From: Synechococcus sp. JA-2-3B'a(2-13)
Lineage (GTDB): Bacteria > Cyanobacteriota > Cyanobacteriia > Thermostichales > Thermostichaceae
Assembly: GCF_000013225.1 (NCBI RefSeq)
Contig: NC_007776.1
Location: 887,277-951,276 of the forward strand
DNA: 64,000 bases
Direction: 5' to 3'
The position numbers and the translations under genes are program-made. A model generated the notes under the pieces. It searched no databases, was not told where the DNA came from, and saw only the letters and a program-made list of their open reading frames with translations. Of the stretch, positions 1 to 64,000 are shown in pieces (the first letter of the stretch is position 1; each line of letters begins with the position of its first letter).

Positions 1-659
1 ATTACATCCTCCATGTTGTCGACGCTGATGATCCAGCCTTCCCCACCAAAGGGAGATTTGAACAAGTAGCCGAAGATCACAGCGGGGTTCAAGGTGGGGT
101 TGGTAATTACCCGCACATCGCCACCCCCTGGAGCCCAGGTGTCATAGACACCGCCAAACCACATGGCCTTGGCCACCAATAGGAAAGCCCCCAACCCCAA
201 CAGGATCAGGTGGATCCCCAGGATGGTGGTCATCTTGTTCTTGTCTTTCCAGTCGTAGCCGAAGAAGGGGAAAGACTGCTCCAGAGTTTCTGGGCCGCGA
301 ATGGCGTGATAAATGCCCCCCAACCCCAGCACGGCGCTGGAGATCAGGTGCAGCACCCCGATGACAAAGTAGGGGTAGGTGTCAATCACCTCGCCCCCCG
401 GGCCAACCCCCCAGCCCAGAGTGGCCACGTGGGGCATCAGGATCAGGCCCTGCTCATACATAGGCCGATCCGGCGTGAAGTGAGCCACCTCAAACAGCAG
501 CATCGCCCCCGCCCAGAAGACGATCAGGCCAGCGTGAGCCACATGGGCGCCCAAAAGCCGACCGGAGAGATTAATCAAGCGGGCATTCCCAGCCCACCAG
601 GCAAATCCGCCTTGGGTGCGATCTTGCACCACTGCAGAACCAAATGTTGTCGAGGTCAC
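1..659 (-). CDS. psbC: Photosystem II CP43 chlorophyll-binding protein, 3' end cut by window
   Basis: CP43 is the inner light-harvesting protein of photosystem II in the thylakoid membrane; it binds chlorophyll a and contributes a ligand to the Mn cluster. About 219 codons are present, starting V-T-S-T-T-F-G-S and running through the family block [16 protein letters not shown] and the loop segment [18 protein letters not shown]. The C-terminal half lies beyond position 1. I chose the GTG at 659 because GGAGGT lies 8 bases upstream; an in-frame GTG at about 701 is possible. psbD lies upstream on the same strand, but 187 bp separate the genes instead of the usual overlap. Confidence 0.96.
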
Positions 660-846
660 AGAGACCAACCTCCAATGATAGTCAGGAACAAGAGACACCA
701 AAAAAAGTTTAGTTAACGCGAGCGCCTGCCGTTGGGCTCCCTGTCCACTGGGATCCGCGGCAGGGGATCCCTTGGGCAAGCGCTCATCCTCACAGAGCAG
801 ATCTCTAGGGATCTACCGCAGCTAAAGTCGAGCGAGCTCAGTGGGT

Positions 847-1905
847 TTAGAGCGCATTGCCGCGGGGGAGGACTTCTTCAGGGAACTCAAAGCGCTCATG
901 GGGCTGGTCCTGCGGCGCCATCCACGCCCGAATCCCCTCGTTCAGCAAAATGTTCTTCGTGTAAAACGTCTCAAACTCCGGGTCTTCCGCTGCCCGCACC
1001 TCCTGACTGATAAAGTCATACGCCCGCAGGTTCAGCGCCAACCCCACTACCCCAATGCTCGACATCCACAAACCCGTCACCGGCACAAACAACATGAAAA
1101 AGTGCAGCCACCGCTTGTTGGAAAACGCTATCCCAAAAATCTGGCTCCAGTACCGGTTGGCCGTCACCATCGAGTAGGTCTCCTCCGACTGCGTCGGCTC
1201 AAAAGCCCGAAAGGTGCTGGCCGCCTCCCCATCCTGAAACAGGGTGTTCTCCACCGTCGCCCCGTGGATGGCACACAACAGCGCTCCACCCAAAACGCCA
1301 GCCACCCCCATCATGTGGAACGGGTTCAGCGTCCAGTTGTGAAACCCCTGGAAAAACAGCAAAAAGCGGAAAATCCCCGCCACCCCAAAGCTGGGCGCAA
1401 AAAACCAGCTGCTCTGCCCCAGCGGGTAAATCAAAAACACGCTCACAAACACCGCTATCGGCGCGCTAAACGCAATGGCGTTGTAGGGCCGCACCCCCAC
1501 CAGCCGGGCAATCTCAAATTGCCGCAGCATAAAGCCAATCAGCCCCAGCGCTCCGTGCAGGGCCACAAAGGTCCACAGCCCCCCAATCTGGCACCAGCGG
1601 GTGAAGTCCCCCTGGGCTTCGGGGCCCCACAGCAGCAGCAGGCTGTGCCCCATGCTGTCGGCGGGGGTGGAGACGGCTACGGTCAAAAAGTTGCACCCTT
1701 CCAGGTAGGAGCTGGCCAATCCGTGGGTGTACCAGGAAGTTACAAAGGTGGTGCCGGTGAGCCAGCCGCCCAGGGCTAGGTAAGCGCAGGGGAACAGCAG
1801 CAGCCCGGACCAGCCGATAAACACGAATCTGTCGCGCTTGAGCCAGTCATCGACGATGTCGAACCATCCTCGCTCCTGACGCACGCGCCCTACCGCTATG
1901 GTCAT
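847..1905 (-). CDS. psbD: Photosystem II D2 reaction-centre protein
   Basis: D2 pairs with D1 to hold P680, the pheophytins, QA and the non-haem iron in the thylakoid membrane. The 352-residue product is full length, starts [15 protein letters not shown] and ends in the conserved tail PRGNAL. Five hydrophobic helices are visible, with the family segments [26 protein letters not shown] and [18 protein letters not shown] (each partly quoted here as family blocks). The ATG at 1905 has AAGGAG nine bases upstream. A spacer of about 187 bp separates it from psbC, so the two may still be cotranscribed but are not overlapping. Confidence 0.98.
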
Positions 1906-2225
1906 CTGAACTACTCCTTAAAGACATCTAAATGAATGAGGACGTTAATGAAACTACAAAGTTTGCTTCTTCGAAGCAGGAGCGGAGCCTAGGTATAAGG
2001 ACTCAACTCCTGGGTCTTTTGCCTCAGTTTCCTTGAACGGCTCTTTGGCGAGAACTGCCTGGGAACTTTCCAGTGGGTTAGAATTCCCAGCGCTCCAAGA
2101 CCCTATCGAGAACCGTTTCCAGGGCTCACGAGGCCCAACAGAGCATTCGAGAGCCACCGGACAAGTTTTACGGCTGTAGGCATTACAATTTAGCCTATGC
2201 CGGTAAAGACTTGTAAATTGCTTTC

Positions 2226-2256
2226 ATTATAGAGGTGGATAGCCGGATCTCATCAA
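2226..2256 (-). promoter_or_regulatory. Candidate sigma-70 type promoter for psbD
   Basis: On the minus strand a perfect TATAAT (2226-2231) is preceded by TTGATG (2251-2256) with a 19-bp spacer. It points at psbD and would give a leader of roughly 310 nt. The spacer is slightly long and no other evidence supports it. Confidence 0.35.
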
Positions 2257-2382
2257 GTCTGGGAGAACGACTGTTTTTCGAGGAGTTGGGTTTGGGCCGC
2301 TACACCCTTGGAGTGAAGGCCAGGGCTTGGGATCCGATATCCTGAGAAGGCGATGTATCCCATTTGCGAGGAAGCTGAATCT

Positions 2383-2490
2383 ATGGCTGGCGAGATCTTC
2401 ACCACTGCTGGACTCTGCATTGTGCTGACCCTGGTGGGCGTGGCACTTGGATATGGGATCCTGAGGGTGACCCAAGGGGGGGCAGAGTAA
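2383..2490 (+). CDS. petM: Cytochrome b6f complex subunit PetM
   Basis: PetM is a single-helix peripheral subunit of the cytochrome b6f complex. This 35-residue reading frame starts [12 protein letters not shown], has one hydrophobic helix ([17 protein letters not shown]) and ends RVTQGGAE. That matches the family pattern of a short S/AGE start, a helix with a central VG.ALG, and an acidic QG.E end. GAGGAA lies about nine bases before the ATG. The gene is divergent from psbD and is too short to be caught by length filters. The main alternative would be another one-helix photosynthetic subunit, but the ends favour PetM. Confidence 0.8.
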
Positions 2491-2603
2491 AGCTGTCGAG
2501 GATTTCTCCCGGGCCCGGTATCGGGCCTTGTTACAGCTCCATGTCAATTCCATGTCAATTGGCCACCTGGATATGAGGTGGGTGGCGGAAAGATGATAAA
2601 CTC

Positions 2604-3578
2604 ATGAAGATTTGTATCGTTGGCGCTGGGGCGGTGGGAAGTCACTTGGCCATATGCCTGGCTCGGTCTGGCTTTCCCGTCAGTGTCGTGGCCCGTGGAG
2701 CTCACCTGCAGGCCATCCGCACCCAAGGTCTGAAGCTCATCCGGCAGGGGGATCCCTCCCAAACCTGGGTAGAGCGGTTGACAGCCACCGACGATCCGGC
2801 TGCCCTGGGCCCACAGGACTGGCTGATAGTGACGGTCAAGGCCCACAGCTTGCCGCAGCTTGCCCCTCGACTGGGATCCCTGTGTGGCCCCGACACCCCC
2901 ATTGTGATTGCCCAGAATGGTATCCCCTGGTGGTACTTCTACCGGCATGGCGGCGAGTTTGAGGGGCATTCCCTGACTTCCGTGGATCCAGAAGGGGTTA
3001 TCGCTGCTCATTTGCCGATAGAGCGGGTGATTGGCTGTGTGGTGTACATTGCCGTGCAGTTGGCAGAGCCGGGAGTGGTCTTGCACACAGGGGGTGGGCG
3101 CTACATTCTGGGGGAGCCGGATGGATCCCTGTCAGGACGGCTGCAGTCCTTGGCCGCCATCTTTGAACAGGCGCAGCTTTCCACCACTCTCACCTCGCAG
3201 ATTCGGGCCGAGATCTGGCAGAAACTGTGGGGCAATGCCGCCTTCAATCCCATCAGCGCCCTCACCCGGGCTGCTCAAGATGAGATCGCTCAGTACCCAC
3301 CCACCCGTGCTTTGGTTCGGTCGGTGATGCGGGAAGTTGAGGCTGTAGCCCAAGCTCTGGGGATCCGGCTGCCGGTCTCTTTGGAAGAGCGGCTAGAAGA
3401 TGCAGCCCGCGTGGGATCCCATCGCACCTCGATGCTGCAGGATGTTGAGCTGGGGCGACGGACGGAGATCGAGGCCATTGTGGGAGCCATCACCGAGTTG
3501 GGGCGTTTGGTGGGGGTGCCCACTCCCCATTTGGATACTCTGTATGCTTGCGTCAAGCTGCTGGAGCGCTCTCTTTAG
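2604..3578 (+). CDS. panE: 2-dehydropantoate 2-reductase
   Basis: Reduces ketopantoate to pantoate with NADPH in pantothenate and coenzyme A synthesis, in the cytoplasm. The 324 residues open with a Rossmann fold (MKICIVGAGAVGSHLA, GxGxxG at residues 7-12). Then come the family signature VKAHSLPQLAP, the NGI block, and the C-terminal helical domain with EIWQKLWGNAAFNPISALT, where the catalytic Lys and Asn/Ser of KPR enzymes sit. Length is normal. It stands alone, with no other pan gene in the window. Members of this family sometimes act on other keto acids, so the exact substrate is inferred. Confidence 0.85.
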   Translation: MKICIVGAGAVGSHLAICLARSGFPVSVVARGAHLQAIRTQGLKLIRQGDPSQTWVERLTATDDPAALGPQDWLIVTVKAHSLPQLAPRLGSLCGPDTPIVIAQNGIPWWYFYRHGGEFEGHSLTSVDPEGVIAAHLPIERVIGCVVYIAVQLAEPGVVLHTGGGRYILGEPDGSLSGRLQSLAAIFEQAQLSTTLTSQIRAEIWQKLWGNAAFNPISALTRAAQDEIAQYPPTRALVRSVMREVEAVAQALGIRLPVSLEERLEDAARVGSHRTSMLQDVELGRRTEIEAIVGAITELGRLVGVPTPHLDTLYACVKLLERSL

Positions 3579-3771
3579 GCTCTTGCAGGGAGCGGTAGGG
3601 TCGCTACCGAACGGCAGAGAAACGATTCGTTTGCTGGATCCCAGGCTCCCCCCTGGGGAAGTGGCTCGAACTCTAGAATGGCTGTAGCCTCGAACTGACG
3701 AGGAAGCTGAAGGTAGCTGTCCATTTTTCTCCGACTCAACCCAACTGAAATCACAGCATTTGAATTAGCAA

Positions 3772-4539
3772 ATGATGCTTGAAAACTCCATCGTGCTCAT
3801 CACCGGAGCCAGTAGCGGCATTGGGGCCGCTTGTGCCACCCTTTTTGCCCGTTCTGGAGCCCGCCTGATTCTGGTGGCCCGCCGTCAGGATCGGCTGCAG
3901 GAACTGGCTGGGGAATTGCAGCAGGCTTACGGCACTCCTTCCTACCTGCTGGCTTTGGATGTGCGGGATGGGGCAGCCGTGCAGCAGGCGCTTCAATCTT
4001 TGCCCTCGCCGTGGGCCAACATCGACATCTTGGTCAACAATGCAGGTTTAAGTCGTGGCTTGGACAAGCTCCACATGGGGGCCTTGCAAGACTGGGAAGA
4101 GATGATCGATACCAACCTCAAGGGTCTGCTCTATGTTACCCGCGCCGTTTTGCCCGGCATGGTGGAGCGAGGTCGAGGCCATGTGGTGAACATCGGCTCC
4201 ATTGCCGGTCGGCAGACCTACCCAGGTGGCGCTGTGTATTGCGCTTCCAAGGCCGCCGTGCGGGCCATCTCCGAGGGGCTGAAGCTGGATTTACTGGGCA
4301 CCCCCATTCGCGTCACCGAGATTCAGCCGGGCCTGGTGGAAACCGAGTTCAGCCAAGTGCGCTTCCGTGGGGATCGCGCCCGTGCGGCAGCAGTGTATCA
4401 GGGCCTCACCCCCTTGACGGCGATGGATGTGGCTGAAGTGGTGGTGTTTGCGGCAACCCGTCCCCCCCACGTGAACATCAGCGAGATCTTGCTTGTGCCC
4501 ACCGACCAAGCCAGTACCACCCTCGTACATCGTCGATAA
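3772..4539 (+). CDS. Short-chain dehydrogenase/reductase, YdfG-like
   Basis: A 255-residue classical SDR, predicted NADP-dependent oxidoreductase in the cytoplasm. It shows the TGASSGIG cofactor motif near residues 11-18, NNAG in the middle, the catalytic Ser in NIGSIAG and the YCASKAA active site (YxxxK). The tail PGLVETEFSQVRFRGDR resembles the YdfG 3-hydroxy acid dehydrogenase group, which suggests serine or 3-hydroxyacid oxidation; this is inference. Two adjacent ATG codons (3772, 3775) could serve as start. It is followed after 72 bp by a histidine kinase gene on the same strand. Confidence 0.85.
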   Translation: MMLENSIVLITGASSGIGAACATLFARSGARLILVARRQDRLQELAGELQQAYGTPSYLLALDVRDGAAVQQALQSLPSPWANIDILVNNAGLSRGLDKLHMGALQDWEEMIDTNLKGLLYVTRAVLPGMVERGRGHVVNIGSIAGRQTYPGGAVYCASKAAVRAISEGLKLDLLGTPIRVTEIQPGLVETEFSQVRFRGDRARAAAVYQGLTPLTAMDVAEVVVFAATRPPHVNISEILLVPTDQASTTLVHRR

Positions 4540-4611
4540 GAGGCCGGCAACCGGGCTTTCGCCTCCACTCTTGCTTCCCTGAGCGACAATGGCAGCAAAG
4601 GTGGTGGGAAC

Positions 4612-5871
4612 ATGGGACTGGAAGCCGGGATCCTGATCGGGTTGGGAATCGGTTTGCTTTGCACGTTGCTCCTGCTGTGGCAAAGTCGGCGTCGTTTCAG
4701 CCGCGAATTGCAACGGTTGGGATCCCTGGTGCATCTGGCCATGCCCCTCCACTCCCTGGAACAGATGCTCAGCTTGCTCAGCCGTTATCTTCGCCAACAA
4801 GATCTGGATTGGGCCAACCAAAAACAGCAACTGCAAAACTGGCAATACCTGAGTCAGCGGCTCCCTTGGGGATATCTGCGGGTAGACGAAAACAACGTGG
4901 TGCTGGAGTGCAATCCTACCGCCCAGCGCCTGCTGCGCATCAGCCAATGGCAGCCGGGCATCAAGCTCTTGCTGGAATGGGTGCGCTCCTATGAGTTGGA
5001 TCAGCTCATCGAGGCTACCCGCCGACAGGAGACCGCTGCTCCTGTCCAAAGTCGCGAATGGATTTTCTACCCTTCCGGTGGGGATGGCAAACCGATTCCG
5101 CTGCGGGCTTGGGGGTTGCTCCTGCCGCAAGCGCACGTGGCCATTTTTTTAGAAGACCGGCTGGAAGCAAAAATGCTGGCCCAACAGCGGGATCGCTGGG
5201 CTTCGGATGTGGCTCACGAGCTGAAAACCCCCCTCACCTCCATTCGCTTGCTGGCCGAAACTTTACAAAGCCGGGTCGATGCCGCTCAAGCAGTCTGGGT
5301 GGAACGATTGCTAAATGAAACTCTGCGCCTGAGCCATTTGGTTCAAGACTTGCTCGAACTCAGCGCCCTCAATTTGGGAGCCGCATCCCGCTCTCAGTGG
5401 CGCTGGGTGGATCTGGCAAGTCTGGTGCAGGAAGCCTGGCAAAGTGTAGAGCCGTTGGCCAAGCCTCGACACCAGGAACTGCACCTGAGCGGATTGTCCC
5501 AGATTTACCTCTGGGGAGATGAGCAACGCCTATACCGCCTCATCCTCAATCTCTTGGACAACGCCGTCAAGTATGGCAAGCCCGACTCTCCTATCCATGT
5601 GGTGCTTTCGGAGCAGGGATCCCAGGTGCAGTTAGAGGTGTACGACCACGGCCCCGGCCTGCCAGAAGATCAATTTGAGTTGGTCTTTCAGCCCTTTTAC
5701 CGCACCGACACTGCGCGGGCCCGCAGCAAAGGCGGAACCGGCCTAGGGCTGGCAATTGTGCGACAAATTGTCGAAGTTCACGGGGGCACCATCCAACTGC
5801 GCAATCACCCGCAAACCGGTGGGCTGTGGGTTCAGGTGGAACTGCCCCGGAAGCACCTGGATCCCTTGTGA
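4612..5871 (+). CDS. PAS-containing sensor histidine kinase, PhoR/SphS-like
   Basis: Two-component sensor kinase, 419 residues. It has an N-terminal membrane helix (residues 7-22), a linker, a PAS-like domain around residues 85-190, and a dimerisation domain with phospho-acceptor His202 in VAHELKTPLTS. An ATPase domain follows, with the N box LLDNAVKYGK, DHGPGLP and GGTGLGLAIV. A single membrane anchor followed by PAS and kinase is the architecture of cyanobacterial SphS, the phosphate sensor. No response regulator lies next to it, so the SphS identity is tentative while the kinase call is secure. Confidence 0.9.
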   Translation: MGLEAGILIGLGIGLLCTLLLLWQSRRRFSRELQRLGSLVHLAMPLHSLEQMLSLLSRYLRQQDLDWANQKQQLQNWQYLSQRLPWGYLRVDENNVVLECNPTAQRLLRISQWQPGIKLLLEWVRSYELDQLIEATRRQETAAPVQSREWIFYPSGGDGKPIPLRAWGLLLPQAHVAIFLEDRLEAKMLAQQRDRWASDVAHELKTPLTSIRLLAETLQSRVDAAQAVWVERLLNETLRLSHLVQDLLELSALNLGAASRSQWRWVDLASLVQEAWQSVEPLAKPRHQELHLSGLSQIYLWGDEQRLYRLILNLLDNAVKYGKPDSPIHVVLSEQGSQVQLEVYDHGPGLPEDQFELVFQPFYRTDTARARSKGGTGLGLAIVRQIVEVHGGTIQLRNHPQTGGLWVQVELPRKHLDPL

Positions 5872-6025
5872 AACCCGCCCGAAGACGCTCGCGTCAGTGG
5901 CCCGCAGCCAGAATCTGGACGAGAATCGCCTAAGATTTCCTTTCTTCAGGGCTGTCCATCTCAGGGGTGATCCCCTAGAATTGGGGTAGGTAATCTTTAC
6001 AGTTCATCTTAAGCAGGCATTCGGA

Positions 6026-6289
6026 ATGGGTACTGACTATCATTCCGCGGACTTGTTGTCCGAACGGGAACTGCAAGTCATCGAGTTGATTGCGGCAGGA
6101 CTGACCAATCAGGACATTGCGGAACGCTTAGAGATCAGCAAACGCACCGTTGACAATCACATCAGCAACATTTTGAGCAAGACCCGAACGGCAAATCGGG
6201 TGGCCTTAGTACGCTGGGCCTTGCAATGGGGAAAGATTTGCCTGGATCAGGTAAACTGCTGCACTTTGGTCGATGACAAAATTGCTTAG
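6026..6289 (+). CDS. pedR: Small LuxR-type regulator, PedR-like
   Basis: An 87-residue protein that is almost only a LuxR/NarL helix-turn-helix: LSERELQVIELIAAGL, then TNQDIAERLEISKRTVDNH and the family tail. It has no receiver domain. Cyanobacteria carry a stand-alone protein of this size, PedR, which changes activity with photosynthetic electron transport through a thioredoxin-linked cysteine; this one has cysteines near its end (KICLDQVNCC). The gene stands alone between the kinase and a small conserved protein. Other small LuxR-type proteins remain possible. Confidence 0.7.
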   Translation: MGTDYHSADLLSERELQVIELIAAGLTNQDIAERLEISKRTVDNHISNILSKTRTANRVALVRWALQWGKICLDQVNCCTLVDDKIA

Positions 6290-6570
6290 TCCCATCCCAT
6301 TTTGCCGGTCAAGTGTCCAGCAAAGAGTGTTGAGCGGGGGGGTTTTGGTGACTGTATTGCCCAGAAGTTATAGTCATTTCAATGAGGAATGAAACTGTTC
6401 CGTTGCAGTGCTTCCTAGCTCTTCTCTCTCTTAGGGAGAGGGATTGGGGGGCTCGCGGAAGTGATGCGGAGCATTTGGGCGACACCGCGGAGTAGTTAGG
6501 AAGCGTCTTAATCTAGCTTGAAGTGACTATACTTGAGTTGTTTTGAGCTACGTTGATTGGGTTGTCATAC

Positions 6571-6831
6571 GTGAGCGTCCCCAAGCTGAAACGCTACGCT
6601 GTTCGCTACGATTCTATGCCCCTGATGGTTTATCGGGAATTGGCTGCCCATTTGGCTTGTGTTTCAGGGGTAGAAACGGAGCTGGAGTGGAAAAAAAACT
6701 CCACCTTTCGCTACCAAGACAGCCAAATAGAGGCATTGCATATTCATCAAGAACCCGATGCCGACATAGAACAAATTAAGCGTATTCTTGACCACTATGG
6801 AGCGTGGCAGTACAGCCCCTTAGAAGACTAG
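6571..6831 (+). CDS. Conserved small hypothetical protein
   Basis: I do not recognise a function. The 86-residue product is soluble and slightly acidic, with the segment VYRELAAHLACVSGVETEL and an end reading ILDHYGAWQYSPLED. I placed the start at the GTG at 6571 (VSVPKLKRYAV); a TTG at 6553 in the same frame would add six residues. Its 3' end faces desC, with a perfect palindromic hairpin between them. Confidence 0.5.
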   Translation: MSVPKLKRYAVRYDSMPLMVYRELAAHLACVSGVETELEWKKNSTFRYQDSQIEALHIHQEPDADIEQIKRILDHYGAWQYSPLED

Positions 6832-6850
6832 CTCTCTCTGCAACCCAAAA

Positions 6851-6874
6851 GGGATCCCTAGGGATAGGGATCCC
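6851..6874. terminator. GGGATCCC-based hairpin between convergent genes
   Basis: A perfect 10-bp stem (GGGATCCCTA / TAGGGATCCC) closes a GGGA loop midway between two convergent genes. Read on the minus strand it is followed by TTTT, so it could end desC transcription. The palindrome that saturates this genome supplies most of the stem. Confidence 0.45.
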
Positions 6875-6910
6875 CGGATGATTCCTCTGCAAGGTCTGGG
6901 AAAAACCAGT

Positions 6911-7795
6911 TCAGCGAGCAGCTTGGCCTTGGGCAGGCAGGTGCAGCTTACGAGCCAGGCCCAATCTCGCCAACAGCCAAATGGCCCAGTAGGTCATGTC
7001 GATCTCCCACCAACGCAAACCGGCCTTAACGCACTTCGGGTCGGCATGATGGTTGTTGTGCCAGCCTTCACCATAGGTTAGAATGGCCGCCCACCAAAGG
7101 TTACGAGCATTGTCATTGCTCTCGAAAGTCCGGTAACCCCAGAAGTGGCTGGCCGAGTTGATTAACCAGGTGCAATGCAGTAGCAGCACTGTCCGCACAA
7201 AGATACCGTACACGACGAATGACCAGCCTCCCAGCAGGTAGAGTATCGCGGCCAATGGCAGCTGCAGAAGCAGGGCGTACCTATCCAGCCAGCGGTAGAA
7301 GGGATCCCGAGCCAAGTCCGGCGCAAAGGCAGAATACTTCTCAGGGTTGAAAAATTCTTCGCGGTGGTAGATCAGCCAGAGTATGTGGCTCCACCAAAAG
7401 CCCTTACGAGCAGAATAGGGATCCTTCTCCTCGTCTTCGGTGAAGGCGTGGTGCTGACGATGGCCGCCCACCCAAAAGATCGGCCCCCCTTGAACGGCCA
7501 GGGCACCGAGAGTCGTGAAGACATATTCCAGCCACTTGGGCACCTGGAAACTACGATGGCTGAGCAGGCGGTGGTACCCCAAGCAGATGCCTAAGCTGCC
7601 GAAACACCAGTGGAGAAATAGGGCTACTCCCAGAGCGGGCCAGGAGAAGAAGAAAATGCCTCCCACCAAAGCCACCACGTGAAAGATGGCAAAGAAGAGC
7701 ACATGTTCCCAAGCAAACCGAAAGGACTCTTGGGGCTCGGGCTGAATGAGCGGAGCGGGATGATTCAGCGATTGGCGAGAAAAAGAAGTGGTCAT
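6911..7795 (-). CDS. desC: Acyl-lipid delta-9 type fatty acid desaturase
   Basis: Introduces a first double bond into fatty acids esterified in membrane lipids, using ferredoxin and a di-iron centre at the membrane. The three histidine boxes are visible: HRLLSH, HRQHH and HNNHH, set between hydrophobic helices, with WLINSASHFWG near the third. This layout is that of cyanobacterial DesC. I start it at the ATG at 7795 (MTTSFSRQSL); a longer frame to 7864 adds an unlikely hydrophobic leader. A TetR-family regulator is transcribed divergently about 310 bp away and is a plausible regulator, by position only. Confidence 0.88.
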   Translation of the reverse strand: MTTSFSRQSLNHPAPLIQPEPQESFRFAWEHVLFFAIFHVVALVGGIFFFSWPALGVALFLHWCFGSLGICLGYHRLLSHRSFQVPKWLEYVFTTLGALAVQGGPIFWVGGHRQHHAFTEDEEKDPYSARKGFWWSHILWLIYHREEFFNPEKYSAFAPDLARDPFYRWLDRYALLLQLPLAAILYLLGGWSFVVYGIFVRTVLLLHCTWLINSASHFWGYRTFESNDNARNLWWAAILTYGEGWHNNHHADPKCVKAGLRWWEIDMTYWAIWLLARLGLARKLHLPAQGQAAR

Positions 7796-8105
7796 GAACC
7801 CACAAAACCTCAGAAGAAGAAGTAGACTAGACTGACTAGGAAAGAGCCAAAACACAAAGCCCAAGTTAAGGCCGCCGGATAACAGCGGCCCAACGTGGAA
7901 ACGGAGTCAAACCCCTGAAGACACCGCCATAGCCAGCGGTGACTTGCTATGTGCTCCGCTGTGATGAACTTGGCTACACAGGAAGAAGAGGAGCAGAGGC
8001 AACGCCGCCGACATCCTCTCGCTTGACATTAAGCCTAGCGGTATTCCACCGTAAATGCAAGCGTCACTTGCAGCCCGCCGCAATTCTTCAGGTTTTCTCC
8101 TCACT
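7796..8105. other. Divergent intergenic region desC/TetR
   Basis: About 310 bp separate the divergent starts of desC and the TetR gene, so both promoters should lie here. I see no convincing operator palindrome or promoter hexamers by eye. Confidence 0.4.
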
Positions 8106-8819
8106 ATGGCACGTCCTTCTTCTCGGCAAAGGCTGCTGAATGCGGCTCGGGAGCTGTTCGTTCGTCAGGGCATCACCCAGACCACCACCCGTCAAATTGC
8201 AGATTTGGCCGGAGTGAATGAGGTCACCCTGTTTCGGCACTTCGGCACCAAGCAAGGGTTACTCCTGGCCGTATTTGGCGAGTTGGGGGTTTTTTCCGGC
8301 ATTGCCGATCTGCCTCTGAAGGCGGATCCCGCCCCCTCTCAAGGTTCTGGGTTGCAAGCCATTCTCCTGCGCTATGTCCACACCTGTTTTCGGGCTTTGG
8401 CCGATAATCCTGAACTGGTGCGCTCCCTGGTCGGGGAGGCTGGTCTTTATTCTGAGGAACATCGTCGCGCCTTGCGGATGGGTTTTTCTCAGGCCCAAGA
8501 ACAGCTGACAGAGTATTTGCGGCGATTTCCCAACTCTGAGTTGCAATCTGTCGAGCCAGATCGCCTTTATGCAGCCGTTGGGGTTTTGCATGTAATGATT
8601 TTGGGAGCAGCCATGCTGGCAGTAACCGCCGAGTTGCCCACCGTTCACGCCGACGGGGCGGAGCCCTCTGTTGAGGGGCAGCTATCGGATGAAAAATCTA
8701 AAAAATCAGAGAAAGGCGCCGAAACCGCCAGGATCCCCCCCCTCCTGCAAGCCTGCGTGGAGCTGTGGATGGCAGGCGTGACCCAACAGAGACCAGATAG
8801 AAAAGAGAGGAGGTTGTAA
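8106..8819 (+). CDS. TetR/AcrR family transcriptional regulator
   Basis: A 237-residue DNA-binding repressor-type protein. The N-terminal helix-turn-helix is clear: RLLNAARELFVRQGITQTT then RQIADLAGVNEVTLFRHFGT at about residues 8-50. The rest is a helical ligand domain with a low-complexity acidic stretch near residues 190-215. I chose the ATG at 8106 (MARPSSRQ); an upstream frame from 8055 is open but adds nothing conserved. The ligand is unknown. The last codons overlap the 3' end of the RNase P RNA gene on the opposite strand by about 16 bp. Confidence 0.85.
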   Translation: MARPSSRQRLLNAARELFVRQGITQTTTRQIADLAGVNEVTLFRHFGTKQGLLLAVFGELGVFSGIADLPLKADPAPSQGSGLQAILLRYVHTCFRALADNPELVRSLVGEAGLYSEEHRRALRMGFSQAQEQLTEYLRRFPNSELQSVEPDRLYAAVGVLHVMILGAAMLAVTAELPTVHADGAEPSVEGQLSDEKSKKSEKGAETARIPPLLQACVELWMAGVTQQRPDRKERRL

Positions 8820-9231
8820 GCCGGGTTCTGTAGTGCAGAGTTGCACTGGCGATCATCCATCTGGGAGTGATGTTACCATCACCCTCTAGCGGCTCACCAC
8901 CATCGAGAGCACCCTTCCCCACTTTGGGTACCGTGATCTCGATGCAGCCAACAGGGGCGAAGAACAGCCATGATCCTGCGGCTGCGGCCTTGCTTTCCAC
9001 CGGGGTTTACCGAGCCAACGCCTCACGACGTTGCTGGTGGGCTCTTACCCCACCTTTGCACCCTTACCTGTGCTGGGATCCCAGCCATCGGCGGTATGTT
9101 TCTGTGGCACTATCCTCGCGGTTACCCGCACTGGGCTTTCCCCAGCGGTGTGTTCTTCTGAAAGCCCGGACTTTCCTCATCCCGCTGTCTGGTGGCGACA
9201 GCAAGGACGCGATCGCCTGCCCCTCCTCTCT
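8804..9231 (-). ncRNA. rnpB: RNase P RNA (bacterial type A)
   Basis: The catalytic RNA that trims tRNA 5' leaders. Read on the minus strand, it has the conserved GAGGAAAGTCCGGGC near its 5' end and ACAGAACCCGGCTTA near its 3' end. The outer stem P1 is visible as AGAGAGGAGG (about 9222-9231) pairing with CCTCCTCTCT (about 8804-8813). That gives about 428 nt, normal for cyanobacteria. End points are set by this stem. It also contains the only HIP1 octamer (GCGATCGC, about 9210) that I found outside the helicase operon. Confidence 0.93.
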
Positions 9232-9262
9232 CTTCAGCTCGATCCTACTGCATCTTCCAAAC

Positions 9263-10486
9263 CTAGAAAATCCCGGAAATCGGTACAAACTCCACGTGAT
9301 CGGGAATGTTGGGGGCCACATGCAGGATTTGTTGGTTCAGATCCATCACCACAGCCGCTACGCTTTCGGTGCGATCCCAGACGGGCAGATGGGGATCCGG
9401 ATAGCGGCAGATGCAGTGGGGGGCATTCGTCCGGTCCTGTAGGATTTTTTGAAGAGTGACCGCCTCTAGGGTTCCGGTTTGAGCGCTCTGGCGAAGCAAA
9501 TGATAGGCCCGTTCTAGCCTTGTGGAGGATCCTGTGTGGGGGGGGCAGCCATCTTCTCGCAAGGCCGGATCCAGGAAATGATTGGTGTGGGCGAGGATCC
9601 CTCCTTGAGGGAGATGCAGGCCAATTCCTCGTGGACTGATTTCAAAGCTGGTCGCCTTAGCGGGCTGTAGGCCTGTCGCCTGTCCTGTAATACCGGCAAC
9701 GCTGACACAAGAGGAGGCGGTGTAGGGGTAGGATCCCACCCTCTCTACAGCCTGCTGCCACTCCTCGCACTCCAACAATAAGCGCAACAGCAGATGCACC
9801 GGCATTCCCTCGGTTTGCCCATCTAGGGTAGAGCGCAAGAGGTTGAGGGCCACGGCCAACCCTGCTCGGTTGAGGCCGATTTTGGCCAGGATCCCAGCTT
9901 CGGTCAGGGTGAGGTAGGCAGGGTGGTTATCGGAGCGAACGCACAACAGCACACAGGCCCTGCGCTGCTCCCCGATCCAATCCCAGGTTTGGGCCAAGTA
10001 GGTGTGGTGGGTGGAGGTAACCTGGGGCAAGGCCGCCAGGGTGGTGCATTCTCCCCCATCCGGGTTGGCTTGGGCTGGATCGATGAGATCAATCCCCTTG
10101 AATTCATGAGCAGGATCCGCTGGGTGCTGGGGCACCCCGTTTTGGAGATTGTGTTCCAGAGCAGCGGCGCAGTCGAGATGGGATCCACCGACAACCGATC
10201 TGGATAAAATCTCGGTGCGCAAATTGAGGGCCAGAATCTCGGCGAAACGAAAGCCACTCCCCGCGGCAATTCCTTGGATTTCTTCCAGCAGGTGGGGCAC
10301 GTGGCGCTCTAGCCAGGGCAGGGATCCCTCTGCTTGGGCCTGGGCCTGCTGCCAGGTGAGACCACAGCGGTGGGCAAATTGGCGGGCGTAACTAGCAATG
10401 CTGTGGCGAATGAGGGGAGCCGCCTGGGATCCATACTGTTGGCCTCGTTGTTGGGGATCCCCCTGCAGATGAAGAATGGGGAACAT
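9263..10486 (-). CDS. C45-family autoproteolytic acyltransferase/hydrolase
   Basis: A 407-residue member of the acyl-CoA:6-aminopenicillanate acyltransferase (peptidase C45) family of Ntn hydrolases. These are made as a precursor that cleaves itself before a cysteine. The likely nucleophile is Cys147 in GGECTTLAAL. Further family traits are the N-terminal GDPQQRGQQYG, AQTWDW, LTEAGILAKIGLNRAGLAVALN and LAHTNHF. The natural substrate is unknown; penicillin chemistry should not be assumed. It lies 21 bp downstream of a rhodanese gene on the same strand, so the two may be cotranscribed. Confidence 0.78.
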   Translation of the reverse strand: MFPILHLQGDPQQRGQQYGSQAAPLIRHSIASYARQFAHRCGLTWQQAQAQAEGSLPWLERHVPHLLEEIQGIAAGSGFRFAEILALNLRTEILSRSVVGGSHLDCAAALEHNLQNGVPQHPADPAHEFKGIDLIDPAQANPDGGECTTLAALPQVTSTHHTYLAQTWDWIGEQRRACVLLCVRSDNHPAYLTLTEAGILAKIGLNRAGLAVALNLLRSTLDGQTEGMPVHLLLRLLLECEEWQQAVERVGSYPYTASSCVSVAGITGQATGLQPAKATSFEISPRGIGLHLPQGGILAHTNHFLDPALREDGCPPHTGSSTRLERAYHLLRQSAQTGTLEAVTLQKILQDRTNAPHCICRYPDPHLPVWDRTESVAAVVMDLNQQILHVAPNIPDHVEFVPISGIF

Positions 10487-10507
10487 GGTGCTGGTTTGCC
10501 CGTGACC

Positions 10508-10861
10508 TCAATAGGTGGGCAGGGAGGGATCCACCTCACAAGCCCAAGCGTGAATGCCGCCGCTGATGTTATGAACCTGAGTGAACCCGTTGGCCTGTAG
10601 CCACCGGCTCATCTGAGCAGAGCGGAGGCCATGATGGCAGAGCACAAAAGTTGGCTGATCTGGATCCAGCTCTGTGAGGATCCGTTCCCTCCATTCCTCG
10701 TACCGGCTCAAGGGGTAGTTGCGAAAGCCCAGGGCATTTAAATTCACCAGCTCCAGCTCTGCCGGTTCCCGCACATCGATCAATTGCAGAGGGCCGGCCT
10801 CGGGATCCTGTAGGTATTGGGCCATCTGTTGTGGTGTAATGGAGCGGATGGAAGAGGACAT
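10508..10861 (-). CDS. Rhodanese-like domain protein
   Basis: A single-domain sulfurtransferase-like protein, 117 residues from the ATG at 10861. It has LQLIDVREPAELE at the front, the active-site loop CHHGLRS (Cys nucleophile) and the closing NISGGIHAWACEVD. Such proteins move sulfane sulfur or act in stress responses; the partner here is unknown. The C45-type gene follows closely on the same strand. An in-frame ATG 12 bases upstream is an alternative start. Confidence 0.85.
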   Translation of the reverse strand: MSSSIRSITPQQMAQYLQDPEAGPLQLIDVREPAELELVNLNALGFRNYPLSRYEEWRERILTELDPDQPTFVLCHHGLRSAQMSRWLQANGFTQVHNISGGIHAWACEVDPSLPTY

Positions 10862-10972
10862 CAATCGACTCAAGCCTACACGGATCCCCTCTCAAGATAC
10901 ACCGGCTCAATGGCTGCCCTGAGACTGCCTGCAAGGGTTAAGATGACACCCTGATTTGGGCTTAGCCTGGGT

Positions 10973-11086
10973 ATGGCTGTGCAACGCTTTTTGATCGACA
11001 CGGATACGGCGGGAGATGATGTTACCTCGCTGCTCTTTGGGCTGCTCTGGCCCAACAGCATCCTACAGGGCTGCCCGCCGGGGTGA
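10973..11086 (+). pseudogene. N-terminal stub of a nucleoside hydrolase
   Basis: Only 37 codons remain: MAVQRFLIDTDTAGDDVTSL, the conserved Asp-rich start of inosine-uridine preferring nucleoside hydrolases (DTDxxxDD binds Ca and ribose). Then comes unrelated sequence and a stop. The rest of the gene is missing, and the sequence runs straight into the C-terminal part of a BMP-type binding protein. A deletion joining two neighbouring nucleoside-use genes explains both halves. Confidence 0.7.
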
Positions 11087-11483
11087 GTTTCATTCGAGAT
11101 CCCTTTGCGGAAGTGCCCAAACCCGCCGATTATGCCAGCATCTGCAGCGGAGATACCCGTCCGCTGTTCTTTATCGGTGTGGATGCTAACCAAAACTACC
11201 TGGGGGATACCGATAACAACCCTGCCACCCTCAACCACGGTCTCACCTCGATGCTGAAGCGGGTGGATATGGCCACCTATGAAGTGATTCGCAGCGTGGT
11301 GGAAGGCAACTTTAAGGCAACTTTGTCGGCGGCATTCAAACCTTTGGCCTGGAGAACGAGGGTGTGGGCTATGCCCTGGATGAATACAACCAAGCCTTGC
11401 TCTCAGCGGATTTGGTGGCTGCTGTGGAAGCGGTGAAGCAGAACATTATCGCCGGAACCCTCGAAGTACCTGAAGAGCGCTAG
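11083..11483 (+). pseudogene. Frameshifted C-terminal part of a BMP-family substrate-binding protein
   Basis: The frame from 11083 reads GVDANQNYL and HGLTSMLKRVDMATYEVIRS, typical of the C-terminal lobe of BMP/Med nucleoside-binding lipoproteins of ABC importers. It then loses homology. The homology resumes in another frame as GGIQTFGLENEGVGYALDEY and runs to a stop at 11483. The break is an 11-bp tandem duplication (AAGGCAACTTT at 11303-11313 and 11314-11324); removing one copy restores the frame exactly. The N-terminal two thirds are also absent, so the gene is dead. Confidence 0.75.
11303..11324. repeat. 11-bp tandem duplication
   Basis: Two adjacent exact copies of AAGGCAACTTT. The length is not a multiple of three, and it is the frameshift in the BMP-type pseudogene. 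Confidence 0.9.
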
Positions 11484-11687
11484 ATTTTTGAGATTTTTGT
11501 TGCCGATTGATTGCGGATCCCTGGCGAAGCCTTGACTAAACAGAGGATCCATCAGAGGATGCTTTTGCTGAGGGCATTGGATCCCAGCTTGGCCATCTGT
11601 ACCTTGACCCCGTGGCAGTTGTTTGTTGCTCTTGTTTGTTGCTGTAACAACCTTAACCGCTAAGCGCTTGTAAGGGGCTTTCCACCT

Positions 11688-13259
11688 ATGCTTGGCCAAG
11701 TATCCAAATCTGGTTGGGGGATCTGTTCAGCCTTGCTGCCTCTGTTGGCGGGGGTTGCCCTCGGCTGTGGGGGTGGCGGCGGCAGTTCTCCACCTCTTCC
11801 TCCGCCAGGTGGCGGGCCCATCATCCTGAGAGTGGATCCGGCCAGTGGCCCCTTTACCAAACTGGCAGACGCAGTTGCAGAGGCGCAGCGACTTCAGACT
11901 GCCACAGCCGGCCTGGAGGTGCTGATCGAGATTTTGGGGACGGGCAGGGAAACTTTGCAAAGCAACCTGGCCCTGGATGGCGGCGATGGCACCAACGGCG
12001 GTCGCATTCGCATCACCAGCTCCACCGCCTATGAGATCCTGACCGGGCTCTTTGACGTGATTGTAGCCAGCCAAACCAGCCTGCAGGGGGTAGATGTGGT
12101 GCTGGGGGGTGGACGGGTGCAGGTGAACAACGGCACTTTTCAGCCGCGCAAGGTCACCCTCAACGACCCTCGCTCCAACATCTTGGTCAACGGCAATGCT
12201 GCGGTTCTAGAGGGAGCCTTGAACCAATTGGCCGAGATTTTGTGCCAGCAATTTTTGGATCCCTGTGTGCAGATCTCTGGGAATGGCCGGGTCAGCCGTG
12301 TCTCGCCGATTGTCAGTAAAACGGGTGGGGTGGGCATAGGCACTGTGCCGGGCAGCAGTCCCATCCTTGAAAACAACACAATTCTCCTGCAGGCTTTGGG
12401 GGCTTTGGCCGTTCGCTATGGTGACAACTCCGGCGGGATCTTCCGCAACAACCAAATCGAAGGGGATCCACCCACGGCTGGAGCCGGCTTGGTACTGCAG
12501 GCGCGGCAAGCAGGTACGAGTGGCACTACCGGGATTCAGCTGGATGGGGCAGGCTCAATTCCATCCATTCAATCCAACCGGATCGGCGTGGGCAGGATAG
12601 CCGGCAGTGTCGGCATTCGTATTTTGCAGGGAACCCAGGCCCGCACCATTTCCGGGAATACGTTCCTAGCTCGGGGCGAGGGCGTAGGAGTGGCAATTCA
12701 GGCGGCCCCCGGCACCCCAGATGCGGTAGTCGCAGCCTACCTGGCTGGCAATACTTTCCAAGGAAACTTTGCTCAGAGGGTCACTGGGGAACCTGCGCCC
12801 ATCCCAGCTCCTGCACCGACGCCGACGGAAACGCCCACGCCAACTCCTGCACCGACACCCTCTCCCACCCCCACACCTCCAGTATTGGGCACCGGCCCCA
12901 TTCAAGTTACCTTGAGTTGGAACACCATCGATGACCTTAACCTGTATGTTACGGATCCCACGAAGCAGACCGTGTTTTTTAACAACCGAATTGTCCCTTC
13001 TGGAGGACGGCTGGATGTGGATGCCAATGCCGACTGTGTTGCCGTAACCCAAAATGCTGTGGAGAATGTCTTTTGGGCTTCCACCCCGCCCTCAGGGCCA
13101 TACTTCATCGAGGTGAGATTGTTCCGGCGCTGCTCCCAATCAACTGCTCCCATTCCCTTTACCGTAACGGTTCGCAAGAGCGGAAACGTCGCGCAGACTT
13201 TTAGCGGCTTGGCCACATCCCCTGGCTTGGCGGGTAGGTTTACGTTTTCCTTCCCCTGA
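11688..13259 (+). CDS. Secreted beta-helix lipoprotein with DUF2135-like C-terminal domain
   Basis: A 523-residue predicted lipoprotein of unknown role. A signal peptide ends at Cys27 (AGVALGC), followed by Gly/Pro-rich sequence. Residues about 50-370 carry DUF1565/right-handed beta-helix features: Asn-rich turns such as ILENNTILLQ, IFRNNQIEGD and IPSIQSNRIG. A Pro-Thr-rich linker follows at about 375-400. The C-terminal 120 residues (VTLSWNTIDDLNLYVTDP, SGGRLDVDANADC, PSGPYFIEV) resemble the DUF2135/YfaP surface domain. It may bind polysaccharide or act at the cell surface, which is inferred from fold only. No operon partners are evident. Confidence 0.7.
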   Translation: MLGQVSKSGWGICSALLPLLAGVALGCGGGGGSSPPLPPPGGGPIILRVDPASGPFTKLADAVAEAQRLQTATAGLEVLIEILGTGRETLQSNLALDGGDGTNGGRIRITSSTAYEILTGLFDVIVASQTSLQGVDVVLGGGRVQVNNGTFQPRKVTLNDPRSNILVNGNAAVLEGALNQLAEILCQQFLDPCVQISGNGRVSRVSPIVSKTGGVGIGTVPGSSPILENNTILLQALGALAVRYGDNSGGIFRNNQIEGDPPTAGAGLVLQARQAGTSGTTGIQLDGAGSIPSIQSNRIGVGRIAGSVGIRILQGTQARTISGNTFLARGEGVGVAIQAAPGTPDAVVAAYLAGNTFQGNFAQRVTGEPAPIPAPAPTPTETPTPTPAPTPSPTPTPPVLGTGPIQVTLSWNTIDDLNLYVTDPTKQTVFFNNRIVPSGGRLDVDANADCVAVTQNAVENVFWASTPPSGPYFIEVRLFRRCSQSTAPIPFTVTVRKSGNVAQTFSGLATSPGLAGRFTFSFP

Positions 13260-13592
13260 AGTTAGCCAAGGCTGGCAGCCATCTGCCCTGCCCACGTATG
13301 GCCATTTTGGTTCAGACTAGGACACCACACCTATACTCATACTCAGATCTTTGATTGCAGATCGCAGGGTTCAGAAGACCTTATTTCTGCGCCCCAGGCA
13401 TCTCCTTCCCACTAAGGACAGCTCCAACTTCGCGGCCTCGACGCTTTTTCTGGCCATCACCTTGCGGCAGGGGGCGATGCTGGAAGGCAGTCCCACAAGT
13501 TCAAACAGTCACATCCCCTGGGAAAGGGGCTAGGGGTGGCGGACAGCGGCGCGGAGCGCTTTGCGTCAGCATGAGTGCGGGAGTATGTCACG
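13260..13592. other. Intergenic, no gene seen
   Basis: This 333-bp spacer separates the convergent lipoprotein and ndhI genes. It contains a degenerate GC-rich stretch around 13,545-13,575 with words like those of the dispersed repeats (GCGGAGC, GCGTCAGC). I see no conserved coding segment. Confidence 0.4.
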
Positions 13593-14225
13593 CTATTCCG
13601 CAGCAGCCTTGGCTGCTTTCGCTTCGGCTTCCTTAGCAGCTTTGGCCGCTCTCATTTCCGCCAGAATCTCCTCCGGTCGTTTGCCAGCCCGCTGGGATCC
13701 AGCAGGTAAGTCGTGGGGATCGATTACCCCTTTGGGCAGATAGGCAAATTCTCGCAAGGGGGTCACCATCGGGTCTTCGGTAACTTTAGAGGGCAGACGG
13801 CCCATCGCCACTTGGTGGTAGTTGAGGTCATGGCGGTCGTAAGTAGCCAACTCATAATCCTCGGTTACCGAGAGACAATTGGTGGGGCAAAACTCCACAC
13901 AATTGGCACAGAAAATGCACACCCCAAAATCAATGCTGTAGCTGTAGAGCTCCTTTTTCTTCAGCTCTGGGTTGTAGGCCCAATCCACCACTGGCAGATC
14001 AATGGGGCAAACCCGAACGCAGATCTCGCAGGCAATACACTTATCAAACTCGAAGTGGATGCGTCCCCGAAAGCGCTCAGAGGGGATCAGCTTTTCGAAG
14101 GGGTATTGCACGGTTACCGGGCGCCGGCCCATGTGGTCGAAGACAACCCCCATCCCTTGGCCGATGTACTTGGCGGCTCGGAAGGCATCGCCCACATATT
14201 CTTTGACACGCTTGAGAAACGTCAT
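13593..14225 (-). CDS. ndhI: NDH-1 subunit I, ferredoxin-type
   Basis: NdhI carries two [4Fe-4S] clusters in the hydrophilic arm of the photosynthetic NDH-1 complex, which takes electrons from ferredoxin to plastoquinone. Both motifs are visible: [12 protein letters not shown] and [12 protein letters not shown]. The product is 210 residues. It has an Ala/Glu/Lys-rich C-terminal tail of about 30 residues after [10 protein letters not shown], typical of cyanobacterial NdhI in length but low in complexity. It is the last gene of the ndhH-orf-ndhA-ndhI cluster; ndhG and ndhE, which often follow, are not in this window. Confidence 0.96.
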
Positions 14226-14263
14226 GACCTATGTTCTCCCTCTCTGGCCTCTTTACTTCTCAT

Positions 14264-15385
14264 TCAACCCCCAAAAAAGGTGGGGAAGGCGAGCTTTAGG
14301 GCTGCCGTCAGCAGCAAGTTAACAAAGGATACGGGCAGCAAAAACTTCCACCCCAAGTCCAGCAGTTGGTCAATGCGCACCCGCGGCAAGGTCCAGCGCA
14401 GCAGGATGGCCAAGAAGATGAAGATAAAAGCTTTGACCATCGTCATGACAATGCCTAAGGCCGCCGCGCCGATCTGCAAGAAAGGGTTATCCAAAGGAAT
14501 CCCGGCAAGTGCAGCAATCGTTTCCACCGGCACCACAAACGACCAACCCCCCAAGTACAGCACTGCCGCAATCAGAGAAGCCAGCAGCAAGTTGGCGTAG
14601 GATCCCAGATAAAAGAGGGCAAACTTCATGCCGGAGTACTCCGTTTGGTAACCGGCTACCAGCTCTTCTTCTGCTTCCGGCAAGTCGAACGGGATCCGCT
14701 CCGTTTCCGCCAGAGCCGAGATCAAGAAAATCACAAAGCCAATGGGCTGCCGCCAGACGTTCCAGCTCAAGATGCCCAGGCCACTCTGCTGTTCGACGAT
14801 CCCCACCGTGTCCAGACCGTTGCTCATCAACACCACGGCCAACACCGACAGGGCCAGCGGCAGTTCGTAGCTGATCGATTGAGCTGCCGCTCGTAGCCCA
14901 CCCAGCAAGGAGTACTTGTTATTGGAACCGTAGCCCGACATTAACAAACCGATGGGTTGCACGCTGGAGATGGCGATCAGGAAGAACACGCCAATGGCAA
15001 TGTTAGAGATCAATAGGTTCTGGCCAAAGGGAACCACCAGGTAGCACAAAAAGACGGGCAGGAAAACCAATATCGGCCCCAGCGTAAACAAGACTGGGTC
15101 GGCCAAGATGGGCAGAACATCTTCTTTGGTCAGCAGCTTGATGCCATCGGCAATCGGGATCAGCACCCCCTGAGGGCCGGCCATGTTGGGGCCAATCCGC
15201 TGTTGGGCTGCTGCCGAGATTTTTCGCTCCAGCCAAGTCATGACCATCACCCCCAAGGTGGCGGCGATGATCAGCAGCAACATGGGCAGGGGCATCCAGA
15301 GGGCATGGGCTGCACCTGCTCCCAAGCCTAGGTTCTGTAGGGCAGTCTCGAAGCCAAGTTGTAGGTCGATACCAGCGTTTGTCAT
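14264..15385 (-). CDS. ndhA: NDH-1 subunit 1 (NdhA)
   Basis: A membrane subunit of the NDH-1 complex at the junction with the peripheral arm, forming part of the quinone channel. The 373-residue protein has about eight hydrophobic helices. It carries the family blocks [35 protein letters not shown] and the C-terminal [19 protein letters not shown]. It lies 38 bp upstream of ndhI on the same strand, and a small membrane protein gene precedes it. Confidence 0.97.
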
Positions 15386-15441
15386 GGGGGTGAGTAGCTC
15401 CCTAGAGATGGCGGGTTGGGTAGGGTTTGGGATCCCTGTAG

Positions 15442-15645
15442 CTAGGTCTTGCCGTTGGGATCCGATTGGGGGGGACGGTTGCGGCGGCGTAGCTCCTGCT
15501 GGATGATGGCCTGAAGGCGAGCATCAGATAGCTCTTCCGCGCGGCGGCGCCTTTCCTCTTGGTACTTAGCCCATTGCTTGGGGCCGATAACCGCAGCAAT
15601 GACAGACACAATCAACAGCGGCAGAACCAAGATCGCCCAGGCCAT
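15442..15645 (-). CDS. Small single-helix membrane protein inside the ndh cluster
   Basis: I do not recognise this 67-residue protein. It has one N-terminal helix ([20 protein letters not shown]) followed by a highly charged helix rich in Glu and Arg ([13 protein letters not shown]) and a polar tail. It starts 29 bp after ndhH ends and ends 56 bp before ndhA begins, so it is almost surely cotranscribed with them. Position and shape suggest a small NDH-1-linked or membrane-tethered protein, but this is only inferred. Confidence 0.6.
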
Positions 15646-15674
15646 TGCCTTTGTCCTCGCTTTCCGTAAGTATC

Positions 15675-16865
15675 TTAGCGATCCACCTCGCCCATGATGA
15701 TGTCAATGCTGCCGAGGATGGCGATCATGTCGGCTACCTTCATGCCGCGAATCAACTGAGGCAGTACCTGCAAATTGACAAAGCCGGGGGGGCGGATCTT
15801 CCAGCGCCACGGGCAGACGTTGTCGTCTCCCACGATGTAAATGCCCAGCTCTCCTTTGGCGCTCTCCACCCGCACGTAGGCTTCCCCTTTGGGGATCTTG
15901 AAATTGGCGGAAGGCTTTTTGCTGATGAACTGGTAGTCCCCTTTGTTCCACTCCGACTTCGGCCCCTCCAGCATGCGCTTGGCTTCTAGGTTTTCAAAGG
16001 GGCCGCCCGGCAGAGCCTTCACCGCTTGCTGCACGATCTTGCAGGACTCCCGCATCTCTTTCATGCGCACCCGATAGCGGGCCAGGCAATCCCCTTCGGG
16101 GTAAACGGCCACCTCCCAGTCGAAGTCGTCGTAGCACTCGTAGTGATCCACTTTGCGCAGATCCCAGTTGACGCCGCAGGCCCGCAACATGGGACCCGAC
16201 AGACCCCAGTTGATGGCGTCTTGCTTGGAGATGGCTCCCACCCCTTCCAGCCGCCGGCGGAAAATCGGGTTGTCGGTAACCAGCCGCTCGTATTCATCCA
16301 CTTTGGGCAAGAAATACTCGCAAAAGTCTAGGCATTTTTCCGTCCAGCCGTAGGGCAAGTCCACCGCCACGCCGCCCACCCGGAAATAGTTGTTGTTGAT
16401 CAAGCGCATGCCGGTGACGGCTTCAAACAAGTCTAGGATCCACTCCCGCTCCCGCATGGCGTAGAGGAAGGGGGTTTGGGCGCCCAAATCCGCCAAGAAG
16501 GGACCAAACCAAAGCAGGTGGTTGGTGATGCGGGTCAGCTCCAACATGATCACCCGTAGGTAGCTTGCCCGTCTGGGCACGCTGATCCCGGCCAGTTTCT
16601 CAACGGCATTGACGGTAATGGCCTCGTTAAACATGCCGGCCCCGTAGTCCCAACGGGAGACGTAGGGCAGGTATTGCACCACCGTGCGGTTTTCGGCGAT
16701 TTTCTCCATGCCGCGGTGCAAGTAGCCGATCACCGGTTCGCAATCGACGATGTTTTCGCCATCTAGGGTGACCAGCAAACGCAAAACCCCATGCATAGAG
16801 GGATGGTGCGGCCCAAAGTTGAGCAACATCCGGTCGGTACGGGTCTCGATCATGGGCATGGGCAT
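15675..16865 (-). CDS. ndhH: NDH-1 subunit H
   Basis: NdhH, the 49-kDa-type subunit, forms the quinone pocket of the peripheral arm. The blocks [38 protein letters not shown], and the ending [22 protein letters not shown] (conserved in the family) are all present. I start it at the ATG at 16865 ([10 protein letters not shown]), which has GGAGG nine bases upstream and gives 396 residues, the usual length; the open frame continues to 16967 without conserved sequence. It heads the cluster with the small membrane protein, ndhA and ndhI. Confidence 0.96.
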
Positions 16866-17028
16866 AGCCGCCGCCTCCGCAACTGAAGAATGTTCATGGT
16901 CTGCAACATTTGCAGTATAGCGGTTTTCTTCTGCCTTCTCGGGATCCCATGCCATCAGGGATCCCAATCCTCGATATTGAAAGTCTCCAGGGGAACTCAG
17001 CTAGAGTGAGAAAAAAGGAGGGAGGCCG

Positions 17029-17352
17029 ATGGCTGTATCCCGTTCACCCTCGAATGGCTCATCCCGACGAGAGCAGCAACATCCGCAATATGCCACCGAC
17101 CGAGCTGCGCTCGATGAGCTGATGGTGCAGGCTCAGGAGAGGCCCCTCTCCGAGTGGGTGCTGGCGGAAGTCGCCCGTTTGCGCATCCGTTACCACGGCT
17201 TCCCCGGCGCCTGGGATCTGCAGCGGGATTTGGATCAAATCCTGGAACAGTGGGGCCTGAGCGAAGAAGAGCTGTTCGCCCGGACTCGCCAGATCCATGC
17301 CCGCGGCCAGGTGTACGACCGCAGCTTTAGCACGCGAGACGACTGGGCCTAG
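17029..17352 (+). CDS. DUF3288 family protein
   Basis: A cyanobacteria-restricted protein of unknown function, 107 residues, soluble. The family core is clear: QQHPQYATDRAALDELM, then LAEVARLRIRYHGFPGAWDL and WGLSEEELFARTRQIHARGQ, ending in DDWA. It is divergent from ndhH. No enzymatic motif is visible. Confidence 0.8.
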   Translation: MAVSRSPSNGSSRREQQHPQYATDRAALDELMVQAQERPLSEWVLAEVARLRIRYHGFPGAWDLQRDLDQILEQWGLSEEELFARTRQIHARGQVYDRSFSTRDDWA

Positions 17353-17409
17353 TGGAGGGTTTGGGTCGGGATCCCTTACCCCCCTGAGAGAGGGGAGTTT
17401 GCCGGTTGT

Positions 17410-17991
17410 TCATGAGACGTGAAGCTGCTCGGCAAAGATGGGATCCAAAGGCACATCTAGGGCGGCAATCACCTTAGTCCAGAAGTTCATAAAGCCAATC
17501 CAAGCCGATAGCTCCACCAGATCTTCATCTGACCAAATGGCTTTTAGCTGGGCAAAGAAGCTATCGGTCACCACCATGCTGGGCACGGTCATCCGCTCAG
17601 CGTACTCGATGGCCAGCTTTTCCGCCTCGGTGTAGAGGGTGCTGGTGCGGGCCTGGGCCACCGCCGCAATTTTGGCAGGGGAGGCGCCGTACTTTTGCGC
17701 CTGCAGGGTGTGGTAGGGAAGGCAGTAGTGGCGGCAGCCGTTGATTTGGGCAATGCGGATGCTGACCAGCTCCTTCAGCTCTTCAGGCAAGTTGGGGTTT
17801 TGGGTGTGCAGCGCCCCGTAGAGGTTCATCACGGCTCGCATCATTTGGGGCTTGTGGGCCATCACCTGCAGGGGGTTGAGGGCGGTGCCGTAGGTTTTTT
17901 CCAGGCTTTCGTAAACCTTTTGCAGTTGCTTATCGGCTTTCTCTGGGGTAACAGGAGGGATCCGCATGGACAGTCTGTAAAATTGCAGCAT
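17410..17991 (-). CDS. Carboxymuconolactone decarboxylase/AhpD-like protein
   Basis: A 193-residue helical protein of the CMD/AhpD superfamily, which holds peroxidase-linked thiol reductases and decarboxylases. The signature is VSIRIAQINGCRHYCLPYHT. The two cysteines are separated by three residues (CRHYC), whereas AhpD-type redox centres are CxxC; the distal His is kept. The rest (TPEKADKQLQKVYESLEKTYG, WIGFMNFWTKV) fits the peroxidase-related subgroup. Whether it is redox active is uncertain because of the spacing. ATG at 17991 is used; another at 17967 is possible. Confidence 0.72.
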   Translation of the reverse strand: MLQFYRLSMRIPPVTPEKADKQLQKVYESLEKTYGTALNPLQVMAHKPQMMRAVMNLYGALHTQNPNLPEELKELVSIRIAQINGCRHYCLPYHTLQAQKYGASPAKIAAVAQARTSTLYTEAEKLAIEYAERMTVPSMVVTDSFFAQLKAIWSDEDLVELSAWIGFMNFWTKVIAALDVPLDPIFAEQLHVS

Positions 17992-18110
17992 TCTCGACTT
18001 TAGCGCGTCTGGGGGATCCGCCCAAGCCTGAGGGGCGCTTCACGGTCTGGGGGAGGGATCCCTTCTCCGCCTGAAACCAGGCACCTGCCTCCCTTCTTAC
18101 TTGTCAAGGG

Positions 18111-18365
18111 TCAAGGATTGCCCAAGGATTGCTCAACGGCTTCCACCTGCTGCTGGGTGGCGGTAGCCCCTTGGTTGAGGGTTTGCTGGATCTGTTCCCG
18201 AGATTGGTAAATCTGCAGCGGCCCACCTTGAGGGATCCCTTGCTGGGCAGCTTCTGGGCTGGCTTGCTCTGGTCTCGGCTCCGAACTCAGCGGGTTGCGA
18301 TAGAGGCGGTTAACCAGCAAAAATCCCACCAGCACCACAGCAGTTGCCACCAAAAGCCGAACCAT
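18111..18365 (-). CDS. Small membrane-anchored hypothetical protein
   Basis: An 84-residue product with one N-terminal helix ([20 protein letters not shown]) and a soluble Gln/Glu-rich tail with a short helical region ([20 protein letters not shown]). I recognise no family. It is divergent from ureG, whose start is 59 bp away. A start seven codons upstream is possible. Confidence 0.5.
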
Positions 18366-18424
18366 ACTCGGATCCCTTGCAAGCATCTGGTTCTAGAATG
18401 CCCAAAAAGAGGAGCAGGTATCCG

Positions 18425-19087
18425 ATGTCGGGCAAAGTTGCGCAAACTTCCCAGCCGGTACGGGTTGGCATTGGCGGCCCGGTGGGATCCGGAAAAACCG
18501 CTTTGGTGGAAAAGCTCTGCTTGGCGCTGCGGGACCACCTGTCTTTGGCGGTGGTGACCAACGATATCTATACCCGCGAGGATGCCGAGTTTTTGGTGCG
18601 GGCCAAGGCCCTGGAGGCAGAGCGGATCATTGGCGTAGAGACCGGCGGCTGCCCCCACACCGCCATTCGGGAAGATGCCTCCCTCAACCTAGACGCCATT
18701 CAGGAGCTGGAGCGCCGCTTTTGCCCCCTGGATCTCATCTTGGTGGAATCGGGGGGGGACAACTTGGCAGCTACCTTCAGCCCGGAGCTGGTGGACGCCT
18801 GCATTTACGTCATCGACGTGGCCGAAGGGGACAAGATCCCGCGCAAAGGCGGGCCGGGGATCACCCGCTCCGACCTGCTGGTGATCAACAAGATCGATCT
18901 GGCTCCCTATGTGGGAGCAGACTTGGGGGTGATGGAACGGGATGCCCGTCGCATGCGGGGAGATAGGCCCTTTGTCTTTACCAACCTGCGCACGGGTGAG
19001 GGGCTGGAGCAGGTTCTCAGTTGGCTGGAGCGGGAGGTGCTGTTTCGGCCCATCAAGGCCGACCCCCCCTCGGTGAGCCGCCTGTGA
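18425..19087 (+). CDS. ureG: Urease accessory GTPase UreG
   Basis: UreG is the SIMIBI-class GTPase that drives nickel insertion into urease with UreD/F/E. The P-loop GGPVGSGKT lies near the N terminus; [30 protein letters not shown] (the CPH metal motif) and [15 protein letters not shown] follow. It is 220 residues with no His-rich extension. AGGAG lies about ten bases before the ATG at 18425. It overlaps ureD by four bases (GTGA), so the two are translationally coupled. Structural urease genes are not in this window. Confidence 0.96.
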
Positions 19088-19887
19088 ACTTCGGTAAGGC
19101 CATCTTGAAGGCAACCCGCCGAGGCGAACATACCCGTATTTGGGAGTATTCTCAGGCTCCCCTGCAATGGCTGGGATCCCCTGGGGAGCCACCTGTGTAC
19201 TACCTGCGCAACCCCAACGGCGGCCTGCTGGGTGGGGATCGCCACCGGATCGAGATCGGGCTGGGGCCAGGCTCGGCGCTGGAAATTCGCACCCAAGGGG
19301 CAATGCGGCTACATCCCGGCTTGATTCGGCAACAGGTCAAGGTCAAGCTGGCCCCCACCAGCCAGTTGATCTGGATCCCTCACCCGACCATTCCGGGGGC
19401 AGGGGCAGACTTTCGCCAGCAGGTGCAGATCGAACTGGATCCCACAGCCCGCCTGGCCTATGCCGAGATCTGGACTGCCGGACGGCTGGCCATGGACGAG
19501 CGCTGGCAGTTTGAACATCTTGCCAACTGCTTGCAAGTTTGGGTCACTGCTGGGATCCCATCCTCCCCCGAGGGGAGAAAACTCTGGCTGCAGGAACACA
19601 TAGACCTGCACTTTCCCCATCGGCAGGTCTCCGCCGCGTCAGTGCTGGGATCCCATCTCTGTTGGGGATCCCTGTACTTGCTGGGGGATTGGCCGGAACC
19701 CACTTGGCTGACCGTTCACATCAGCGGAACGGAGTCCCCATACTGGCTGGTCAAGTCTCCGGATCCCATCTGTAAGGGTTGGATTCTGCGCCAGGTGGGG
19801 CCACAGGCAGAGGCCATTTGGCGGCATTTTGGCCAGGTTGCACTACAGCTTGCTCAAGCCAAGGGTGGCTCACCCCAGGGGTGGTAG
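19084..19887 (+). CDS. ureD: Urease accessory protein UreD
   Basis: UreD (UreH) binds apo-urease and channels nickel to the active site. The GTG start at 19084 overlaps the ureG stop as GTGA. The 267-residue protein shows the family order: [19 protein letters not shown], a beta-rich middle with [16 protein letters not shown], and [18 protein letters not shown]. Its length is typical. Confidence 0.9.
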
Positions 19888-19921
19888 ACTAAGGCTGACT
19901 CAAGCCAACTGGTTGACCCAA

Positions 19922-19940
19922 GGCCGGGACGGAGTCCTTT
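19922..19940 (+). repeat. Dispersed GACGGAGTCC repeat copy
   Basis: A copy of the short dispersed repeat (GGGACGGAGTCCTTT) that overlaps the start of the following gene. Confidence 0.55.
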
Positions 19941-21453
19941 GAACGCTGCTCAACGGATTCTCAGACGCTCTGTCCTCAGGGGGCGAAGTCGCTGGCTGCT
20001 CCTCTACGAGAAGGGGATGGCCCTGCTGGCCCTGAGCAACCTGTGCTTGGTGCTCTTCGACATGAGCTATGTGCCTGGGCGAGATTTTTGGCTCCAGGGT
20101 CGGGTGCAAATTTTTGGCGCCTTTGGTCCTCCCATTCCGCTGCCGATTCTCTCCGAAGAAACCAGCCGTTCCCCGGTGACCGACCTATACGATCCCATCA
20201 AAGGTATCGAGCCCAACCCCGAAACCCAGCGCTACTTGGCCTTGGTGGATGAGCTGCGCCAGGTTACCCTGCGGTTTGGCGTGGAGTCGGAAGCGGCAGC
20301 ACCGATCCTGGCCCGCTTGCGGGAGCTCAGCGACGAGATGATTGAGACCAATCCCTTTCAGGGCGCCAACAAAACTGGCCAGTTTGTGCGTATCCTCAAT
20401 TTGATGCGGGAGCACATCCCAGAAGCCGACTCTGCCAGAGCCGCCTTTGCCCGCTTTTGGACTGCTGAGTACTTGGCCAGCGCCGATCCCGCAGATGGAA
20501 TTGAATTTTTCCAGATCCGGCTGCGCCCCCTCTTTGAGACCAACTATTTCCGCCCCATTGGTGAGAGCGGTAACCCTGTTGACTTTTTCCCGGTGCTGGA
20601 TTTTCCCTTCGTGCTTCTGTTTGGGCTGGAATTTTTGCTGCGCACGGTGGCCATCAGCCGCCGCTACACCGGCGTCAATTGGCTGGATGCCATGCTCTGG
20701 CGTTGGTACGATGTGCTGTTGCTGCTGCCCTTTTGGCGCTGGCTGCGGGTGATCCCCGTCACCATCCGGCTGGGACAAGCACAGTTGCTGGATCTGGAGC
20801 GGGTACGCGCCCAGGTGAGCCAGGGCTTTGTTACCAACTTCGCCGAGGATCTGACGGAAGTCATTGTCGTGCGGGTGATCAACCAAATCCAGGTATCCAT
20901 TCAGCGGGGATCCCTGCCCCTACTGCCGGCAGCGCGTACCCAGCGCGACTACATTGATATCAACAACACCAACGAGCTGGAGGCGATTGCCAACCTGGTT
21001 TTTCGCATTGTCCTCTACCGCGTTTTGCCCCAGGTGCAACCGGAATTGCAACAACTGCTCCGCTACAACCTGGATGGCCTGCTCAAGCAGTTGCCTGCCA
21101 TGCAAACTCTAGAACAGCTTCCCGGCCTGGGATCCCTGCCTGGCCAACTGACGGAGCACCTGGCCAACGAGCTGACCACCACCACCTACAAAACCCTGAC
21201 GGGCAGTTTCGAGGATCCCGTCGGCTCCAAGCTGGCAGCGCAACTGATGCAGCGGTTTGGTGAGGTCTTGGCACGAGAACTCACCCAGGAGCACGCTCTG
21301 GAGGAAATTCGCTCTCTCCTGCAAGACTTGCTGGAAGAGATCAAAATTAACTACGTCGAGCGGCTATCCCACGAGGATCTGGAGGAGGTGATGGAGCAAA
21401 CCCGCCAGCTTCGGCAAAAGGCCCAGCAACTGGAGAAAGACCGCCGCCGATAG
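19939..21453 (+). CDS. Large cyanobacterial membrane protein, unknown function
   Basis: I do not recognise a named family in this 504-residue protein. Hydrophobic segments lie at about residues 25-42 and 208-228, with a further pair at about 240-265 (DVLLLLPFWRWLRVIPVTIR). That last segment, with arginines spaced along a helix, faintly recalls the S3-S4 part of voltage-sensor proteins; this is only a resemblance. The C-terminal half is helical, with a charged coiled-coil tail (HEDLEEVMEQTRQLRQKAQQ). The TTG start at 19939 lies inside a copy of the GACGGAGTCC repeat, whose GGAG would be the ribosome site; an ATG at about 20017 is the alternative. Confidence 0.6.
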   Translation: MNAAQRILRRSVLRGRSRWLLLYEKGMALLALSNLCLVLFDMSYVPGRDFWLQGRVQIFGAFGPPIPLPILSEETSRSPVTDLYDPIKGIEPNPETQRYLALVDELRQVTLRFGVESEAAAPILARLRELSDEMIETNPFQGANKTGQFVRILNLMREHIPEADSARAAFARFWTAEYLASADPADGIEFFQIRLRPLFETNYFRPIGESGNPVDFFPVLDFPFVLLFGLEFLLRTVAISRRYTGVNWLDAMLWRWYDVLLLLPFWRWLRVIPVTIRLGQAQLLDLERVRAQVSQGFVTNFAEDLTEVIVVRVINQIQVSIQRGSLPLLPAARTQRDYIDINNTNELEAIANLVFRIVLYRVLPQVQPELQQLLRYNLDGLLKQLPAMQTLEQLPGLGSLPGQLTEHLANELTTTTYKTLTGSFEDPVGSKLAAQLMQRFGEVLARELTQEHALEEIRSLLQDLLEEIKINYVERLSHEDLEEVMEQTRQLRQKAQQLEKDRRR

Positions 21454-21511
21454 AGTTCGGGGGATTGGTTGACGAGGTTTCGCCAGTTCAGTAGGATAAT
21501 GATTCCAAGTC

Positions 21512-21591
21512 GGGCGAGTGGCGAAACTGGTAGACGCACCGCACTCAAAATGCGGCGGGAAACCGTGTCGGTTCGAATCCGACCTTGCCCA
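21512..21591 (+). tRNA. tRNA-Leu (CAA)
   Basis: A class II tRNA. The acceptor GGGCGAG pairs with CTTGCCC, followed by discriminator A. The D arm has TGGTAGACGCA, the anticodon stem-loop is CCGCA-CTCAAAA-TGCGG with anticodon CAA, the variable arm is long, and the T arm is GTCGG-TTCGAAT-CCGAC. CCA is not encoded. It decodes UUG leucine. Confidence 0.95.
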
Positions 21592-21704
21592 TGCTCCTCA
21601 AATCTGTAGGGCTCGCCGCTTTCTGGGTTTGGTAGGTTGATCCGTCTTGCCTCTTCTCACAGGGGTTTGGTGATAGAACCAGCCAAGTCCTTCTGGAGCA
21701 GGGT

Positions 21705-21724
21705 GCCAGCGGGACGGAGTCCTT
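21705..21724 (+). repeat. Dispersed GACGGAGTCC repeat copy
   Basis: GCCAGCGGGACGGAGTCCTT in the spacer between tRNA-Leu and ycf51. Confidence 0.55.
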
Positions 21725-21795
21725 AGATAGGGCAGCCAGAATCGGGCTCATCCTGCATCCTAGAGATGAAGCTCTAGCCGCTAAACTGGGGAATC

Positions 21796-22407
21796 ATGGA
21801 TGCAACTTTGGAATCTTTCTTTGCCTCTGCCACCCAAATTGGGCTAGGTCTAGCAGGCTTGCTGGCTGTGCTCACCCTGCTGGCCTGGATTCGCAATTGG
21901 CCCTTGAAGTTTGCGCTGGTGGGCTACACGGCGTTTGCGCTGGTTTTAACAGCGGGATGTTTTGCCCTCAGCTTGGGGCCGATCTTTCGCTCCCGCATTC
22001 CCGGTGCTGCCCCCTACACCACCGTCTATGACCAAGGGGCGGATCGAGCGGTTATTGCTGTCAGCCCGGATATCACCCCGGAGCAACTGATCCTCACCCT
22101 GAAGCAGGCGGCCAGCGATTTGGGATCCCCAGGACGCTTCTCCACCGGTTCGCCGGTGTTCACCTTGCGGGCCCGCACCGTCATCCATCCCGAGCCGGGA
22201 GTTTCCGAGCCGTTGCTCTTGGGCACGCTGCAACAGCCGTTGGGAAAGCGCCTGCGCACCCCAGAAGAACAACAGCAGCAGCAGATCCATCTAGAGGAAG
22301 AGGCCTTTGCCCGGCTGCGGAAGTTGGCCCAGGGTCAGGCTTCTGCCGCCTTGTCTGCAGAGGAAGCGGAAGAGCCAACCACCGGGATCTCACTTGCCCA
22401 GTCTTGA
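21796..22407 (+). CDS. ycf51: Ycf51 family protein
   Basis: A conserved cyanobacterial/plastid protein (DUF2518) of unknown function, 203 residues. Two N-terminal membrane helices (residues 10-32 and 38-62) are followed by the family core YTTVYDQGADRAVIAVSPDI, ITPEQLILTLKQAASDLGSPGRF and TLRARTVIHPEPGVSEPLLL. The C-terminal tail is Glu/Gln-rich and low complexity. Its last 73 bases overlap the 3' end of the convergent hydrolase gene, so one of the two tails may be longer than functionally needed. Confidence 0.85.
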   Translation: MDATLESFFASATQIGLGLAGLLAVLTLLAWIRNWPLKFALVGYTAFALVLTAGCFALSLGPIFRSRIPGAAPYTTVYDQGADRAVIAVSPDITPEQLILTLKQAASDLGSPGRFSTGSPVFTLRARTVIHPEPGVSEPLLLGTLQQPLGKRLRTPEEQQQQQIHLEEEAFARLRKLAQGQASAALSAEEAEEPTTGISLAQS

Positions 22408-23216
22408 GCGCTGAGCCAGCGGCGCAGATCCTGTCCCACCCGGTCGGGGATCTCCCAGGGAAAGAGATGAGCCACGTTGGGATAGACAATGCAGGTGCAG
22501 TGGGGCAGGGCGCGGGCTGTGGCCAGGCTGCTGTTGGCGGTGATGTGGCGATCCCGCTCGCCGGCCATAAGCAGTACCGGGATGCGAATTCGGTGCAGAT
22601 CTCCCTCGCGGTTGTAGCCCCGTTGCAAAGCGGCGCGCAGAGCTTGGCGAGCCTGGGGGGAGGTGTGCAGATAGGCGGGCAAGGCCATGTGCGCCAAATA
22701 CCGATAGGCCGTTGGGGTCTGTTGCTGCATCAGGTAGCGGTAAAGGGAGCGACGGCCAAAGGTCTCGATGTTCCATTCCCAGCCGGGCCAAAGCCAGTTG
22801 AGCAGCGAGGCAACGCCGGTGTTGATCTGATCCCAAAAATCGGTGGGGGGATGGTTGCTGCGGGGGTAGGCGGCACTGGCCACCAAGACCAAACCCTTTA
22901 CCCGCTGCGGCAGACGCAAAGCCAACTCCAGGGCCAGGATCCCGCCCAAGGACCAGCCCAGCACCAGACACTCCTGCCAGCCCAGGCGATTGAGCAGTAA
23001 TTCCAAATCCTCCAGGTGCTCCTCCATCTCAAAGGGATCCGTCACCTGGGAATGCCCGTAGCCACGCAGATCTGGCGCCACACAGGGGTGGATCCCCGCC
23101 ACTGCCTCTGCAAATACCGCCATGCAGTCGGCATTGCCCGGATGGCCGTGGAGCATCAAGATTGGGAGGGAGGGGATCCCTTTTCCCCAAGTACGGTAGT
23201 GGAGCTGCAGGCCCAT
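22335..23216 (-). CDS. Alpha/beta hydrolase
   Basis: A 293-residue alpha/beta-fold hydrolase, likely esterase or related; substrate unknown. The oxyanion region is LMLHGHPGNADCMAVF, the nucleophile elbow GWSLGG (Ser), the acid in LMAGERDRHI and the His in NVAHLFPWE. I start it at the ATG at 23216 (MGLQLHYRTWG). The Ala/Ser-rich tail is the part that overlaps ycf51 on the other strand. Confidence 0.85.
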   Translation of the reverse strand: MGLQLHYRTWGKGIPSLPILMLHGHPGNADCMAVFAEAVAGIHPCVAPDLRGYGHSQVTDPFEMEEHLEDLELLLNRLGWQECLVLGWSLGGILALELALRLPQRVKGLVLVASAAYPRSNHPPTDFWDQINTGVASLLNWLWPGWEWNIETFGRRSLYRYLMQQQTPTAYRYLAHMALPAYLHTSPQARQALRAALQRGYNREGDLHRIRIPVLLMAGERDRHITANSSLATARALPHCTCIVYPNVAHLFPWEIPDRVGQDLRRWLSAQDWASEIPVVGSSASSADKAAEA

Positions 23217-23282
23217 CGCGTCAGCAGTGCAGTTCCCGACTGCTGTAGGCATAACACTCTGGATAACATCTAGACAGCAGGG

Positions 23283-23948
23283 TTAGGCGCTGGCCGCCTT
23301 CTTCGGAGTGGGCTGGAGCTTTACCCCGTTGGGAATGCAAATTAAGTTTTGATCCAGCACCTGCACAAACCCTTTCGAACGCAGGGATCCCAGAAGACGA
23401 GTCACCGTCACGCGGGTGGCCCCAATGGCATCCCCAATCTGGGCATGGGTAAGGGGCCAGGGGAGATACATCCCTTGTTCACAGGGCTGTCCATACTCTT
23501 CGATCAACAGGCTCAAGAAGCCCTTGAGGCGATCGATGGCGCGCCGTTGGCCCAGATTTCCCAACCACAGCAGCTTCCGTTGCAGTTGCTGGCGGAAGTT
23601 TTCCTGAATCTTCTGGTGCAGATAGGGCCACTGCTCTAGATCCTGCCAGTAAAACCACATCACCGTGGTGCGATCGGCGTGGGTGCAGGCTTTCAACTCA
23701 AAGCGCTCTGGGTTGCTCAGCTCAAAAGGAAATCCAGCCGTGATGAACCCAACAAAGACCTCCCGCCGCTCTGGAGTTTGGCTGACCAGGCGCACCACTC
23801 CCTCTTGGGTGATGTACACCAATCCCGGACGAGTGGGAATGCGCACGTCTTTGGGAAAGGTGCGACAGCGGTAGTGCTCCTCGGCCCACTGGCAAAGCTC
23901 ACGCCATTCCTGAGCCTCTGTTGCCGATGTGATGGAAACAAGTGACAT
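23283..23948 (-). CDS. Crp/Fnr family transcription regulator
   Basis: A 221-residue protein with a C-terminal winged helix-turn-helix close to that of NtcA: LTHAQIGDAIGATRVTVTRL. The N-terminal effector domain (about residues 20-120) is a shortened, diverged cyclic-nucleotide-type barrel without a recognisable cAMP pocket. It differs from NtcA over most of its length, so I leave it unnamed. The start is the ATG at 23948 (MSLVSITSATEAQ). It is not clearly in an operon; the effector is unknown. Confidence 0.8.
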   Translation of the reverse strand: MSLVSITSATEAQEWRELCQWAEEHYRCRTFPKDVRIPTRPGLVYITQEGVVRLVSQTPERREVFVGFITAGFPFELSNPERFELKACTHADRTTVMWFYWQDLEQWPYLHQKIQENFRQQLQRKLLWLGNLGQRRAIDRLKGFLSLLIEEYGQPCEQGMYLPWPLTHAQIGDAIGATRVTVTRLLGSLRSKGFVQVLDQNLICIPNGVKLQPTPKKAASA

Positions 23949-24364
23949 GAGATCAACTTCCTGTCGCTCGAGCGACCTGATGGGTTTTACAGACTTTCCA
24001 GCTTTACCCGGCTGTAGGCTATGCAACGCTTCCGCGTTCGCGCCGGCGGTGCGGAGCACCTACACGTCAACGGGACGGAGTCTTAGGAAGATGGGGATGG
24101 AGAAACAGCAAGATACACACAAGAAGGCAAATACAAAGAGGAAGGAAACCGCAGGGTTTACTTTACCTTAGCTTCATAATGGCACTTGACCTCATGGGGT
24201 GACATTGTGTTCCTACTGATATTGTTCAAAAGGCTACGTCCAATAATAACCCCAAGAAGCCGTAAATTTTCAGATTCTGCCGCTGAACTCGGCTACCTGG
24301 GGGATCAGCGCAGATCATTGGGTCAGACTGGTGTATGTCTAAGGGCGGGTGTGGGGTGGCTGGG
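23949..24364. other. Intergenic region with a repeat copy and AT-rich stretch
   Basis: 416 bp separate the Crp-type gene and surE, which diverge. It holds a copy of the GACGGAGTCC repeat (24062-24084), next to the related sequence GCGGAGCACC. An AT-rich portion at about 24,100-24,280 should hold the promoters. No gene is seen. Confidence 0.4.
24062..24084 (+). repeat. Dispersed GACGGAGTCC repeat copy
   Basis: ACGTCAACGGGACGGAGTCT in the spacer upstream of the Crp-type regulator and surE. Confidence 0.5.
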
Positions 24365-25162
24365 ATGAATATTCTCATCAGCAACGACGATGGCATCCAG
24401 GCGGCAGGGGTGCGGTGTTTGGCGGCAGCGCTGGCCCAGCTGGGGGGGCACCAGGTAACGGTGGTCTGTCCGGATCGGGAGCGCTCGGCCACCGGCCACG
24501 CCCTGACGTTGCACAAGCCGCTGCGGGTGGATCCGGTGCGGGAGGGATTTCCTCCAGAAGTGCAGGCCTGGGCCTGTTCGGGCACCCCTTCCGACTGTGT
24601 CAAGTTAGGTCTGGACGGGCTATTGGATCGTCCTCCCGATTGGGTGATTTCCGGCATCAATCAGGGAGCCAATCTGGGCACGGATGTGCTCTACTCCGGC
24701 ACCGTCTCGGCGGCAATGGAAGGGCTATTGGAAGGGATCCCTAGCCTGGCAGTAAGCTTGGCCAGTTTTACCCATCAGGATTTTCAACCAGCGGCCCAGG
24801 TGGTGCTGAAGCTACTGGAGAAACTGAGCCTGAAACCCCTGGGGGAGCCGATGCTGTTGAACATCAACGTGCCCCCCCTAGCGCTGGCTGAAATACGCGG
24901 CATGGTCTTGGCCCGCCTGGCCTGGCGCAAGTACACAGATCTCTATGAGAAACGGGTGGATCCGCGCGGCAAGGCCTACTACTGGCTAGCTGGAGAGGTG
25001 GTGGAAGAGGAGGTGGATCCCTGTTCGGACGTGCGGGCGGTTGCTGAGGGCTATGTGTCGATTACGCCCCTGCAGCCAGATCTAACGGCTTATGCTGCCT
25101 TCGATAGCTTGCAGCAGTGGGGGCTCTCGGCTTTTGGCTCTGGATTGGAGGGAGCTCTGTAG
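24365..25162 (+). CDS. surE: 5'-nucleotidase SurE
   Basis: SurE dephosphorylates 5'- and 3'-nucleoside monophosphates and short polyphosphate, and is linked to stress survival. The 265-residue form starts [11 protein letters not shown] (metal-binding DD). It then has [41 protein letters not shown] and the later family segment YYWLAGEV. The ATG at 24365 is the family-like start; an upstream ATG at 24335 has no conserved extension. It is the last host-like gene before the imported-looking helicase operon. Confidence 0.95.
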
Positions 25163-25331
25163 GGATTGGCGCAGTTCAGAGTCAGAGAATAGAAAGGCTA
25201 TTAGGCCCTGGAATAGAAAGAAATCGCCTCTGCCAACGTGTTTAGCCCGTAGAGAGAGCGTCGGCAGTGTTGGACTACTGAGTCGCGCTGCCCTCTTCCA
25301 CCGCAGGCTAAAGAAACTGAGCGAAATAAAG

Positions 25332-28300
25332 TCAGGCAGCACCAGGACGCTTAGAGCGGGTAGTTTTTGTTGACTTTGCCAAGACATCCCCTGGTCGTCG
25401 CAACGTCAAAAAAGGATTGATTGCCTGAATGTGGGCCTGGGGATAGGCCTGACGGACTTGCTCAACAGTTTGTTGCCAGATGGGATGCTCATCAGTCCAA
25501 ATAGGATGGCGCACAATCCGCACTTCCCGCCCCCGGTTTCCCGTCCACACCGGCAGGAGAAAATCCTGAGACACTTGCTGGAAGCCTAGGTTTTCCAGCA
25601 GTGGCGGCAGTACCTGCTCCACCAAGCGCCGCCAGGGATTTTCCTGCTCTTCCCCCCAAGGGCTCTGCAAATCGACCGGTGCCCTAGCATCTCGCAGAAG
25701 GCGCGCCATATCCAAGGCTAGTCGCCAATCCAAGAGCCCGTGGTAGGCTAGGTTGGAGTAATCGCGCAAGCAGTTGTTGCAGGACGTGTCGCAGGTCTGC
25801 TGGTGCTGCAGCCAACGGAAGGCCAAACTGTTGGGTTGAGACAAGTCCTCTTGTTCCAGCAGCTTCGAGAAGACCTCCGGCTGAGCGAGGTAGAGGCAAT
25901 ACCCCGCGCCATTCTCCAGCTTGTCGAACAGAAAAGCCTGACCCACCACTCGGCCAGCCTCTTCCTTTGTCTGAAAGCTGGCTTGCAACTCGTCAGGATC
26001 GACATCCAAAAAGGTGCAGGCAGCCGCTCGCAACCAGAAGGCGAAGGAATACAAAGCTGCTCGCCCTTCCACAGTTGTTGAGTCAGCAAACACGCCAGGC
26101 GGCCAAGTTTGAAGGCTGACCAGCAGCACGTCAGTGCGTCGCTTAGACAGTAGGGCAATCCGATAGGTAGGGCCTATTCCTTCGAAACGTTTCCCCTGAA
26201 CTTCAGGACAAACATAAGCTCCTGGCCACTTCTTATCCGCTTGTAACAGGAACCCCCCCTCGCCGCCGCGATCATTGACGATTAAAACGTCATCGCTGCC
26301 TCCCCGCAGGTGAGCGTTGCCGGTCGTTGCGGTCGTCGCTTCCGCCTTAAGTCCGTCCGCGCCCAAGGTTGGCCGACTGACGCGGGGTTGCCACTCAAAT
26401 TGACCATCAAAATCCCGCGGCTGCAAGTTGGTGAAAAAGCCCCTGGGTTCCCGCGCATCAATGCAGCGGAGGGTGGTTTGCTGGCATACCGGACAGGCTT
26501 GCTTTGCCGGCTTGTGGGTAGCTGGGGGAGGAGAGCAAAGCGGCTGCTGTGGCTGGTAGTCCTCTATCATGGCTTGACAGTTGCAGCACAGACCTAGCCA
26601 GCGGTTAGGTTGGTCAAGAGCCGGCACCAGGCCAGGCCGCGATCGCACGTCCCCTTTGTGAGGCACCAACTCCACCAGTCCACAGGCGGTGTGCACCGCC
26701 CGATCTTTAACGATTTCTGAGCCGGGGGCAAATTGTGCGATTGCTGTATCCAAGTCGCGATCGATGGTGCCTTGGCTAGCCGACCAGCGGGTATAGAGCA
26801 GGCGCACCCGCGTGGGAAAGCCAAACATGGGCAAGATGCCAGCATTGGCCAGGCGTTCGCTGAGTTGGGATTGGCTGTAGGCATTGGAAGTGGCAATCTC
26901 GCTAATCTTATTGACCAAATCGTTGCAGATGTAGTGATGCAAGGCTTGTCGATCGTCAGCCGAGAGATGAGTTTGCTGGCAGAGTTGGGTGATCACGGTT
27001 TGGATTTCTTGGTCGTGGCTAGCAATCCATTGGCGAACCAACGGCTCCACCTCCTGCCACTTTTCGGCTAGACCAAATTCGCCGTGGACGCTGGTCACGT
27101 CTTCAAGATGGACTGCAGCGGATTGATCGTGTTGCGAGACTTCCTGAAAAGCTTGTCGCAAAACTTCTTTGGCGACGACGCGCCGAGCAATGGTGAGGCT
27201 GCGCAGGTCAATGTAGGGCGGGGGTGGCGGATCGCCGGTAATGGCCTCAGGGCGCTGAAAGTAAAAATCGTCATGGCTGCGACCCCGGCAAAACGTAACT
27301 GCCAAGGAGACCCCGGCACCGCGCCGACCAGCCCGTCCCACCCGCTGCTGGTAGTTGAACCGTCGGGGCGGCATGTTTGCCATCATCACTGCCAGCAGGC
27401 CGCCGATGTCTACGCCAGCCTCCATAGTGGTAGTCACGCTTAACAAATCAATGCCCTGAGCCAGCGGTATTTCTCCCTCTAGGAACACTTCCTGGAACCA
27501 GCGCTGCCGTTTGAGGCGATCCTCCTTGTCGGTTTGCCCTGTCAATTCGGCAGCATTCATCCGAAACGGTTCGTTTTCAGGGTCGGAGAGGTAGGCGTAG
27601 TAGTCCAAGTCGCGCGGCAAGCTGCTCGGCTGCAGTCGGATGGCCTGCGGGTCAGAGCGTTTGCTGGTGTTGCGACCGCCACTGCACTCTGGGCACCATC
27701 CCCCCGCAGTGTGCAAGTAAAAGGCCCCGCATTGAGGACAGCGGTAGCCTTGAAGACCTTCGCGAGAGACGGGCACAAGGTAGAGGCGATCTGGATCCAA
27801 AACCAATCCGTTCTCGCTACGGGTACCGATTTTGTTCAACTCCCGCTCGATCTGGGATTTTAAGTCTGGCTTGCCCTGTTCCTCTAATTTTCTCAAGTAT
27901 CGCTCCACGTACTGGGGTAATTCCCGCCTAGTACCCGGTCTGCAGAATTTGGAGTATCGATGCCGCTTGCGAATTCCCAATTGGCGGATAACCGCGCTGG
28001 CAACGTCTTGCAGTTCCGGAGGAACTTGAGCTGTAACATAGCCCTGTCCAAAAGACTCGATGTTTCTGACCGCATGGGCAAACAGCGTAAACATCATTTC
28101 ATCAGCTAAATAGGCATCGAGTTCATCGAGGTGTCTGTTTTGCTCTGGTGTTCGGGCAGCAATTCGTGTTACTGGTTGACTTTGCCAGTTGTAGAGCTCA
28201 GTCCAGGGATGCCGATCCTTATTGACGGAATAGTAAAGGGCGCTAAAGGACATCCCGCCAGGGCACAGTCCCAAATGTAAGAGCAGGTCTGCCAGGGTGC

Positions 28301-30968
28301 GCCGCAAGGCAAGGAGAGGAACTTTCTCGCCGTAAGACTTGAGCATCTCGAGCCACAGTTCACGAACTTGCTCGTTGGCAGGTCGCCGGTTTTGAGTCCA
28401 AAGCAGAGCTTCTGTAGCAATGTCACCTTGCCGATTAAGAAAGCGATCCCGTGCTGCCCAATCCTCCGCCATCCCCTCAACGTCTTGTAGCAACCGGGGA
28501 TATTCTCGCAACCGTTGCTGTCGTTCCTCTGGACTGGGCAACTCACAGCGCAGAAAGGCCCGCAGGTCTTGCCTATACTCCTCTGCTGATCGCACTAGCA
28601 GCAAGCGCACCATATCGCGATAGTGATCCATTTCCATACCGGCGGCTAACTTGGCTGCGTCCTGGCGGCTATCGGAAAAAACCACCAGCTTGCGGGATTG
28701 CGGTGTTGGCATTTCCCGCAACAAAGCTCCGGCAATCACCTGACAGGCTTTTTGGAATCCAGTGCGGTGCACGCGCAAAGGAGTGGGATAGGCCTCACGG
28801 AGAGCGCGATCGGTATCGCAGCGAGGGCAGCGGCTCGGCAAGGCGGGCTGATTCCCATCCCCCTCTTTCACTTGGTACACCCAGCCGGGAACCTCGCCTT
28901 CTCTAGGGGGGCTTTTATCTTGTCGGAGTTCACCAGTAGCGGGGTTGAGCTTGGCTTCAACCCACCCCCGCTTCGTCTTGCCAGCAGTCCACTCCAAATA
29001 TTGCGGCTGGGTCGCCCAAGGTTCCGGGTCGTGGGGCAGGGGCCAAAAAACGCGATAGTTCCCAGACCTCTGCGTAAGGTTCACCAAATCAGGAATGCCT
29101 TCCAAGTCAGGTTGATCGGGAGTGAGGATAAGGGACTCGCCGGATTGGTATGCATAGCCCCCCAGGAATACCTCCCCGCAAACTTCGCAGACGATCAAGT
29201 CCAGGACACGCGCCCCGCAGTCGCAACTGAGACGGTGTTGGCTGTGCAAAGCGCCAATGGGTGAAGGCGGCTGGTTGTTCTCCGGAGAGCGTTGCGCAAC
29301 GCTGCAGTGAGGGTTGCTGCACGCCCAGAGACCTTGCAGGTTGTGAAAGAAAAGGTGACCGCGCACGGGCTGGGGCGATCGCCCGTCTTCTCGCTGAGCT
29401 ACCGCCGTCGCCATCAACAATCCTCGCAAGGCCTCGGAGACCAGACCGCCTTGGGGCACGGCCGCCCCCGGGAACAGTTGCTGGTCAACTTTTTGGATGG
29501 GGGTGGCGCGCACGCTGCCACTAGCTTGCCGACAGGCCTCCCGCAAGGCATCGCCAACCTTGAGTTCTTCGAGGCACTCCCCCAAAGCCTGCTCCAGTGG
29601 TTTTGAGCTGGGATCGCCCCCCAGCTCTTGCACCAGCTTGGTCAGAGCTTCTTCGGGGATAGGGAGAGGTCGCAGGGGCTGGAGGGGATCCGCCTGCACA
29701 TCTCTGGCAAATTGAGCAAAAGCAACTTGATACTGACGCACTCGCGCTGGGGCTTCGGGATCCGGAGCAACTTGTTCTCCAGCGATCACCGCAAAGTTAT
29801 CGCGCCCAAAAAACTCCCGGAGAAACCGGCGGCCCGCCTCGCCCTCTTCCAAGCTGGCGCTGGTCGCCAAAATTTGTAGCTGTTCTGAGTTGACTGTTAG
29901 CCCCAAGCGGTACAGCAGCAAGCGCAGCAAATAAGCTACTTCTGACCCTGGTGTCCCGCGATAGGTGTGCAACTCATCCACAATCAGCAAGAATTTATTA
30001 CCTCGATCCGCTTGCAACCACGCTTTCGTTTGCTCGAACATCCCAGCCTCAATTTGCCGCATCAGCATAATGTTGAGCATGGAATAGTTGGTAATCAGGA
30101 TATCTGGGGGATGTTCTTGCATGTCCCAGCGTGAGCGCATTTCTCCCCCATCTAAGCGAGGGAAATAAAATACTAAATCCGAATCTTTATCCGAATTCTT
30201 GTTCCGAACAGCAACTCTTCCCTGCTGCTCCTGAAGATCTCTCAATAGCTTGGCCAATTCTTTGACCTTTTCAGGGGTCTGACGACCGGGGAGGGGTGTC
30301 TGTCCCGTATAGCGACCGAAGGTGATGCGATTGCCGCCGCGCTCGCGATCGAGCCAGGCATGGGTTTCCGGACTGTCCAACACCTTGCGCAACCGTCGCA
30401 ATTGATCCTCCACCAGAGCATTCAAAGGATAGAGAATCAAGGCCCGTATCGCCGCCGGTCGTTGTTGCCCTTGGCGCTGTGGTACCCACTTTGGATTGTC
30501 TTCCTGCTGCCACCAGAACGTATCGCCACTCTGAGGGGACATGGGATCCCAGGTACGGGATTCCCGGGCAAGGTGGGCTAGGATTGGCAACAAGAAACAC
30601 TCGGTTTTGCCAGAACCAGTTCCCGTTGTTACTACAATATCCTTCTGGTTAACGATGGCTGCCTTCAAACTTTGCCATTGGTGCTCATACAGCGGAAAGT
30701 TTGGAAATAAAGACTGGCCTAGATGTACCAAATCTTCATAACCAGCGGGTAAAGCTTTCGCTGCTTCCTCAAGGGTTTTGCCAGAAGAAGGGTAGAGTGG
30801 TGTAGGCTCCAATAGGGGAGGAGTACTAAGCAGAGCATTCTCAGGTCTGTACTGCAAGTGGCGATCCCGCTCGGCGCTAAGAGCAGGGTAACGTAAGGGA
30901 AAAGCACTTCTAATGTAAAGCTGGTAGATTCGATCTAACCGCTGATAGATACCGACGAGGTCGTACAT
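25332..30968 (-). CDS. Giant DEAD-type helicase with zinc clusters and DUF1998-like end (ORF-C)
   Basis: A 1,878-residue SF2 helicase. Motif I is TGTGSGKTE (Lys121), motif II DELH (331-334), motif III LATSAS (about 367), motif V TTTMEAGVDIG and motif VI QRVGRAGR (about 1,206). Between and after them lie Cys pairs of zinc type: CEVCGE, CPRCDTD, CPQCGAFY with CPEC, CCNCQ with CPVCQQ. The end has CDTSCNNCLRDYSN near 1,724, the DUF1998 signature, plus a 100-residue extra tail. Size and order recall DruE of Druantia and, less closely, DrmA of DISARM. No DUF4338, methylase or PLD gene is nearby. It is last in a three-gene operon and poor in GGATCC. A role in phage or plasmid defence is inferred. 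Confidence 0.85.
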   Translation of the reverse strand: MYDLVGIYQRLDRIYQLYIRSAFPLRYPALSAERDRHLQYRPENALLSTPPLLEPTPLYPSSGKTLEEAAKALPAGYEDLVHLGQSLFPNFPLYEHQWQSLKAAIVNQKDIVVTTGTGSGKTECFLLPILAHLARESRTWDPMSPQSGDTFWWQQEDNPKWVPQRQGQQRPAAIRALILYPLNALVEDQLRRLRKVLDSPETHAWLDRERGGNRITFGRYTGQTPLPGRQTPEKVKELAKLLRDLQEQQGRVAVRNKNSDKDSDLVFYFPRLDGGEMRSRWDMQEHPPDILITNYSMLNIMLMRQIEAGMFEQTKAWLQADRGNKFLLIVDELHTYRGTPGSEVAYLLRLLLYRLGLTVNSEQLQILATSASLEEGEAGRRFLREFFGRDNFAVIAGEQVAPDPEAPARVRQYQVAFAQFARDVQADPLQPLRPLPIPEEALTKLVQELGGDPSSKPLEQALGECLEELKVGDALREACRQASGSVRATPIQKVDQQLFPGAAVPQGGLVSEALRGLLMATAVAQREDGRSPQPVRGHLFFHNLQGLWACSNPHCSVAQRSPENNQPPSPIGALHSQHRLSCDCGARVLDLIVCEVCGEVFLGGYAYQSGESLILTPDQPDLEGIPDLVNLTQRSGNYRVFWPLPHDPEPWATQPQYLEWTAGKTKRGWVEAKLNPATGELRQDKSPPREGEVPGWVYQVKEGDGNQPALPSRCPRCDTDRALREAYPTPLRVHRTGFQKACQVIAGALLREMPTPQSRKLVVFSDSRQDAAKLAAGMEMDHYRDMVRLLLVRSAEEYRQDLRAFLRCELPSPEERQQRLREYPRLLQDVEGMAEDWAARDRFLNRQGDIATEALLWTQNRRPANEQVRELWLEMLKSYGEKVPLLALRRTLADLLLHLGLCPGGMSFSALYYSVNKDRHPWTELYNWQSQPVTRIAARTPEQNRHLDELDAYLADEMMFTLFAHAVRNIESFGQGYVTAQVPPELQDVASAVIRQLGIRKRHRYSKFCRPGTRRELPQYVERYLRKLEEQGKPDLKSQIERELNKIGTRSENGLVLDPDRLYLVPVSREGLQGYRCPQCGAFYLHTAGGWCPECSGGRNTSKRSDPQAIRLQPSSLPRDLDYYAYLSDPENEPFRMNAAELTGQTDKEDRLKRQRWFQEVFLEGEIPLAQGIDLLSVTTTMEAGVDIGGLLAVMMANMPPRRFNYQQRVGRAGRRGAGVSLAVTFCRGRSHDDFYFQRPEAITGDPPPPPYIDLRSLTIARRVVAKEVLRQAFQEVSQHDQSAAVHLEDVTSVHGEFGLAEKWQEVEPLVRQWIASHDQEIQTVITQLCQQTHLSADDRQALHHYICNDLVNKISEIATSNAYSQSQLSERLANAGILPMFGFPTRVRLLYTRWSASQGTIDRDLDTAIAQFAPGSEIVKDRAVHTACGLVELVPHKGDVRSRPGLVPALDQPNRWLGLCCNCQAMIEDYQPQQPLCSPPPATHKPAKQACPVCQQTTLRCIDAREPRGFFTNLQPRDFDGQFEWQPRVSRPTLGADGLKAEATTATTGNAHLRGGSDDVLIVNDRGGEGGFLLQADKKWPGAYVCPEVQGKRFEGIGPTYRIALLSKRRTDVLLVSLQTWPPGVFADSTTVEGRAALYSFAFWLRAAACTFLDVDPDELQASFQTKEEAGRVVGQAFLFDKLENGAGYCLYLAQPEVFSKLLEQEDLSQPNSLAFRWLQHQQTCDTSCNNCLRDYSNLAYHGLLDWRLALDMARLLRDARAPVDLQSPWGEEQENPWRRLVEQVLPPLLENLGFQQVSQDFLLPVWTGNRGREVRIVRHPIWTDEHPIWQQTVEQVRQAYPQAHIQAINPFLTLRRPGDVLAKSTKTTRSKRPGAA

Positions 30969-31000
30969 GGTTTTTCCTTTGCCTTTGGCAAAAACTGTAA

Positions 31001-32326
31001 CTATTTCTCCAGATCAAAAAACGGCAGCTGTTCACCAATGACTTGCCACACAGTTGGTGCAATGTTCTGATAAATCAGTTCTTCTGTTGTGCGATTGTAG
31101 CGAGGCAGACAACCCGATTGCATGACCAAGTAGCGTTCGTAGGCTAGCGGCCAGCGCTGGCTGATAGGGATCGATAGTTCTTGGGCATTGGGGTCGTAAC
31201 TAACTGATAGGTTTTTGGGAGCAAGATGAGTCAAAGCCAAAAAACGTAAACTGTACCATTCGGCGCTGTACCAAGCGTTGTGCTGGCGGTCGTAGAATAG
31301 GGCATGCTGCTGTTGGGATCCCTCCTCGTACAGCTCGTAGAAACCCGTTTCCTCGGCGTCTGGCACATCTACGAAGCTGCTCCCATCGTAGCGCTTTAGT
31401 CGATAGCGGTGAAGTGGCACCCAATCGACGACCTTTAGCGTAGCTACCCAATCAGCCCAAGGAGGAGGGGCCTCGACCGGACGAATGGCTAGGGCAGGGT
31501 ATTTGGTCCGTAACTCGGCAATTGCATTGGCAGCATCAGCTTGCAGCTCAAGCTGCCAACAGGGTGGAGCATCCCTTCGAGGTTGAGGGATCTTCACAAG
31601 GCGACCAAACTGCTGCAAAGACTCTTGCAGGCTGGCGTTTCGCTGACCGTACAGCACGTAGCAATTTTTGCTCACTGGCTGCAGGGAAGGTGGCTGCATT
31701 TGCCAGTGTTGACCATCCTGAGCTGCCAGAAGATGCCCTAACAACTGCAGCCGACGCCACAACCGACGCGGTTGGACTAGATCTAGGTGACTGCATACGG
31801 CTTGAAAGGTTTCCCAAGAACCAGAACCGGCTGCCGATAACCACCAAAGCAGCTGTTCGCACGGCTGGGAGCGATCGCTTCCTGCCGCCTCTGCTATAGG
31901 TGTTTCCAAACCAAGTGGGTTGACTTTAGGTGGCCGCTTGACTTGGAAATACTCAATGGGTTGGGTATCCCGTTCCAACTCATAGGCGATACCCACCATG
32001 TGTCGAATATCTTCCCAGCAAAATCCTTCTCTTCGAATCCTAACTATACTGATACCTCTCACTGTTTTAATCAGTTGCTCAAGGGTGTTTTGTGTGGATG
32101 ACCAATCAGAGCGCGCATTTGTCTTAATACCCAAGTAGAAGTAATACTCTCCCCTACTTCTTTCCTTAATGCCCTTCTCAATACGAACATGAGACACAAC
32201 ATCGGCCAAGTTTTCTTGAGTAACCCGCTTTTGTAAGTAATTCAGCAACTTTTGGGGTTTGTATCTGGAGGTATGGGTGCGAAAGCCCCAGTAAGTTTGC
32301 TCTGACCGAGAAGATTTTTTCGACAT
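31001..32326 (-). CDS. Uncharacterised operon protein with possible winged helix (ORF-B)
   Basis: I do not recognise a family in this 441-residue soluble protein. It opens with a charged Ser/Lys segment and YWGFRTHTSRYKPQK. An alpha/beta region follows to about residue 125 (EYYFYLGIKTNAR, GISIVRIRREGFCW). Around residues 155-215, LLWWLSAAGSGSWETFQAVC followed by RRLWRRLQLLGHLLA could form a winged helix. The C-terminal third is Trp/Tyr-rich (WYSAEWYSLRFLALTHL). It starts 12 bp after ORF-A ends and ends 32 bp before the helicase start, so cotranscription is near certain. It contains a HIP1 octamer at 31,871. Likely a helicase partner or specificity protein, by inference. Confidence 0.75.
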   Translation of the reverse strand: MSKKSSRSEQTYWGFRTHTSRYKPQKLLNYLQKRVTQENLADVVSHVRIEKGIKERSRGEYYFYLGIKTNARSDWSSTQNTLEQLIKTVRGISIVRIRREGFCWEDIRHMVGIAYELERDTQPIEYFQVKRPPKVNPLGLETPIAEAAGSDRSQPCEQLLWWLSAAGSGSWETFQAVCSHLDLVQPRRLWRRLQLLGHLLAAQDGQHWQMQPPSLQPVSKNCYVLYGQRNASLQESLQQFGRLVKIPQPRRDAPPCWQLELQADAANAIAELRTKYPALAIRPVEAPPPWADWVATLKVVDWVPLHRYRLKRYDGSSFVDVPDAEETGFYELYEEGSQQQHALFYDRQHNAWYSAEWYSLRFLALTHLAPKNLSVSYDPNAQELSIPISQRWPLAYERYLVMQSGCLPRYNRTTEELIYQNIAPTVWQVIGEQLPFFDLEK

Positions 32327-32338
32327 AGAGTTATGCCT

Positions 32339-33919
32339 CTACTCTAGGGAAGCTAATGACAAATCACCCCAACTCAGGATCTTCAAAAAGCGTTCCTGGT
32401 GGGCAGTTCCGCCCCGTACTTGGATTTGGTAAGTACCGGGAGGTAAGTCTGCGGGCAAATCCCAAGGCTGGTTGGTAGAGCGATGGTCTTCTGGAAGATA
32501 TATGCTCCCGGTACGCACTTCAGTTAGAGTCACGGCTACCGTAGGCTGAAACCCGTACACAGTCACCTTTGGCAAGTGACCCTCGAGCCAACCTTGTCCT
32601 TGCGGTACCCGTAGCCCTCCACCCAAGGCAATGTGCAGACGATCGCGTGGTTGTAAGGCCTCTTTCAGCTCAGGATGTTGTAAAAACAAACCGTCCCATA
32701 CCGGCGCCAGCACCTGACATTCTTGGATTTCCCACCAGCCAGAGGTTACTTCAAAGGCAAGCTGGCGATCGCCCTCCCACTGCAGCAGCTTTTCTTCTCG
32801 TAGCTGCTGCAAGTCCAACCAGAGTGCTTCCCGAAACAGCACTGTGAAATGACTGCCCAATTTAGGTGCTCCCCAACTAGCCAGCGCACTAGACTCGGGG
32901 TTCTCAGGATCGGGCACCAAGACCCAAAAGTCTCGAGCTGGCAGCTGGAGTTCCCGCAAGTGGGCATGATCTCGAATCGGCCATGACTTCCCCGTTGTTA
33001 GATCGGCAGCAGAAAGCGGTGCGCCAACAGGGAAAAACCAACCAGAGCGCTCACAACGCAAGCTACCTAGGTTTTCTACGGTCACCTCGGCAACTGGCCA
33101 ACGACGCGGAACTTTGGGGTAAGGGTAGTACTCTGGATTCCCCCACCGATCTTCGGTGCGATACAGCCCTGCAATCAGGCACGTGGGGGGACGTCGGCTA
33201 AATTGTTCAGGTTTCGGGCATTGTGCGTCTAACCACTCCTGATGGACGGCTAGGATTTCGGCGCCCAGTACCTCGTGTCGCTGGCGATCGTCCAGCAGCT
33301 CTTCCAGATGGCGGTTCAGGTTTTTTTCGCTCGCCAAGTCCACCAGTAACTTAGTTTCGCTGCGGGCGGTAGTCCAGTTTTTCTCGTAAAACAGGCAACA
33401 GAGCTTTTGGATGTCCGCTTTCCGCAGCAGGGTTTGGGAAATGGGGTAATTCAAATACCGGCGCGGGCCTTCCCCTGGCTCGGCGGTGGCAATCCATCCC
33501 TTTACCTCTAGCCATTGGTTCCACTCCTGCCATAGGCCTTCTTCATCTCCAGCTTTCATCCCAGTGGGACGAGTGTCGCCGCCTACCCCCAATCGTTGAC
33601 AAAAATGGGTAAAGAAGTCCCTCTCATCCAGCTCCTCATCCCTCACCATGTCGTTGGCGGCGAGCACCATCAGCGCCAAGAAGGCAACTCCTGCTGGTTC
33701 GGGCAAGCTTTGGTTTTGCAGAGTTGATAGCTGGACTCGCTGGCCATCTACCACCTGGGCGCGCACGGCTTGGCAAAAGTCCTCAACTGGGCCTAAGCCT
33801 AGACTTGCTAAAACTTCTTCATCTACGCTGAGGTAAACTGGCGTACCGTGAGGAACTCCCAGCGTTGCCCATTGAACAATTGCTTGGTTCCAGCGGGCAT
33901 AGTTGTTGTGCAGCGCCAC
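32339..33919 (-). CDS. Uncharacterised first protein of helicase operon (ORF-A)
   Basis: A 526-residue soluble protein with no family I can name. The N-terminal half is helical (GVAFLALMVLAANDM, then DFFTHFCQRLGVGG and GLWQEWNQWLEVKGW). The middle holds Tyr/Pro-rich sequence (YYPYPKVPRRWP). The end looks like a beta-sandwich (DLPADLPPGTYQIQV). The start is GTG at 33919, with GAGG six bases upstream. It is first in the operon, 12 bp before ORF-B. It carries a HIP1 octamer at 32,765 and I find no GGATCC in it. It could be a sensor or scaffold for the helicase, which is inference from gene order. Confidence 0.75.
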   Translation of the reverse strand: MALHNNYARWNQAIVQWATLGVPHGTPVYLSVDEEVLASLGLGPVEDFCQAVRAQVVDGQRVQLSTLQNQSLPEPAGVAFLALMVLAANDMVRDEELDERDFFTHFCQRLGVGGDTRPTGMKAGDEEGLWQEWNQWLEVKGWIATAEPGEGPRRYLNYPISQTLLRKADIQKLCCLFYEKNWTTARSETKLLVDLASEKNLNRHLEELLDDRQRHEVLGAEILAVHQEWLDAQCPKPEQFSRRPPTCLIAGLYRTEDRWGNPEYYPYPKVPRRWPVAEVTVENLGSLRCERSGWFFPVGAPLSAADLTTGKSWPIRDHAHLRELQLPARDFWVLVPDPENPESSALASWGAPKLGSHFTVLFREALWLDLQQLREEKLLQWEGDRQLAFEVTSGWWEIQECQVLAPVWDGLFLQHPELKEALQPRDRLHIALGGGLRVPQGQGWLEGHLPKVTVYGFQPTVAVTLTEVRTGSIYLPEDHRSTNQPWDLPADLPPGTYQIQVRGGTAHQERFLKILSWGDLSLASLE

Positions 33920-34103
33920 AGTAACCTCGCCCTGGGTTCCTTCCTCAAGCCTAGGCAGGCGTTGAATGCCCAGTTTCCTATTTTTTGAATCCCTTTATGT
34001 TTGTTTTAGGTCAAATTGGCAGCAAAACAGAGTCGGCGCTGTAGAGGCTAGCTGCCTCGGAGAGGAAATGGTCGGGCGAGACCGTCGGGAAGCTTACCCC
34101 AGA

Positions 34104-34565
34104 TCAAGAGGAGAGGTTTGCCAGTGAGAGCAAGCGCTCCGCAACCTCTGCAGCCACAGGTATCACCGACAGGCGTGTGCCCCGCCGCACCACCTCCAGC
34201 TCCTCCGGGGTGAAGGTGGCCCGCAATTTGGCCAAAGGGATCACTCTTTCAAAAGCAGCCAAAAATTGCACCCGCACCGTGTACCACCGGGGATCTGCTG
34301 GAGTGGACTTGGGATCGTAGTAGGGGCTGGTCGGATCAAACTGGCTGGGATCCACCACGTGGGTTTCCAGGATCTCCATCAAACCGGCAATTCCGGGTGG
34401 CTCGGCATTGGAATGGTAGAAAAAGGCGCGATCCCCAGGCTGCATTGCCTTCAGATAGTTGCGGGCTTGGTAGTTGCGCACGCCATCCCAAAGGGTTTGG
34501 CCCTCCCGCTGCAAATCCCAGATGCTATAGATGCTGGGCTCAGATTTCATCAGCCAGTAGTTCAT
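34104..34565 (-). CDS. EVE domain protein
   Basis: A 153-residue stand-alone EVE (PUA-like) protein. The family start is exact: YWLMKSEPSIYSIWDL, then GVRNYQARNYLKAMQPGDRA, FYHSNAEPPGIAGLMEI and DPRWYTVRVQF. EVE domains form an aromatic cage that reads modified bases in DNA or RNA. The gene follows hisH by six bases, so it is probably in that operon and host-like. It sits just upstream of the imported helicase operon, but palindrome density places it on the host side. Confidence 0.9.
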   Translation of the reverse strand: MNYWLMKSEPSIYSIWDLQREGQTLWDGVRNYQARNYLKAMQPGDRAFFYHSNAEPPGIAGLMEILETHVVDPSQFDPTSPYYDPKSTPADPRWYTVRVQFLAAFERVIPLAKLRATFTPEELEVVRRGTRLSVIPVAAEVAERLLSLANLSS

Positions 34566-34571
34566 GGGGCA

Positions 34572-35228
34572 CTAGGCTCTGGGAGCAGATAAGGGGGAAC
34601 AACGGGCAACAAACTCGACAAAGTTGCGCAGCATCTTCAAGCCGTAGGGGCCGGACTTTTCTGGGTGAAACTGGGTAGCAAACAAAGCGCCGCGGGCAAT
34701 GGCGGCTACACAGGTTTGGCTGCCGTGTTGGGTCGTGGCAGCCACCCAGGCTGGATCGCTGGGCACACCGTGATAGGAATGGACAAAATAGGCCCAGGTT
34801 TGATCGGGGATCCCTGCCCAGAGGGGAGAGTGGGCTTGGGTGAGTTGCAGTTGATTCCAGCCCATGTGAGGGATGCGCAGGCCCGCCTCTGGCCGAAAGC
34901 GCTGCACCCGTCCAGGCACAATGCTCAGCCCTGGCTCTGTTCCCTCTTCGCTGCTTTCGAACAAAACTTGCAGCCCAAGGCAAATGCCTAAAAAAGGCTG
35001 TTGCCGCTCCACAGCTTCCCGGATCGCTTTCCCAAAGCCCCGCGCCCGCAGCTGCTGCATGGCTGGGTCAAAGGCCCCATCGCCGGGCAGGACAATGCCG
35101 TCAAAAGCCGCTAGTCCAGTTGGCTCTGTTACTAGCTGCACCTCAGCTCCGGCCCGCTCCAGCCCTTTGCAAGCCGAATGCAGATTTCCCGCCTCATAGT
35201 CGATTACCGCCAGGCGCACAGCTCCCAT
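34572..35228 (-). CDS. hisH: Imidazole glycerol phosphate synthase glutaminase subunit
   Basis: HisH releases ammonia from glutamine for HisF in histidine synthesis. It is a class I amidotransferase with nucleophile Cys83 in GICLGLQVLF and the His188/Glu190 pair in TQFHPEKSG. The N-terminal IDYEAGNLHSA and GDGAFDPAM are also typical. Length (218) is slightly above usual. An EVE-domain gene follows after six bases; hisF is not in this window. Confidence 0.95.
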   Translation of the reverse strand: MGAVRLAVIDYEAGNLHSACKGLERAGAEVQLVTEPTGLAAFDGIVLPGDGAFDPAMQQLRARGFGKAIREAVERQQPFLGICLGLQVLFESSEEGTEPGLSIVPGRVQRFRPEAGLRIPHMGWNQLQLTQAHSPLWAGIPDQTWAYFVHSYHGVPSDPAWVAATTQHGSQTCVAAIARGALFATQFHPEKSGPYGLKMLRNFVEFVARCSPLSAPRA

Positions 35229-35296
35229 GGGATCCCTCCTCGTGAGGAGTTTCGGAGTCTATCAGTATAGTGGTTCTAACCCGTTTGAGCTGACTC

Positions 35297-36514
35297 ATGG
35301 CTGTGGCAATTGCTTCGCACGATCCCACTCCGACCGGTACTGCTCCGCAACCCTGTCGCGACCAGGTTGATTGGCCTGAGGCGGCTTACCTGCACATCCC
35401 TTTTTGTCGGCAACGCTGCCACTACTGTGATTTTGCCACCGGCCTGGGCACCCGCAAGTTGATGGAAACCTACGTGCAGATGCTCTGCCGGGAGATCGGC
35501 GGCGCCTACCGCTACCGCCATCTGGCCGGGGATCCCAGACCGTTGACCAGCATTTTTTTCGGGGGTGGCACCCCTTCTCTGCTGACGGTGGAGCAACTGG
35601 GGCGGATCTTGACTCAATTGAGGGAGAGGATCCCGTTTCATCCCGACTGCGAGATTTCTCTGGAGGCCAACCCCGGCACCCTGACGCGGGAGCAGTTGGC
35701 GGGCTACCGGGAGCTGGGGGTCAACCGCATCAGCCTAGGGGTACAGGCATTTCAGCCAGAGCTGCTGGCCGCTTGTGGTCGCCTGCATGGAGTGGAGGAA
35801 GTTTACGAAGCCGTGGCCGACTTGCAGGCGGCGGGCTTTGAGAATTTCAACCTGGATTTGATCTTTGAGCTGCCCTACCAGACTTTGGAACACTGGCAGC
35901 AGTCTCTACGAGCTGTTCTTGAGATTAACCCCACCCATGTCTCCGTCTATGATCTGACGATTGAACCGGGAACCCGCTTTGGTCGGATGTACCGACCGGG
36001 AGCAGCACCTTTGCCCAGCGAGGAAACCACAGTTGCCATGTACCTAATGGCGCGGGAGCTGCTCACCGAAGCGGGCTACATCCACTACGAAATCTCCAAT
36101 TTTGCCCGCCCCGGCTACGCCTGTCGCCACAACCGAGTGTACTGGGAAAATCGCCCTTACTTTGGCTTTGGCATGGGATCCGTCGGCTACGAGGGGGGAC
36201 GGCGCATTCAGCAGCCCAAAACCCTTTACCACTACTTCGAGCAGGTGAAAGTCGGAGTCCACCCTCTCCCTCCTGAAGCATCCCCAGAGGAAGTTTGGAT
36301 GGATACTTTGATGTTGGGGTTGCGTTTACAGGAAGGTCTGGATTTGTGCCATTTACAGGAGCGTTTTGGCCACCCAAAGGTCGAGCAAGCTTTGGAGAGG
36401 CTGGATCCCTATTTTGAGAAGGGATGGGCCAGTTGTGAGGCAGGCCGGCTACGGCTGATTCCGCCCGATGGCTGGCTATTTTCCAATGAGATTCTCAGAG
36501 ACTTGCTGGCTTGA
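35297..36514 (+). CDS. hemW: Radical SAM protein HemW-like
   Basis: A 405-residue radical SAM enzyme of the coproporphyrinogen III oxidase-like group; HemW binds haem and acts as a haem chaperone rather than an oxidase. The cluster motif is CRQRCHYC (Cys37, 41, 44), preceded by AAYLHIPF. FFGGGTPSLL, NRISLGVQAF, NFNLDLIFELPYQT and ISNFARPGYACRHNRVYW follow. The fourth cysteine typical of HemN oxidase is replaced by Phe after the motif (CHYCDF), supporting HemW. It is divergent from hisH. Confidence 0.88.
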   Translation: MAVAIASHDPTPTGTAPQPCRDQVDWPEAAYLHIPFCRQRCHYCDFATGLGTRKLMETYVQMLCREIGGAYRYRHLAGDPRPLTSIFFGGGTPSLLTVEQLGRILTQLRERIPFHPDCEISLEANPGTLTREQLAGYRELGVNRISLGVQAFQPELLAACGRLHGVEEVYEAVADLQAAGFENFNLDLIFELPYQTLEHWQQSLRAVLEINPTHVSVYDLTIEPGTRFGRMYRPGAAPLPSEETTVAMYLMARELLTEAGYIHYEISNFARPGYACRHNRVYWENRPYFGFGMGSVGYEGGRRIQQPKTLYHYFEQVKVGVHPLPPEASPEEVWMDTLMLGLRLQEGLDLCHLQERFGHPKVEQALERLDPYFEKGWASCEAGRLRLIPPDGWLFSNEILRDLLA

Positions 36515-36701
36515 TTCCGACGGTTACTTTCACAAGATTTCTCACCAGAGCCCCCTATCCCAATTGGCCGAAAACTCAAGCTTTGAGGAGCGTAGGCCAT
36601 CACCATTTCCAGCAGCCATTAAACCCAACATTTCACAGATCCTGAGATCTCTAATCTTGCAAGAGGGGTTGAGGGGAAAGATACGGAAGCCCAGAGGATC
36701 C

Positions 36702-37193
36702 CTATCGATAGTTGACAAATTGCAGCGCCACCGGGTAGTCCTGCTGCCTAAGCATTTGAATGACCGCCTGTAGCTCGTCTTTATCCTTGCCGGAAACGCG
36801 CACCAGATCCCCTTGAATGGCGGGCTGCACCTTCTTAAAGTTGTCGCGGATTTGCTTGGCAATCTGTTTGGCCAGCGTGGCATCAATGCCCTTTTTCAGG
36901 TGAACCACCTGGCGCACTCGGTTGCCGCCGGCGCTCTCTGGGGGTTGGAAGTCGAAGATCTTCAGGGATAGACCCCGCTTGGCCGCTTTGGTAAGAAGCA
37001 GATCCCGAATGGAGTTGAGGGCCATGTCGTTGGCGGTGGTGATGGTCAGGGATCCCTCCTCCAGCTCAATTTCCGTCTGAGTATCCTTGAGGTCGTAGCG
37101 CTGTTTGATCTCCCGCCGGGCTTGATCCACAGCGTTCACCAGTTCCTGCCGATCGAAATCACTGACGATGTCAAATGAGTAGGTAGAGGCCAT
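36702..37193 (-). CDS. YajQ family nucleotide-binding protein
   Basis: A 163-residue protein of the YajQ/UPF0234 family, proposed to bind cyclic di-GMP or tRNA/nucleotides. It begins [20 protein letters not shown] and has [36 protein letters not shown] and the end [12 protein letters not shown], all family hallmarks. It is convergent with the hemW-like gene. No partner is suggested by context. Confidence 0.93.
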
Positions 37194-37310
37194 AAACCTT
37201 ATCTTCGCTATCGTTCAGTATCTTAAGCCCTCAGCCAAGCAGGGATCCCTAACTCTCGGAGAAGCTACAACAGGTAGAGGGATCCCAGTCCAGATTTACG
37301 GAGAAGCAGG

Positions 37311-38147
37311 ATGGCCGATGTTGTTTTAATTACAGGCGCTTCTGAAGGCATCGGCAGAGCTACTGCCTTTACCTTTGCCCGTGGGGGTTACCGATTGGCG
37401 CTGGCTGCCCGCACTGCCGAAACCCTGAAGCAAACGGCCATCGACCTAGAGCAAAGCCTCAACGCCGAGGTCTTGGCCGTTCCCACCGATGTCACGCAGC
37501 CAGAACAGGTGCAAAACCTGGTGGAGAGAACCCTAGAACGCTATGGCCGCATCGATTGCCTGATCAACAACGCCGGCATCTGCATGAGTGGCCCTTTTTT
37601 GCAAACCACCCCGGAGCACTGGCAGGCTTTGATGGCGGTCAACTTTTGGGGCTACCTCCACACCATCCGAGCCGTGCTCCCCGACATGTTGAAGCGCAAA
37701 AAAGGCCAGATCATCAACGTGGGATCCATTGGCGGCAAAATGCCCCTGCCCCAGATGAGCGCCTATTGTGCCAGCAAGTACGCGGTCAGTGGGCTGACAG
37801 AAGCGCTGCGTCTGGAACTGCAACCCCAAGGGATCCAGGTAATTGGCGTCCATCCGGGCATCGTCAGCAGCAATTTCCTCAAGCGAGCCATTTTTCTGGA
37901 TGAGGTGGGGCCAGAGTCCTCTCCCGATGGCCACTCCCAAACCTCAGGTGGCAAAGCCCGCGAGCAAATGCAACAGGCGCTGGAGAGTTTTTGGGTCAGC
38001 CAGCCGGAAGAAGTTGCCGAAGCCATTTGGGATGCCGCTCGCCAGTCCAAGTCAGAGGTGGTGGTGGGCATGGCCCAATGGGCGGTAGGAGCTTACACCC
38101 TCTTCCCCGGATGGGTCGGCTCATTGCTCCAGAATGTTCCTCGCTAG
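37311..38147 (+). CDS. Short-chain dehydrogenase/reductase
   Basis: A second classical SDR, 278 residues. It has TGASEGIGRATAF at the front, NNAGICMSGPF, the catalytic Ser in NVGSIGGKM, YCASKYAVSGL (YxxxK) and HPGIVSSNFLKR. The C-terminal 60 residues (QQALESFWVSQPEEVAEAIW) end in a hydrophobic stretch that may contact the membrane. The substrate is not predictable. It is unrelated in context to the SDR at 3.8 kb. Confidence 0.85.
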   Translation: MADVVLITGASEGIGRATAFTFARGGYRLALAARTAETLKQTAIDLEQSLNAEVLAVPTDVTQPEQVQNLVERTLERYGRIDCLINNAGICMSGPFLQTTPEHWQALMAVNFWGYLHTIRAVLPDMLKRKKGQIINVGSIGGKMPLPQMSAYCASKYAVSGLTEALRLELQPQGIQVIGVHPGIVSSNFLKRAIFLDEVGPESSPDGHSQTSGGKAREQMQQALESFWVSQPEEVAEAIWDAARQSKSEVVVGMAQWAVGAYTLFPGWVGSLLQNVPR

Positions 38148-38275
38148 CCCATTGGATCGGTCGAGAGTTCTGGGGCGCTGGATGAGCGATTCTGCAGACC
38201 CAGCGATAGCAGGAAGAAGGCTAAACTTCGGTATAGTTTGAGGTACGGTTAAACACTGGTATTGACAGCGGAAGT

Positions 38276-38641
38276 ATGGTTGAATCTGTGCCTTCTCCTT
38301 CCGGTACCCACCAGCACATCTTGATCGTGGAAGACCGAGATGGCCGCCGTACCCAGGTGCTGGGATCCGCCAAATACTTCATCGGTCGGGACTTGGCGAA
38401 CGACATCTGTCTCAACTCTCAGTATGCCTCCCGCTACCACGCCATGCTGCTGCGGATTCCCGCCGAGCGAGAGGGAGAATATTGCTACCGCATTTTGGAT
38501 GGGGATCTGGAAGGTCGCCCCAGCACCAATGGCTTGTTGATCAACGGCCAGAAATTGACCACCCACCAGCTCAAGTCGGGGGATGTGATCACCTTTGGCC
38601 CCGATGCCAAAGCCACCTACAAAATCGTTAAGGCGCCCTAG
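38276..38641 (+). CDS. FHA domain protein
   Basis: A 121-residue single forkhead-associated domain, which binds phosphothreonine. Core motifs are YFIGRDLANDICLNSQYASR, YHAMLLRI, STNGLLINGQ and GDVITFGPDA. The key Arg and Ser/Asn of the phospho-pocket are present (GRDLAND, SRYHA, TNG). It probably reads Ser/Thr kinase signals; the partner is unknown. The last 14 bases overlap the 3' end of the convergent flippase gene. Confidence 0.9.
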   Translation: MVESVPSPSGTHQHILIVEDRDGRRTQVLGSAKYFIGRDLANDICLNSQYASRYHAMLLRIPAEREGEYCYRILDGDLEGRPSTNGLLINGQKLTTHQLKSGDVITFGPDAKATYKIVKAP

Positions 38642-39974
38642 GCCCAGCTCTCTGCAGAGAGCGCAGCTGCCCCCGAATCAACAGCAGCAAAGCCAGCACC
38701 AAGGCCATCTCCGACAGCAAGGTCGCTAGGGCCGCCCCCTGCCAACCCCACCTTGGGATCCAAACCGCATTCAAAAGCCCATTCAGCCCCAGAGCCATCA
38801 GTTGCAGACGGCTGCGGGGCTTTTGCAACCCTGCTCCAGTGAGCAGGTGAGATAGCAAAAGGTGGATCCCTTCCAGCAAAATGACCGGGCTGAGCCAGCG
38901 CAGGATGAGGGCCGTTTCCCGGTAAGCCGATCCCAGCACCCAGGGGATCCCGTAGGATCCCAGGGCCAGCCCCAGAGCAGCCAAACTGCCGTAGCCCACC
39001 ACCCAAGGGGAAAGGTGACAGGCGTAGCGCCAGCCTTGTGGGAGTCCTTTTTGGCCTTGGCGGCACAGCTCGGCAAAATGGCTGGTGAGCAGAGCAATCA
39101 TCGGCGTTTGCGAGAAGTTGATCACCCGATAGGCAGCGCTGTAAAGACCCCCCGCTGCTGCTGAGGCCAAACGGGGCAAGAGCAGCTTATCCAAATCGGT
39201 GAAGGTTTTCACCGCGGCCAGCCCCACCGCAAAGTCCCAGCCCGCTGTCAGCCGTTCCCGCAGATCTCTCCAGCTCAGGGCCAAGGGGAGAGAAGGCTCG
39301 CTCCACCGTCCCATCCCCCTCGCGATCAGCAGCAGCACGACCAACACCATCAGGCCGTACAGAACAGCCCATTGCACCAGGGATCCCCAGCCCAAGGCCA
39401 CCGCCAACAACACTGCCCCCAATCGCCCCAGCGCCATGCCCGTGTCGATGAGGGCTACCCCAGCAGCCTGCTCTCTCCCGATCAGGATCCCCCTGTACAC
39501 CTCTGGCACCGCGATGAACAGCAGATCGCTCAAAAGCAATACCCCCACCACCGCTGCTGGCGTCCCGGCCAGCCAAACGCTCAAGAGGGGCCACAACACC
39601 AGCGCCATCCCCCCACAGCCCAATCCCGCCAACCATAAGCTGGGGCCAATCCCCTGGGTGCAAGTCGGGGATCCCTGCCGGCTGAGGCGCTGGATCAGCA
39701 GTTCCGATTGGCCCAAATAGCCAAACGGGGCGGCCAGGTTGCTGCAGGCCAAGATGGCAGAGAAAACCCCGAAGGCTTCCGGCCCCAACAGACGGGCCAA
39801 CAGGATGAAATAGGCCCCGGACAACCCCAGGCGCAGGCCATTGCCCACCATCAGCCAGGCAGCCTGGCGCAGCCGTTGTTGTTCTGCTCTATCCACGCTG
39901 CCACTCCTGGACGAGGCTTGCCGCAGCCAGGGATACTGGATGGATGCTGAGACTGCCTGCCCGAGAGCGGGCAT
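38628..39974 (-). CDS. Polysaccharide flippase-like membrane protein (MOP superfamily)
   Basis: A 448-residue integral membrane protein with about twelve helices. It resembles the Wzx/RfbX oligosaccharide flippase group: ARLLGPEAFGVFSAILACSN near the first helices and TDLDKLLLPRLASAAAGGLY in the middle. Probable role: moving lipid-linked sugars across the inner membrane. No glycosyltransferase genes lie next to it. The start at 39974 is uncertain; it is 47 bp from the divergent mrdA start. Confidence 0.75.
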   Translation of the reverse strand: MPALGQAVSASIQYPWLRQASSRSGSVDRAEQQRLRQAAWLMVGNGLRLGLSGAYFILLARLLGPEAFGVFSAILACSNLAAPFGYLGQSELLIQRLSRQGSPTCTQGIGPSLWLAGLGCGGMALVLWPLLSVWLAGTPAAVVGVLLLSDLLFIAVPEVYRGILIGREQAAGVALIDTGMALGRLGAVLLAVALGWGSLVQWAVLYGLMVLVVLLLIARGMGRWSEPSLPLALSWRDLRERLTAGWDFAVGLAAVKTFTDLDKLLLPRLASAAAGGLYSAAYRVINFSQTPMIALLTSHFAELCRQGQKGLPQGWRYACHLSPWVVGYGSLAALGLALGSYGIPWVLGSAYRETALILRWLSPVILLEGIHLLLSHLLTGAGLQKPRSRLQLMALGLNGLLNAVWIPRWGWQGAALATLLSEMALVLALLLLIRGQLRSLQRAGPRAP

Positions 39975-40021
39975 CTCCTCTCGATTTTGGGTGTATCGGT
40001 TGCAATTCTTCTGGCAATTTC

Positions 40022-41923
40022 ATGGCCAAACTCTACCCCGTCAGCAACGCCGCGCGAAGCCCCCACACCTTGGCAGGACGGGATCCGCAAGCCCTGTTCT
40101 CCCCCCATTCCAGACCGCCTGCCCCCCGCCGGGTACTTCCCCCACCCCTGCCGGACGGCGGTAGCCCTCGCTGGCTGGGATCCGCATCGGCCAAAACGGT
40201 GGGGCAGGGCTATCGGGCCGTTGTCTTGCTCTCGCTGACCAGTCTGCTGCTGTTTGGAGGGCTGGGATCCCGTCTGGCCTACCTGCAGCTAGCGCGCACC
40301 CAGTATTACCGCCAGCTGGCCGATACCAACCGCATTCGCCTGTTGCCCCAGCCGCCAGAACGCGGACGCATTGTGGATCGCAACGGCGTATTGCTGGCGA
40401 GCAGCCGATTGTCCCACTCGGTCTTCCTCTGGCCTCTGGTGCAGTCGCGGCAGCGCTGGCAGGAGATGATCCCCAAGTTGGCAGAATACTTGAACATGGC
40501 CCCCGAGGAGATCGCCCAGAAACTGGAACAGGCCGGATATCGTTCCCCGTTTCCCGTGCGCATCCTGCGCAACGCCAGCCCCCAGGTGGTCATTCAACTG
40601 GAGGAGATGAGCCGCGAGCTGCCGGGGGTGATGGTGGAGGCGGAGACGGCGCGGTTTTATCCCCATGGCGACTTGGCTGCTCACCTGCTGGGCTACACCG
40701 GCGAGATCCCCCTAGAGCAACTGCGGGCCGACCCTAGCTATCGCCTGGGGGATATCGTTGGCCTGATGGGAGTGGAGGAATTGTTCGAGAACCATCTGCG
40801 CGGCCAATGGGGCGGGCGACAGGTGGAGGTGGACGCCATGGGAGAGGTGCTGCGGGTGCTGGGGGAACAAGCGCCCCAACCGGGCAACACCCTGCAGCTC
40901 ACTTTGGATGTGCGGCTGCAGCAGGCGGCAGAGCGGGCCCTCGGCCAGCAAAAAGGAGCGGTGATCGCCATGGATCCCAGCGATGGCTCGATCCTGGCCA
41001 TGGCCAGCTATCCCACCTTTGATCCCAACCTCTTTTCCAGCCGCATCACCCAAGCCCAGTGGGAGAGCCTGCAGCAGCAGGATTTTCCCTTCCTCAACCG
41101 CGGCCTGCGGCCCTATCCCCCCGCCAGCACCTACAAAATCATCACCACCGCTGCCGGGATTGAGTCGGGAGCCTTTCCCCCGAATACGGTGCTGCAGACC
41201 GGCCCCTACATCCAGGTGGGAGGATGGCGCTTTTGGGACTGGAACCGGGCCGGCTTCGGGCGGCTGAACTACCGGCAGGCGATGGCCTACAGCAGCGACA
41301 CCTTTTTCTACCAAATCGCCCTCGGCACCAAGGCTGCCCCTTTGCAAGAATGGTCGCGCCGCTTTGGGTTGGGACAACTGACCGGGATTGGCCTCAAAGG
41401 GGAAGCCGCGGGTCTGGTGCCGGATGCTGAGTGGAAGCAGCGCCACTGGCGCGAGCCCTGGTATGTGGGCGACACGGTCAACATGTCCATCGGCCAGGGA
41501 TTTATTACCGCTACGCCGCTGCAAATGGCGGTGGTAACGGCGGCAGTGGCCAATGGGGGCTGGCGGGTGCGCCCCTTGCTCTCGCACCAGGTGATCCCGG
41601 AAAGCCCTGTGCCGCTGCGCCAAAAGGTAGGTCTTTCCCCTGCCACCCTGGAGATCCTGCAGCAGGGGCTGCGAGATGTCGTGGTTTACGGCACTGGCGG
41701 CAACGCCAACCTGGGGCCAGGATTTCCCCCAACGGCTGGTAAAACCGGCACCGCAGAGGATCCGCCGCGGCGATCCCACGCTTGGTATGTTGGCTATGCT
41801 CCCTACGACCGGCCCGAATTGGTGGTCGTGGTCTTTCTGGAAAACAGCGGCGGTGGGGGTGGATCACGGGCCGCTCCCATCTTTCGAGAGGTGATGCGGG
41901 CCTACTTCCGACCCGAGTCGTGA
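40022..41923 (+). CDS. mrdA: Penicillin-binding protein 2 (elongasome transpeptidase)
   Basis: A class B PBP that cross-links peptidoglycan in cell elongation, anchored in the inner membrane. The 633-residue protein from the ATG at 40022 has a Pro/Arg-rich cytoplasmic start, one helix (VVLLSLTSLLLFGGLG) and a dimerisation domain with ERGRIVDRNGVLLAS. The transpeptidase domain has PASTYKII (active Ser), YSSDTFFY and KTGTAED. It is divergent from the flippase gene, not next to rodA. PBP2 rather than PBP3 is inferred from DTFFYQIALG and overall arrangement. Confidence 0.92.
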   Translation: MAKLYPVSNAARSPHTLAGRDPQALFSPHSRPPAPRRVLPPPLPDGGSPRWLGSASAKTVGQGYRAVVLLSLTSLLLFGGLGSRLAYLQLARTQYYRQLADTNRIRLLPQPPERGRIVDRNGVLLASSRLSHSVFLWPLVQSRQRWQEMIPKLAEYLNMAPEEIAQKLEQAGYRSPFPVRILRNASPQVVIQLEEMSRELPGVMVEAETARFYPHGDLAAHLLGYTGEIPLEQLRADPSYRLGDIVGLMGVEELFENHLRGQWGGRQVEVDAMGEVLRVLGEQAPQPGNTLQLTLDVRLQQAAERALGQQKGAVIAMDPSDGSILAMASYPTFDPNLFSSRITQAQWESLQQQDFPFLNRGLRPYPPASTYKIITTAAGIESGAFPPNTVLQTGPYIQVGGWRFWDWNRAGFGRLNYRQAMAYSSDTFFYQIALGTKAAPLQEWSRRFGLGQLTGIGLKGEAAGLVPDAEWKQRHWREPWYVGDTVNMSIGQGFITATPLQMAVVTAAVANGGWRVRPLLSHQVIPESPVPLRQKVGLSPATLEILQQGLRDVVVYGTGGNANLGPGFPPTAGKTGTAEDPPRRSHAWYVGYAPYDRPELVVVVFLENSGGGGGSRAAPIFREVMRAYFRPES

Positions 41924-42238
41924 GCCCTAGCTTTCTGTCGGATCCGAGCCAACTGGGTATATGCAGTCTCTTGTCTCCCAGAAAATTGCGTTAAGATCCC
42001 CTAAAACCCCTTGCCCAGCAGGCTTCTGCCCTAACTTAGCTGTAGAATATGTCAGTGATTTGGAGCTCAACTGCCACAATCCTGCCATTCGCGCCAGTGG
42101 CGCCTTGGCGCATTGCAGGGCAAGCCCCGCTCCCACACACTGAGAACACTCTGGGCCGTGGCCGCTCTGCAACGCCTGAGCGAATCCGCGATCCAGGGAA
42201 CGCTCTAACTTTATTGCCTAACTCAAAAGGAGATCAGG
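41924..42238. other. Intergenic region upstream of HU gene
   Basis: 315 bp between mrdA and the HU gene. It should hold the HU promoter; AT-rich parts lie at about 41,975-42,060. No gene or strong hairpin is recognised. Confidence 0.4.
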
Positions 42239-42544
42239 ATGAACAAGGCAGAACTTGTTGATGCCGTCGCTCATCGCGCCAATGTAACCAAAAAAGAAGC
42301 GGAGGCTGTCATTTCGGCAGCACTGGAGATCATTGTCGAAGAGGTCGCATCCCGCGATGAAAACGGTGAACCCAAGGGGAAGGTGATCCTGGTGGGCTTC
42401 GGCTCCTTTGAGGCTCGCAAGCGCAAAGAGCGGGAAGGTCGCAACCCGAAAACCAACCAAAAGATGGTGATCCCAGAGAGAATCGTCCCCACTTTTGCGG
42501 CGGGCAAGTCATTCCGCGAAGCAGTAGCAGGGGGGAAATCTTAA
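42239..42544 (+). CDS. hup: HU-type DNA-binding protein
   Basis: A nucleoid-associated histone-like protein that bends DNA as a dimer. The 101-residue sequence starts MNKAELVDAVAHRANVTKKEAE. It has VILVGFGSFEARKR and the DNA-arm signature GRNPKTNQKMVIPE, then FAAGKSFREAV. Between helix 2 and the first strand, SRDENGEPKGK is a few residues longer than in E. coli HU. AGGAG lies before the ATG. It is followed 36 bp later by the cobD-like gene, perhaps by read-through. Confidence 0.96.
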   Translation: MNKAELVDAVAHRANVTKKEAEAVISAALEIIVEEVASRDENGEPKGKVILVGFGSFEARKRKEREGRNPKTNQKMVIPERIVPTFAAGKSFREAVAGGKS

Positions 42545-42579
42545 TTTCGCCGGGTTGGGACTCGGCTGCTGGGTAAGGC

Positions 42580-43713
42580 GTGGAGCGGCCTCGACACGGT
42601 GGCAATTGGGCTTGGGGAGCAGCAATCGCTGGCTGCTCTCCCCAGGAGATTCTGGATTTTTCGGCCAGCTTGAATCCGCTGGGCCCACCGGAATCGGTCT
42701 TGCAAGCTCTGACTCAGGCGCTGTCTGCAGCAGACCCGGTTGTAATCAGCCGCTACCCGGATCCCGACTATCGGGACTTGCGCATCTGTTTAGCCAACCA
42801 TTGGGCTGTCGATCCCGAGTGGATCTTTGTGGGCAATGGGGCAGCGGAGTTGCTCACCTGGGCAGCCCGGGATGCGCAAGGGCGGGAGGTATGGCTGCCC
42901 CAGCCTGCTTTTGGGGATTATGCGCGGGCTCTGCGGGCAGCAGGGGCGACCATCAAGCCGCTGCCTTTTTTCCCCGGCCAGGGATCCGCCGGTTTTACCC
43001 TTCTGCAGGAACCCCTTCCGGTGGCAGGCAAGGGAAACCGGGTGCTCTGGCTGAACAACCCTCATAACCCGACGGGCTGGCTGATCCCGCAGCAAGATAT
43101 CCTGCCTCTCCTGCCCCAGTTCGACCGGGTGGTGGTGGACGAGGCTTTTATGGACTTTTTGCCGGGGGAGCCCACCCTGAGCTTAAACTCCAGCCCGTCG
43201 GCAATGCCCCGCAGCCAAACCTTGATCCCCCACCTGGCGGCTCATCCCAACACCATCGTCATCCGTTCCCTCACCAAGTTTTTCACCCTGCCCGGCTTGC
43301 GCATTGGCTTTGCGGTGGGGCACCCGGATCACTGGCAGCGCTGGCGGCAGTGGCGGGATCCCTGGAGCGTCAACGGATTGGCGGGAGTGGCAGTGGCGGC
43401 AGCTTTGGCCGATGAGGACTTCCGCCGGCGCACCTTGGCCTGGCTACCCGTGGCCCGAGAGCATTTGTTCAGGGGTTTGCAAGCACTGCCCGGCTGGGAT
43501 CCCTGGCCTGGTCAAGCCAATTTTGTGTTGGTGCGCTGCCCTGGCTCTGCCACGCAAATTCAGCGGGCGCTGCTGCAGCGGCACCGGATTCTGGTGCGGG
43601 ATTGCCTGAGTTTTCCCGAGCTGGGAGATCGCTACCTGCGCATTGGCCTGCGCACCCTGCCGGAGCAGGAGCAGTTGTTATCCGCCTGCCGGGAGATCCT
43701 GGAGAATAGCTAG
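42580..43713 (+). CDS. cobD: Threonine-phosphate decarboxylase-like aminotransferase fold enzyme
   Basis: A PLP enzyme of the class I/II aminotransferase fold, 377 residues, most like CobD/CobC. That enzyme makes aminopropanol phosphate for cobalamin side-chain assembly. Motifs: HGGNWAWGAA at the N terminus, FSASLNPLGPPESV, NPHNPTGWL, VVDEAFMDF, and SLTKFFTLPGLRIGFA with the PLP lysine. Histidinol-phosphate aminotransferase is the main alternative, but HGG and FSAS.NPLG favour CobD. The GTG start at 42580 has a weak ribosome site. Confidence 0.85.
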   Translation: MERPRHGGNWAWGAAIAGCSPQEILDFSASLNPLGPPESVLQALTQALSAADPVVISRYPDPDYRDLRICLANHWAVDPEWIFVGNGAAELLTWAARDAQGREVWLPQPAFGDYARALRAAGATIKPLPFFPGQGSAGFTLLQEPLPVAGKGNRVLWLNNPHNPTGWLIPQQDILPLLPQFDRVVVDEAFMDFLPGEPTLSLNSSPSAMPRSQTLIPHLAAHPNTIVIRSLTKFFTLPGLRIGFAVGHPDHWQRWRQWRDPWSVNGLAGVAVAAALADEDFRRRTLAWLPVAREHLFRGLQALPGWDPWPGQANFVLVRCPGSATQIQRALLQRHRILVRDCLSFPELGDRYLRIGLRTLPEQEQLLSACREILENS

Positions 43714-43738
43714 GGATTTTTCTGCGGGAGAAATTCTC

Positions 43739-44398
43739 ATGCCCGAAGCTACCGCCTTTTGGCCGGAATGCAACGCCCCTATCGTGCGGGGGGTGGCCCA
43801 TTACAGCGATCTGGAGTTGCTGCGGGCCTTTCAACGGCAGCCGGAGGTGGCCCGCTACTTCATCAGCCTGTTTTGCCGCTACTGCCAGTGGGTGGACGGG
43901 ATCCTTGCCGAGCATCTGCCGCCCGAGCAGTGGGCTGCCTATCGAGAGCAGGTTTGGTTGCGGCTTTACCTGCGCCTACAGCGCCTAGATGTCCACAGCC
44001 TTGTGGAAGAAGCGGCTGGCGAAGGGGATCCTGTGCTGCGACCCTGGCTGGCGGAGCAAACCCGTGAGCTGATCCAATCCTTGGATGGGATCCCCACCCG
44101 CCCTCAAGCTTCTTGCAGTCTCGACTCCACCAGAGGCGGGGCGAAGTCCTCTCTTTCACCGGCACTGGCCTGTTATTTGACTGCTGGTTTGGATACCCTG
44201 CCGGGGGATCTGCGCTTCATTCTGCTGCTGCGGGATCGCTTTGGCTGGCCACCGGTTCGCATTGCCGACCAACTCAAGGCTGACGGATATTACCTCGCCC
44301 CAGAAGACGTGGATGCCATCGTTGCCTCTGCCCGCCAGATCTTGCTTCAGAACCTACCGACAGATGTGCGTGCCCTCTATCTGGAGGCAAAGCCCTAG
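43739..44398 (+). CDS. Sigma-factor-like conserved protein
   Basis: A 219-residue protein I cannot name firmly. Residues 15-45 (HYSDLELLRAFQRQPEVARY) look like sigma-70 region 2.1, and the end (LLLRDRFGWPPVRIADQLKA then DVDAIVASARQILL) could be a region 4-like helix-turn-helix. This suggests an ECF-type or degenerate sigma factor, an inference. It starts 25 bp after cobD on the same strand. The next gene, 162 bp on, encodes a one-helix membrane protein that could be a partner. Confidence 0.5.
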   Translation: MPEATAFWPECNAPIVRGVAHYSDLELLRAFQRQPEVARYFISLFCRYCQWVDGILAEHLPPEQWAAYREQVWLRLYLRLQRLDVHSLVEEAAGEGDPVLRPWLAEQTRELIQSLDGIPTRPQASCSLDSTRGGAKSSLSPALACYLTAGLDTLPGDLRFILLLRDRFGWPPVRIADQLKADGYYLAPEDVDAIVASARQILLQNLPTDVRALYLEAKP

Positions 44399-44560
44399 AA
44401 GACTGCCATAGCCCTGTGGCATGGTGGTTTATGGCAAGGTATGGGGCGCTGGCAATCCTTGTTCCCAAGGTGGGTTCTCCTGTTAGGCTGTTTCCGGCTG
44501 TAACAGTGGATCGGCATTGTTTGCTCTCCGACTTTACATCAAGTTGAGTGTGGGCTGTCT

Positions 44561-45562
44561 ATGAGTCCTTCTCCGCTTCCCCCAGACCCTACCCAACCCC
44601 TGTCTCCGGCACAGCAGTCCCATTCACATCCAGTTCCTCAACTTGCTCTTCAGGAGGCGCTGAGCCATCTGCATTTGGATGTGCTGAAAGAACTGGAGCG
44701 ATTCCGCCTCTGGCAGCGTTTGCAGCGCATGGACTCTGTCCCGCCCCCACGAGCAGGTCAGCTTGGGAATACCAGCTCTGTACAGCGCCCTTCACCTGTG
44801 CTCATTCAAGAGGTGGTGGAAGACTTGGAAGAGGAAGAGATGCCGCGGCCCTCCGGGGCCTTTTCGCCCCTCTGGGTCTTGCTGCTGTGGGTGCTTTCCT
44901 GCGCGGGGATTGGCTTTGGGGTGCGCTGGCTGATCTGGCCGGAAGAACTGTCCCTGCCCCAAAGTGCTGCCAGCAGGGCGGAAGAAGGGATCCCTGCCCA
45001 GGTGGATCTGGCCCAGTTGCCCCTGATCCCACTGGAACCGGTGGAAGGGCAGGTGGGAGAGGAGTTCTATTTCGGTGGCTTGGATCCGGATCGGCTGGCG
45101 CTGGGCTTGGCGGCCACCCCGGACTGGAAGGACTTGCAGGTGGATCCTCTTCAAGGCGTTCCTAACCTGCTGGACAGCCTGCAGACCGACTTGGCCTTGG
45201 CTTCCAAGGAACCCTCTCCCCCCAGCTTGCAAACGGTGGAGCAGTTGGCAGCCAGCCTGGAGCGCCCGTCCCAACCTTCATCGCCTACTTCTGCGGGATC
45301 CCAGAACGTGGTGCCCCTAAGCGAAAACAACATAGACTCCCTGGGGCCGAACCGCGGCGAGGGAACCTTCTTGGTGCTCACTACCTACTCGGGAGATGAG
45401 AGCTTGGCACGTGCTCGAGAAGTTTCTGATGGGGCCTTTGTCAAAGATGTGAATGGCCAGAAGTTTGTGCAGTTGGCAGCATTTGAGCAACTGGAGTATG
45501 CCCGCTATCATGCGGAAACCCTGAAAAATAAGGGCTTTAACGTTACGATTGCTGAGCAGTAG
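44561..45562 (+). CDS. Membrane protein with SPOR-like C-terminal domain
   Basis: A 333-residue protein with a Pro-rich cytoplasmic N terminus, a helix at residues 103-125 (SPLWVLLLWVLSCAGIGFGV) and a long Ser/Pro-rich periplasmic region. It ends in about 65 residues that look like a SPOR-type fold (FLVLTTYSGDESLARAREVS, GQKFVQLAAFEQLEYARYHA, LKNKGFNVTI). SPOR domains bind denuded peptidoglycan glycans at division sites. The assignment rests on pattern only. It follows the sigma-like gene on the same strand. Confidence 0.55.
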   Translation: MSPSPLPPDPTQPLSPAQQSHSHPVPQLALQEALSHLHLDVLKELERFRLWQRLQRMDSVPPPRAGQLGNTSSVQRPSPVLIQEVVEDLEEEEMPRPSGAFSPLWVLLLWVLSCAGIGFGVRWLIWPEELSLPQSAASRAEEGIPAQVDLAQLPLIPLEPVEGQVGEEFYFGGLDPDRLALGLAATPDWKDLQVDPLQGVPNLLDSLQTDLALASKEPSPPSLQTVEQLAASLERPSQPSSPTSAGSQNVVPLSENNIDSLGPNRGEGTFLVLTTYSGDESLARAREVSDGAFVKDVNGQKFVQLAAFEQLEYARYHAETLKNKGFNVTIAEQ

Positions 45563-45571
45563 CTTTGAGGA

Positions 45572-46375
45572 CTACAGATCCCGAATCCAAGGGATCCGAG
45601 AGAGAGGTAGCCGCCGCCAGATCCCTTCACTTCCTTCTGGATCGAGCAGGCGCCAGGCCAGCAACCCGGTTGCCGAGAGGAAAACCAGGGCCAGCAACAA
45701 CGCAAGGGCATTCTGTAGGCTTTTCAAAAAGGGCCAGAGGCGGGCTGTGATCGGCCCCACCTGAGCAGCTCCAGACCGCTGCCGCGCCTGGGCGGGGGGG
45801 TTCCCGGAAGCTGGAGAGGAACTCAAGGGACGGGCAGGTGGAGCGAGGGTAGAGGACGTCAACTGGGCGGCAGGAATGGGTGGCCCTGGTAACCGATTCA
45901 AAGCCATAACCACAGCCTGAGGGCGCTGCTGCTGACGCATCCACCGGTTCAGCTCTGCCAGAGAGATGGCACAGAGGTTGTTGAGACCCAGACCCTGAAT
46001 TCGCCCCACCAAAGGCCGGTCGTTGCTGACCAAAACCACCAGCGTTCCCGGCTGCTGCTGGGCCAGGGCATAGGCGCATTCGGCAATCGCTTCTTCCAAA
46101 CGTACCCTCATGGACTGATCGCCGGCACCGGCGCCACCCACCAGGGCACGGGCTTCTGAGACGGCAAACCCCAGGCTGGGCCAGTGGCGCAAAAACTCGC
46201 GGGCTGTCGATTCTTCTTGGGGATCAATAGCCTGCCGGCTCAGGCGTTCTAGCTCGGCCATCACTGCCTGCGGCAGCACACACACCCCAAATCGAGCCCA
46301 CTCTTGCCATAGAGCCAGACGACCGGCCAGGATCACCGGGCTATCGAAGACGAGGAGAGGCGGGATCTCGGCCAT
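45572..46375 (-). CDS. PIN-like domain protein with C-terminal membrane helix
   Basis: A 267-residue protein. Residues 1-140 look like a PIN-type nuclease fold: LLVFDSPVILAGRLALWQEW at the start, VCVLPQAVMAELERLS, and LVVLVSNDRPLVGRIQGLGL near the end, with Asp residues in the usual places (FDSP, SNDRP). A Pro/Ala-rich linker leads to one helix near the C terminus (ALALLLALVFLSATGLLAW). The start is the ATG at 46375; a longer frame upstream overlaps purN and looks artefactual. Function unknown; a membrane-tethered RNase is inferred. Confidence 0.65.
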   Translation of the reverse strand: MAEIPPLLVFDSPVILAGRLALWQEWARFGVCVLPQAVMAELERLSRQAIDPQEESTAREFLRHWPSLGFAVSEARALVGGAGAGDQSMRVRLEEAIAECAYALAQQQPGTLVVLVSNDRPLVGRIQGLGLNNLCAISLAELNRWMRQQQRPQAVVMALNRLPGPPIPAAQLTSSTLAPPARPLSSSPASGNPPAQARQRSGAAQVGPITARLWPFLKSLQNALALLLALVFLSATGLLAWRLLDPEGSEGIWRRLPLSRIPWIRDL

Positions 46376-46401
46376 GGGATGCGCCAGCGTTGGACTTAAC
46401 C

Positions 46402-47064
46402 TCAATTGTGCAGCTTCCCCGAAGACTTGGGTAGCAGGGATCCCTCTGCCAGGCAGAGGCGGATGGCCAGCGGGTAGAGGCGGTGCTCCTGGGCCTGGAT
46501 GCGCCGGTAAAGGGATTCCACGGTATCTTCGGGCAGAACCGGCACGGCTGCTTGGGCCACGATGGGGCCACTGTCCATTTCCAGGGTGACCCGATGAACG
46601 GTGCAGCCGGCGATTTTCACACCGCACTTCAGGGCTTGTTCAACAGCCCGCAGGCCCTTGAAGCTGGGCAGCAGGCTAGGATGCAGGTTCAGGACGCGAT
46701 CCGGGTAGGCGGACAACAACACCTGGGTAACCAGGCGCATCCACCCGGCCATGATCACCCATTCCACGTGATGCTGCCAGAGCACTTGGAGGATAGCTGC
46801 ATCCAGGTCTTCGCGACAGGGGTAGTCTCGGTGGTCGAGCAAGACGCAAGGGATCCCTCGCTTTTGGGCCCGCTGCCGCACGTAGGCTTTGGGGTTGTTG
46901 GTGATGACCACAGCAATCTGGGCCTGCAGTTCCCCAGCCTCAATGGCTTGGGCAATAGCTTCGAAATTGCTGCCATTGCCGGAAGCCAAAATGCCAAGGA
47001 TCCCCGGTTGAGAGGGCACTGGGATCCCGTCGGGATCCGGCCAGAGTAAGCTGGGCGAGTTCAT
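46402..47064 (-). CDS. purN: Phosphoribosylglycinamide formyltransferase
   Basis: PurN transfers a formyl group from 10-formyl-THF to GAR in purine synthesis. The 220-residue protein shows ILASGNGSNFEAIA (phosphate loop), VIMAGWMRLV, the active-site NLHPSLLPSFKGL and CTVHRVTLEMDSGPIVAQA (catalytic Asn, His and Asp). A 20-residue N-terminal extension rich in Pro precedes the fold. The membrane PIN-like gene follows after 26 bp on the same strand. Confidence 0.95.
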   Translation of the reverse strand: MNSPSLLWPDPDGIPVPSQPGILGILASGNGSNFEAIAQAIEAGELQAQIAVVITNNPKAYVRQRAQKRGIPCVLLDHRDYPCREDLDAAILQVLWQHHVEWVIMAGWMRLVTQVLLSAYPDRVLNLHPSLLPSFKGLRAVEQALKCGVKIAGCTVHRVTLEMDSGPIVAQAAVPVLPEDTVESLYRRIQAQEHRLYPLAIRLCLAEGSLLPKSSGKLHN

Positions 47065-47349
47065 GAGCGCTTGGTGGGAAAGTCTGCAGCCCCGCTATTT
47101 TAAACCCAGACAGCCTCCCCTCTGGTTCTGGCCAGGTTGATCCAGAGAGGGATCCAAAAACTTGACCGTCGCCGGCTTTGACAGGCGCACCCGCGCCATC
47201 GAGCGCTGCACGGATCAAGCCCAAGAGGAGCTGCGGGAGATGCCTCAAGAAATGCGGAAAATGCAGCAGGAGATCCGCGATCTCTCAAGCTCCTCCAAAA
47301 ATAGGCCAAGTCGATCAAGTCGATCCCAGCAGTTGAGGCCGGATCTTAT

Positions 47350-47365
47350 GGACTCCGTCCCACTG
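47350..47365 (-). repeat. Dispersed GACGGAGTCC repeat copy
   Basis: The reverse complement reads GGGACGGAGTCC in the spacer before the dihaem cytochrome gene. Confidence 0.45.
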
Positions 47366-47431
47366 TGGCGAGCGGCCACCTGATCTAGAGTGGGTCTAGA
47401 GTGGGAAAGCATGGGCAGTGGGTGTGAGAGC

Positions 47432-47929
47432 ATGGCTCCTTTGCAAGGACGACGCCGGCGGTTTTGGATTTGCAGCATGGTAGTCATCCTGGCCGGGTTT
47501 ATGGGATCCCTGCTGGCGGGATCAGCGCAGAACCTGGGAGCACAAGCGCAGCAGGGCCTGACTCAAGCCCAACTGGAGCAAGCTCAATATGTGCGCAGTT
47601 GTGGCAGTTGCCATGTGGCGTTGCCCGCCCAAGTGTTGCCCACTGAAACCTGGCGACGGCTGCTGCAGGATCCCAACCACTATGGCCAGCAGATCCAGCC
47701 CCTGAGCGGCGTGGCTTTACAACTGGCCTGGGGCTATTTGCGGCCCAACTCCCGGCCCCTGCGACAGGGGGAACAGGTGCCCTATCGCTTGGCAGATTCT
47801 CGCTATTTCCGTGCCCTGCATCTGCAAGTGGAGTTTCCCACTCCTGTGCGGGTGAGCGGCTGTGTGGATTGTCACCCCAGGGCCAATGGGGGGGATTTTG
47901 CCAGCCTCTCTGCAGAATGGCAATCTTGA
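47432..47929 (+). CDS. Dihaem cytochrome c-type protein
   Basis: A 165-residue exported c-type cytochrome. It has a positively charged start (RRRRF), a hydrophobic signal helix and likely cleavage after the AQNLGAQA region. The two haem motifs are CGSCH and CVDCH, about 85 residues apart, as in small dihaem proteins found in cyanobacteria. Probable role: periplasmic or lumenal electron transfer; the partners are unknown. I start at the ATG at 47432 because it fits a signal peptide; upstream ATG codons exist. It lies 17 bp before aat. Confidence 0.78.
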
Positions 47930-47946
47930 GGAGCGCAACTGAGGCA

Positions 47947-48525
47947 ATGCAGGTGGATCTGGCCACCATTTTGTCAGGCTATGCCCAAGGCTACTTTCTG
48001 ATGGCCGACGAAGAGACGGGATCCCTGGCCTGGTACGGCACCGGCCGGCACGCGGTGATCCCCCTCGATGAGCGATTTCACTGCCCCCGTTCGTTGCGGC
48101 CCTTGGTGCGCAGCGGTCGCTTTCAGGTGCGGCTGAACTGCGCTTTTGAGCAGGTGGTAGAGGGCTGTGCCGCTCGTCCCCAAACCTGGATTAGCCCCGA
48201 GCTGAAGCAGATTTACGCAGCTCTGCACCGGTCTGGCTTTGCCCACAGCTTTGAAACCTGGCAGGGAGAGACCTTGGCAGGCGGGATCCTGGGTATTGCC
48301 CTTGGAGCGGCGTTTATCGGCGAGTCGATGTTCTACCGCATCCCCAACGGCTCGAAGGTGGCCTTGGTGAAGTTGGTGGAGCACTTACGGGAGCGGGGCT
48401 TTCGCCTATTCGACGCTCAGTTGATGAACCCGCACCTGGCCCGTTTTGGTGCTTTTCTCATGGATGGACAAGAGTACCTGAAGCTATTGCAGCAGTGCCT
48501 GGGGATCCCTTGTCGGTTCAATTAA
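47947..48525 (+). CDS. aat: Leucyl/phenylalanyl-tRNA-protein transferase
   Basis: Aat adds Leu or Phe from tRNA to N-terminal Arg/Lys of proteins, marking them for ClpAPS degradation (N-end rule). The 192-residue form starts [20 protein letters not shown]. It has [49 protein letters not shown] and [16 protein letters not shown]. That is the full family order in a compact version without the N-terminal extension of proteobacteria. Confidence 0.92.
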
Positions 48526-48662
48526 ATCTGCAATGTTACGATAGCCGCCGGCAAAACATTGCAGCGGCTCTTGGTGGAAAATAGAAAGGGAATCCGTCCC
48601 GCTGTTGCAGGCGGATACATCCTGTGGTGGGCCCACACATGGGATCCGATGGGGAGGTTGCC

Positions 48663-49163
48663 ATGAGCCAAAAGCTTCTGTTTGTCTGTCTGGGTAACAT
48701 CTGTCGCTCTCCCACTGCTGAGGGCATCACCAATCACCTTTTGCGCAGCAGCGGCCATAAGGAAGCAATTATCTGCGACTCAGCAGGTACGGCAGCCTAT
48801 CACATCGGCAGCCCCCCAGATAGGCGCATGCAACAAGCAGCCCGATGCTATGGCCTAGAGCTACAAGGCAAGGCCCGCCAGATTCGACCTGCCGACCTGC
48901 GCGAGTTTGACCTGATCCTGGCTATGGATCGACAAAATTACCGCGACATTCTCAGCTTGGATCCCCAGGGAAAATATGCCGAGAAAGTGCGCCTGATGTG
49001 CAGCTATTGCCGCTCTCATTCTGACGAAGAAGTTCCGGATCCCTACTACGGGGGTGAGGCTGGATTCCATTACGTGATCGAGCTGCTCTGGGATGCCTGT
49101 AGCGGCTTGCTGGAATCCCTGGTTCCCGGGATCCAATGCCCACCGTTGCCCCCCCGTGCTTGA
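48663..49163 (+). CDS. Low-molecular-weight protein-tyrosine phosphatase
   Basis: A 166-residue cysteine-based phosphatase. The signature loop is VCLGNICRSPTAEG (C-x5-R). ILAMDRQNY and VPDPYYGGEAGF follow, supplying the general-acid Asp. The N-terminal start at the ATG at 48663 is preceded by GGGGAGG. Targets are unknown; in cyanobacteria such enzymes have been linked to exopolysaccharide or stress control, which I cannot judge here. It is the last intact core gene before the integron remnant. Confidence 0.93.
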   Translation: MSQKLLFVCLGNICRSPTAEGITNHLLRSSGHKEAIICDSAGTAAYHIGSPPDRRMQQAARCYGLELQGKARQIRPADLREFDLILAMDRQNYRDILSLDPQGKYAEKVRLMCSYCRSHSDEEVPDPYYGGEAGFHYVIELLWDACSGLLESLVPGIQCPPLPPRA

Positions 49164-49350
49164 GAGCTTGTGTGTTTATTTAAAGTTAATTCAAATGGCG
49201 ATGAGACGGTAGCCAGTACAATAGCTCCGTTTGCGATAGTCATTCCGAATAAGTCTGGGACATTTGCCCTGCCTTCGATCTCTAACCGGCCAACACAAAC
49301 ATACCCCTTATCTGTCTCCCAAAGCAGACTAGGGGAACCTGGGATCCCCA
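49163..49350 (-). other. Orphan coding fragment downstream of the hepT remnant
   Basis: On the minus strand, a stretch of about 60 residues reads SLLWETDKGYVCVGRLEIEG and NVPDLFGMTIANGAIVLATV in one frame, a plausible protein pattern without a start. It is out of frame with the hepT stub above it. I do not recognise the family. Confidence 0.35.
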
Positions 49351-49464
49351 AGTTGCTTTCCTGCAGTCTGAAACAACCATATATCCTGGCCCAGAGGGAT
49401 CCTCATCTAACTTAATTGCCTCTATTTCCGATCTTACTCTGTTCTGCCAATCTCTAGAAGGCAC
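49282..49464 (-). pseudogene. hepT remnant joined to foreign sequence
   Basis: The frame begins GTG at 49464 and reads MPSRDWQNRVRSEIEAIK, the start of a HepT-type HEPN toxin, the usual partner of MntA. Homology stops after 18 residues, exactly at AAGTTAGATG. Unrelated sequence (LDEDPSGPGYMVVSDCRK) then follows to a stop. The catalytic HEPN Rx4-6H motif is absent. It overlaps the mntA end by 11 bases, as intact pairs do. Confidence 0.65.
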
Positions 49465-49744
49465 GAACCACCTCCCGGAGAACGGATTCTTGCAGATAGG
49501 GCTTGAGGGAGTCAGGCGTACCTAGATCAACCGGACTCTCTAAAATTTCCTCTAGATATCGTTTCAAGCGTGCAAAAGTGAACAATCCAACTGGACGGTC
49601 AAACTCTACTAGCAGATCGATATCACTGTCTGTTTGCGCTTCATCCCTTGCTACTGAACCAAAGAGCATTAGAGACTTTACGCCAAAGTCCTTCAGAGTG
49701 TTCTGGTGATTTGCCAGTAATGTAAGGACTTCCTGTTTTTGCAT
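49454..49744 (-). CDS. mntA: MntA-type nucleotidyltransferase antitoxin
   Basis: A 96-residue minimal nucleotidyltransferase. The motif GSVARDEAQTDSDIDLLVEF holds the G-S and paired Asp residues (DSDID) of the catalytic site. MntA adds AMP to the HepT toxin to silence it. Here the gene is intact but its toxin is truncated. It lies in the cassette region on the same strand as the other cassette genes. Confidence 0.85.
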   Translation of the reverse strand: MQKQEVLTLLANHQNTLKDFGVKSLMLFGSVARDEAQTDSDIDLLVEFDRPVGLFTFARLKRYLEEILESPVDLGTPDSLKPYLQESVLREVVRAF

Positions 49745-49762
49745 TACCCAACCTGCAATGAA

Positions 49763-49844
49763 AAGAAAAGTCCATTAGGAATTATAGCTCACCTATTTCC
49801 TCTAAGAAAAGTCCATTAGGAATTATAGCTCACCTATTTCCTCT
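49763..49844. repeat. 41-bp perfect tandem duplication upstream of mntA
   Basis: Two adjacent exact 41-bp copies (49763-49803 and 49804-49844), AT-rich, in the leader of mntA. It is too short to be a CRISPR array. Confidence 0.95.
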
Positions 49845-49866
49845 CAATTACGACTCAAACAAAGAT

Positions 49867-49971
49867 TCATAACGCTTTGCAGGTCGCAGGCACAGTTGAG
49901 CCGAGGCACACCTTGCAGAGGACAGGGATCCCTGGGTTCCCGCAATGAGGGCATTTGAGCTTGCTCATCAT
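49867..49971 (-). pseudogene. Truncated zinc-ribbon protein
   Basis: Reads MMSKLKCPHCGNPGIPVLCK then VCLGSTVPATCKAL and stop, 34 residues. The first two Cys pairs of a zinc ribbon are present (CPHC, CKVC). Similar proteins often continue with a third Cys pair and membrane helices, which are missing. The truncation falls at GCGTTATGA, which matches the right end of an attC site. I recognise the family only by pattern. Confidence 0.5.
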
Positions 49972-49988
49972 CTTGTCTCTGGGTACAT

Positions 49989-50183
49989 CTAACGGCACGC
50001 ACATCTTGCCTTGCCATTAACAGCCAGTTCAAGAAACTTGTCGTCTTTGGGATCACGACACGTCGCCACGCGCTCTACAATCTCCACCAAGACGCCATCT
50101 CTAACAAAAGTGCTCAAGAACTCCATCCGTTCTTCCTCGGTTATATACCTTTCAAATCCTTTGCGCCGCAGGACATCGCTCAA
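49989..50183 (-). pseudogene. Fragment of PIN-family toxin
   Basis: About 64 residues of a PIN-domain toxin: DVLRRKGFERYITEEERMEF and CRDPKDDKFLELAVNGKA. The N-terminal catalytic strand (DTN) and the last part (TGDxDL) are gone. It begins right at the stop of the secreted-protein gene and ends at GCCGTTAGATG, an attC-like right end. Confidence 0.65.
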
Positions 50184-50554
50184 TTCTTCTTCTTTACACG
50201 TGGGGTGGGAACACAGTGTGACTTGAGGGGGGAGAAATCAACCCCGTCATCCCTCACCGTGAACCTTAGCCTCCCTGCTTGCAGTGGCACCCTGCATGTC
50301 TTATCAAGGAACCCATCCCAAATCGGATTCTCGATTTCGGTCCCGTACCTCATTACGCATCTCCCCCCCGCCTTACCCGCCACTTCGATGGTCGTAGAGC
50401 CGAAGGCGAAGAAGACCAACCGCCGCTCAGGAGTACACGCGCCGAAATCGATCTCAATATCAGCGCGCCCTCCCTGAGCGTGAGTCGGTACAGATGTCAG
50501 TGGCAAGACGAGCAGCGCCGAGGCCATAACCCTGAGAGCTATACATCTCTTCAT
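50180..50554 (-). CDS. Small secreted hypothetical protein (integron cassette gene)
   Basis: A 124-residue exported protein of unknown function. A clear signal peptide (CIALRVMASALLVLPLTSVP, cut after THA) is followed by a beta-rich domain with four cysteines. Sequences include ADIEIDFGACTPERRLVFFA and the end LKSHCVPTPRVKKKN. The start lies about 37 bp from the attC crossover point, as expected for a cassette gene. An ATG at 50581 is an alternative start. Confidence 0.6.
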   Translation of the reverse strand: MKRCIALRVMASALLVLPLTSVPTHAQGGRADIEIDFGACTPERRLVFFAFGSTTIEVAGKAGGRCVMRYGTEIENPIWDGFLDKTCRVPLQAGRLRFTVRDDGVDFSPLKSHCVPTPRVKKKN

Positions 50555-50590
50555 CGGCAGACTTCTCATTATGAACCGCATCGATCAGCC

Positions 50591-50679
50591 ATCTAACGCC
50601 TTAACTCACCCGCCACCCCAAATCCGGGATCCCAGCCAATAACCTATCCCAAGGTCGGGTGCAGTGACTTGTTATGTTG
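50591..50679 (-). other. attC-like integron recombination site
   Basis: Read on the minus strand it begins with CATAACAAGTCACTGCACC and ends with GAGTTAAGGCGTTAGAT. The right end GTTAGAT fits the GTTRRRY core, and the left end is the complementary AAC core. The inner arms are imperfectly complementary (GGGTGGCGGGTGAGTTAAGG against the left arm), giving a hairpin of about 89 bp, a normal attC size. It lies between the DUF4288 cassette and the secreted-protein cassette. Confidence 0.65.
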
Positions 50680-50777
50680 AGTGACTCTCCCTCCCTAAAG
50701 GTATCAGGATCCTCAGTGACCAGCCCCCAGGGATCCCTACCCAATCACTGACTTTCTACCAAGGCTGGCAACATAAT
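50671..50777. repeat. 107-bp element with 9-bp terminal inverted repeats, copy 1
   Basis: Bounded by GTTATGTTG and GGCAACATAAT. It is the same length as a second copy at 51947-52053 with near-identical ends and a different interior. It adjoins the attC-like site. Confidence 0.55.
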
Positions 50778-50911
50778 GACAATGATCTGGGATGAGGCTC
50801 GGGCTATATCGAGATTTCTGAGCTTGGTTGAGGGATCCATTTTTTTTGCTTATTGTATTGAGTACATTGAATTGAATTGAGACCATTAGAATTGAGCATA
50901 GGAAAGCCAAA

Positions 50912-51253
50912 CTATAGTTCTTCACCTGACAAAAGTGGTTCAAACTCTTTATATGCTTGATAATTACGAAAATGTCGAGCGTAAATTTCTGCTCCATCAA
51001 GATCGACATCATACAAAACTTGATTCACATCAACAATATGCTTTAACTTCCACGTTATTGAGTCACCTACTTCATTATTAAATGTATATGTATGAGCGTT
51101 TGCATATTCCTGGGCTTTCTGATTTGCTTCTTCTAGAGAACTAGCCTTTATTAGCATAAAACTCCCTTCGAAAAGAGTTTTATAGTCTGGCGATGATGAT
51201 GAAGATTCATAAACTAACACAGCGATATAAACGTTTATGTCTTGACGATCCAT
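50912..51253 (-). CDS. DUF4288 family protein, possible immunity protein
   Basis: A 113-residue soluble acidic protein. The DUF4288 pattern is visible: VYIAVLVYESSSSSPDYKTL, FEGSFMLIKASSLEEANQKA, DSITWKLKHIVDV and GAEIYARHFRNY. The family's function is unknown to me. It begins 13 bp after the end of a toxin-like lipoprotein pseudogene, in the toxin-immunity order, so I infer that it neutralised that toxin. It is AT-rich against the host average. Confidence 0.65.
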   Translation of the reverse strand: MDRQDINVYIAVLVYESSSSSPDYKTLFEGSFMLIKASSLEEANQKAQEYANAHTYTFNNEVGDSITWKLKHIVDVNQVLYDVDLDGAEIYARHFRNYQAYKEFEPLLSGEEL

Positions 51254-51266
51254 TCTGATTCTCCAA

Positions 51267-51861
51267 CTATTTCAAAAATCCGCGATCATTTAACAGCTTC
51301 CACGCTTTCTTGTAGTTTGCGGCATTTCCCGCCTTTATGTTGCCAAGTGTTTCGTTCAAAAGCTCTCCTGGAAATTCTTGTCTGATTGATGCTTTTCGGC
51401 ATCTGCTAATGAAGCTATCAGCAATGTCACCCAAATTGTTATTAGCAACACAGTCGGCAGACGGACAACTGGCGGTGTAGAAAGCTGGATCCGCTGAGGA
51501 TAGGGATCGCTCTACGGATGGGGCACAGGGATCCGGGGCAGGCAGATAACAGCTATCTTCTACCTTTAGGCAGATAACAGCTATCTTCTACCTTATTGCA
51601 GGCACATCCCGGCGGTTGATGGCACTTCAAGCTGACGTTGATGCAGCTATTGCCACAGGCTTTACCCGTCACACATCGACGACAACAGGTACTGCAATCG
51701 ACGGGATCACCTGGCTGTGACCGTTCTACCCTAATGATGGACAGTGATGGATCCGAGTTAATAGTCGAAGCAGTCCGAGATCCACTGCCACAACCCACAA
51801 ATAGGAGCAGCGATAACAGTATTAGAAAAAACTGTGCGAGCTTAAATGGTTGAGCTTTCAT
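51267..51861 (-). pseudogene. Cys-rich lipoprotein with toxin-like C terminus, broken by a 28-bp duplication
   Basis: The start MKAQPFKLAQFFLILLSLLL with lipobox VGC shows a lipoprotein signal. A Cys-rich module follows (CSTCCRRCVTGKACGNSC, then CHQPPGCACN). The frame stops at 51553 after a 28-bp duplication. With one copy removed, translation continues without a stop to 51267, through NETLGNIKAGNAANYKKAWK and LLNDRGFLK. That ending resembles the C-terminal domains of polymorphic toxins. A DUF4288 gene follows after 13 bp. The intact protein would have been a surface-anchored, deliverable toxin; this is inferred. Confidence 0.6.
51540..51595. repeat. 28-bp tandem duplication
   Basis: Two adjacent copies with a 28-bp period (51540-51567 and 51568-51595) around AGGCAGATAACAGCTATC. 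As 28 is not a multiple of three, it shifts the reading frame of the lipoprotein gene. Confidence 0.9.
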
Positions 51862-51933
51862 ACAATGAGATCCATCAGTTTGCTTCACTCGTGCTAATTG
51901 AGAGGACAAGGTTCAGAGTATAGCACTGGGTCA

Positions 51934-51955
51934 GGTGCAGCGACTTGTTATGTTG
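51934..51955 (-). other. Partial attC-like left arm
   Basis: Matches the left arm of the attC-like site at 50658-50679 at all but one of 22 positions (minus strand ATAACAAGTCGCTGCACC). No right half follows, so it is a half site just upstream of the lipoprotein pseudogene. Confidence 0.55.
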
Positions 51956-52053
51956 TGTGGATTTGTGTACCGATCGCCTCGGCTACCCACCGACCCCAGC
52001 GCCCCTTCATCAACAAACCTGACTAGGCACAACTCTGGCGCTGGCAACATAAC
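51947..52053. repeat. 107-bp element with 9-bp terminal inverted repeats, copy 2
   Basis: Bounded by GTTATGTTG and CAACATAAC, the second copy of the element at 50671-50777. The ends agree and the interior differs. Confidence 0.55.
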
Positions 52054-52380
52054 ATGTGTTTCTGCAGCTAGATGACTGATAATCACCTAAGAAGCAGACT
52101 TTTCCATCGCCTAGTGTAATGCTGCCCTAATTTGTCTGTATAGTCAACATTTTGAGCGATAATTACCTCCAAAGGGTTTTTATCTGGCTGAATGAGCATT
52201 AACACACCCATACCTAGACTCAGAAAGCTCCTGGAGCAAGTCAGCTAGAAATCGCAGGATCCGCACACTGTACTCATAAAGTCAGTGTCGGGAGGAATGT
52301 GCAACTTTATTTGCTCTATGTTATGATAATAGTGCGGACACCAGAAACGGTTATTTAAGGCACTGGTAACGGTCGATTGG
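52054..52380. other. Integron leader region, no confident gene
   Basis: AT-rich sequence where the attI site and the 5' part of the integrase gene would be expected. A 42-codon minus-strand frame (52083-52211) reads MLIQPDKNPLEVIIAQNVDY and may be a gene fragment, but I cannot support it. Confidence 0.3.
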
Positions 52381-52488
52381 GGCTGCCGTAAACCAGCCTA
52401 GAGGTTCGGGCCTGTTTTGTTCTCTGGTAGAGCAGAGCAGGCCCAGGGCTACTAAAAGCCTACTCTGTATCGCTAAAGCGGTACGGAG
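52381..52488 (+). ncRNA. Strongly structured segment, possible RNA of unknown type
   Basis: Four hairpins in a row: GGCTG/CAGCC (52381-52398); GGGCCTG/CAGGCCC with an inner CTCTG/CAGAG (52408-52444); GGCT/AGCC (52447-52460); and an 11-bp stem with a TAAA loop (52463-52488). The density of pairing is higher than in other spacers here. I cannot match it to 6S RNA, tmRNA, SRP RNA or a known riboswitch. The strand is uncertain because stems read the same on both. Confidence 0.4.
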
Positions 52489-52496
52489 CCGGGTAG

Positions 52497-52667
52497 TTTA
52501 CTTGCCACACCTTCCGCCATAGTTTTGCCACTCATCTCCTGCAAAACGGCTACGACATCCGCACCGTCCAAGAATTGTTGGGCCACAAAGATGTCAAAAC
52601 CACCATGATTTACACCCATGTGCTGAATAAAGGCGGGCGCGGGGTGAGAAGTCCATTGGATCCTTAG
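52497..52667 (+). pseudogene. intI: C-terminal stub of an integron integrase
   Basis: Fifty-six codons without a start: [39 protein letters not shown] and [15 protein letters not shown], then stop. These are the last active-site residues of a tyrosine recombinase (HxxR, LLGH, catalytic Tyr). The tail [14 protein letters not shown] is that of IntI/XerD-like integron integrases. The N-terminal 80 per cent is missing. It points away from the minus-strand cassette genes, as intI does in integrons. Confidence 0.85.
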
Positions 52668-52815
52668 AAGGGGACGCTCTCTGGGGAAGGGATCCTCTTC
52701 CCCTTTACAGTATCTCAGCGATCATTGCGAATTATTACGACCTTGCCGTCATACCCCCGGCAGGGATCCGTTTCTCTGGTAGAACGGGAAACAGACAATA
52801 GGGGATCCTGCCTAT

Positions 52816-52862
52816 CGCGTCAGCGGGACGGAGTCCTTTCGCGTTAGCAGGACAGAATCCTT
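52816..52862 (+). repeat. Two-unit copy of the dispersed GACGGAGTCC repeat
   Basis: CGCGTCAGCGGGACGGAGTC followed by a second, diverged unit CGCGTTAGCAGGACAGAATC, in the chlH leader. The copy at 58196-58240 has the same two-unit structure. Confidence 0.7.
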
Positions 52863-52908
52863 TCCCCGGTTTACCCAATTTCTGCATTGCACAACGGAGA
52901 GCGACCGC

Positions 52909-55900
52909 ATGTTTACTCTGGTTAAGCCCATCACCCGCCACGTGGCCCCTGACGAGCTAGGGGGGCGCCGACTGATGAAGGTGGTGTACGTGGTGTTGGA
53001 GCCGCAGTATCAGAGTGCTCTGACAGCAGCGGTGCAGCGCATCAACGCCCGCAACCCCAAGCTGGCGGTGGAGCTGTCTGGCTACTTGGTGGAGGAGCTG
53101 CGGGATCCCTCGGGGTATGAGGCTTTCCGGCGGGATCTGGAGACGGCCAATGTTTTTATTGGCTCCCTGATCTTTATTGAGGACATTGCCCAGAAGGTGG
53201 TGCAGGCGGTGCAGCCCCTGCGGGAGCGGCTGGATGCGGTGGTGGTCTTCCCTTCCATGCCGGAGGTGATGCGCCTGAACAAGATGGGATCCTTTTCTAT
53301 GGCGCAGCTGGGACAGTCCAAGAGCGCCATTGCCCAGTTCATGCGCAAGCGCCAGCAGGGATCCAACTTCCAGGAGGGGATGCTGAAGCTGTTGCAGACG
53401 CTGCCCAAGGTGCTGAAGTACCTGCCCTTTGACAAGGCCCAGGATGCCCGCAACTTCATGCTTAGCTTCCAGTACTGGCTGGGCGGATCCCGCGAGAACC
53501 TGGAGAACTTTTTGCTGATGCTGGCGGATCGCTACCTGCCGGGGATGCGGGATCAGGTCAAGTTTGCCGAGCCGGTCACCTATCTGGAAATGGGCATTTG
53601 GCACCCGCTGGCGCCGCAGATGTTTGCCAGCCTGGCGGAGTATTGGGATTGGTACAACGCCCGCGAGGATCTGCCAGAGGAGGTGAAGGATCCCTTGGCT
53701 CCCTGCGTGGGGTTGGTGTTGCAGCGCACCCACCTGGTGACGGGGGATGATGCCCACTACGTGGCCATGGTGCAAGAGCTGGAGTCGCGCGGGGCGCGGG
53801 TGGTGCCGGTGTTTGCCGGGGGTCTAGATTTCTCCAAGCCAGTGAACGAGTTTTTCTGGAACGCGCAGAAGACAGCGCCCATTGTGGATGTGGTCGTGTC
53901 GCTAACCGGGTTTGCCCTGGTGGGAGGGCCGGCGCGGCAGGATCACCCCAAGGCGGTGGAAGCGCTGCAACGGCTGAATCGCCCCTACATGGTGGCGCTG
54001 CCCTTGGTGTTTCAATCGACGGAGGAATGGGCTGCCAGCGACCTGGGGCTGCACCCGGTGCAGGTGGCTCTGCAGATTGCCATTCCCGAGCTGGACGGGG
54101 CCATCGATCCCATCATCCTCTCAGGGCGGGATGCGGCCACCGGCAAAGCTCACGCAATGCAGGATCGGATCGAGCTGATCGCGGCGCGGGCCATTAAATG
54201 GGCCAATTTGCGGCGCAAGCCCAAGCTGGAGAAGAAGATCGCCATCACCGTCTTCAGCTTCCCACCGGACAAAGGCAATGTGGGGACAGCAGCCTACCTG
54301 GATGTATTTGCCTCTATTCACCGGGTGATGCAGGCCCTGGCCCACAACGGCTACGACCTGGGGCCAGAGCTGCCCAAAACCCCGCAGGAGCTGATGGAGT
54401 CCATCCTCCACGATCCCCAGGCCCAGTACGCCAGCCCGGAGCTGAATGTGGCCGCCAAACTGTCGGTGCGGGAGTACGAGGCGCTGACACCCTACGTGAA
54501 AGCCATCGAGCAATACTGGGGGCCAGCGCCGGGGCACCTGAATACCGATGGGCAAAATCTGTTGATCTACGGCAAGCACTTTGGCAATGTGTTCATCGGG
54601 GTGCAGCCCACCTTCGGCTATGAAGGGGATCCCATGCGGCTGCTTTTTTCCAGGTCAGCCAGCCCTCACCACGGCTTTGCCGCCTACTACACCTACCTGG
54701 AGAAAGTGTGGGGGGCGGATGCGGTGTTGCACTTTGGCACCCATGGATCCCTGGAGTTTATGCCGGGCAAGCAGATCGGCATGTCGGGCGAGTGCTATCC
54801 GGATAATCTAATTGGATCCCTGCCCAACCTGTACTACTACGCCGCCAACAACCCCAGTGAGGCCACTATTGCCAAGCGGCGGGGCTACGCCTGTACCATC
54901 AGCTACCTGACGCCGCCGGCAGAAAACGCCGGCCTCTACAAGGGGCTGCAAGAGCTGCGGGAGATGATCGGCTCCTACCAAACCCTGCGGGAGGGGGCGC
55001 GGGGCATCGCCATCGTCAACGCCATCTGCGACAAGGCGCGGCTGGTGAACCTGGACAAGGATGTGGATCTTCCTGCGGGGGATGCTGCCCAGTTGAGCTT
55101 GGAAGAGCGGGACACGGTGGTGGGCAAGATCTACGCCAAGCTCATGGAGATCGAGTCGCGGCTGTTGCCCTGTGGTCTGCACGTCATTGGAGCGCCCCCC
55201 ACGGCAGAGGAGGCGATTGCCACCCTGGTGAGCATTGCCAGCATTGACCGCCCCGAAGAAGGGATCCTCGGCCTGCCCCGCATTCTTGCCCAAAGCCTGG
55301 GCCGGGATATCGACGAGATCTACCGCAACCGGGATCGGGGACACCTGGCGGATACGGAGCTGCTGGATCGCATCAACAAGGCCTGCCAGAAGGCGGTGGC
55401 GGCGCTGGTGCAGGAGCAGACCGACGCCCAGGGGCGGGTCTCTAGGGTGGCCAAGCTCAACTTTTTCAACATGGGCCGGCAAGCCCCCTGGTTGGCAGTC
55501 CTAAAAGAAGCGGGCTACCCCCAGGTGGATCCGGATCTTTTGAAGCCCTTGTTTGAATTTCTGGAGGAGTGCCTCAAGCAAATTACGGCAGATTATGAGC
55601 TGGGATCCCTGCTGCGGGCCTTGGAAGGGGAGTACATTTTGCCGGGGCCAGGAGGGGATCCCATCCGCAACCCCAATGTGTTGCCGACAGGGCGCAACAT
55701 CCACGCTTTGGATCCCCAGTCCATCCCCACGGCAGCCGCGATTAAGTCTGCGGAGATCGTGGTGGAACGGCTGCTGGCTCGCGAGATGAGCAGTAACGGC
55801 GGCAAGTACCCGGAGACCATCTCGGTGGTGCTCTGGGGCACCGACAACATCAAGACCTACGGGGAGTCGCTGGCGCAGGTGCTGTGTTTGCTGGGGGTGC

Positions 55901-56871
55901 GACCCAAACCCGATGCCCTGGGGCGGGTGAACAAGGTGGAGTTAATCCCCTTAGAGGAACTGGGCCGGCCCCGCATTGATGTGGTGGTGAACTGCTCGGG
56001 GGTGTTCCGGGATCTGTTTGTTAACCAGATGGACCTGATCGACCGGGCGGTGAAGCTGGCGGCCGCAGCGGTGGAGCCACCGGAGCTGAACTTTGTGCGC
56101 AAGCACGCCTTGCAGCAGGCAGAAGAACTGGGGCTGACGTTGGAGCAGGCGGCAACGCGGGTCTTTTCCAACGCTTCCGGATCCTACTCCGCCAACATCA
56201 ACCTGGCGGTGGAAAACAGCTCTTGGGAAGATGAAAGCGAGCTGCGGGAGATGTACCTATCCCGCAAGTCCTTTGCCTTCGGCTCCAACCTGCCCAACCA
56301 GCAGATGCGACAGCTTTTTGAAGCCAGCTTGAAGACGGTGGATGTGACCTTCCAGAACCTGGACTCCTCGGAGATCAGCCTGACCGATGTCAGCCACTAC
56401 TTCGACGCGGATCCCACCAAGCTGGTGCAAAGCCTGCGCCCCGACGGCAAGGCCCCCTCGGCCTACATGGCAGATACCACCACGCCCAACGCCCAGATCC
56501 GCACCCTGAGCGAAACCATCCGTCTGGACGCCCGCACCAAGCTCCTCAACCCCAAGTGGTATGAGGGGATGCTCAAGCACGGCTACGAAGGGGTACGGGA
56601 GATCGCCAAGCGGCTGGTCAACACCTCCGGCTGGTCAGCTACGGCAGGCGCGGTGGACAACTGGATCTACGAAGAAACCAACGAGACCTTCATCAAGGAT
56701 GAGGCCATGCGGCAGCGCTTGATGAACCTCAATCCCCACTCCTTCCGGCGCATTGTCGGATCCCTGCTGGAGGTGCATGGGCGTGGCTACTGGCAGACTT
56801 CCCAGGCCAATATCGAGCGTCTGCAGGAGCTGTACCAGGAAGTGGAAGACCGGATCGAGGGGGTGGAGTAG
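52909..56871 (+). CDS. chlH: Magnesium chelatase subunit H
   Basis: ChlH is the 140-kDa porphyrin-binding subunit that, with ChlI and ChlD, inserts Mg into protoporphyrin IX at the start of chlorophyll synthesis. The 1,320-residue length is typical. The N terminus [20 protein letters not shown] and the segments [20 protein letters not shown]-like ([17 protein letters not shown]), [15 protein letters not shown] and the cobaltochelatase-type core are conserved. Family comparison supports the ATG at 52909. Its leader, about 240 bp from the intI stub, contains dispersed repeat units. No other chlorophyll gene is adjacent. Confidence 0.97.
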
Positions 56872-56948
56872 AGAGTTCTCCCTGTCCTAAGTTGGCCCGA
56901 ACGGGCATCTCTACCCCTCTCTCTCCTGGGGAGGGGGGCAGGGTAGCT

Positions 56949-57818
56949 CTACCCCACCAGGTCAAGCCAGCGCAGGTAGCCCTCCACCAGTTGGGATCCG
57001 GCTAGAGCGGCTACCCCTCCACCCAAGGCCAGGTAGGGGCCAAAGGGAATGGGTTTTCCCAAGCGGGCCCGCCCCTTGGTCATGGCCAGCAAGCCAGCCA
57101 GCAGGCCAAACCCGGAACCAAAAAGAAGGGCCACCACCACCCCCTGCCAGCCCAACCACATGCCGATCAGGGCCAACAGCTTGCCATCTCCCCCGCCCAT
57201 AGCCTCCCGCCCCAAGACCCAACGGGCCAAGAGGCCAATGCCCTCCAGCAGCCAGAGGCCCAGCACAGCTCCTGCAATCCCTTCCACCAGTGACAGGCCT
57301 GTAGCGGCCAGGGATCCGGATCCCTGGAGCCACGGCAGAGCCAGGCGGGCCAAAAGCCCCACCACCAGGCCTGAACGGGTCAGCTCCTCCGGCAGCAAAA
57401 AGGTATCCAGATCGATGAGCGCCAGGGCCAACAGCCAGCTCAACAAGATGCAGGTGAGGATCCCTTGGGCAGAAAACCCCAAAGCGCCGATGCTGAGGGC
57501 AAACAGGCCCATTGTCAACGCCTCAACGGCAGGGTAGCGCCAGCTAATCTGCGCTCCACAATGGCGGCAGCGACCGCGCAGCAACAACCAGCCTAGGATG
57601 GGAATGTTCTCCGTGGGGCCCAGCGGCGTCTTGCAGCTTGGACAATGGGATCCGGGATGGAGCAGAGAAAGACCCTGCGGCAGGCGATAGACCACCACGT
57701 TCAAGAAGCTGCCCACACAGGCCCCCAGCACCAGTACCAGCACCCAGGCCAACAGGCGCAGCTCCCAGATTCTGTTGGCGTCGGCGCTGCTCAGCCACAT
57801 CATGCTCAGCCACATCAT
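56949..57818 (-). CDS. pilD: Prepilin peptidase (PilD-like)
   Basis: A membrane aspartic protease that cleaves and N-methylates type IV prepilins. The N-terminal methylase-like part has the zinc pairs CPSC and CRHC. ENIPILGWLLL, the catalytic Asp in LIDLDTFLLPEELT, and the second Asp in GGGDGKLLALIG follow. About eight helices; 289 residues. The extreme N terminus holds a 15-bp in-frame duplication (MMWLS twice), so the true start may be the ATG at 57803. No pilin genes are adjacent. Confidence 0.92.
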   Translation of the reverse strand: MMWLSMMWLSSADANRIWELRLLAWVLVLVLGACVGSFLNVVVYRLPQGLSLLHPGSHCPSCKTPLGPTENIPILGWLLLRGRCRHCGAQISWRYPAVEALTMGLFALSIGALGFSAQGILTCILLSWLLALALIDLDTFLLPEELTRSGLVVGLLARLALPWLQGSGSLAATGLSLVEGIAGAVLGLWLLEGIGLLARWVLGREAMGGGDGKLLALIGMWLGWQGVVVALLFGSGFGLLAGLLAMTKGRARLGKPIPFGPYLALGGGVAALAGSQLVEGYLRWLDLVG

Positions 57819-57868
57819 GTGAGCGTTGTGCAGTAGGGGAGAATCTCGAGCATGGCAGCCATTCCCAT

Positions 57869-57890
57869 CGCGTCGGCAGGACGGAGTCCC
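57869..57890 (+). repeat. Dispersed GACGGAGTCC repeat copy
   Basis: CGCGTCGGCAGGACGGAGTC upstream of pilD. Confidence 0.55.
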
Positions 57891-57940
57891 TAAAGGCAGA
57901 AAAAGGAAGGATCTGCTCTGTCAGCGTAGCTCCTTGTGCC

Positions 57941-58141
57941 TCACCGCAGCGGCTCCAATTGCTGCAGCGGAATAAAAGTTTCCTGGGGCAGCAGGATGGG
58001 GAACTCGGAAAAGATCAGATCCCCTCGCAGGGTACGGCGGTGAATAACTACCCCCCGCGGAGGTTGCTCCAGCACTTCCGGTCGATACTGCAGATGAAAT
58101 TGATAAATCTGGCGAGCCGCTTGAAGCAGAGCGCTGTCCAT
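57941..58141 (-). CDS. Small conserved hypothetical protein
   Basis: A 66-residue soluble protein starting MDSALLQAARQIYQFHLQYR. RPEVLEQPPRGVVIHRRTL and GDLIFSEFPILLPQETFIPL follow. The regular pattern suggests a real gene of cyanobacterial type, but I know of no function. Confidence 0.5.
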   Translation of the reverse strand: MDSALLQAARQIYQFHLQYRPEVLEQPPRGVVIHRRTLRGDLIFSEFPILLPQETFIPLQQLEPLR

Positions 58142-58501
58142 GAGCTGTTTTCCTACCTTGCCAAGTTCACGACTACCCTAACGACCTTCCCATTATGTCA
58201 GCGAGACGGAGTCCTTGCTCGTTAGCGGGATAGGATCCTCAAGCCCTTTTGGATCCCTGACGTCTGGATCCCTGACGTCCTCAGGCTTTTTTTGGAGATG
58301 CTTAGGGCCCCTTGAAAGCCGGGGATCCCTCAAGCCGAACACCTGCTTCTTTCTAAGAGAAGAGACAAACTGCCCTGCCCCCGCCAGCCTAAACTTAGGA
58401 TATCGCCGCCGAGGACTTATGGGTCACCTCCGCCCACTCAATTCTCGATGTCTGTCCAGGAATGGAGGCCATAGAGCACTCTGGAGTTGTCGGCAGCCAG
58501 C
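58142..58501. other. Repeat-rich intergenic region
   Basis: 360 bp without a supported gene. It contains a two-unit dispersed repeat (58196-58240) and a 15-bp tandem duplication, TGGATCCCTGACGTC at 58250-58264 and 58265-58279. A weak terminator-like CCTGA/TCAGG hairpin with seven T follows at 58271-58293. Confidence 0.45.
58196..58240 (+). repeat. Two-unit copy of the dispersed GACGGAGTCC repeat
   Basis: TGTCAGCGAGACGGAGTCC then TCGTTAGCGGGATAGGATCC, the same two-unit layout as at 52816. Confidence 0.65.
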
Positions 58502-61198
58502 CTAAGACAGTTTGACGTCAGGGCTGGGGGAGATCAAATCTGGGCCGATGCTGTAGGAGGAGCCACGGTAACTGGGTTTGGGGTTGAGCTTGTCTTGAAA
58601 GCGGGTGATGATCTGGATGGTGCGCTGTACATCCGCCGGAAAGATCACCACCAGGTCTCCGGGTTCGGCTTTCTCCAGAGCGGTTTCGATAGCAGTTGCC
58701 TCATCCAAGATTTCCTGCAGACGATCCCCTGCCTTTTCCTGTTCCCAACCCTGCCGGATTAGGGCGGCCACCTCGCCTGGTTCCCGTCCTCGCCGGTCAT
58801 CATCTTCTTTGACAATGGCTCGGTCGAACATGCGCGCTGCCAAGACTCCCAGCTCTCGTAGGTCGCTGTTGCGCCGATCCCCAGGCCCGCCGATAACCCC
58901 AATTTTTCGTTGGCAATCCCAGCGCTCCAGGGTACTTTGAATGGCTTCGTAACCTGCTGGGTTGTGGGCATAGTCAACCAGCACTTGGTAGCCCCCCACA
59001 TCGAACAAGTTGAGGCGACCAGGGGTTTGGGCCACAGAACTGGTGAAGGTGCCCAGCGCCATGCGGATGTCGTCGATGGAAACCCCGTGCAGGAAGGCTG
59101 CCAAAGTAGCGGCCAGCACATTTTGGATCATGAAGCTGGCCTTGCCAGAGAGGGTGAGGGGAATTTTGGTTACATCTTCTATGCGCAGTTTCCAGCCCCG
59201 TTTCAAAATTGAGATGTGGCCCTCTTCATAGACAGCTGCTATGCCCCCGGAAGCAATGTGCTTTTGAATGAGGGGATTTTCCGGGTTCATGCTGAAATAG
59301 GCCACTGTCGCCTTGACATTGGCGGCCATGGCGGCCACCAGACCATCATCGGCATTCAAGACAGCGTAGCCCCGCTCGTGTACCGCTTCCACCAAGACGG
59401 ATTTGACGCGGGCCATGTCTTCTAGGGTTTCGATATCCCCCAACCCTAGGTGATCTGAGGTTACGTTGAGCACCACGCCAATATCGCATTCCGGAAACCC
59501 CAGCCCCTCTCGCAAAATGCCGCCTCGCGCCGTTTCCAGCACCGCCACTTCTACGGTGGGATCCCTGAGCACCAGGCGGGCGCTGTGGGGGCCGGTCATG
59601 TCTCCCTTGGCAATTTGATGGTTTTGGATGTAAACGCCGTCGGTGGTGGTAAAGCCGACCCGCTTGCCGATGCCTTTGAGGATGTGGGCGATCAGGCGGG
59701 TGGTGGTGGTTTTGCCGTTGGTGCCGGTGACGGCCAGGATGGGGATGCGGGTGTGGCTGCCGGGGGGAAAGAGCATGTCGATGATGGGCTCAGCCACATT
59801 GCGCGGGATCCCTTCGCTGGGGGCCAGGTGCATGCGCAAACCCGGAGAAGCGTTCACCTCGACAATGCCGCCCCCGGTTTCGTTGACGGGCTGGGCAATG
59901 TCCGGGCAGATGAGGTCGATGCCCGCCACATCCAGGCCGATGATCTGAGCTGCCCGTTCGGCAATGAAGGCGTTGTAGGGATGGATGATATCGGTGCAAT
60001 CGACGGCGATGCCTCCGGTGCTCAGGTTGGCGGTGGATTTGAGGGTGCAATGTTCTCCTTTGGGCAGCACCGTATCCAGGGTGTAGCCTTTGCTTTCGAG
60101 GATACGCAGGGTCATGTCATCAACGCTGATTTGGGTCAGCACGTTTTCGTGGCCAAACCCCCGCCGCGGATCCCTGTTGACTTCGTCGATCAGCTCTTGA
60201 ATGGTGGAGCGGCCATCTCCCACCACATAGGCTGGGATCCGCTTGGCCACAGCCACCAGCTTGTTGTTGATCACCAGCAGTCGGTAGTCATCCCCCACCA
60301 GGTGCTTTTCCACCAACACCACATCGGAGTATTGGCTGGCGGCATCGTAGGCGATCTCGGCGGCTTCCAGGCTGGTGATGTTGACGGTGATGCCCTTGCC
60401 GTGGTTGGCGTTAAGGGGCTTGATCACCACCGGAAAGCCCCCGACATCCTCGATGGTGGCTGCCAACTCGCTGCGGCGACGCACCGTATAGCCCTTGGGC
60501 ACCGGGATCCCCATGTCCTGCAGCAGTTCTTTGGTGGCCCGCTTGTCGGCGGCCAGGTCGGCGGCAATGATGCTGGTTTTTTCAGTGGTGGTGGCTTCGA
60601 TGCGCTTTTGGTAGACGCCGTACCCCAGTTGCACCAGGGATCCCTTGTTGAGGCGCAGATAGGGGATCCCGCGCAGGGCGGCCTCGTCCAGCAAAGCTTG
60701 GGTGCTGGGGCCGAAGCGGACGTTCTCTCGGATCTCTCGCAACTCTTGAATGTCCAGTTCTAGGTCGCGGCGGTAGTCTTCTCCATCCACCAAAGCCTGA
60801 CAGAGGTAGACTGCAGCTTTGGCCGCAAAGCGCCCGGCCTCTGCCTCTTGATACTCGAACACGACGTTGTAGGTGCCGGGGGTGGAGGTTTCGCGGGTGC
60901 GGCCAAAATCCACTTTCATGCCGGCCAGAGTCTGCAGTTCCAAGGCCACATGCTCCACCACATGGCCCATGAGGGTGCCCTCTTCCACCCGTTGCAAGAA
61001 TCCCCCATAGCAGCCGCGGGAGCACTGGTGTTCCCACAGTCCCGGCAACAGGGCCTCCAACCTTTCTTTGAAACCCGGGATGGTGTTGGTGGGTCGCTCC
61101 TGCAAGTCTTCCAGATCAAGCCGCATTTGAATCAGCTTATGACGACGGATGCTCCAGTAGTTGGGGCCACTGAGAACGCGGATGGATCGGATGCGCAT
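58502..61198 (-). CDS. cphA: Cyanophycin synthetase
   Basis: CphA polymerises Asp and Arg into cyanophycin, a nitrogen store, with ATP. The 898-residue protein starts MRIRSIRVLSGPNYWSIRRH. It carries an ATP-grasp domain (about residues 215-470: PVPKGYTVR, VVIKPLNANHGKGITVN) and a Mur-ligase-like domain with P-loop GTNGKTTTTR near 495 and the end segment DYAHNPAGYEAI. These are the two active sites that add Asp and Arg in turn. No cphB cyanophycinase gene is adjacent in this window. Confidence 0.97.
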   Translation of the reverse strand: MRIRSIRVLSGPNYWSIRRHKLIQMRLDLEDLQERPTNTIPGFKERLEALLPGLWEHQCSRGCYGGFLQRVEEGTLMGHVVEHVALELQTLAGMKVDFGRTRETSTPGTYNVVFEYQEAEAGRFAAKAAVYLCQALVDGEDYRRDLELDIQELREIRENVRFGPSTQALLDEAALRGIPYLRLNKGSLVQLGYGVYQKRIEATTTEKTSIIAADLAADKRATKELLQDMGIPVPKGYTVRRRSELAATIEDVGGFPVVIKPLNANHGKGITVNITSLEAAEIAYDAASQYSDVVLVEKHLVGDDYRLLVINNKLVAVAKRIPAYVVGDGRSTIQELIDEVNRDPRRGFGHENVLTQISVDDMTLRILESKGYTLDTVLPKGEHCTLKSTANLSTGGIAVDCTDIIHPYNAFIAERAAQIIGLDVAGIDLICPDIAQPVNETGGGIVEVNASPGLRMHLAPSEGIPRNVAEPIIDMLFPPGSHTRIPILAVTGTNGKTTTTRLIAHILKGIGKRVGFTTTDGVYIQNHQIAKGDMTGPHSARLVLRDPTVEVAVLETARGGILREGLGFPECDIGVVLNVTSDHLGLGDIETLEDMARVKSVLVEAVHERGYAVLNADDGLVAAMAANVKATVAYFSMNPENPLIQKHIASGGIAAVYEEGHISILKRGWKLRIEDVTKIPLTLSGKASFMIQNVLAATLAAFLHGVSIDDIRMALGTFTSSVAQTPGRLNLFDVGGYQVLVDYAHNPAGYEAIQSTLERWDCQRKIGVIGGPGDRRNSDLRELGVLAARMFDRAIVKEDDDRRGREPGEVAALIRQGWEQEKAGDRLQEILDEATAIETALEKAEPGDLVVIFPADVQRTIQIITRFQDKLNPKPSYRGSSYSIGPDLISPSPDVKLS

Positions 61199-61455
61199 AG
61201 GGTCTAGGGGAAACAGCGGGGAAGGGGACAGATAACTTAGGGTCGTTTTAGGGTCGTTTTCAGGATGCCGGCGCAGGAAACTGCCAAGGACTACATCCCG
61301 CTGGCGCGACCAGCCCTAATCTACACTCCCTTTGCCAAGGTCGAGAAAGAGTATCCTTTAATACAATTCTTTCGGCAGGCGAGCAAGGTTAAGACAACGC
61401 AATGGATCCCGCTTGACCACATCGGTACAGTGGGGGGCAGACGGGTCTGCGGCAC

Positions 61456-63732
61456 ATGGAAAGAACCTATCTGCTGGGGTTGGGCTGGATCTTAGGCCTG
61501 CTGGTGCGGGCTTGGCCCCAAGCTGCCGGGTGGGGCTGGGGGATCCCTCTGGGATTGGGGCTGGCGGGATCCCTGCTGTGCCGGCGGCAACCGCGTCTGG
61601 CCCGCACTTGGCTGGCGATGGGTCTGGTGGGGTGTCTGGCTTGGAATTACCTGGGTTGGCGGCAGCCTTTTCCCGGGCCGACGGATATCAGCCTGTTGGC
61701 CCCCCAGCAGCAGATGAACTTGGTGGGCACCGTCCTCTCGGAACCTCGTCCCACCCGCAGCGAACGGCGGCAATTTTGGCTGAGAGCAGAGCAGGTGCTC
61801 AACGCCGACTCCACGGCCCGCCAGGTCAGCGGCAAGCTCTACGTCACCACCGGCCCTGAGGCCCTCCAGGACAAGGATCTCCACCCCAACCAACGGGTGC
61901 GCCTGACGGGATCCCTGTACCTGCCCAGTCCGGCCTTGAACCCGGGCAGCTTTGATTTTCAAGCCTACCTGCAGCGCCAGGGGGCTTTTGCCGGCTTCAG
62001 CGCCCGTGAGGTGATCCTGCAGCCGGGGGGAAGAGGTTGGGGGGGCTGGGTGTTGCGGCGGCGGGTGCGAGAGGCGTTCGTTGCTGGATTGGGGGAGCGG
62101 CAGGGGAATCTGTTGGCTTCCTTGGTGCTGGGATCCCGGGCCGCCCAATTGGATTTCGACTTGCAGGATGCCTTCCGGGAAATCGGCATGGCCCATGCGC
62201 TGGCCGCCTCTGGGTTCCATGTGTCGCTGTTGGTGGGGGTGGTGTTTGTCCTAACACGGCGGTTGGCGGTGCGCCTGCAGCAGGGGAGCATCCTGGCGGT
62301 GCTGGGGCTTTATACCGCCCTCACGGGGTTCAGCCCTTCGGTGTTGCGAGCGGCACTGATGGGGGCGGCGGCCATGCTGGTGCTGACGGAGCCGCGCCTG
62401 GAAGGAAAGGTGAAGCTCAATCCCCTGGGGACGCTACTGGTGGCGGCAGTTTTGCTCTTAATCTACGAGCCGCTGTGGATTACAGACCTGGGGTTTCAGC
62501 TCAGCTTTGCCGCCACCCTGGGCCTGCTGGTCGGAACAGCCCCAATTGTTTCCCGGCTGGACTTTTTGCCTCCGGCTGTGGCCACCGCCTTGGCCGTTCC
62601 GCTGGCAGCCCAGATCTGGACCTTGCCGCTGCAAGTGGCCATCTTTGGCCGCATCCCCACCTACTCGCTGCTGGCCAACCCGCTGCTGCTGATTCTGCTA
62701 GTGCCGCTGCTGGTGGCGGGGTTCGGGGTGGCGTTTGGGGCTTTGCTCTGGCCGGGGCTGGGATCCCTGCTGGCCCGGCCCTTGACGTTTTTGATCACGC
62801 CTTTAATCAACTGGGTGAACTGGATGGCCAGCTGGCCTCTGAGTTCCTACTACACCGGCCGGGTCTCCCTGCTCCAGTGCTTGCTCCTCTACGGGGCGCT
62901 GGTGGCCCTAACCTTTTGGCCGCGGTGGCGACAGGCCTTCCGCTGGCAGGGCACAGCCCTGATCATGGCCGCCATCCTCCTGGGTCCAAGGATGTGGCCG
63001 GGGCCGCCGGTCCAAATTACCGCCTTGGCCAGTGGACGAATTCCCATCCTGGCCATTCAAGCGGAAGGGCGCCACCTCTTGCTCAACAGCGGGGATCCCC
63101 GTTTGGCAGAACGCACGGTGTTGCCCTTTTTGCGGCAGCAGGGCTTGCACCGTCTGGACGGGGCGGTGGCCATGACCTCCGCCGGCTCTGCCAATGGCGG
63201 CTGGGAGATCCTGCTGTCGGCTTTCTCCAAAGGAGTACGTCCCGCCAACGCGATTGGGCAATTCTGGGATGGGGGAGGGGCTAATGCGGCTTCCGAAAGT
63301 TACCTGCGTTCCCTTAGTGCCGTGCAAGCTGCCCAGATCCCCTATCAGGTGCTGCAGCCAGGCGATCGGATGCCTTTCTCGGAGCGGCTGCGGCTGCAAG
63401 CTGTCTACACCAATCCCCTGGTGTTGACACTGGAGGCTGAGGGATCCCATTGGCTGCTGCTGGGCTCTGCCGGCACCCATGTGCAAGTCGAGCTAACCGG
63501 ATCCCCGCTGATGCCGGCCCAGATCGACTGGCTGTGGTGGGACGGGGGATCCCTGATTTTGGATCTCCTGGAGCGCTTTCAGGTGCAGGCGGGCATTAGC
63601 TCTGGCTCTGTCGGCGAGACGGTGGTCACCTGGTTCCGGCAGAAACAACGACCCCTCTACGTAGCCGATCGGTCTGGAGCGGTAAGCTGGTCGCGGCGGG
63701 GAGTGCAAACCTTGAGGTCACAATTGGATTGA
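61456..63732 (+). CDS. comEC: ComEC/Rec2-type DNA uptake channel protein
   Basis: ComEC forms the inner-membrane channel for single-stranded DNA in natural transformation. The 758-residue protein has N-terminal helices, a DUF4131-like soluble part (MNLVGTVLSEPRPTRSER) and the competence domain with HALAASGFHVSLLVGVV and GFSPSVLRAALMGAAAML. Many helices follow. The C-terminal 230 residues have the place of the metallo-beta-lactamase domain (LLLNSGDPRLAERTVLPFLR). There the expected HxHxDH is replaced by AMTSAGSANGG, so nuclease activity is unlikely. The competence region is intact. Confidence 0.85.
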   Translation: MERTYLLGLGWILGLLVRAWPQAAGWGWGIPLGLGLAGSLLCRRQPRLARTWLAMGLVGCLAWNYLGWRQPFPGPTDISLLAPQQQMNLVGTVLSEPRPTRSERRQFWLRAEQVLNADSTARQVSGKLYVTTGPEALQDKDLHPNQRVRLTGSLYLPSPALNPGSFDFQAYLQRQGAFAGFSAREVILQPGGRGWGGWVLRRRVREAFVAGLGERQGNLLASLVLGSRAAQLDFDLQDAFREIGMAHALAASGFHVSLLVGVVFVLTRRLAVRLQQGSILAVLGLYTALTGFSPSVLRAALMGAAAMLVLTEPRLEGKVKLNPLGTLLVAAVLLLIYEPLWITDLGFQLSFAATLGLLVGTAPIVSRLDFLPPAVATALAVPLAAQIWTLPLQVAIFGRIPTYSLLANPLLLILLVPLLVAGFGVAFGALLWPGLGSLLARPLTFLITPLINWVNWMASWPLSSYYTGRVSLLQCLLLYGALVALTFWPRWRQAFRWQGTALIMAAILLGPRMWPGPPVQITALASGRIPILAIQAEGRHLLLNSGDPRLAERTVLPFLRQQGLHRLDGAVAMTSAGSANGGWEILLSAFSKGVRPANAIGQFWDGGGANAASESYLRSLSAVQAAQIPYQVLQPGDRMPFSERLRLQAVYTNPLVLTLEAEGSHWLLLGSAGTHVQVELTGSPLMPAQIDWLWWDGGSLILDLLERFQVQAGISSGSVGETVVTWFRQKQRPLYVADRSGAVSWSRRGVQTLRSQLD

Positions 63733-63914
63733 GCAGCGCTGTAGTCTGGGGTACAAACTCGGTAGAATTCGAGCAAAAAAGCTTGCAGCTTCCCAAACAA
63801 AGTGGGAGAGAGGCTAGCAGGGCAAGGCGGCGGGGGATGTCTTAGACATGTTCAGAGTAGCTACAGAGGAATAGCTACAGAAGCCGATCCCGCATTCGTC
63901 CACAGAGGGTACCC
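63733..63914. other. Intergenic region, nothing recognised
   Basis: 182 bp between comEC and the convergent partial gene. It includes an AT-rich AGCAAAAAAGCTTGC stretch with a small GCAAGCTTTTTTGC palindromic hairpin. No gene is seen. Confidence 0.35.
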
Positions 63915-64000
63915 CTACACCTGCAGCGGTTCCCTGGGACAAGCGGGCAGTTGCCAGCACATCTCCAGCCAGCTTTTTAGCTCCTCAGGTTGGCCCATGA
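63915..64000 (-). CDS. C-terminal end of an unidentified gene, cut by window
   Basis: An open minus-strand frame reads GQPEELKSWLEMCWQLPACP and ends REPLQV at a stop (63915-63917). It continues off the window edge. Too little is present to identify it. Confidence 0.3.
   Translation of the reverse strand, partial: MGQPEELKSWLEMCWQLPACPREPLQV

What the first reader, a model, noticed from the sequence alone, without database searches (positions are those of the whole stretch)
25332..33919. Three-gene operon with a giant zinc-cluster helicase: candidate undescribed defence system
Three tightly packed minus-strand genes (526, 441 and 1,878 residues; gaps of 12 and 32 bp) form one transcription unit. 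The last is an SF2 helicase with intact motifs I, II, III, V and VI, several Cys-pair clusters and a DUF1998-type C terminus. The first two match no family I know. Helicases of this size and end are seen in Druantia (DruE) and related islands. But no DruA-type DUF4338 protein, methylase, PLD nuclease or other listed partner is present. The unit is isolated between surE and the hisH operon and looks imported. A self-contained helicase plus two novel partners would be a new defence type or a far relative of Druantia.
Basis: partly seen in the sequence, partly recalled or inferred. Interest (0 to 1): 0.88.

Follow-up and report, generated by a model that had tools for sequence, protein, structure and literature searches.

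The report
Stripped-down Druantia type IV defence operon
The three genes are a compact form of a known but untested bacterial anti-phage system (Druantia type IV: DruF, DruL and the giant helicase DruE); what is new is that they belong to a sub-lineage with rearranged partner proteins whose relatives often carry a base-exchange enzyme where related systems carry a DNA methylase.

Summary
In detail: three packed minus-strand genes (526, 441 and 1,878 aa; gaps 12 and 32 bp) lie between surE and an EVE-domain gene. The claim of a new defence type does not hold. ORF-C is a full-length DruE (PADLOC DruE4, 1636 bits). ORF-A is DruF (profile-profile 100%, E 9e-52, residues 5-516). ORF-B is DruL (100%, E 1e-42, residues 155-437). 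DruE+DruF+DruL without DruM or DruG is the published Druantia type IV. The trio is recurrent: 31 of 32 related loci with enough upstream sequence carry DruF-DruL-DruE on one strand. Two things I found in no paper: (1) this clade splits its domains differently (DruF lacks the ~170-residue C-terminal region; DruL gains a ~150-residue ferredoxin-like N-terminal region); (2) 12 of 29 clade loci carry a DpdA/TGT-like base-exchange enzyme, a ~280-aa protein and a large ATPase nearby (0 of 31 other loci), while the others carry cytosine methylase (19 of 31, against 1 of 29). The window's genome has neither, and no DruK nuclease. Likely mechanism: DruE loads on 3'-tailed phage DNA intermediates, gated by DruF/DruL. 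Function is inferred, not shown.

The parts
32339..33919 (-). druF (ORF-A), 526 aa, first gene of the operon; short-form DruF
   Evidence: PADLOC DruF2 E 1e-18, DruF4 6e-12; hhalign to canonical DruF family 100%, E 9e-52, res 5-516 = 4-522 of 690; AlphaFold pLDDT 90
33224..33919 (-). DruF residues 1-232: all-helical N-terminal region
   Evidence: AlphaFold2 secondary structure
32375..33181 (-). DruF residues 247-515: tandem beta-sandwich (Ig-like) domains, no catalytic-looking conserved residues
   Evidence: AlphaFold2 model and Foldseek matches to Ig-like repeat proteins (weak); invariant residues P75 L81 A88 W130 W395 G435 P450
31001..32326 (-). druL (ORF-B), 441 aa, second gene; long-form DruL
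   Evidence: PADLOC DruL4 E 2e-12 over 157-430, also C-terminus of long DruF2; hhalign 100%, E 1e-42
31991..32326 (-). DruL residues 1-112: extra ferredoxin-like / RRM-like N-terminal region found in this clade only
   Evidence: AlphaFold2, weak Foldseek matches to ACT/ferredoxin-like folds, weak TruA match; absent from canonical DruL
31016..31864 (-). DruL residues 155-437: canonical DruL core, beginning with a winged-helix-like segment
   Evidence: hhalign, AlphaFold2, weak profile match to a transcriptional regulator
25332..30968 (-). druE (ORF-C), 1,878 aa, YprA-like SF2 helicase, third gene
   Evidence: PADLOC DruE4 1636 bits full length; PDB hits to large helicases 9wae (4e-176) and 9tu7 (1e-46)
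30600..30629 (-). DruE motif I (Walker A), TTGTGSGKTE, res 114-123
   Evidence: sequence; conserved across relatives
29967..29978 (-). DruE motif II, DELH, res 331-334
   Evidence: sequence; conserved across relatives
27321..27350 (-). DruE motif VI, QQRVGRAGRR, res 1207-1216
   Evidence: sequence; conserved across relatives
25767..26036 (-). DruE MrfA-type Zn-binding (MZB/DUF1998) region, res 1645-1734
   Evidence: Pfam PF09369 E 9e-4, below cut-off; C1726/C1730/C1733 conserved
25140..34155 (.). approximate extent of the stretch absent from relative G001 (empty site between surE and the EVE gene)
   Evidence: blastn alignment of G001 breaks at 25139 and resumes at 34156; sequence of the junction

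Best explanation
A Druantia type IV anti-phage operon of a distinct sub-lineage (clade 1). DruE is the motor: an SF2 YprA-family helicase that probably loads on 3'-single-stranded or forked phage DNA intermediates and unwinds or strips them. DruF (helical region plus tandem beta-sandwiches) and DruL (ferredoxin-like region, winged-helix-like core) show no catalytic signature; they probably form the recognition and gating complex that aims DruE at phage DNA and holds it off the host chromosome. I found no evident active nuclease or methylase in the trio, so interference is probably by helicase action together with host nucleases. Shown: homology, operon, domain layout, patchy presence, empty site. 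Inferred: anti-phage function, substrate, role of each partner.
For: PADLOC DruE4/DruF/DruL hits. Profile-profile identity of ORF-A with DruF and ORF-B with DruL. Published definition of type IV = DruE+DruF+DruL without DruM and DruG (PMC8565338). No C5 methylase, no DruK homologue (with controls that rang) and no TGT cassette (likewise) in the genome. 31 of 32 related loci with room upstream carry DruF-DruL-DruE in order on one strand. Patchy presence and empty site. Relatives in a defence island next to a Piwi/Argonaute-like gene and a Cas3-like helicase (by reading) and on a conjugative plasmid. DruE of type III unwinds 3'-overhang and forked DNA and binds it through an electropositive channel (PMC13192584). 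[quoted passage not shown] the DruE C-terminus here shows conserved HP and RRP but no conserved acidic residues.
Against: No member of type IV has a phage-protection assay in the papers found. The single-sequence matches of ORF-A to DruF are weak and N-terminal only; full-length homology rests on profile comparison. DruG was not sought genome-wide. The G004 copy has an in-frame stop in druL and a frameshift in druE, so the system may be dispensable there, or that draft assembly is wrong.
Confidence: 0.85

Rival explanations
1. A new, unrelated three-gene defence system.
For: Pfam and NCBIfam find no credible family for ORF-A or ORF-B and public annotation of the plasmid-borne relative calls both hypothetical.
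Against: ORF-A and ORF-B are homologous over nearly their whole comparable length to DruF and DruL, next to a full-length DruE.
Confidence: 0.04
2. A decaying remnant of a larger Druantia system that once had a modification module (DruM methylase or TGT cassette) and a nuclease (DruK), now inactive or nearly so.
For: Relatives often carry a methylase, DruK or the TGT cassette; the window's genome has none of these; the G004 copy is broken.
Against: All three window ORFs are intact with conserved motifs; many clade-1 relatives (17 of 29 with at least 8 kb of flank) also lack the TGT cassette nearby, so the bare trio is common.
Confidence: 0.12
3. A DNA-repair or plasmid-exclusion complex rather than an anti-phage system; YprA/MrfA relatives act in DNA repair.
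For: DruE is of the YprA/MrfA superfamily.
Against: It scores far better against DruE than against any other helicase family; patchy, mobile, island- and plasmid-borne distribution.
Confidence: 0.08

Closest known systems
Druantia type IV (DruE-DruF-DruL; PADLOC, PMC8565338)
   Same: Same three proteins by homology, no DruM or DruG found; DruE4 model is the best match over the full length.
   Different: DruF 526 aa instead of about 690 (lacks the C-terminal ~170 residues); DruL 441 aa instead of about 310 (extra ferredoxin-like N-terminal region); partner models score weakly. PADLOC's DruK nuclease, found in sister-clade loci, is absent.
Druantia type II (DruM, DruF, DruG, DruE)
   Same: DruE (1579 bits) and DruF homologous; long DruF2 models contain the DruL region at their C-terminus.
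   Different: No DruM (no C5 methylase in the whole genome); no DruG among flanking genes.
Druantia type III (DruH-DruE)
   Same: Giant YprA-type helicase with zinc clusters.
   Different: DruE3 score much lower (418 bits); no PLD domain found by Pfam; partners are not DruH.
Dpd and other YprA-helicase systems (DISARM, ARMADA, BRIGADE)
   Same: YprA-family helicase; some clade-1 relatives of this trio carry a DpdA/TGT-like enzyme.
   Different: Helicase is DruE, not DpdJ or DrmA; no DpdA-type gene found in the window's genome.

Membership tests
Druantia type IV | DruE helicase | tested here: met
   PDLC00051 DruE4, 1636 bits, residues 2-1869
Druantia type IV | DruF | tested here: met
   PADLOC E 1e-18; hhalign 100%, E 9e-52, 475 aligned columns
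Druantia type IV | DruL | tested here: met
   PADLOC E 2e-12; hhalign 100%, E 1e-42, 272 aligned columns
Druantia type IV | lacks DruM | tested here: met
   PF00145 finds nothing in the whole genome; rings in 10 of 14 control genomes
Druantia type IV | lacks DruG | tested here: inconclusive
   no DruG among ten flanking genes; not sought genome-wide
Druantia type IV | protects against phage | not testable with these tools
   no assay; no published assay of type IV found
Druantia type II | DruM cytosine methylase in the operon | tested here: not met
Druantia type III | DruH partner and PLD nuclease on DruE | tested here: not met
   no DruH match, no PLD match
Dpd | DpdA base-exchange enzyme encoded with the helicase | tested here: not met
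   only short GNAT-type matches to the TGT-like protein in the genome; positive controls rang at 1e-154 to 1e-242
DISARM | DrmA helicase with separate DrmB (DUF1998) and methylase | tested here: not met
   DrmA only 33 bits against 1636 for DruE4; no flanking DrmB or methylase match

The most novel reading that the evidence does not exclude
The window's trio belongs to a Druantia lineage in which self-marking moved from cytosine methylation (DruM) to TGT/DpdA-like base exchange: a GNAT-TGT fusion with a ~280-aa protein and a large ATPase. The long-form DruL reads that mark or its absence. The window holds the stripped form, which must discriminate by DNA structure alone.
Probability: 0.25. Interest if true: 0.72.

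Novelty: new variant of a known kind. Interest (0 to 1): 0.45.

Why it matters
PADLOC's authors found type IV to be the most widespread of their new subtypes (11 phyla), yet its partner proteins have no known fold or role. Predicted folds, a clade with a different domain split, and an alternation between a methylase and a base-exchange cassette give direct hypotheses for how Druantia tells self from phage. Partner models match this clade weakly, so routine annotation probably under-calls it: public annotation of the plasmid-borne copy labels DruF and DruL hypothetical.

Tried and rejected
(1) That DruL's extra N-terminal region is the missing DruF C-terminal region (a shifted gene split): no detectable homology. 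(2) That the adjacent EVE-domain gene is part of the system: it sits next to hisH in G001 and G003, which lack the trio. (3) Glycoside-hydrolase-like and TruA-like Pfam hits: below cut-off; the TruA hit is explained by a ferredoxin-like fold. (4) PDB sequence and profile searches for ORF-A/B: nothing credible. (5) Fold search of DruF: only weak Ig-like matches with low TM-scores over the whole chain. (6) The ATPase profile (A6) and the TGT profile (A7) found nothing in 390 cyanobacteria, but neither run held a positive control. (8) Relatives in viral contigs exist (14 loci, two of them close) but were not examined further.

Full report
Observation. The helicase motifs are intact and conserved among relatives. 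The locus lies between surE and a small EVE-domain gene that precedes hisH. Genome size (3,046,682 bp) and the relative G001 (2,932,766 bp) suggest hot-spring Synechococcus JA-2-3B'a(2-13) and JA-3-3Ab; this is from memory, not a test.

What the genes are. Pfam and NCBIfam identify only the helicase. PADLOC identifies all three: ORF-C as DruE4 (1636 bits over the full length; DruE2 1579), ORF-A as DruF (E 1e-18, N-terminal part) and ORF-B as DruL4 (E 2e-12, residues 157-430; it also matches the C-terminus of long DruF2 models). Because the partner hits were weak, I collected 80 related loci, extracted the partners, and compared profiles. ORF-A's family aligns to canonical DruF with 100% probability (E 9e-52, 5-516 to 4-522 of 690), and ORF-B's to canonical DruL (E 1e-42, 155-437 to 2-292 of 295). 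PADLOC independently names the canonical forms: L099's partners hit DruF4 at 1454 bits and DruL4 at 307 bits. DruE+DruF+DruL lacking DruM and DruG is the published definition of Druantia type IV (PMC8565338).

Absent parts. No C5 methylase was found in the genome. DruK, the PD-(D/E)XK protein found downstream of DruE in sister loci, is absent, with control genomes ringing. Ten flanking genes hold no defence partner; the single weak hit is to a radical-SAM-type gene, 35297-36514 (gene type by reading).

Recurrence and mobility. Of 32 clade-1 loci with at least 3.4 kb upstream of DruE, 29 score as DruF-DruL-DruE on one strand. Two more (L025, L056) were missed only because an over-long DruE start was chosen; the last (L041) has DruL elsewhere (read). 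So a lone helicase is not the rule. G001 shows an empty site. G004 has the trio at the same site, at 78-83% DNA identity, with a stop in druL and a frameshift in druE. G005 has a different DruE fragment at 57% identity on another contig. In G023 the trio follows a 743-aa Piwi/Argonaute-like gene and a Cas3-like helicase, identified by reading the translations, not by a domain search. A complete copy sits on the conjugative plasmid pOSC7112.01. Among 390 cyanobacterial genomes, 17 carry a DruE hit at E <= 1e-100, not all of them of this clade.

Two clades. The DruE tree puts the window in a 40-row clade with SH-aLRT 100 (quick method, so support is approximate). Clade 1 has DruF about 530-580 aa and DruL about 430-460 aa as a rule (some N-terminally extended); canonical members have about 660-720 and 295-340. 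The extra pieces are not detectably homologous. AlphaFold models: DruF, pLDDT 90, is helical then tandem beta-sandwiches; DruL, pLDDT 85, is a ferredoxin-like region, a low-confidence linker, then a core starting with a winged-helix-like segment. Foldseek hits are weak for both.

A modification switch. In loci with at least 8 kb total flank, a C5 methylase family occurs in 1 of 29 clade-1 loci and 19 of 31 others (Fisher 1e-6). A cassette of a TGT-like protein, a ~280-aa protein and a large ATPase occurs in 12 of 29 and 0 of 31 (Fisher 4e-5). Related sequences are not independent, so these p-values are too small; on the tree the cassette label needs 9 changes, where shuffles reached as few in 15 of 500. 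The split into clades and the counts were made after looking at the loci, so they are a pattern found, not a prediction tested. The TGT-like protein matches DpdA models weakly (NCBIfam E 8e-9, below cut-off; PADLOC 5e-6), is often fused to GNAT, and keeps DSGG/DCGA-type and FDSSGW/LDSTTW motifs. In Chloroflexota, the TGT domain occurred in 2 of 350 genomes; both hold clade-1-like DruE (one was a source of the query), and in G598 both lie on one contig within about 6 kb. On pOSC7112.01 the cassette lies downstream of the trio, facing it (identified by gene order, size and the GNAT annotation). No paper in the library mentions both Druantia and DpdA. The window's genome lacks the cassette.

Mechanism. 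Type III DruE unwinds 3'-overhang and forked DNA and is described as the shared core of Druantia, with subtype-specific partners as the activation layer (PMC13192584). I extend this by homology: DruE as motor, DruF/DruL as sensor and gate. DruE's C-terminus shows no conserved acidic residues; the type I/II Vsr-like domain is reported as inactivated (PMC12458937). I therefore expect helicase-driven interference aided by host nucleases. This step is inference.

Verdict. Known kind (Druantia IV), a variant clade of it. Interest comes from the domain shift and the methylase/base-exchange alternation in relatives, not from the window's trio alone.

Noticed in passing
L035:735-6913, L056:798 onwards, L034:19234-25508, L046:309-5964, L131:10843-16999: Cassette of GNAT-fused DpdA/TGT-like protein, ~280-aa protein and ~1,250-aa ATPase beside clade-1 Druantia IV, in some loci co-directional and directly before druF. 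No description of this pairing found.
   Followed up: partly
L041:6143-8116, L048:324-2315, L051:4937-6928, L052:4954-6936: A ~660-aa NERD/UvrD-like helicase-nuclease candidate directly upstream of druF in four clade-1 loci (weak Pfam/PADLOC matches).
   Followed up: no
L073:5812-8637, L046:6281-8665, L054:1-2685, L109:377-2614: DruF with N-terminal extensions of about 180-380 residues of unknown family.
   Followed up: no
L024:2571-3752, L028:6044-7108: A pentapeptide-repeat gene occupies the surE/EVE junction in relatives (G003, G004), so this junction has varied content in the genus.
   Followed up: partly
L025:6648-8879: A 743-aa Piwi/Argonaute-like protein directly upstream of the druF-druL-druE operon in G023 (named by reading the translation, no domain search made).
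   Followed up: no
window 49000-53000: GC dips to 0.45-0.51 with few long ORFs between a phosphatase-like gene and a magnesium-chelatase-like gene; content not identified.
   Followed up: no
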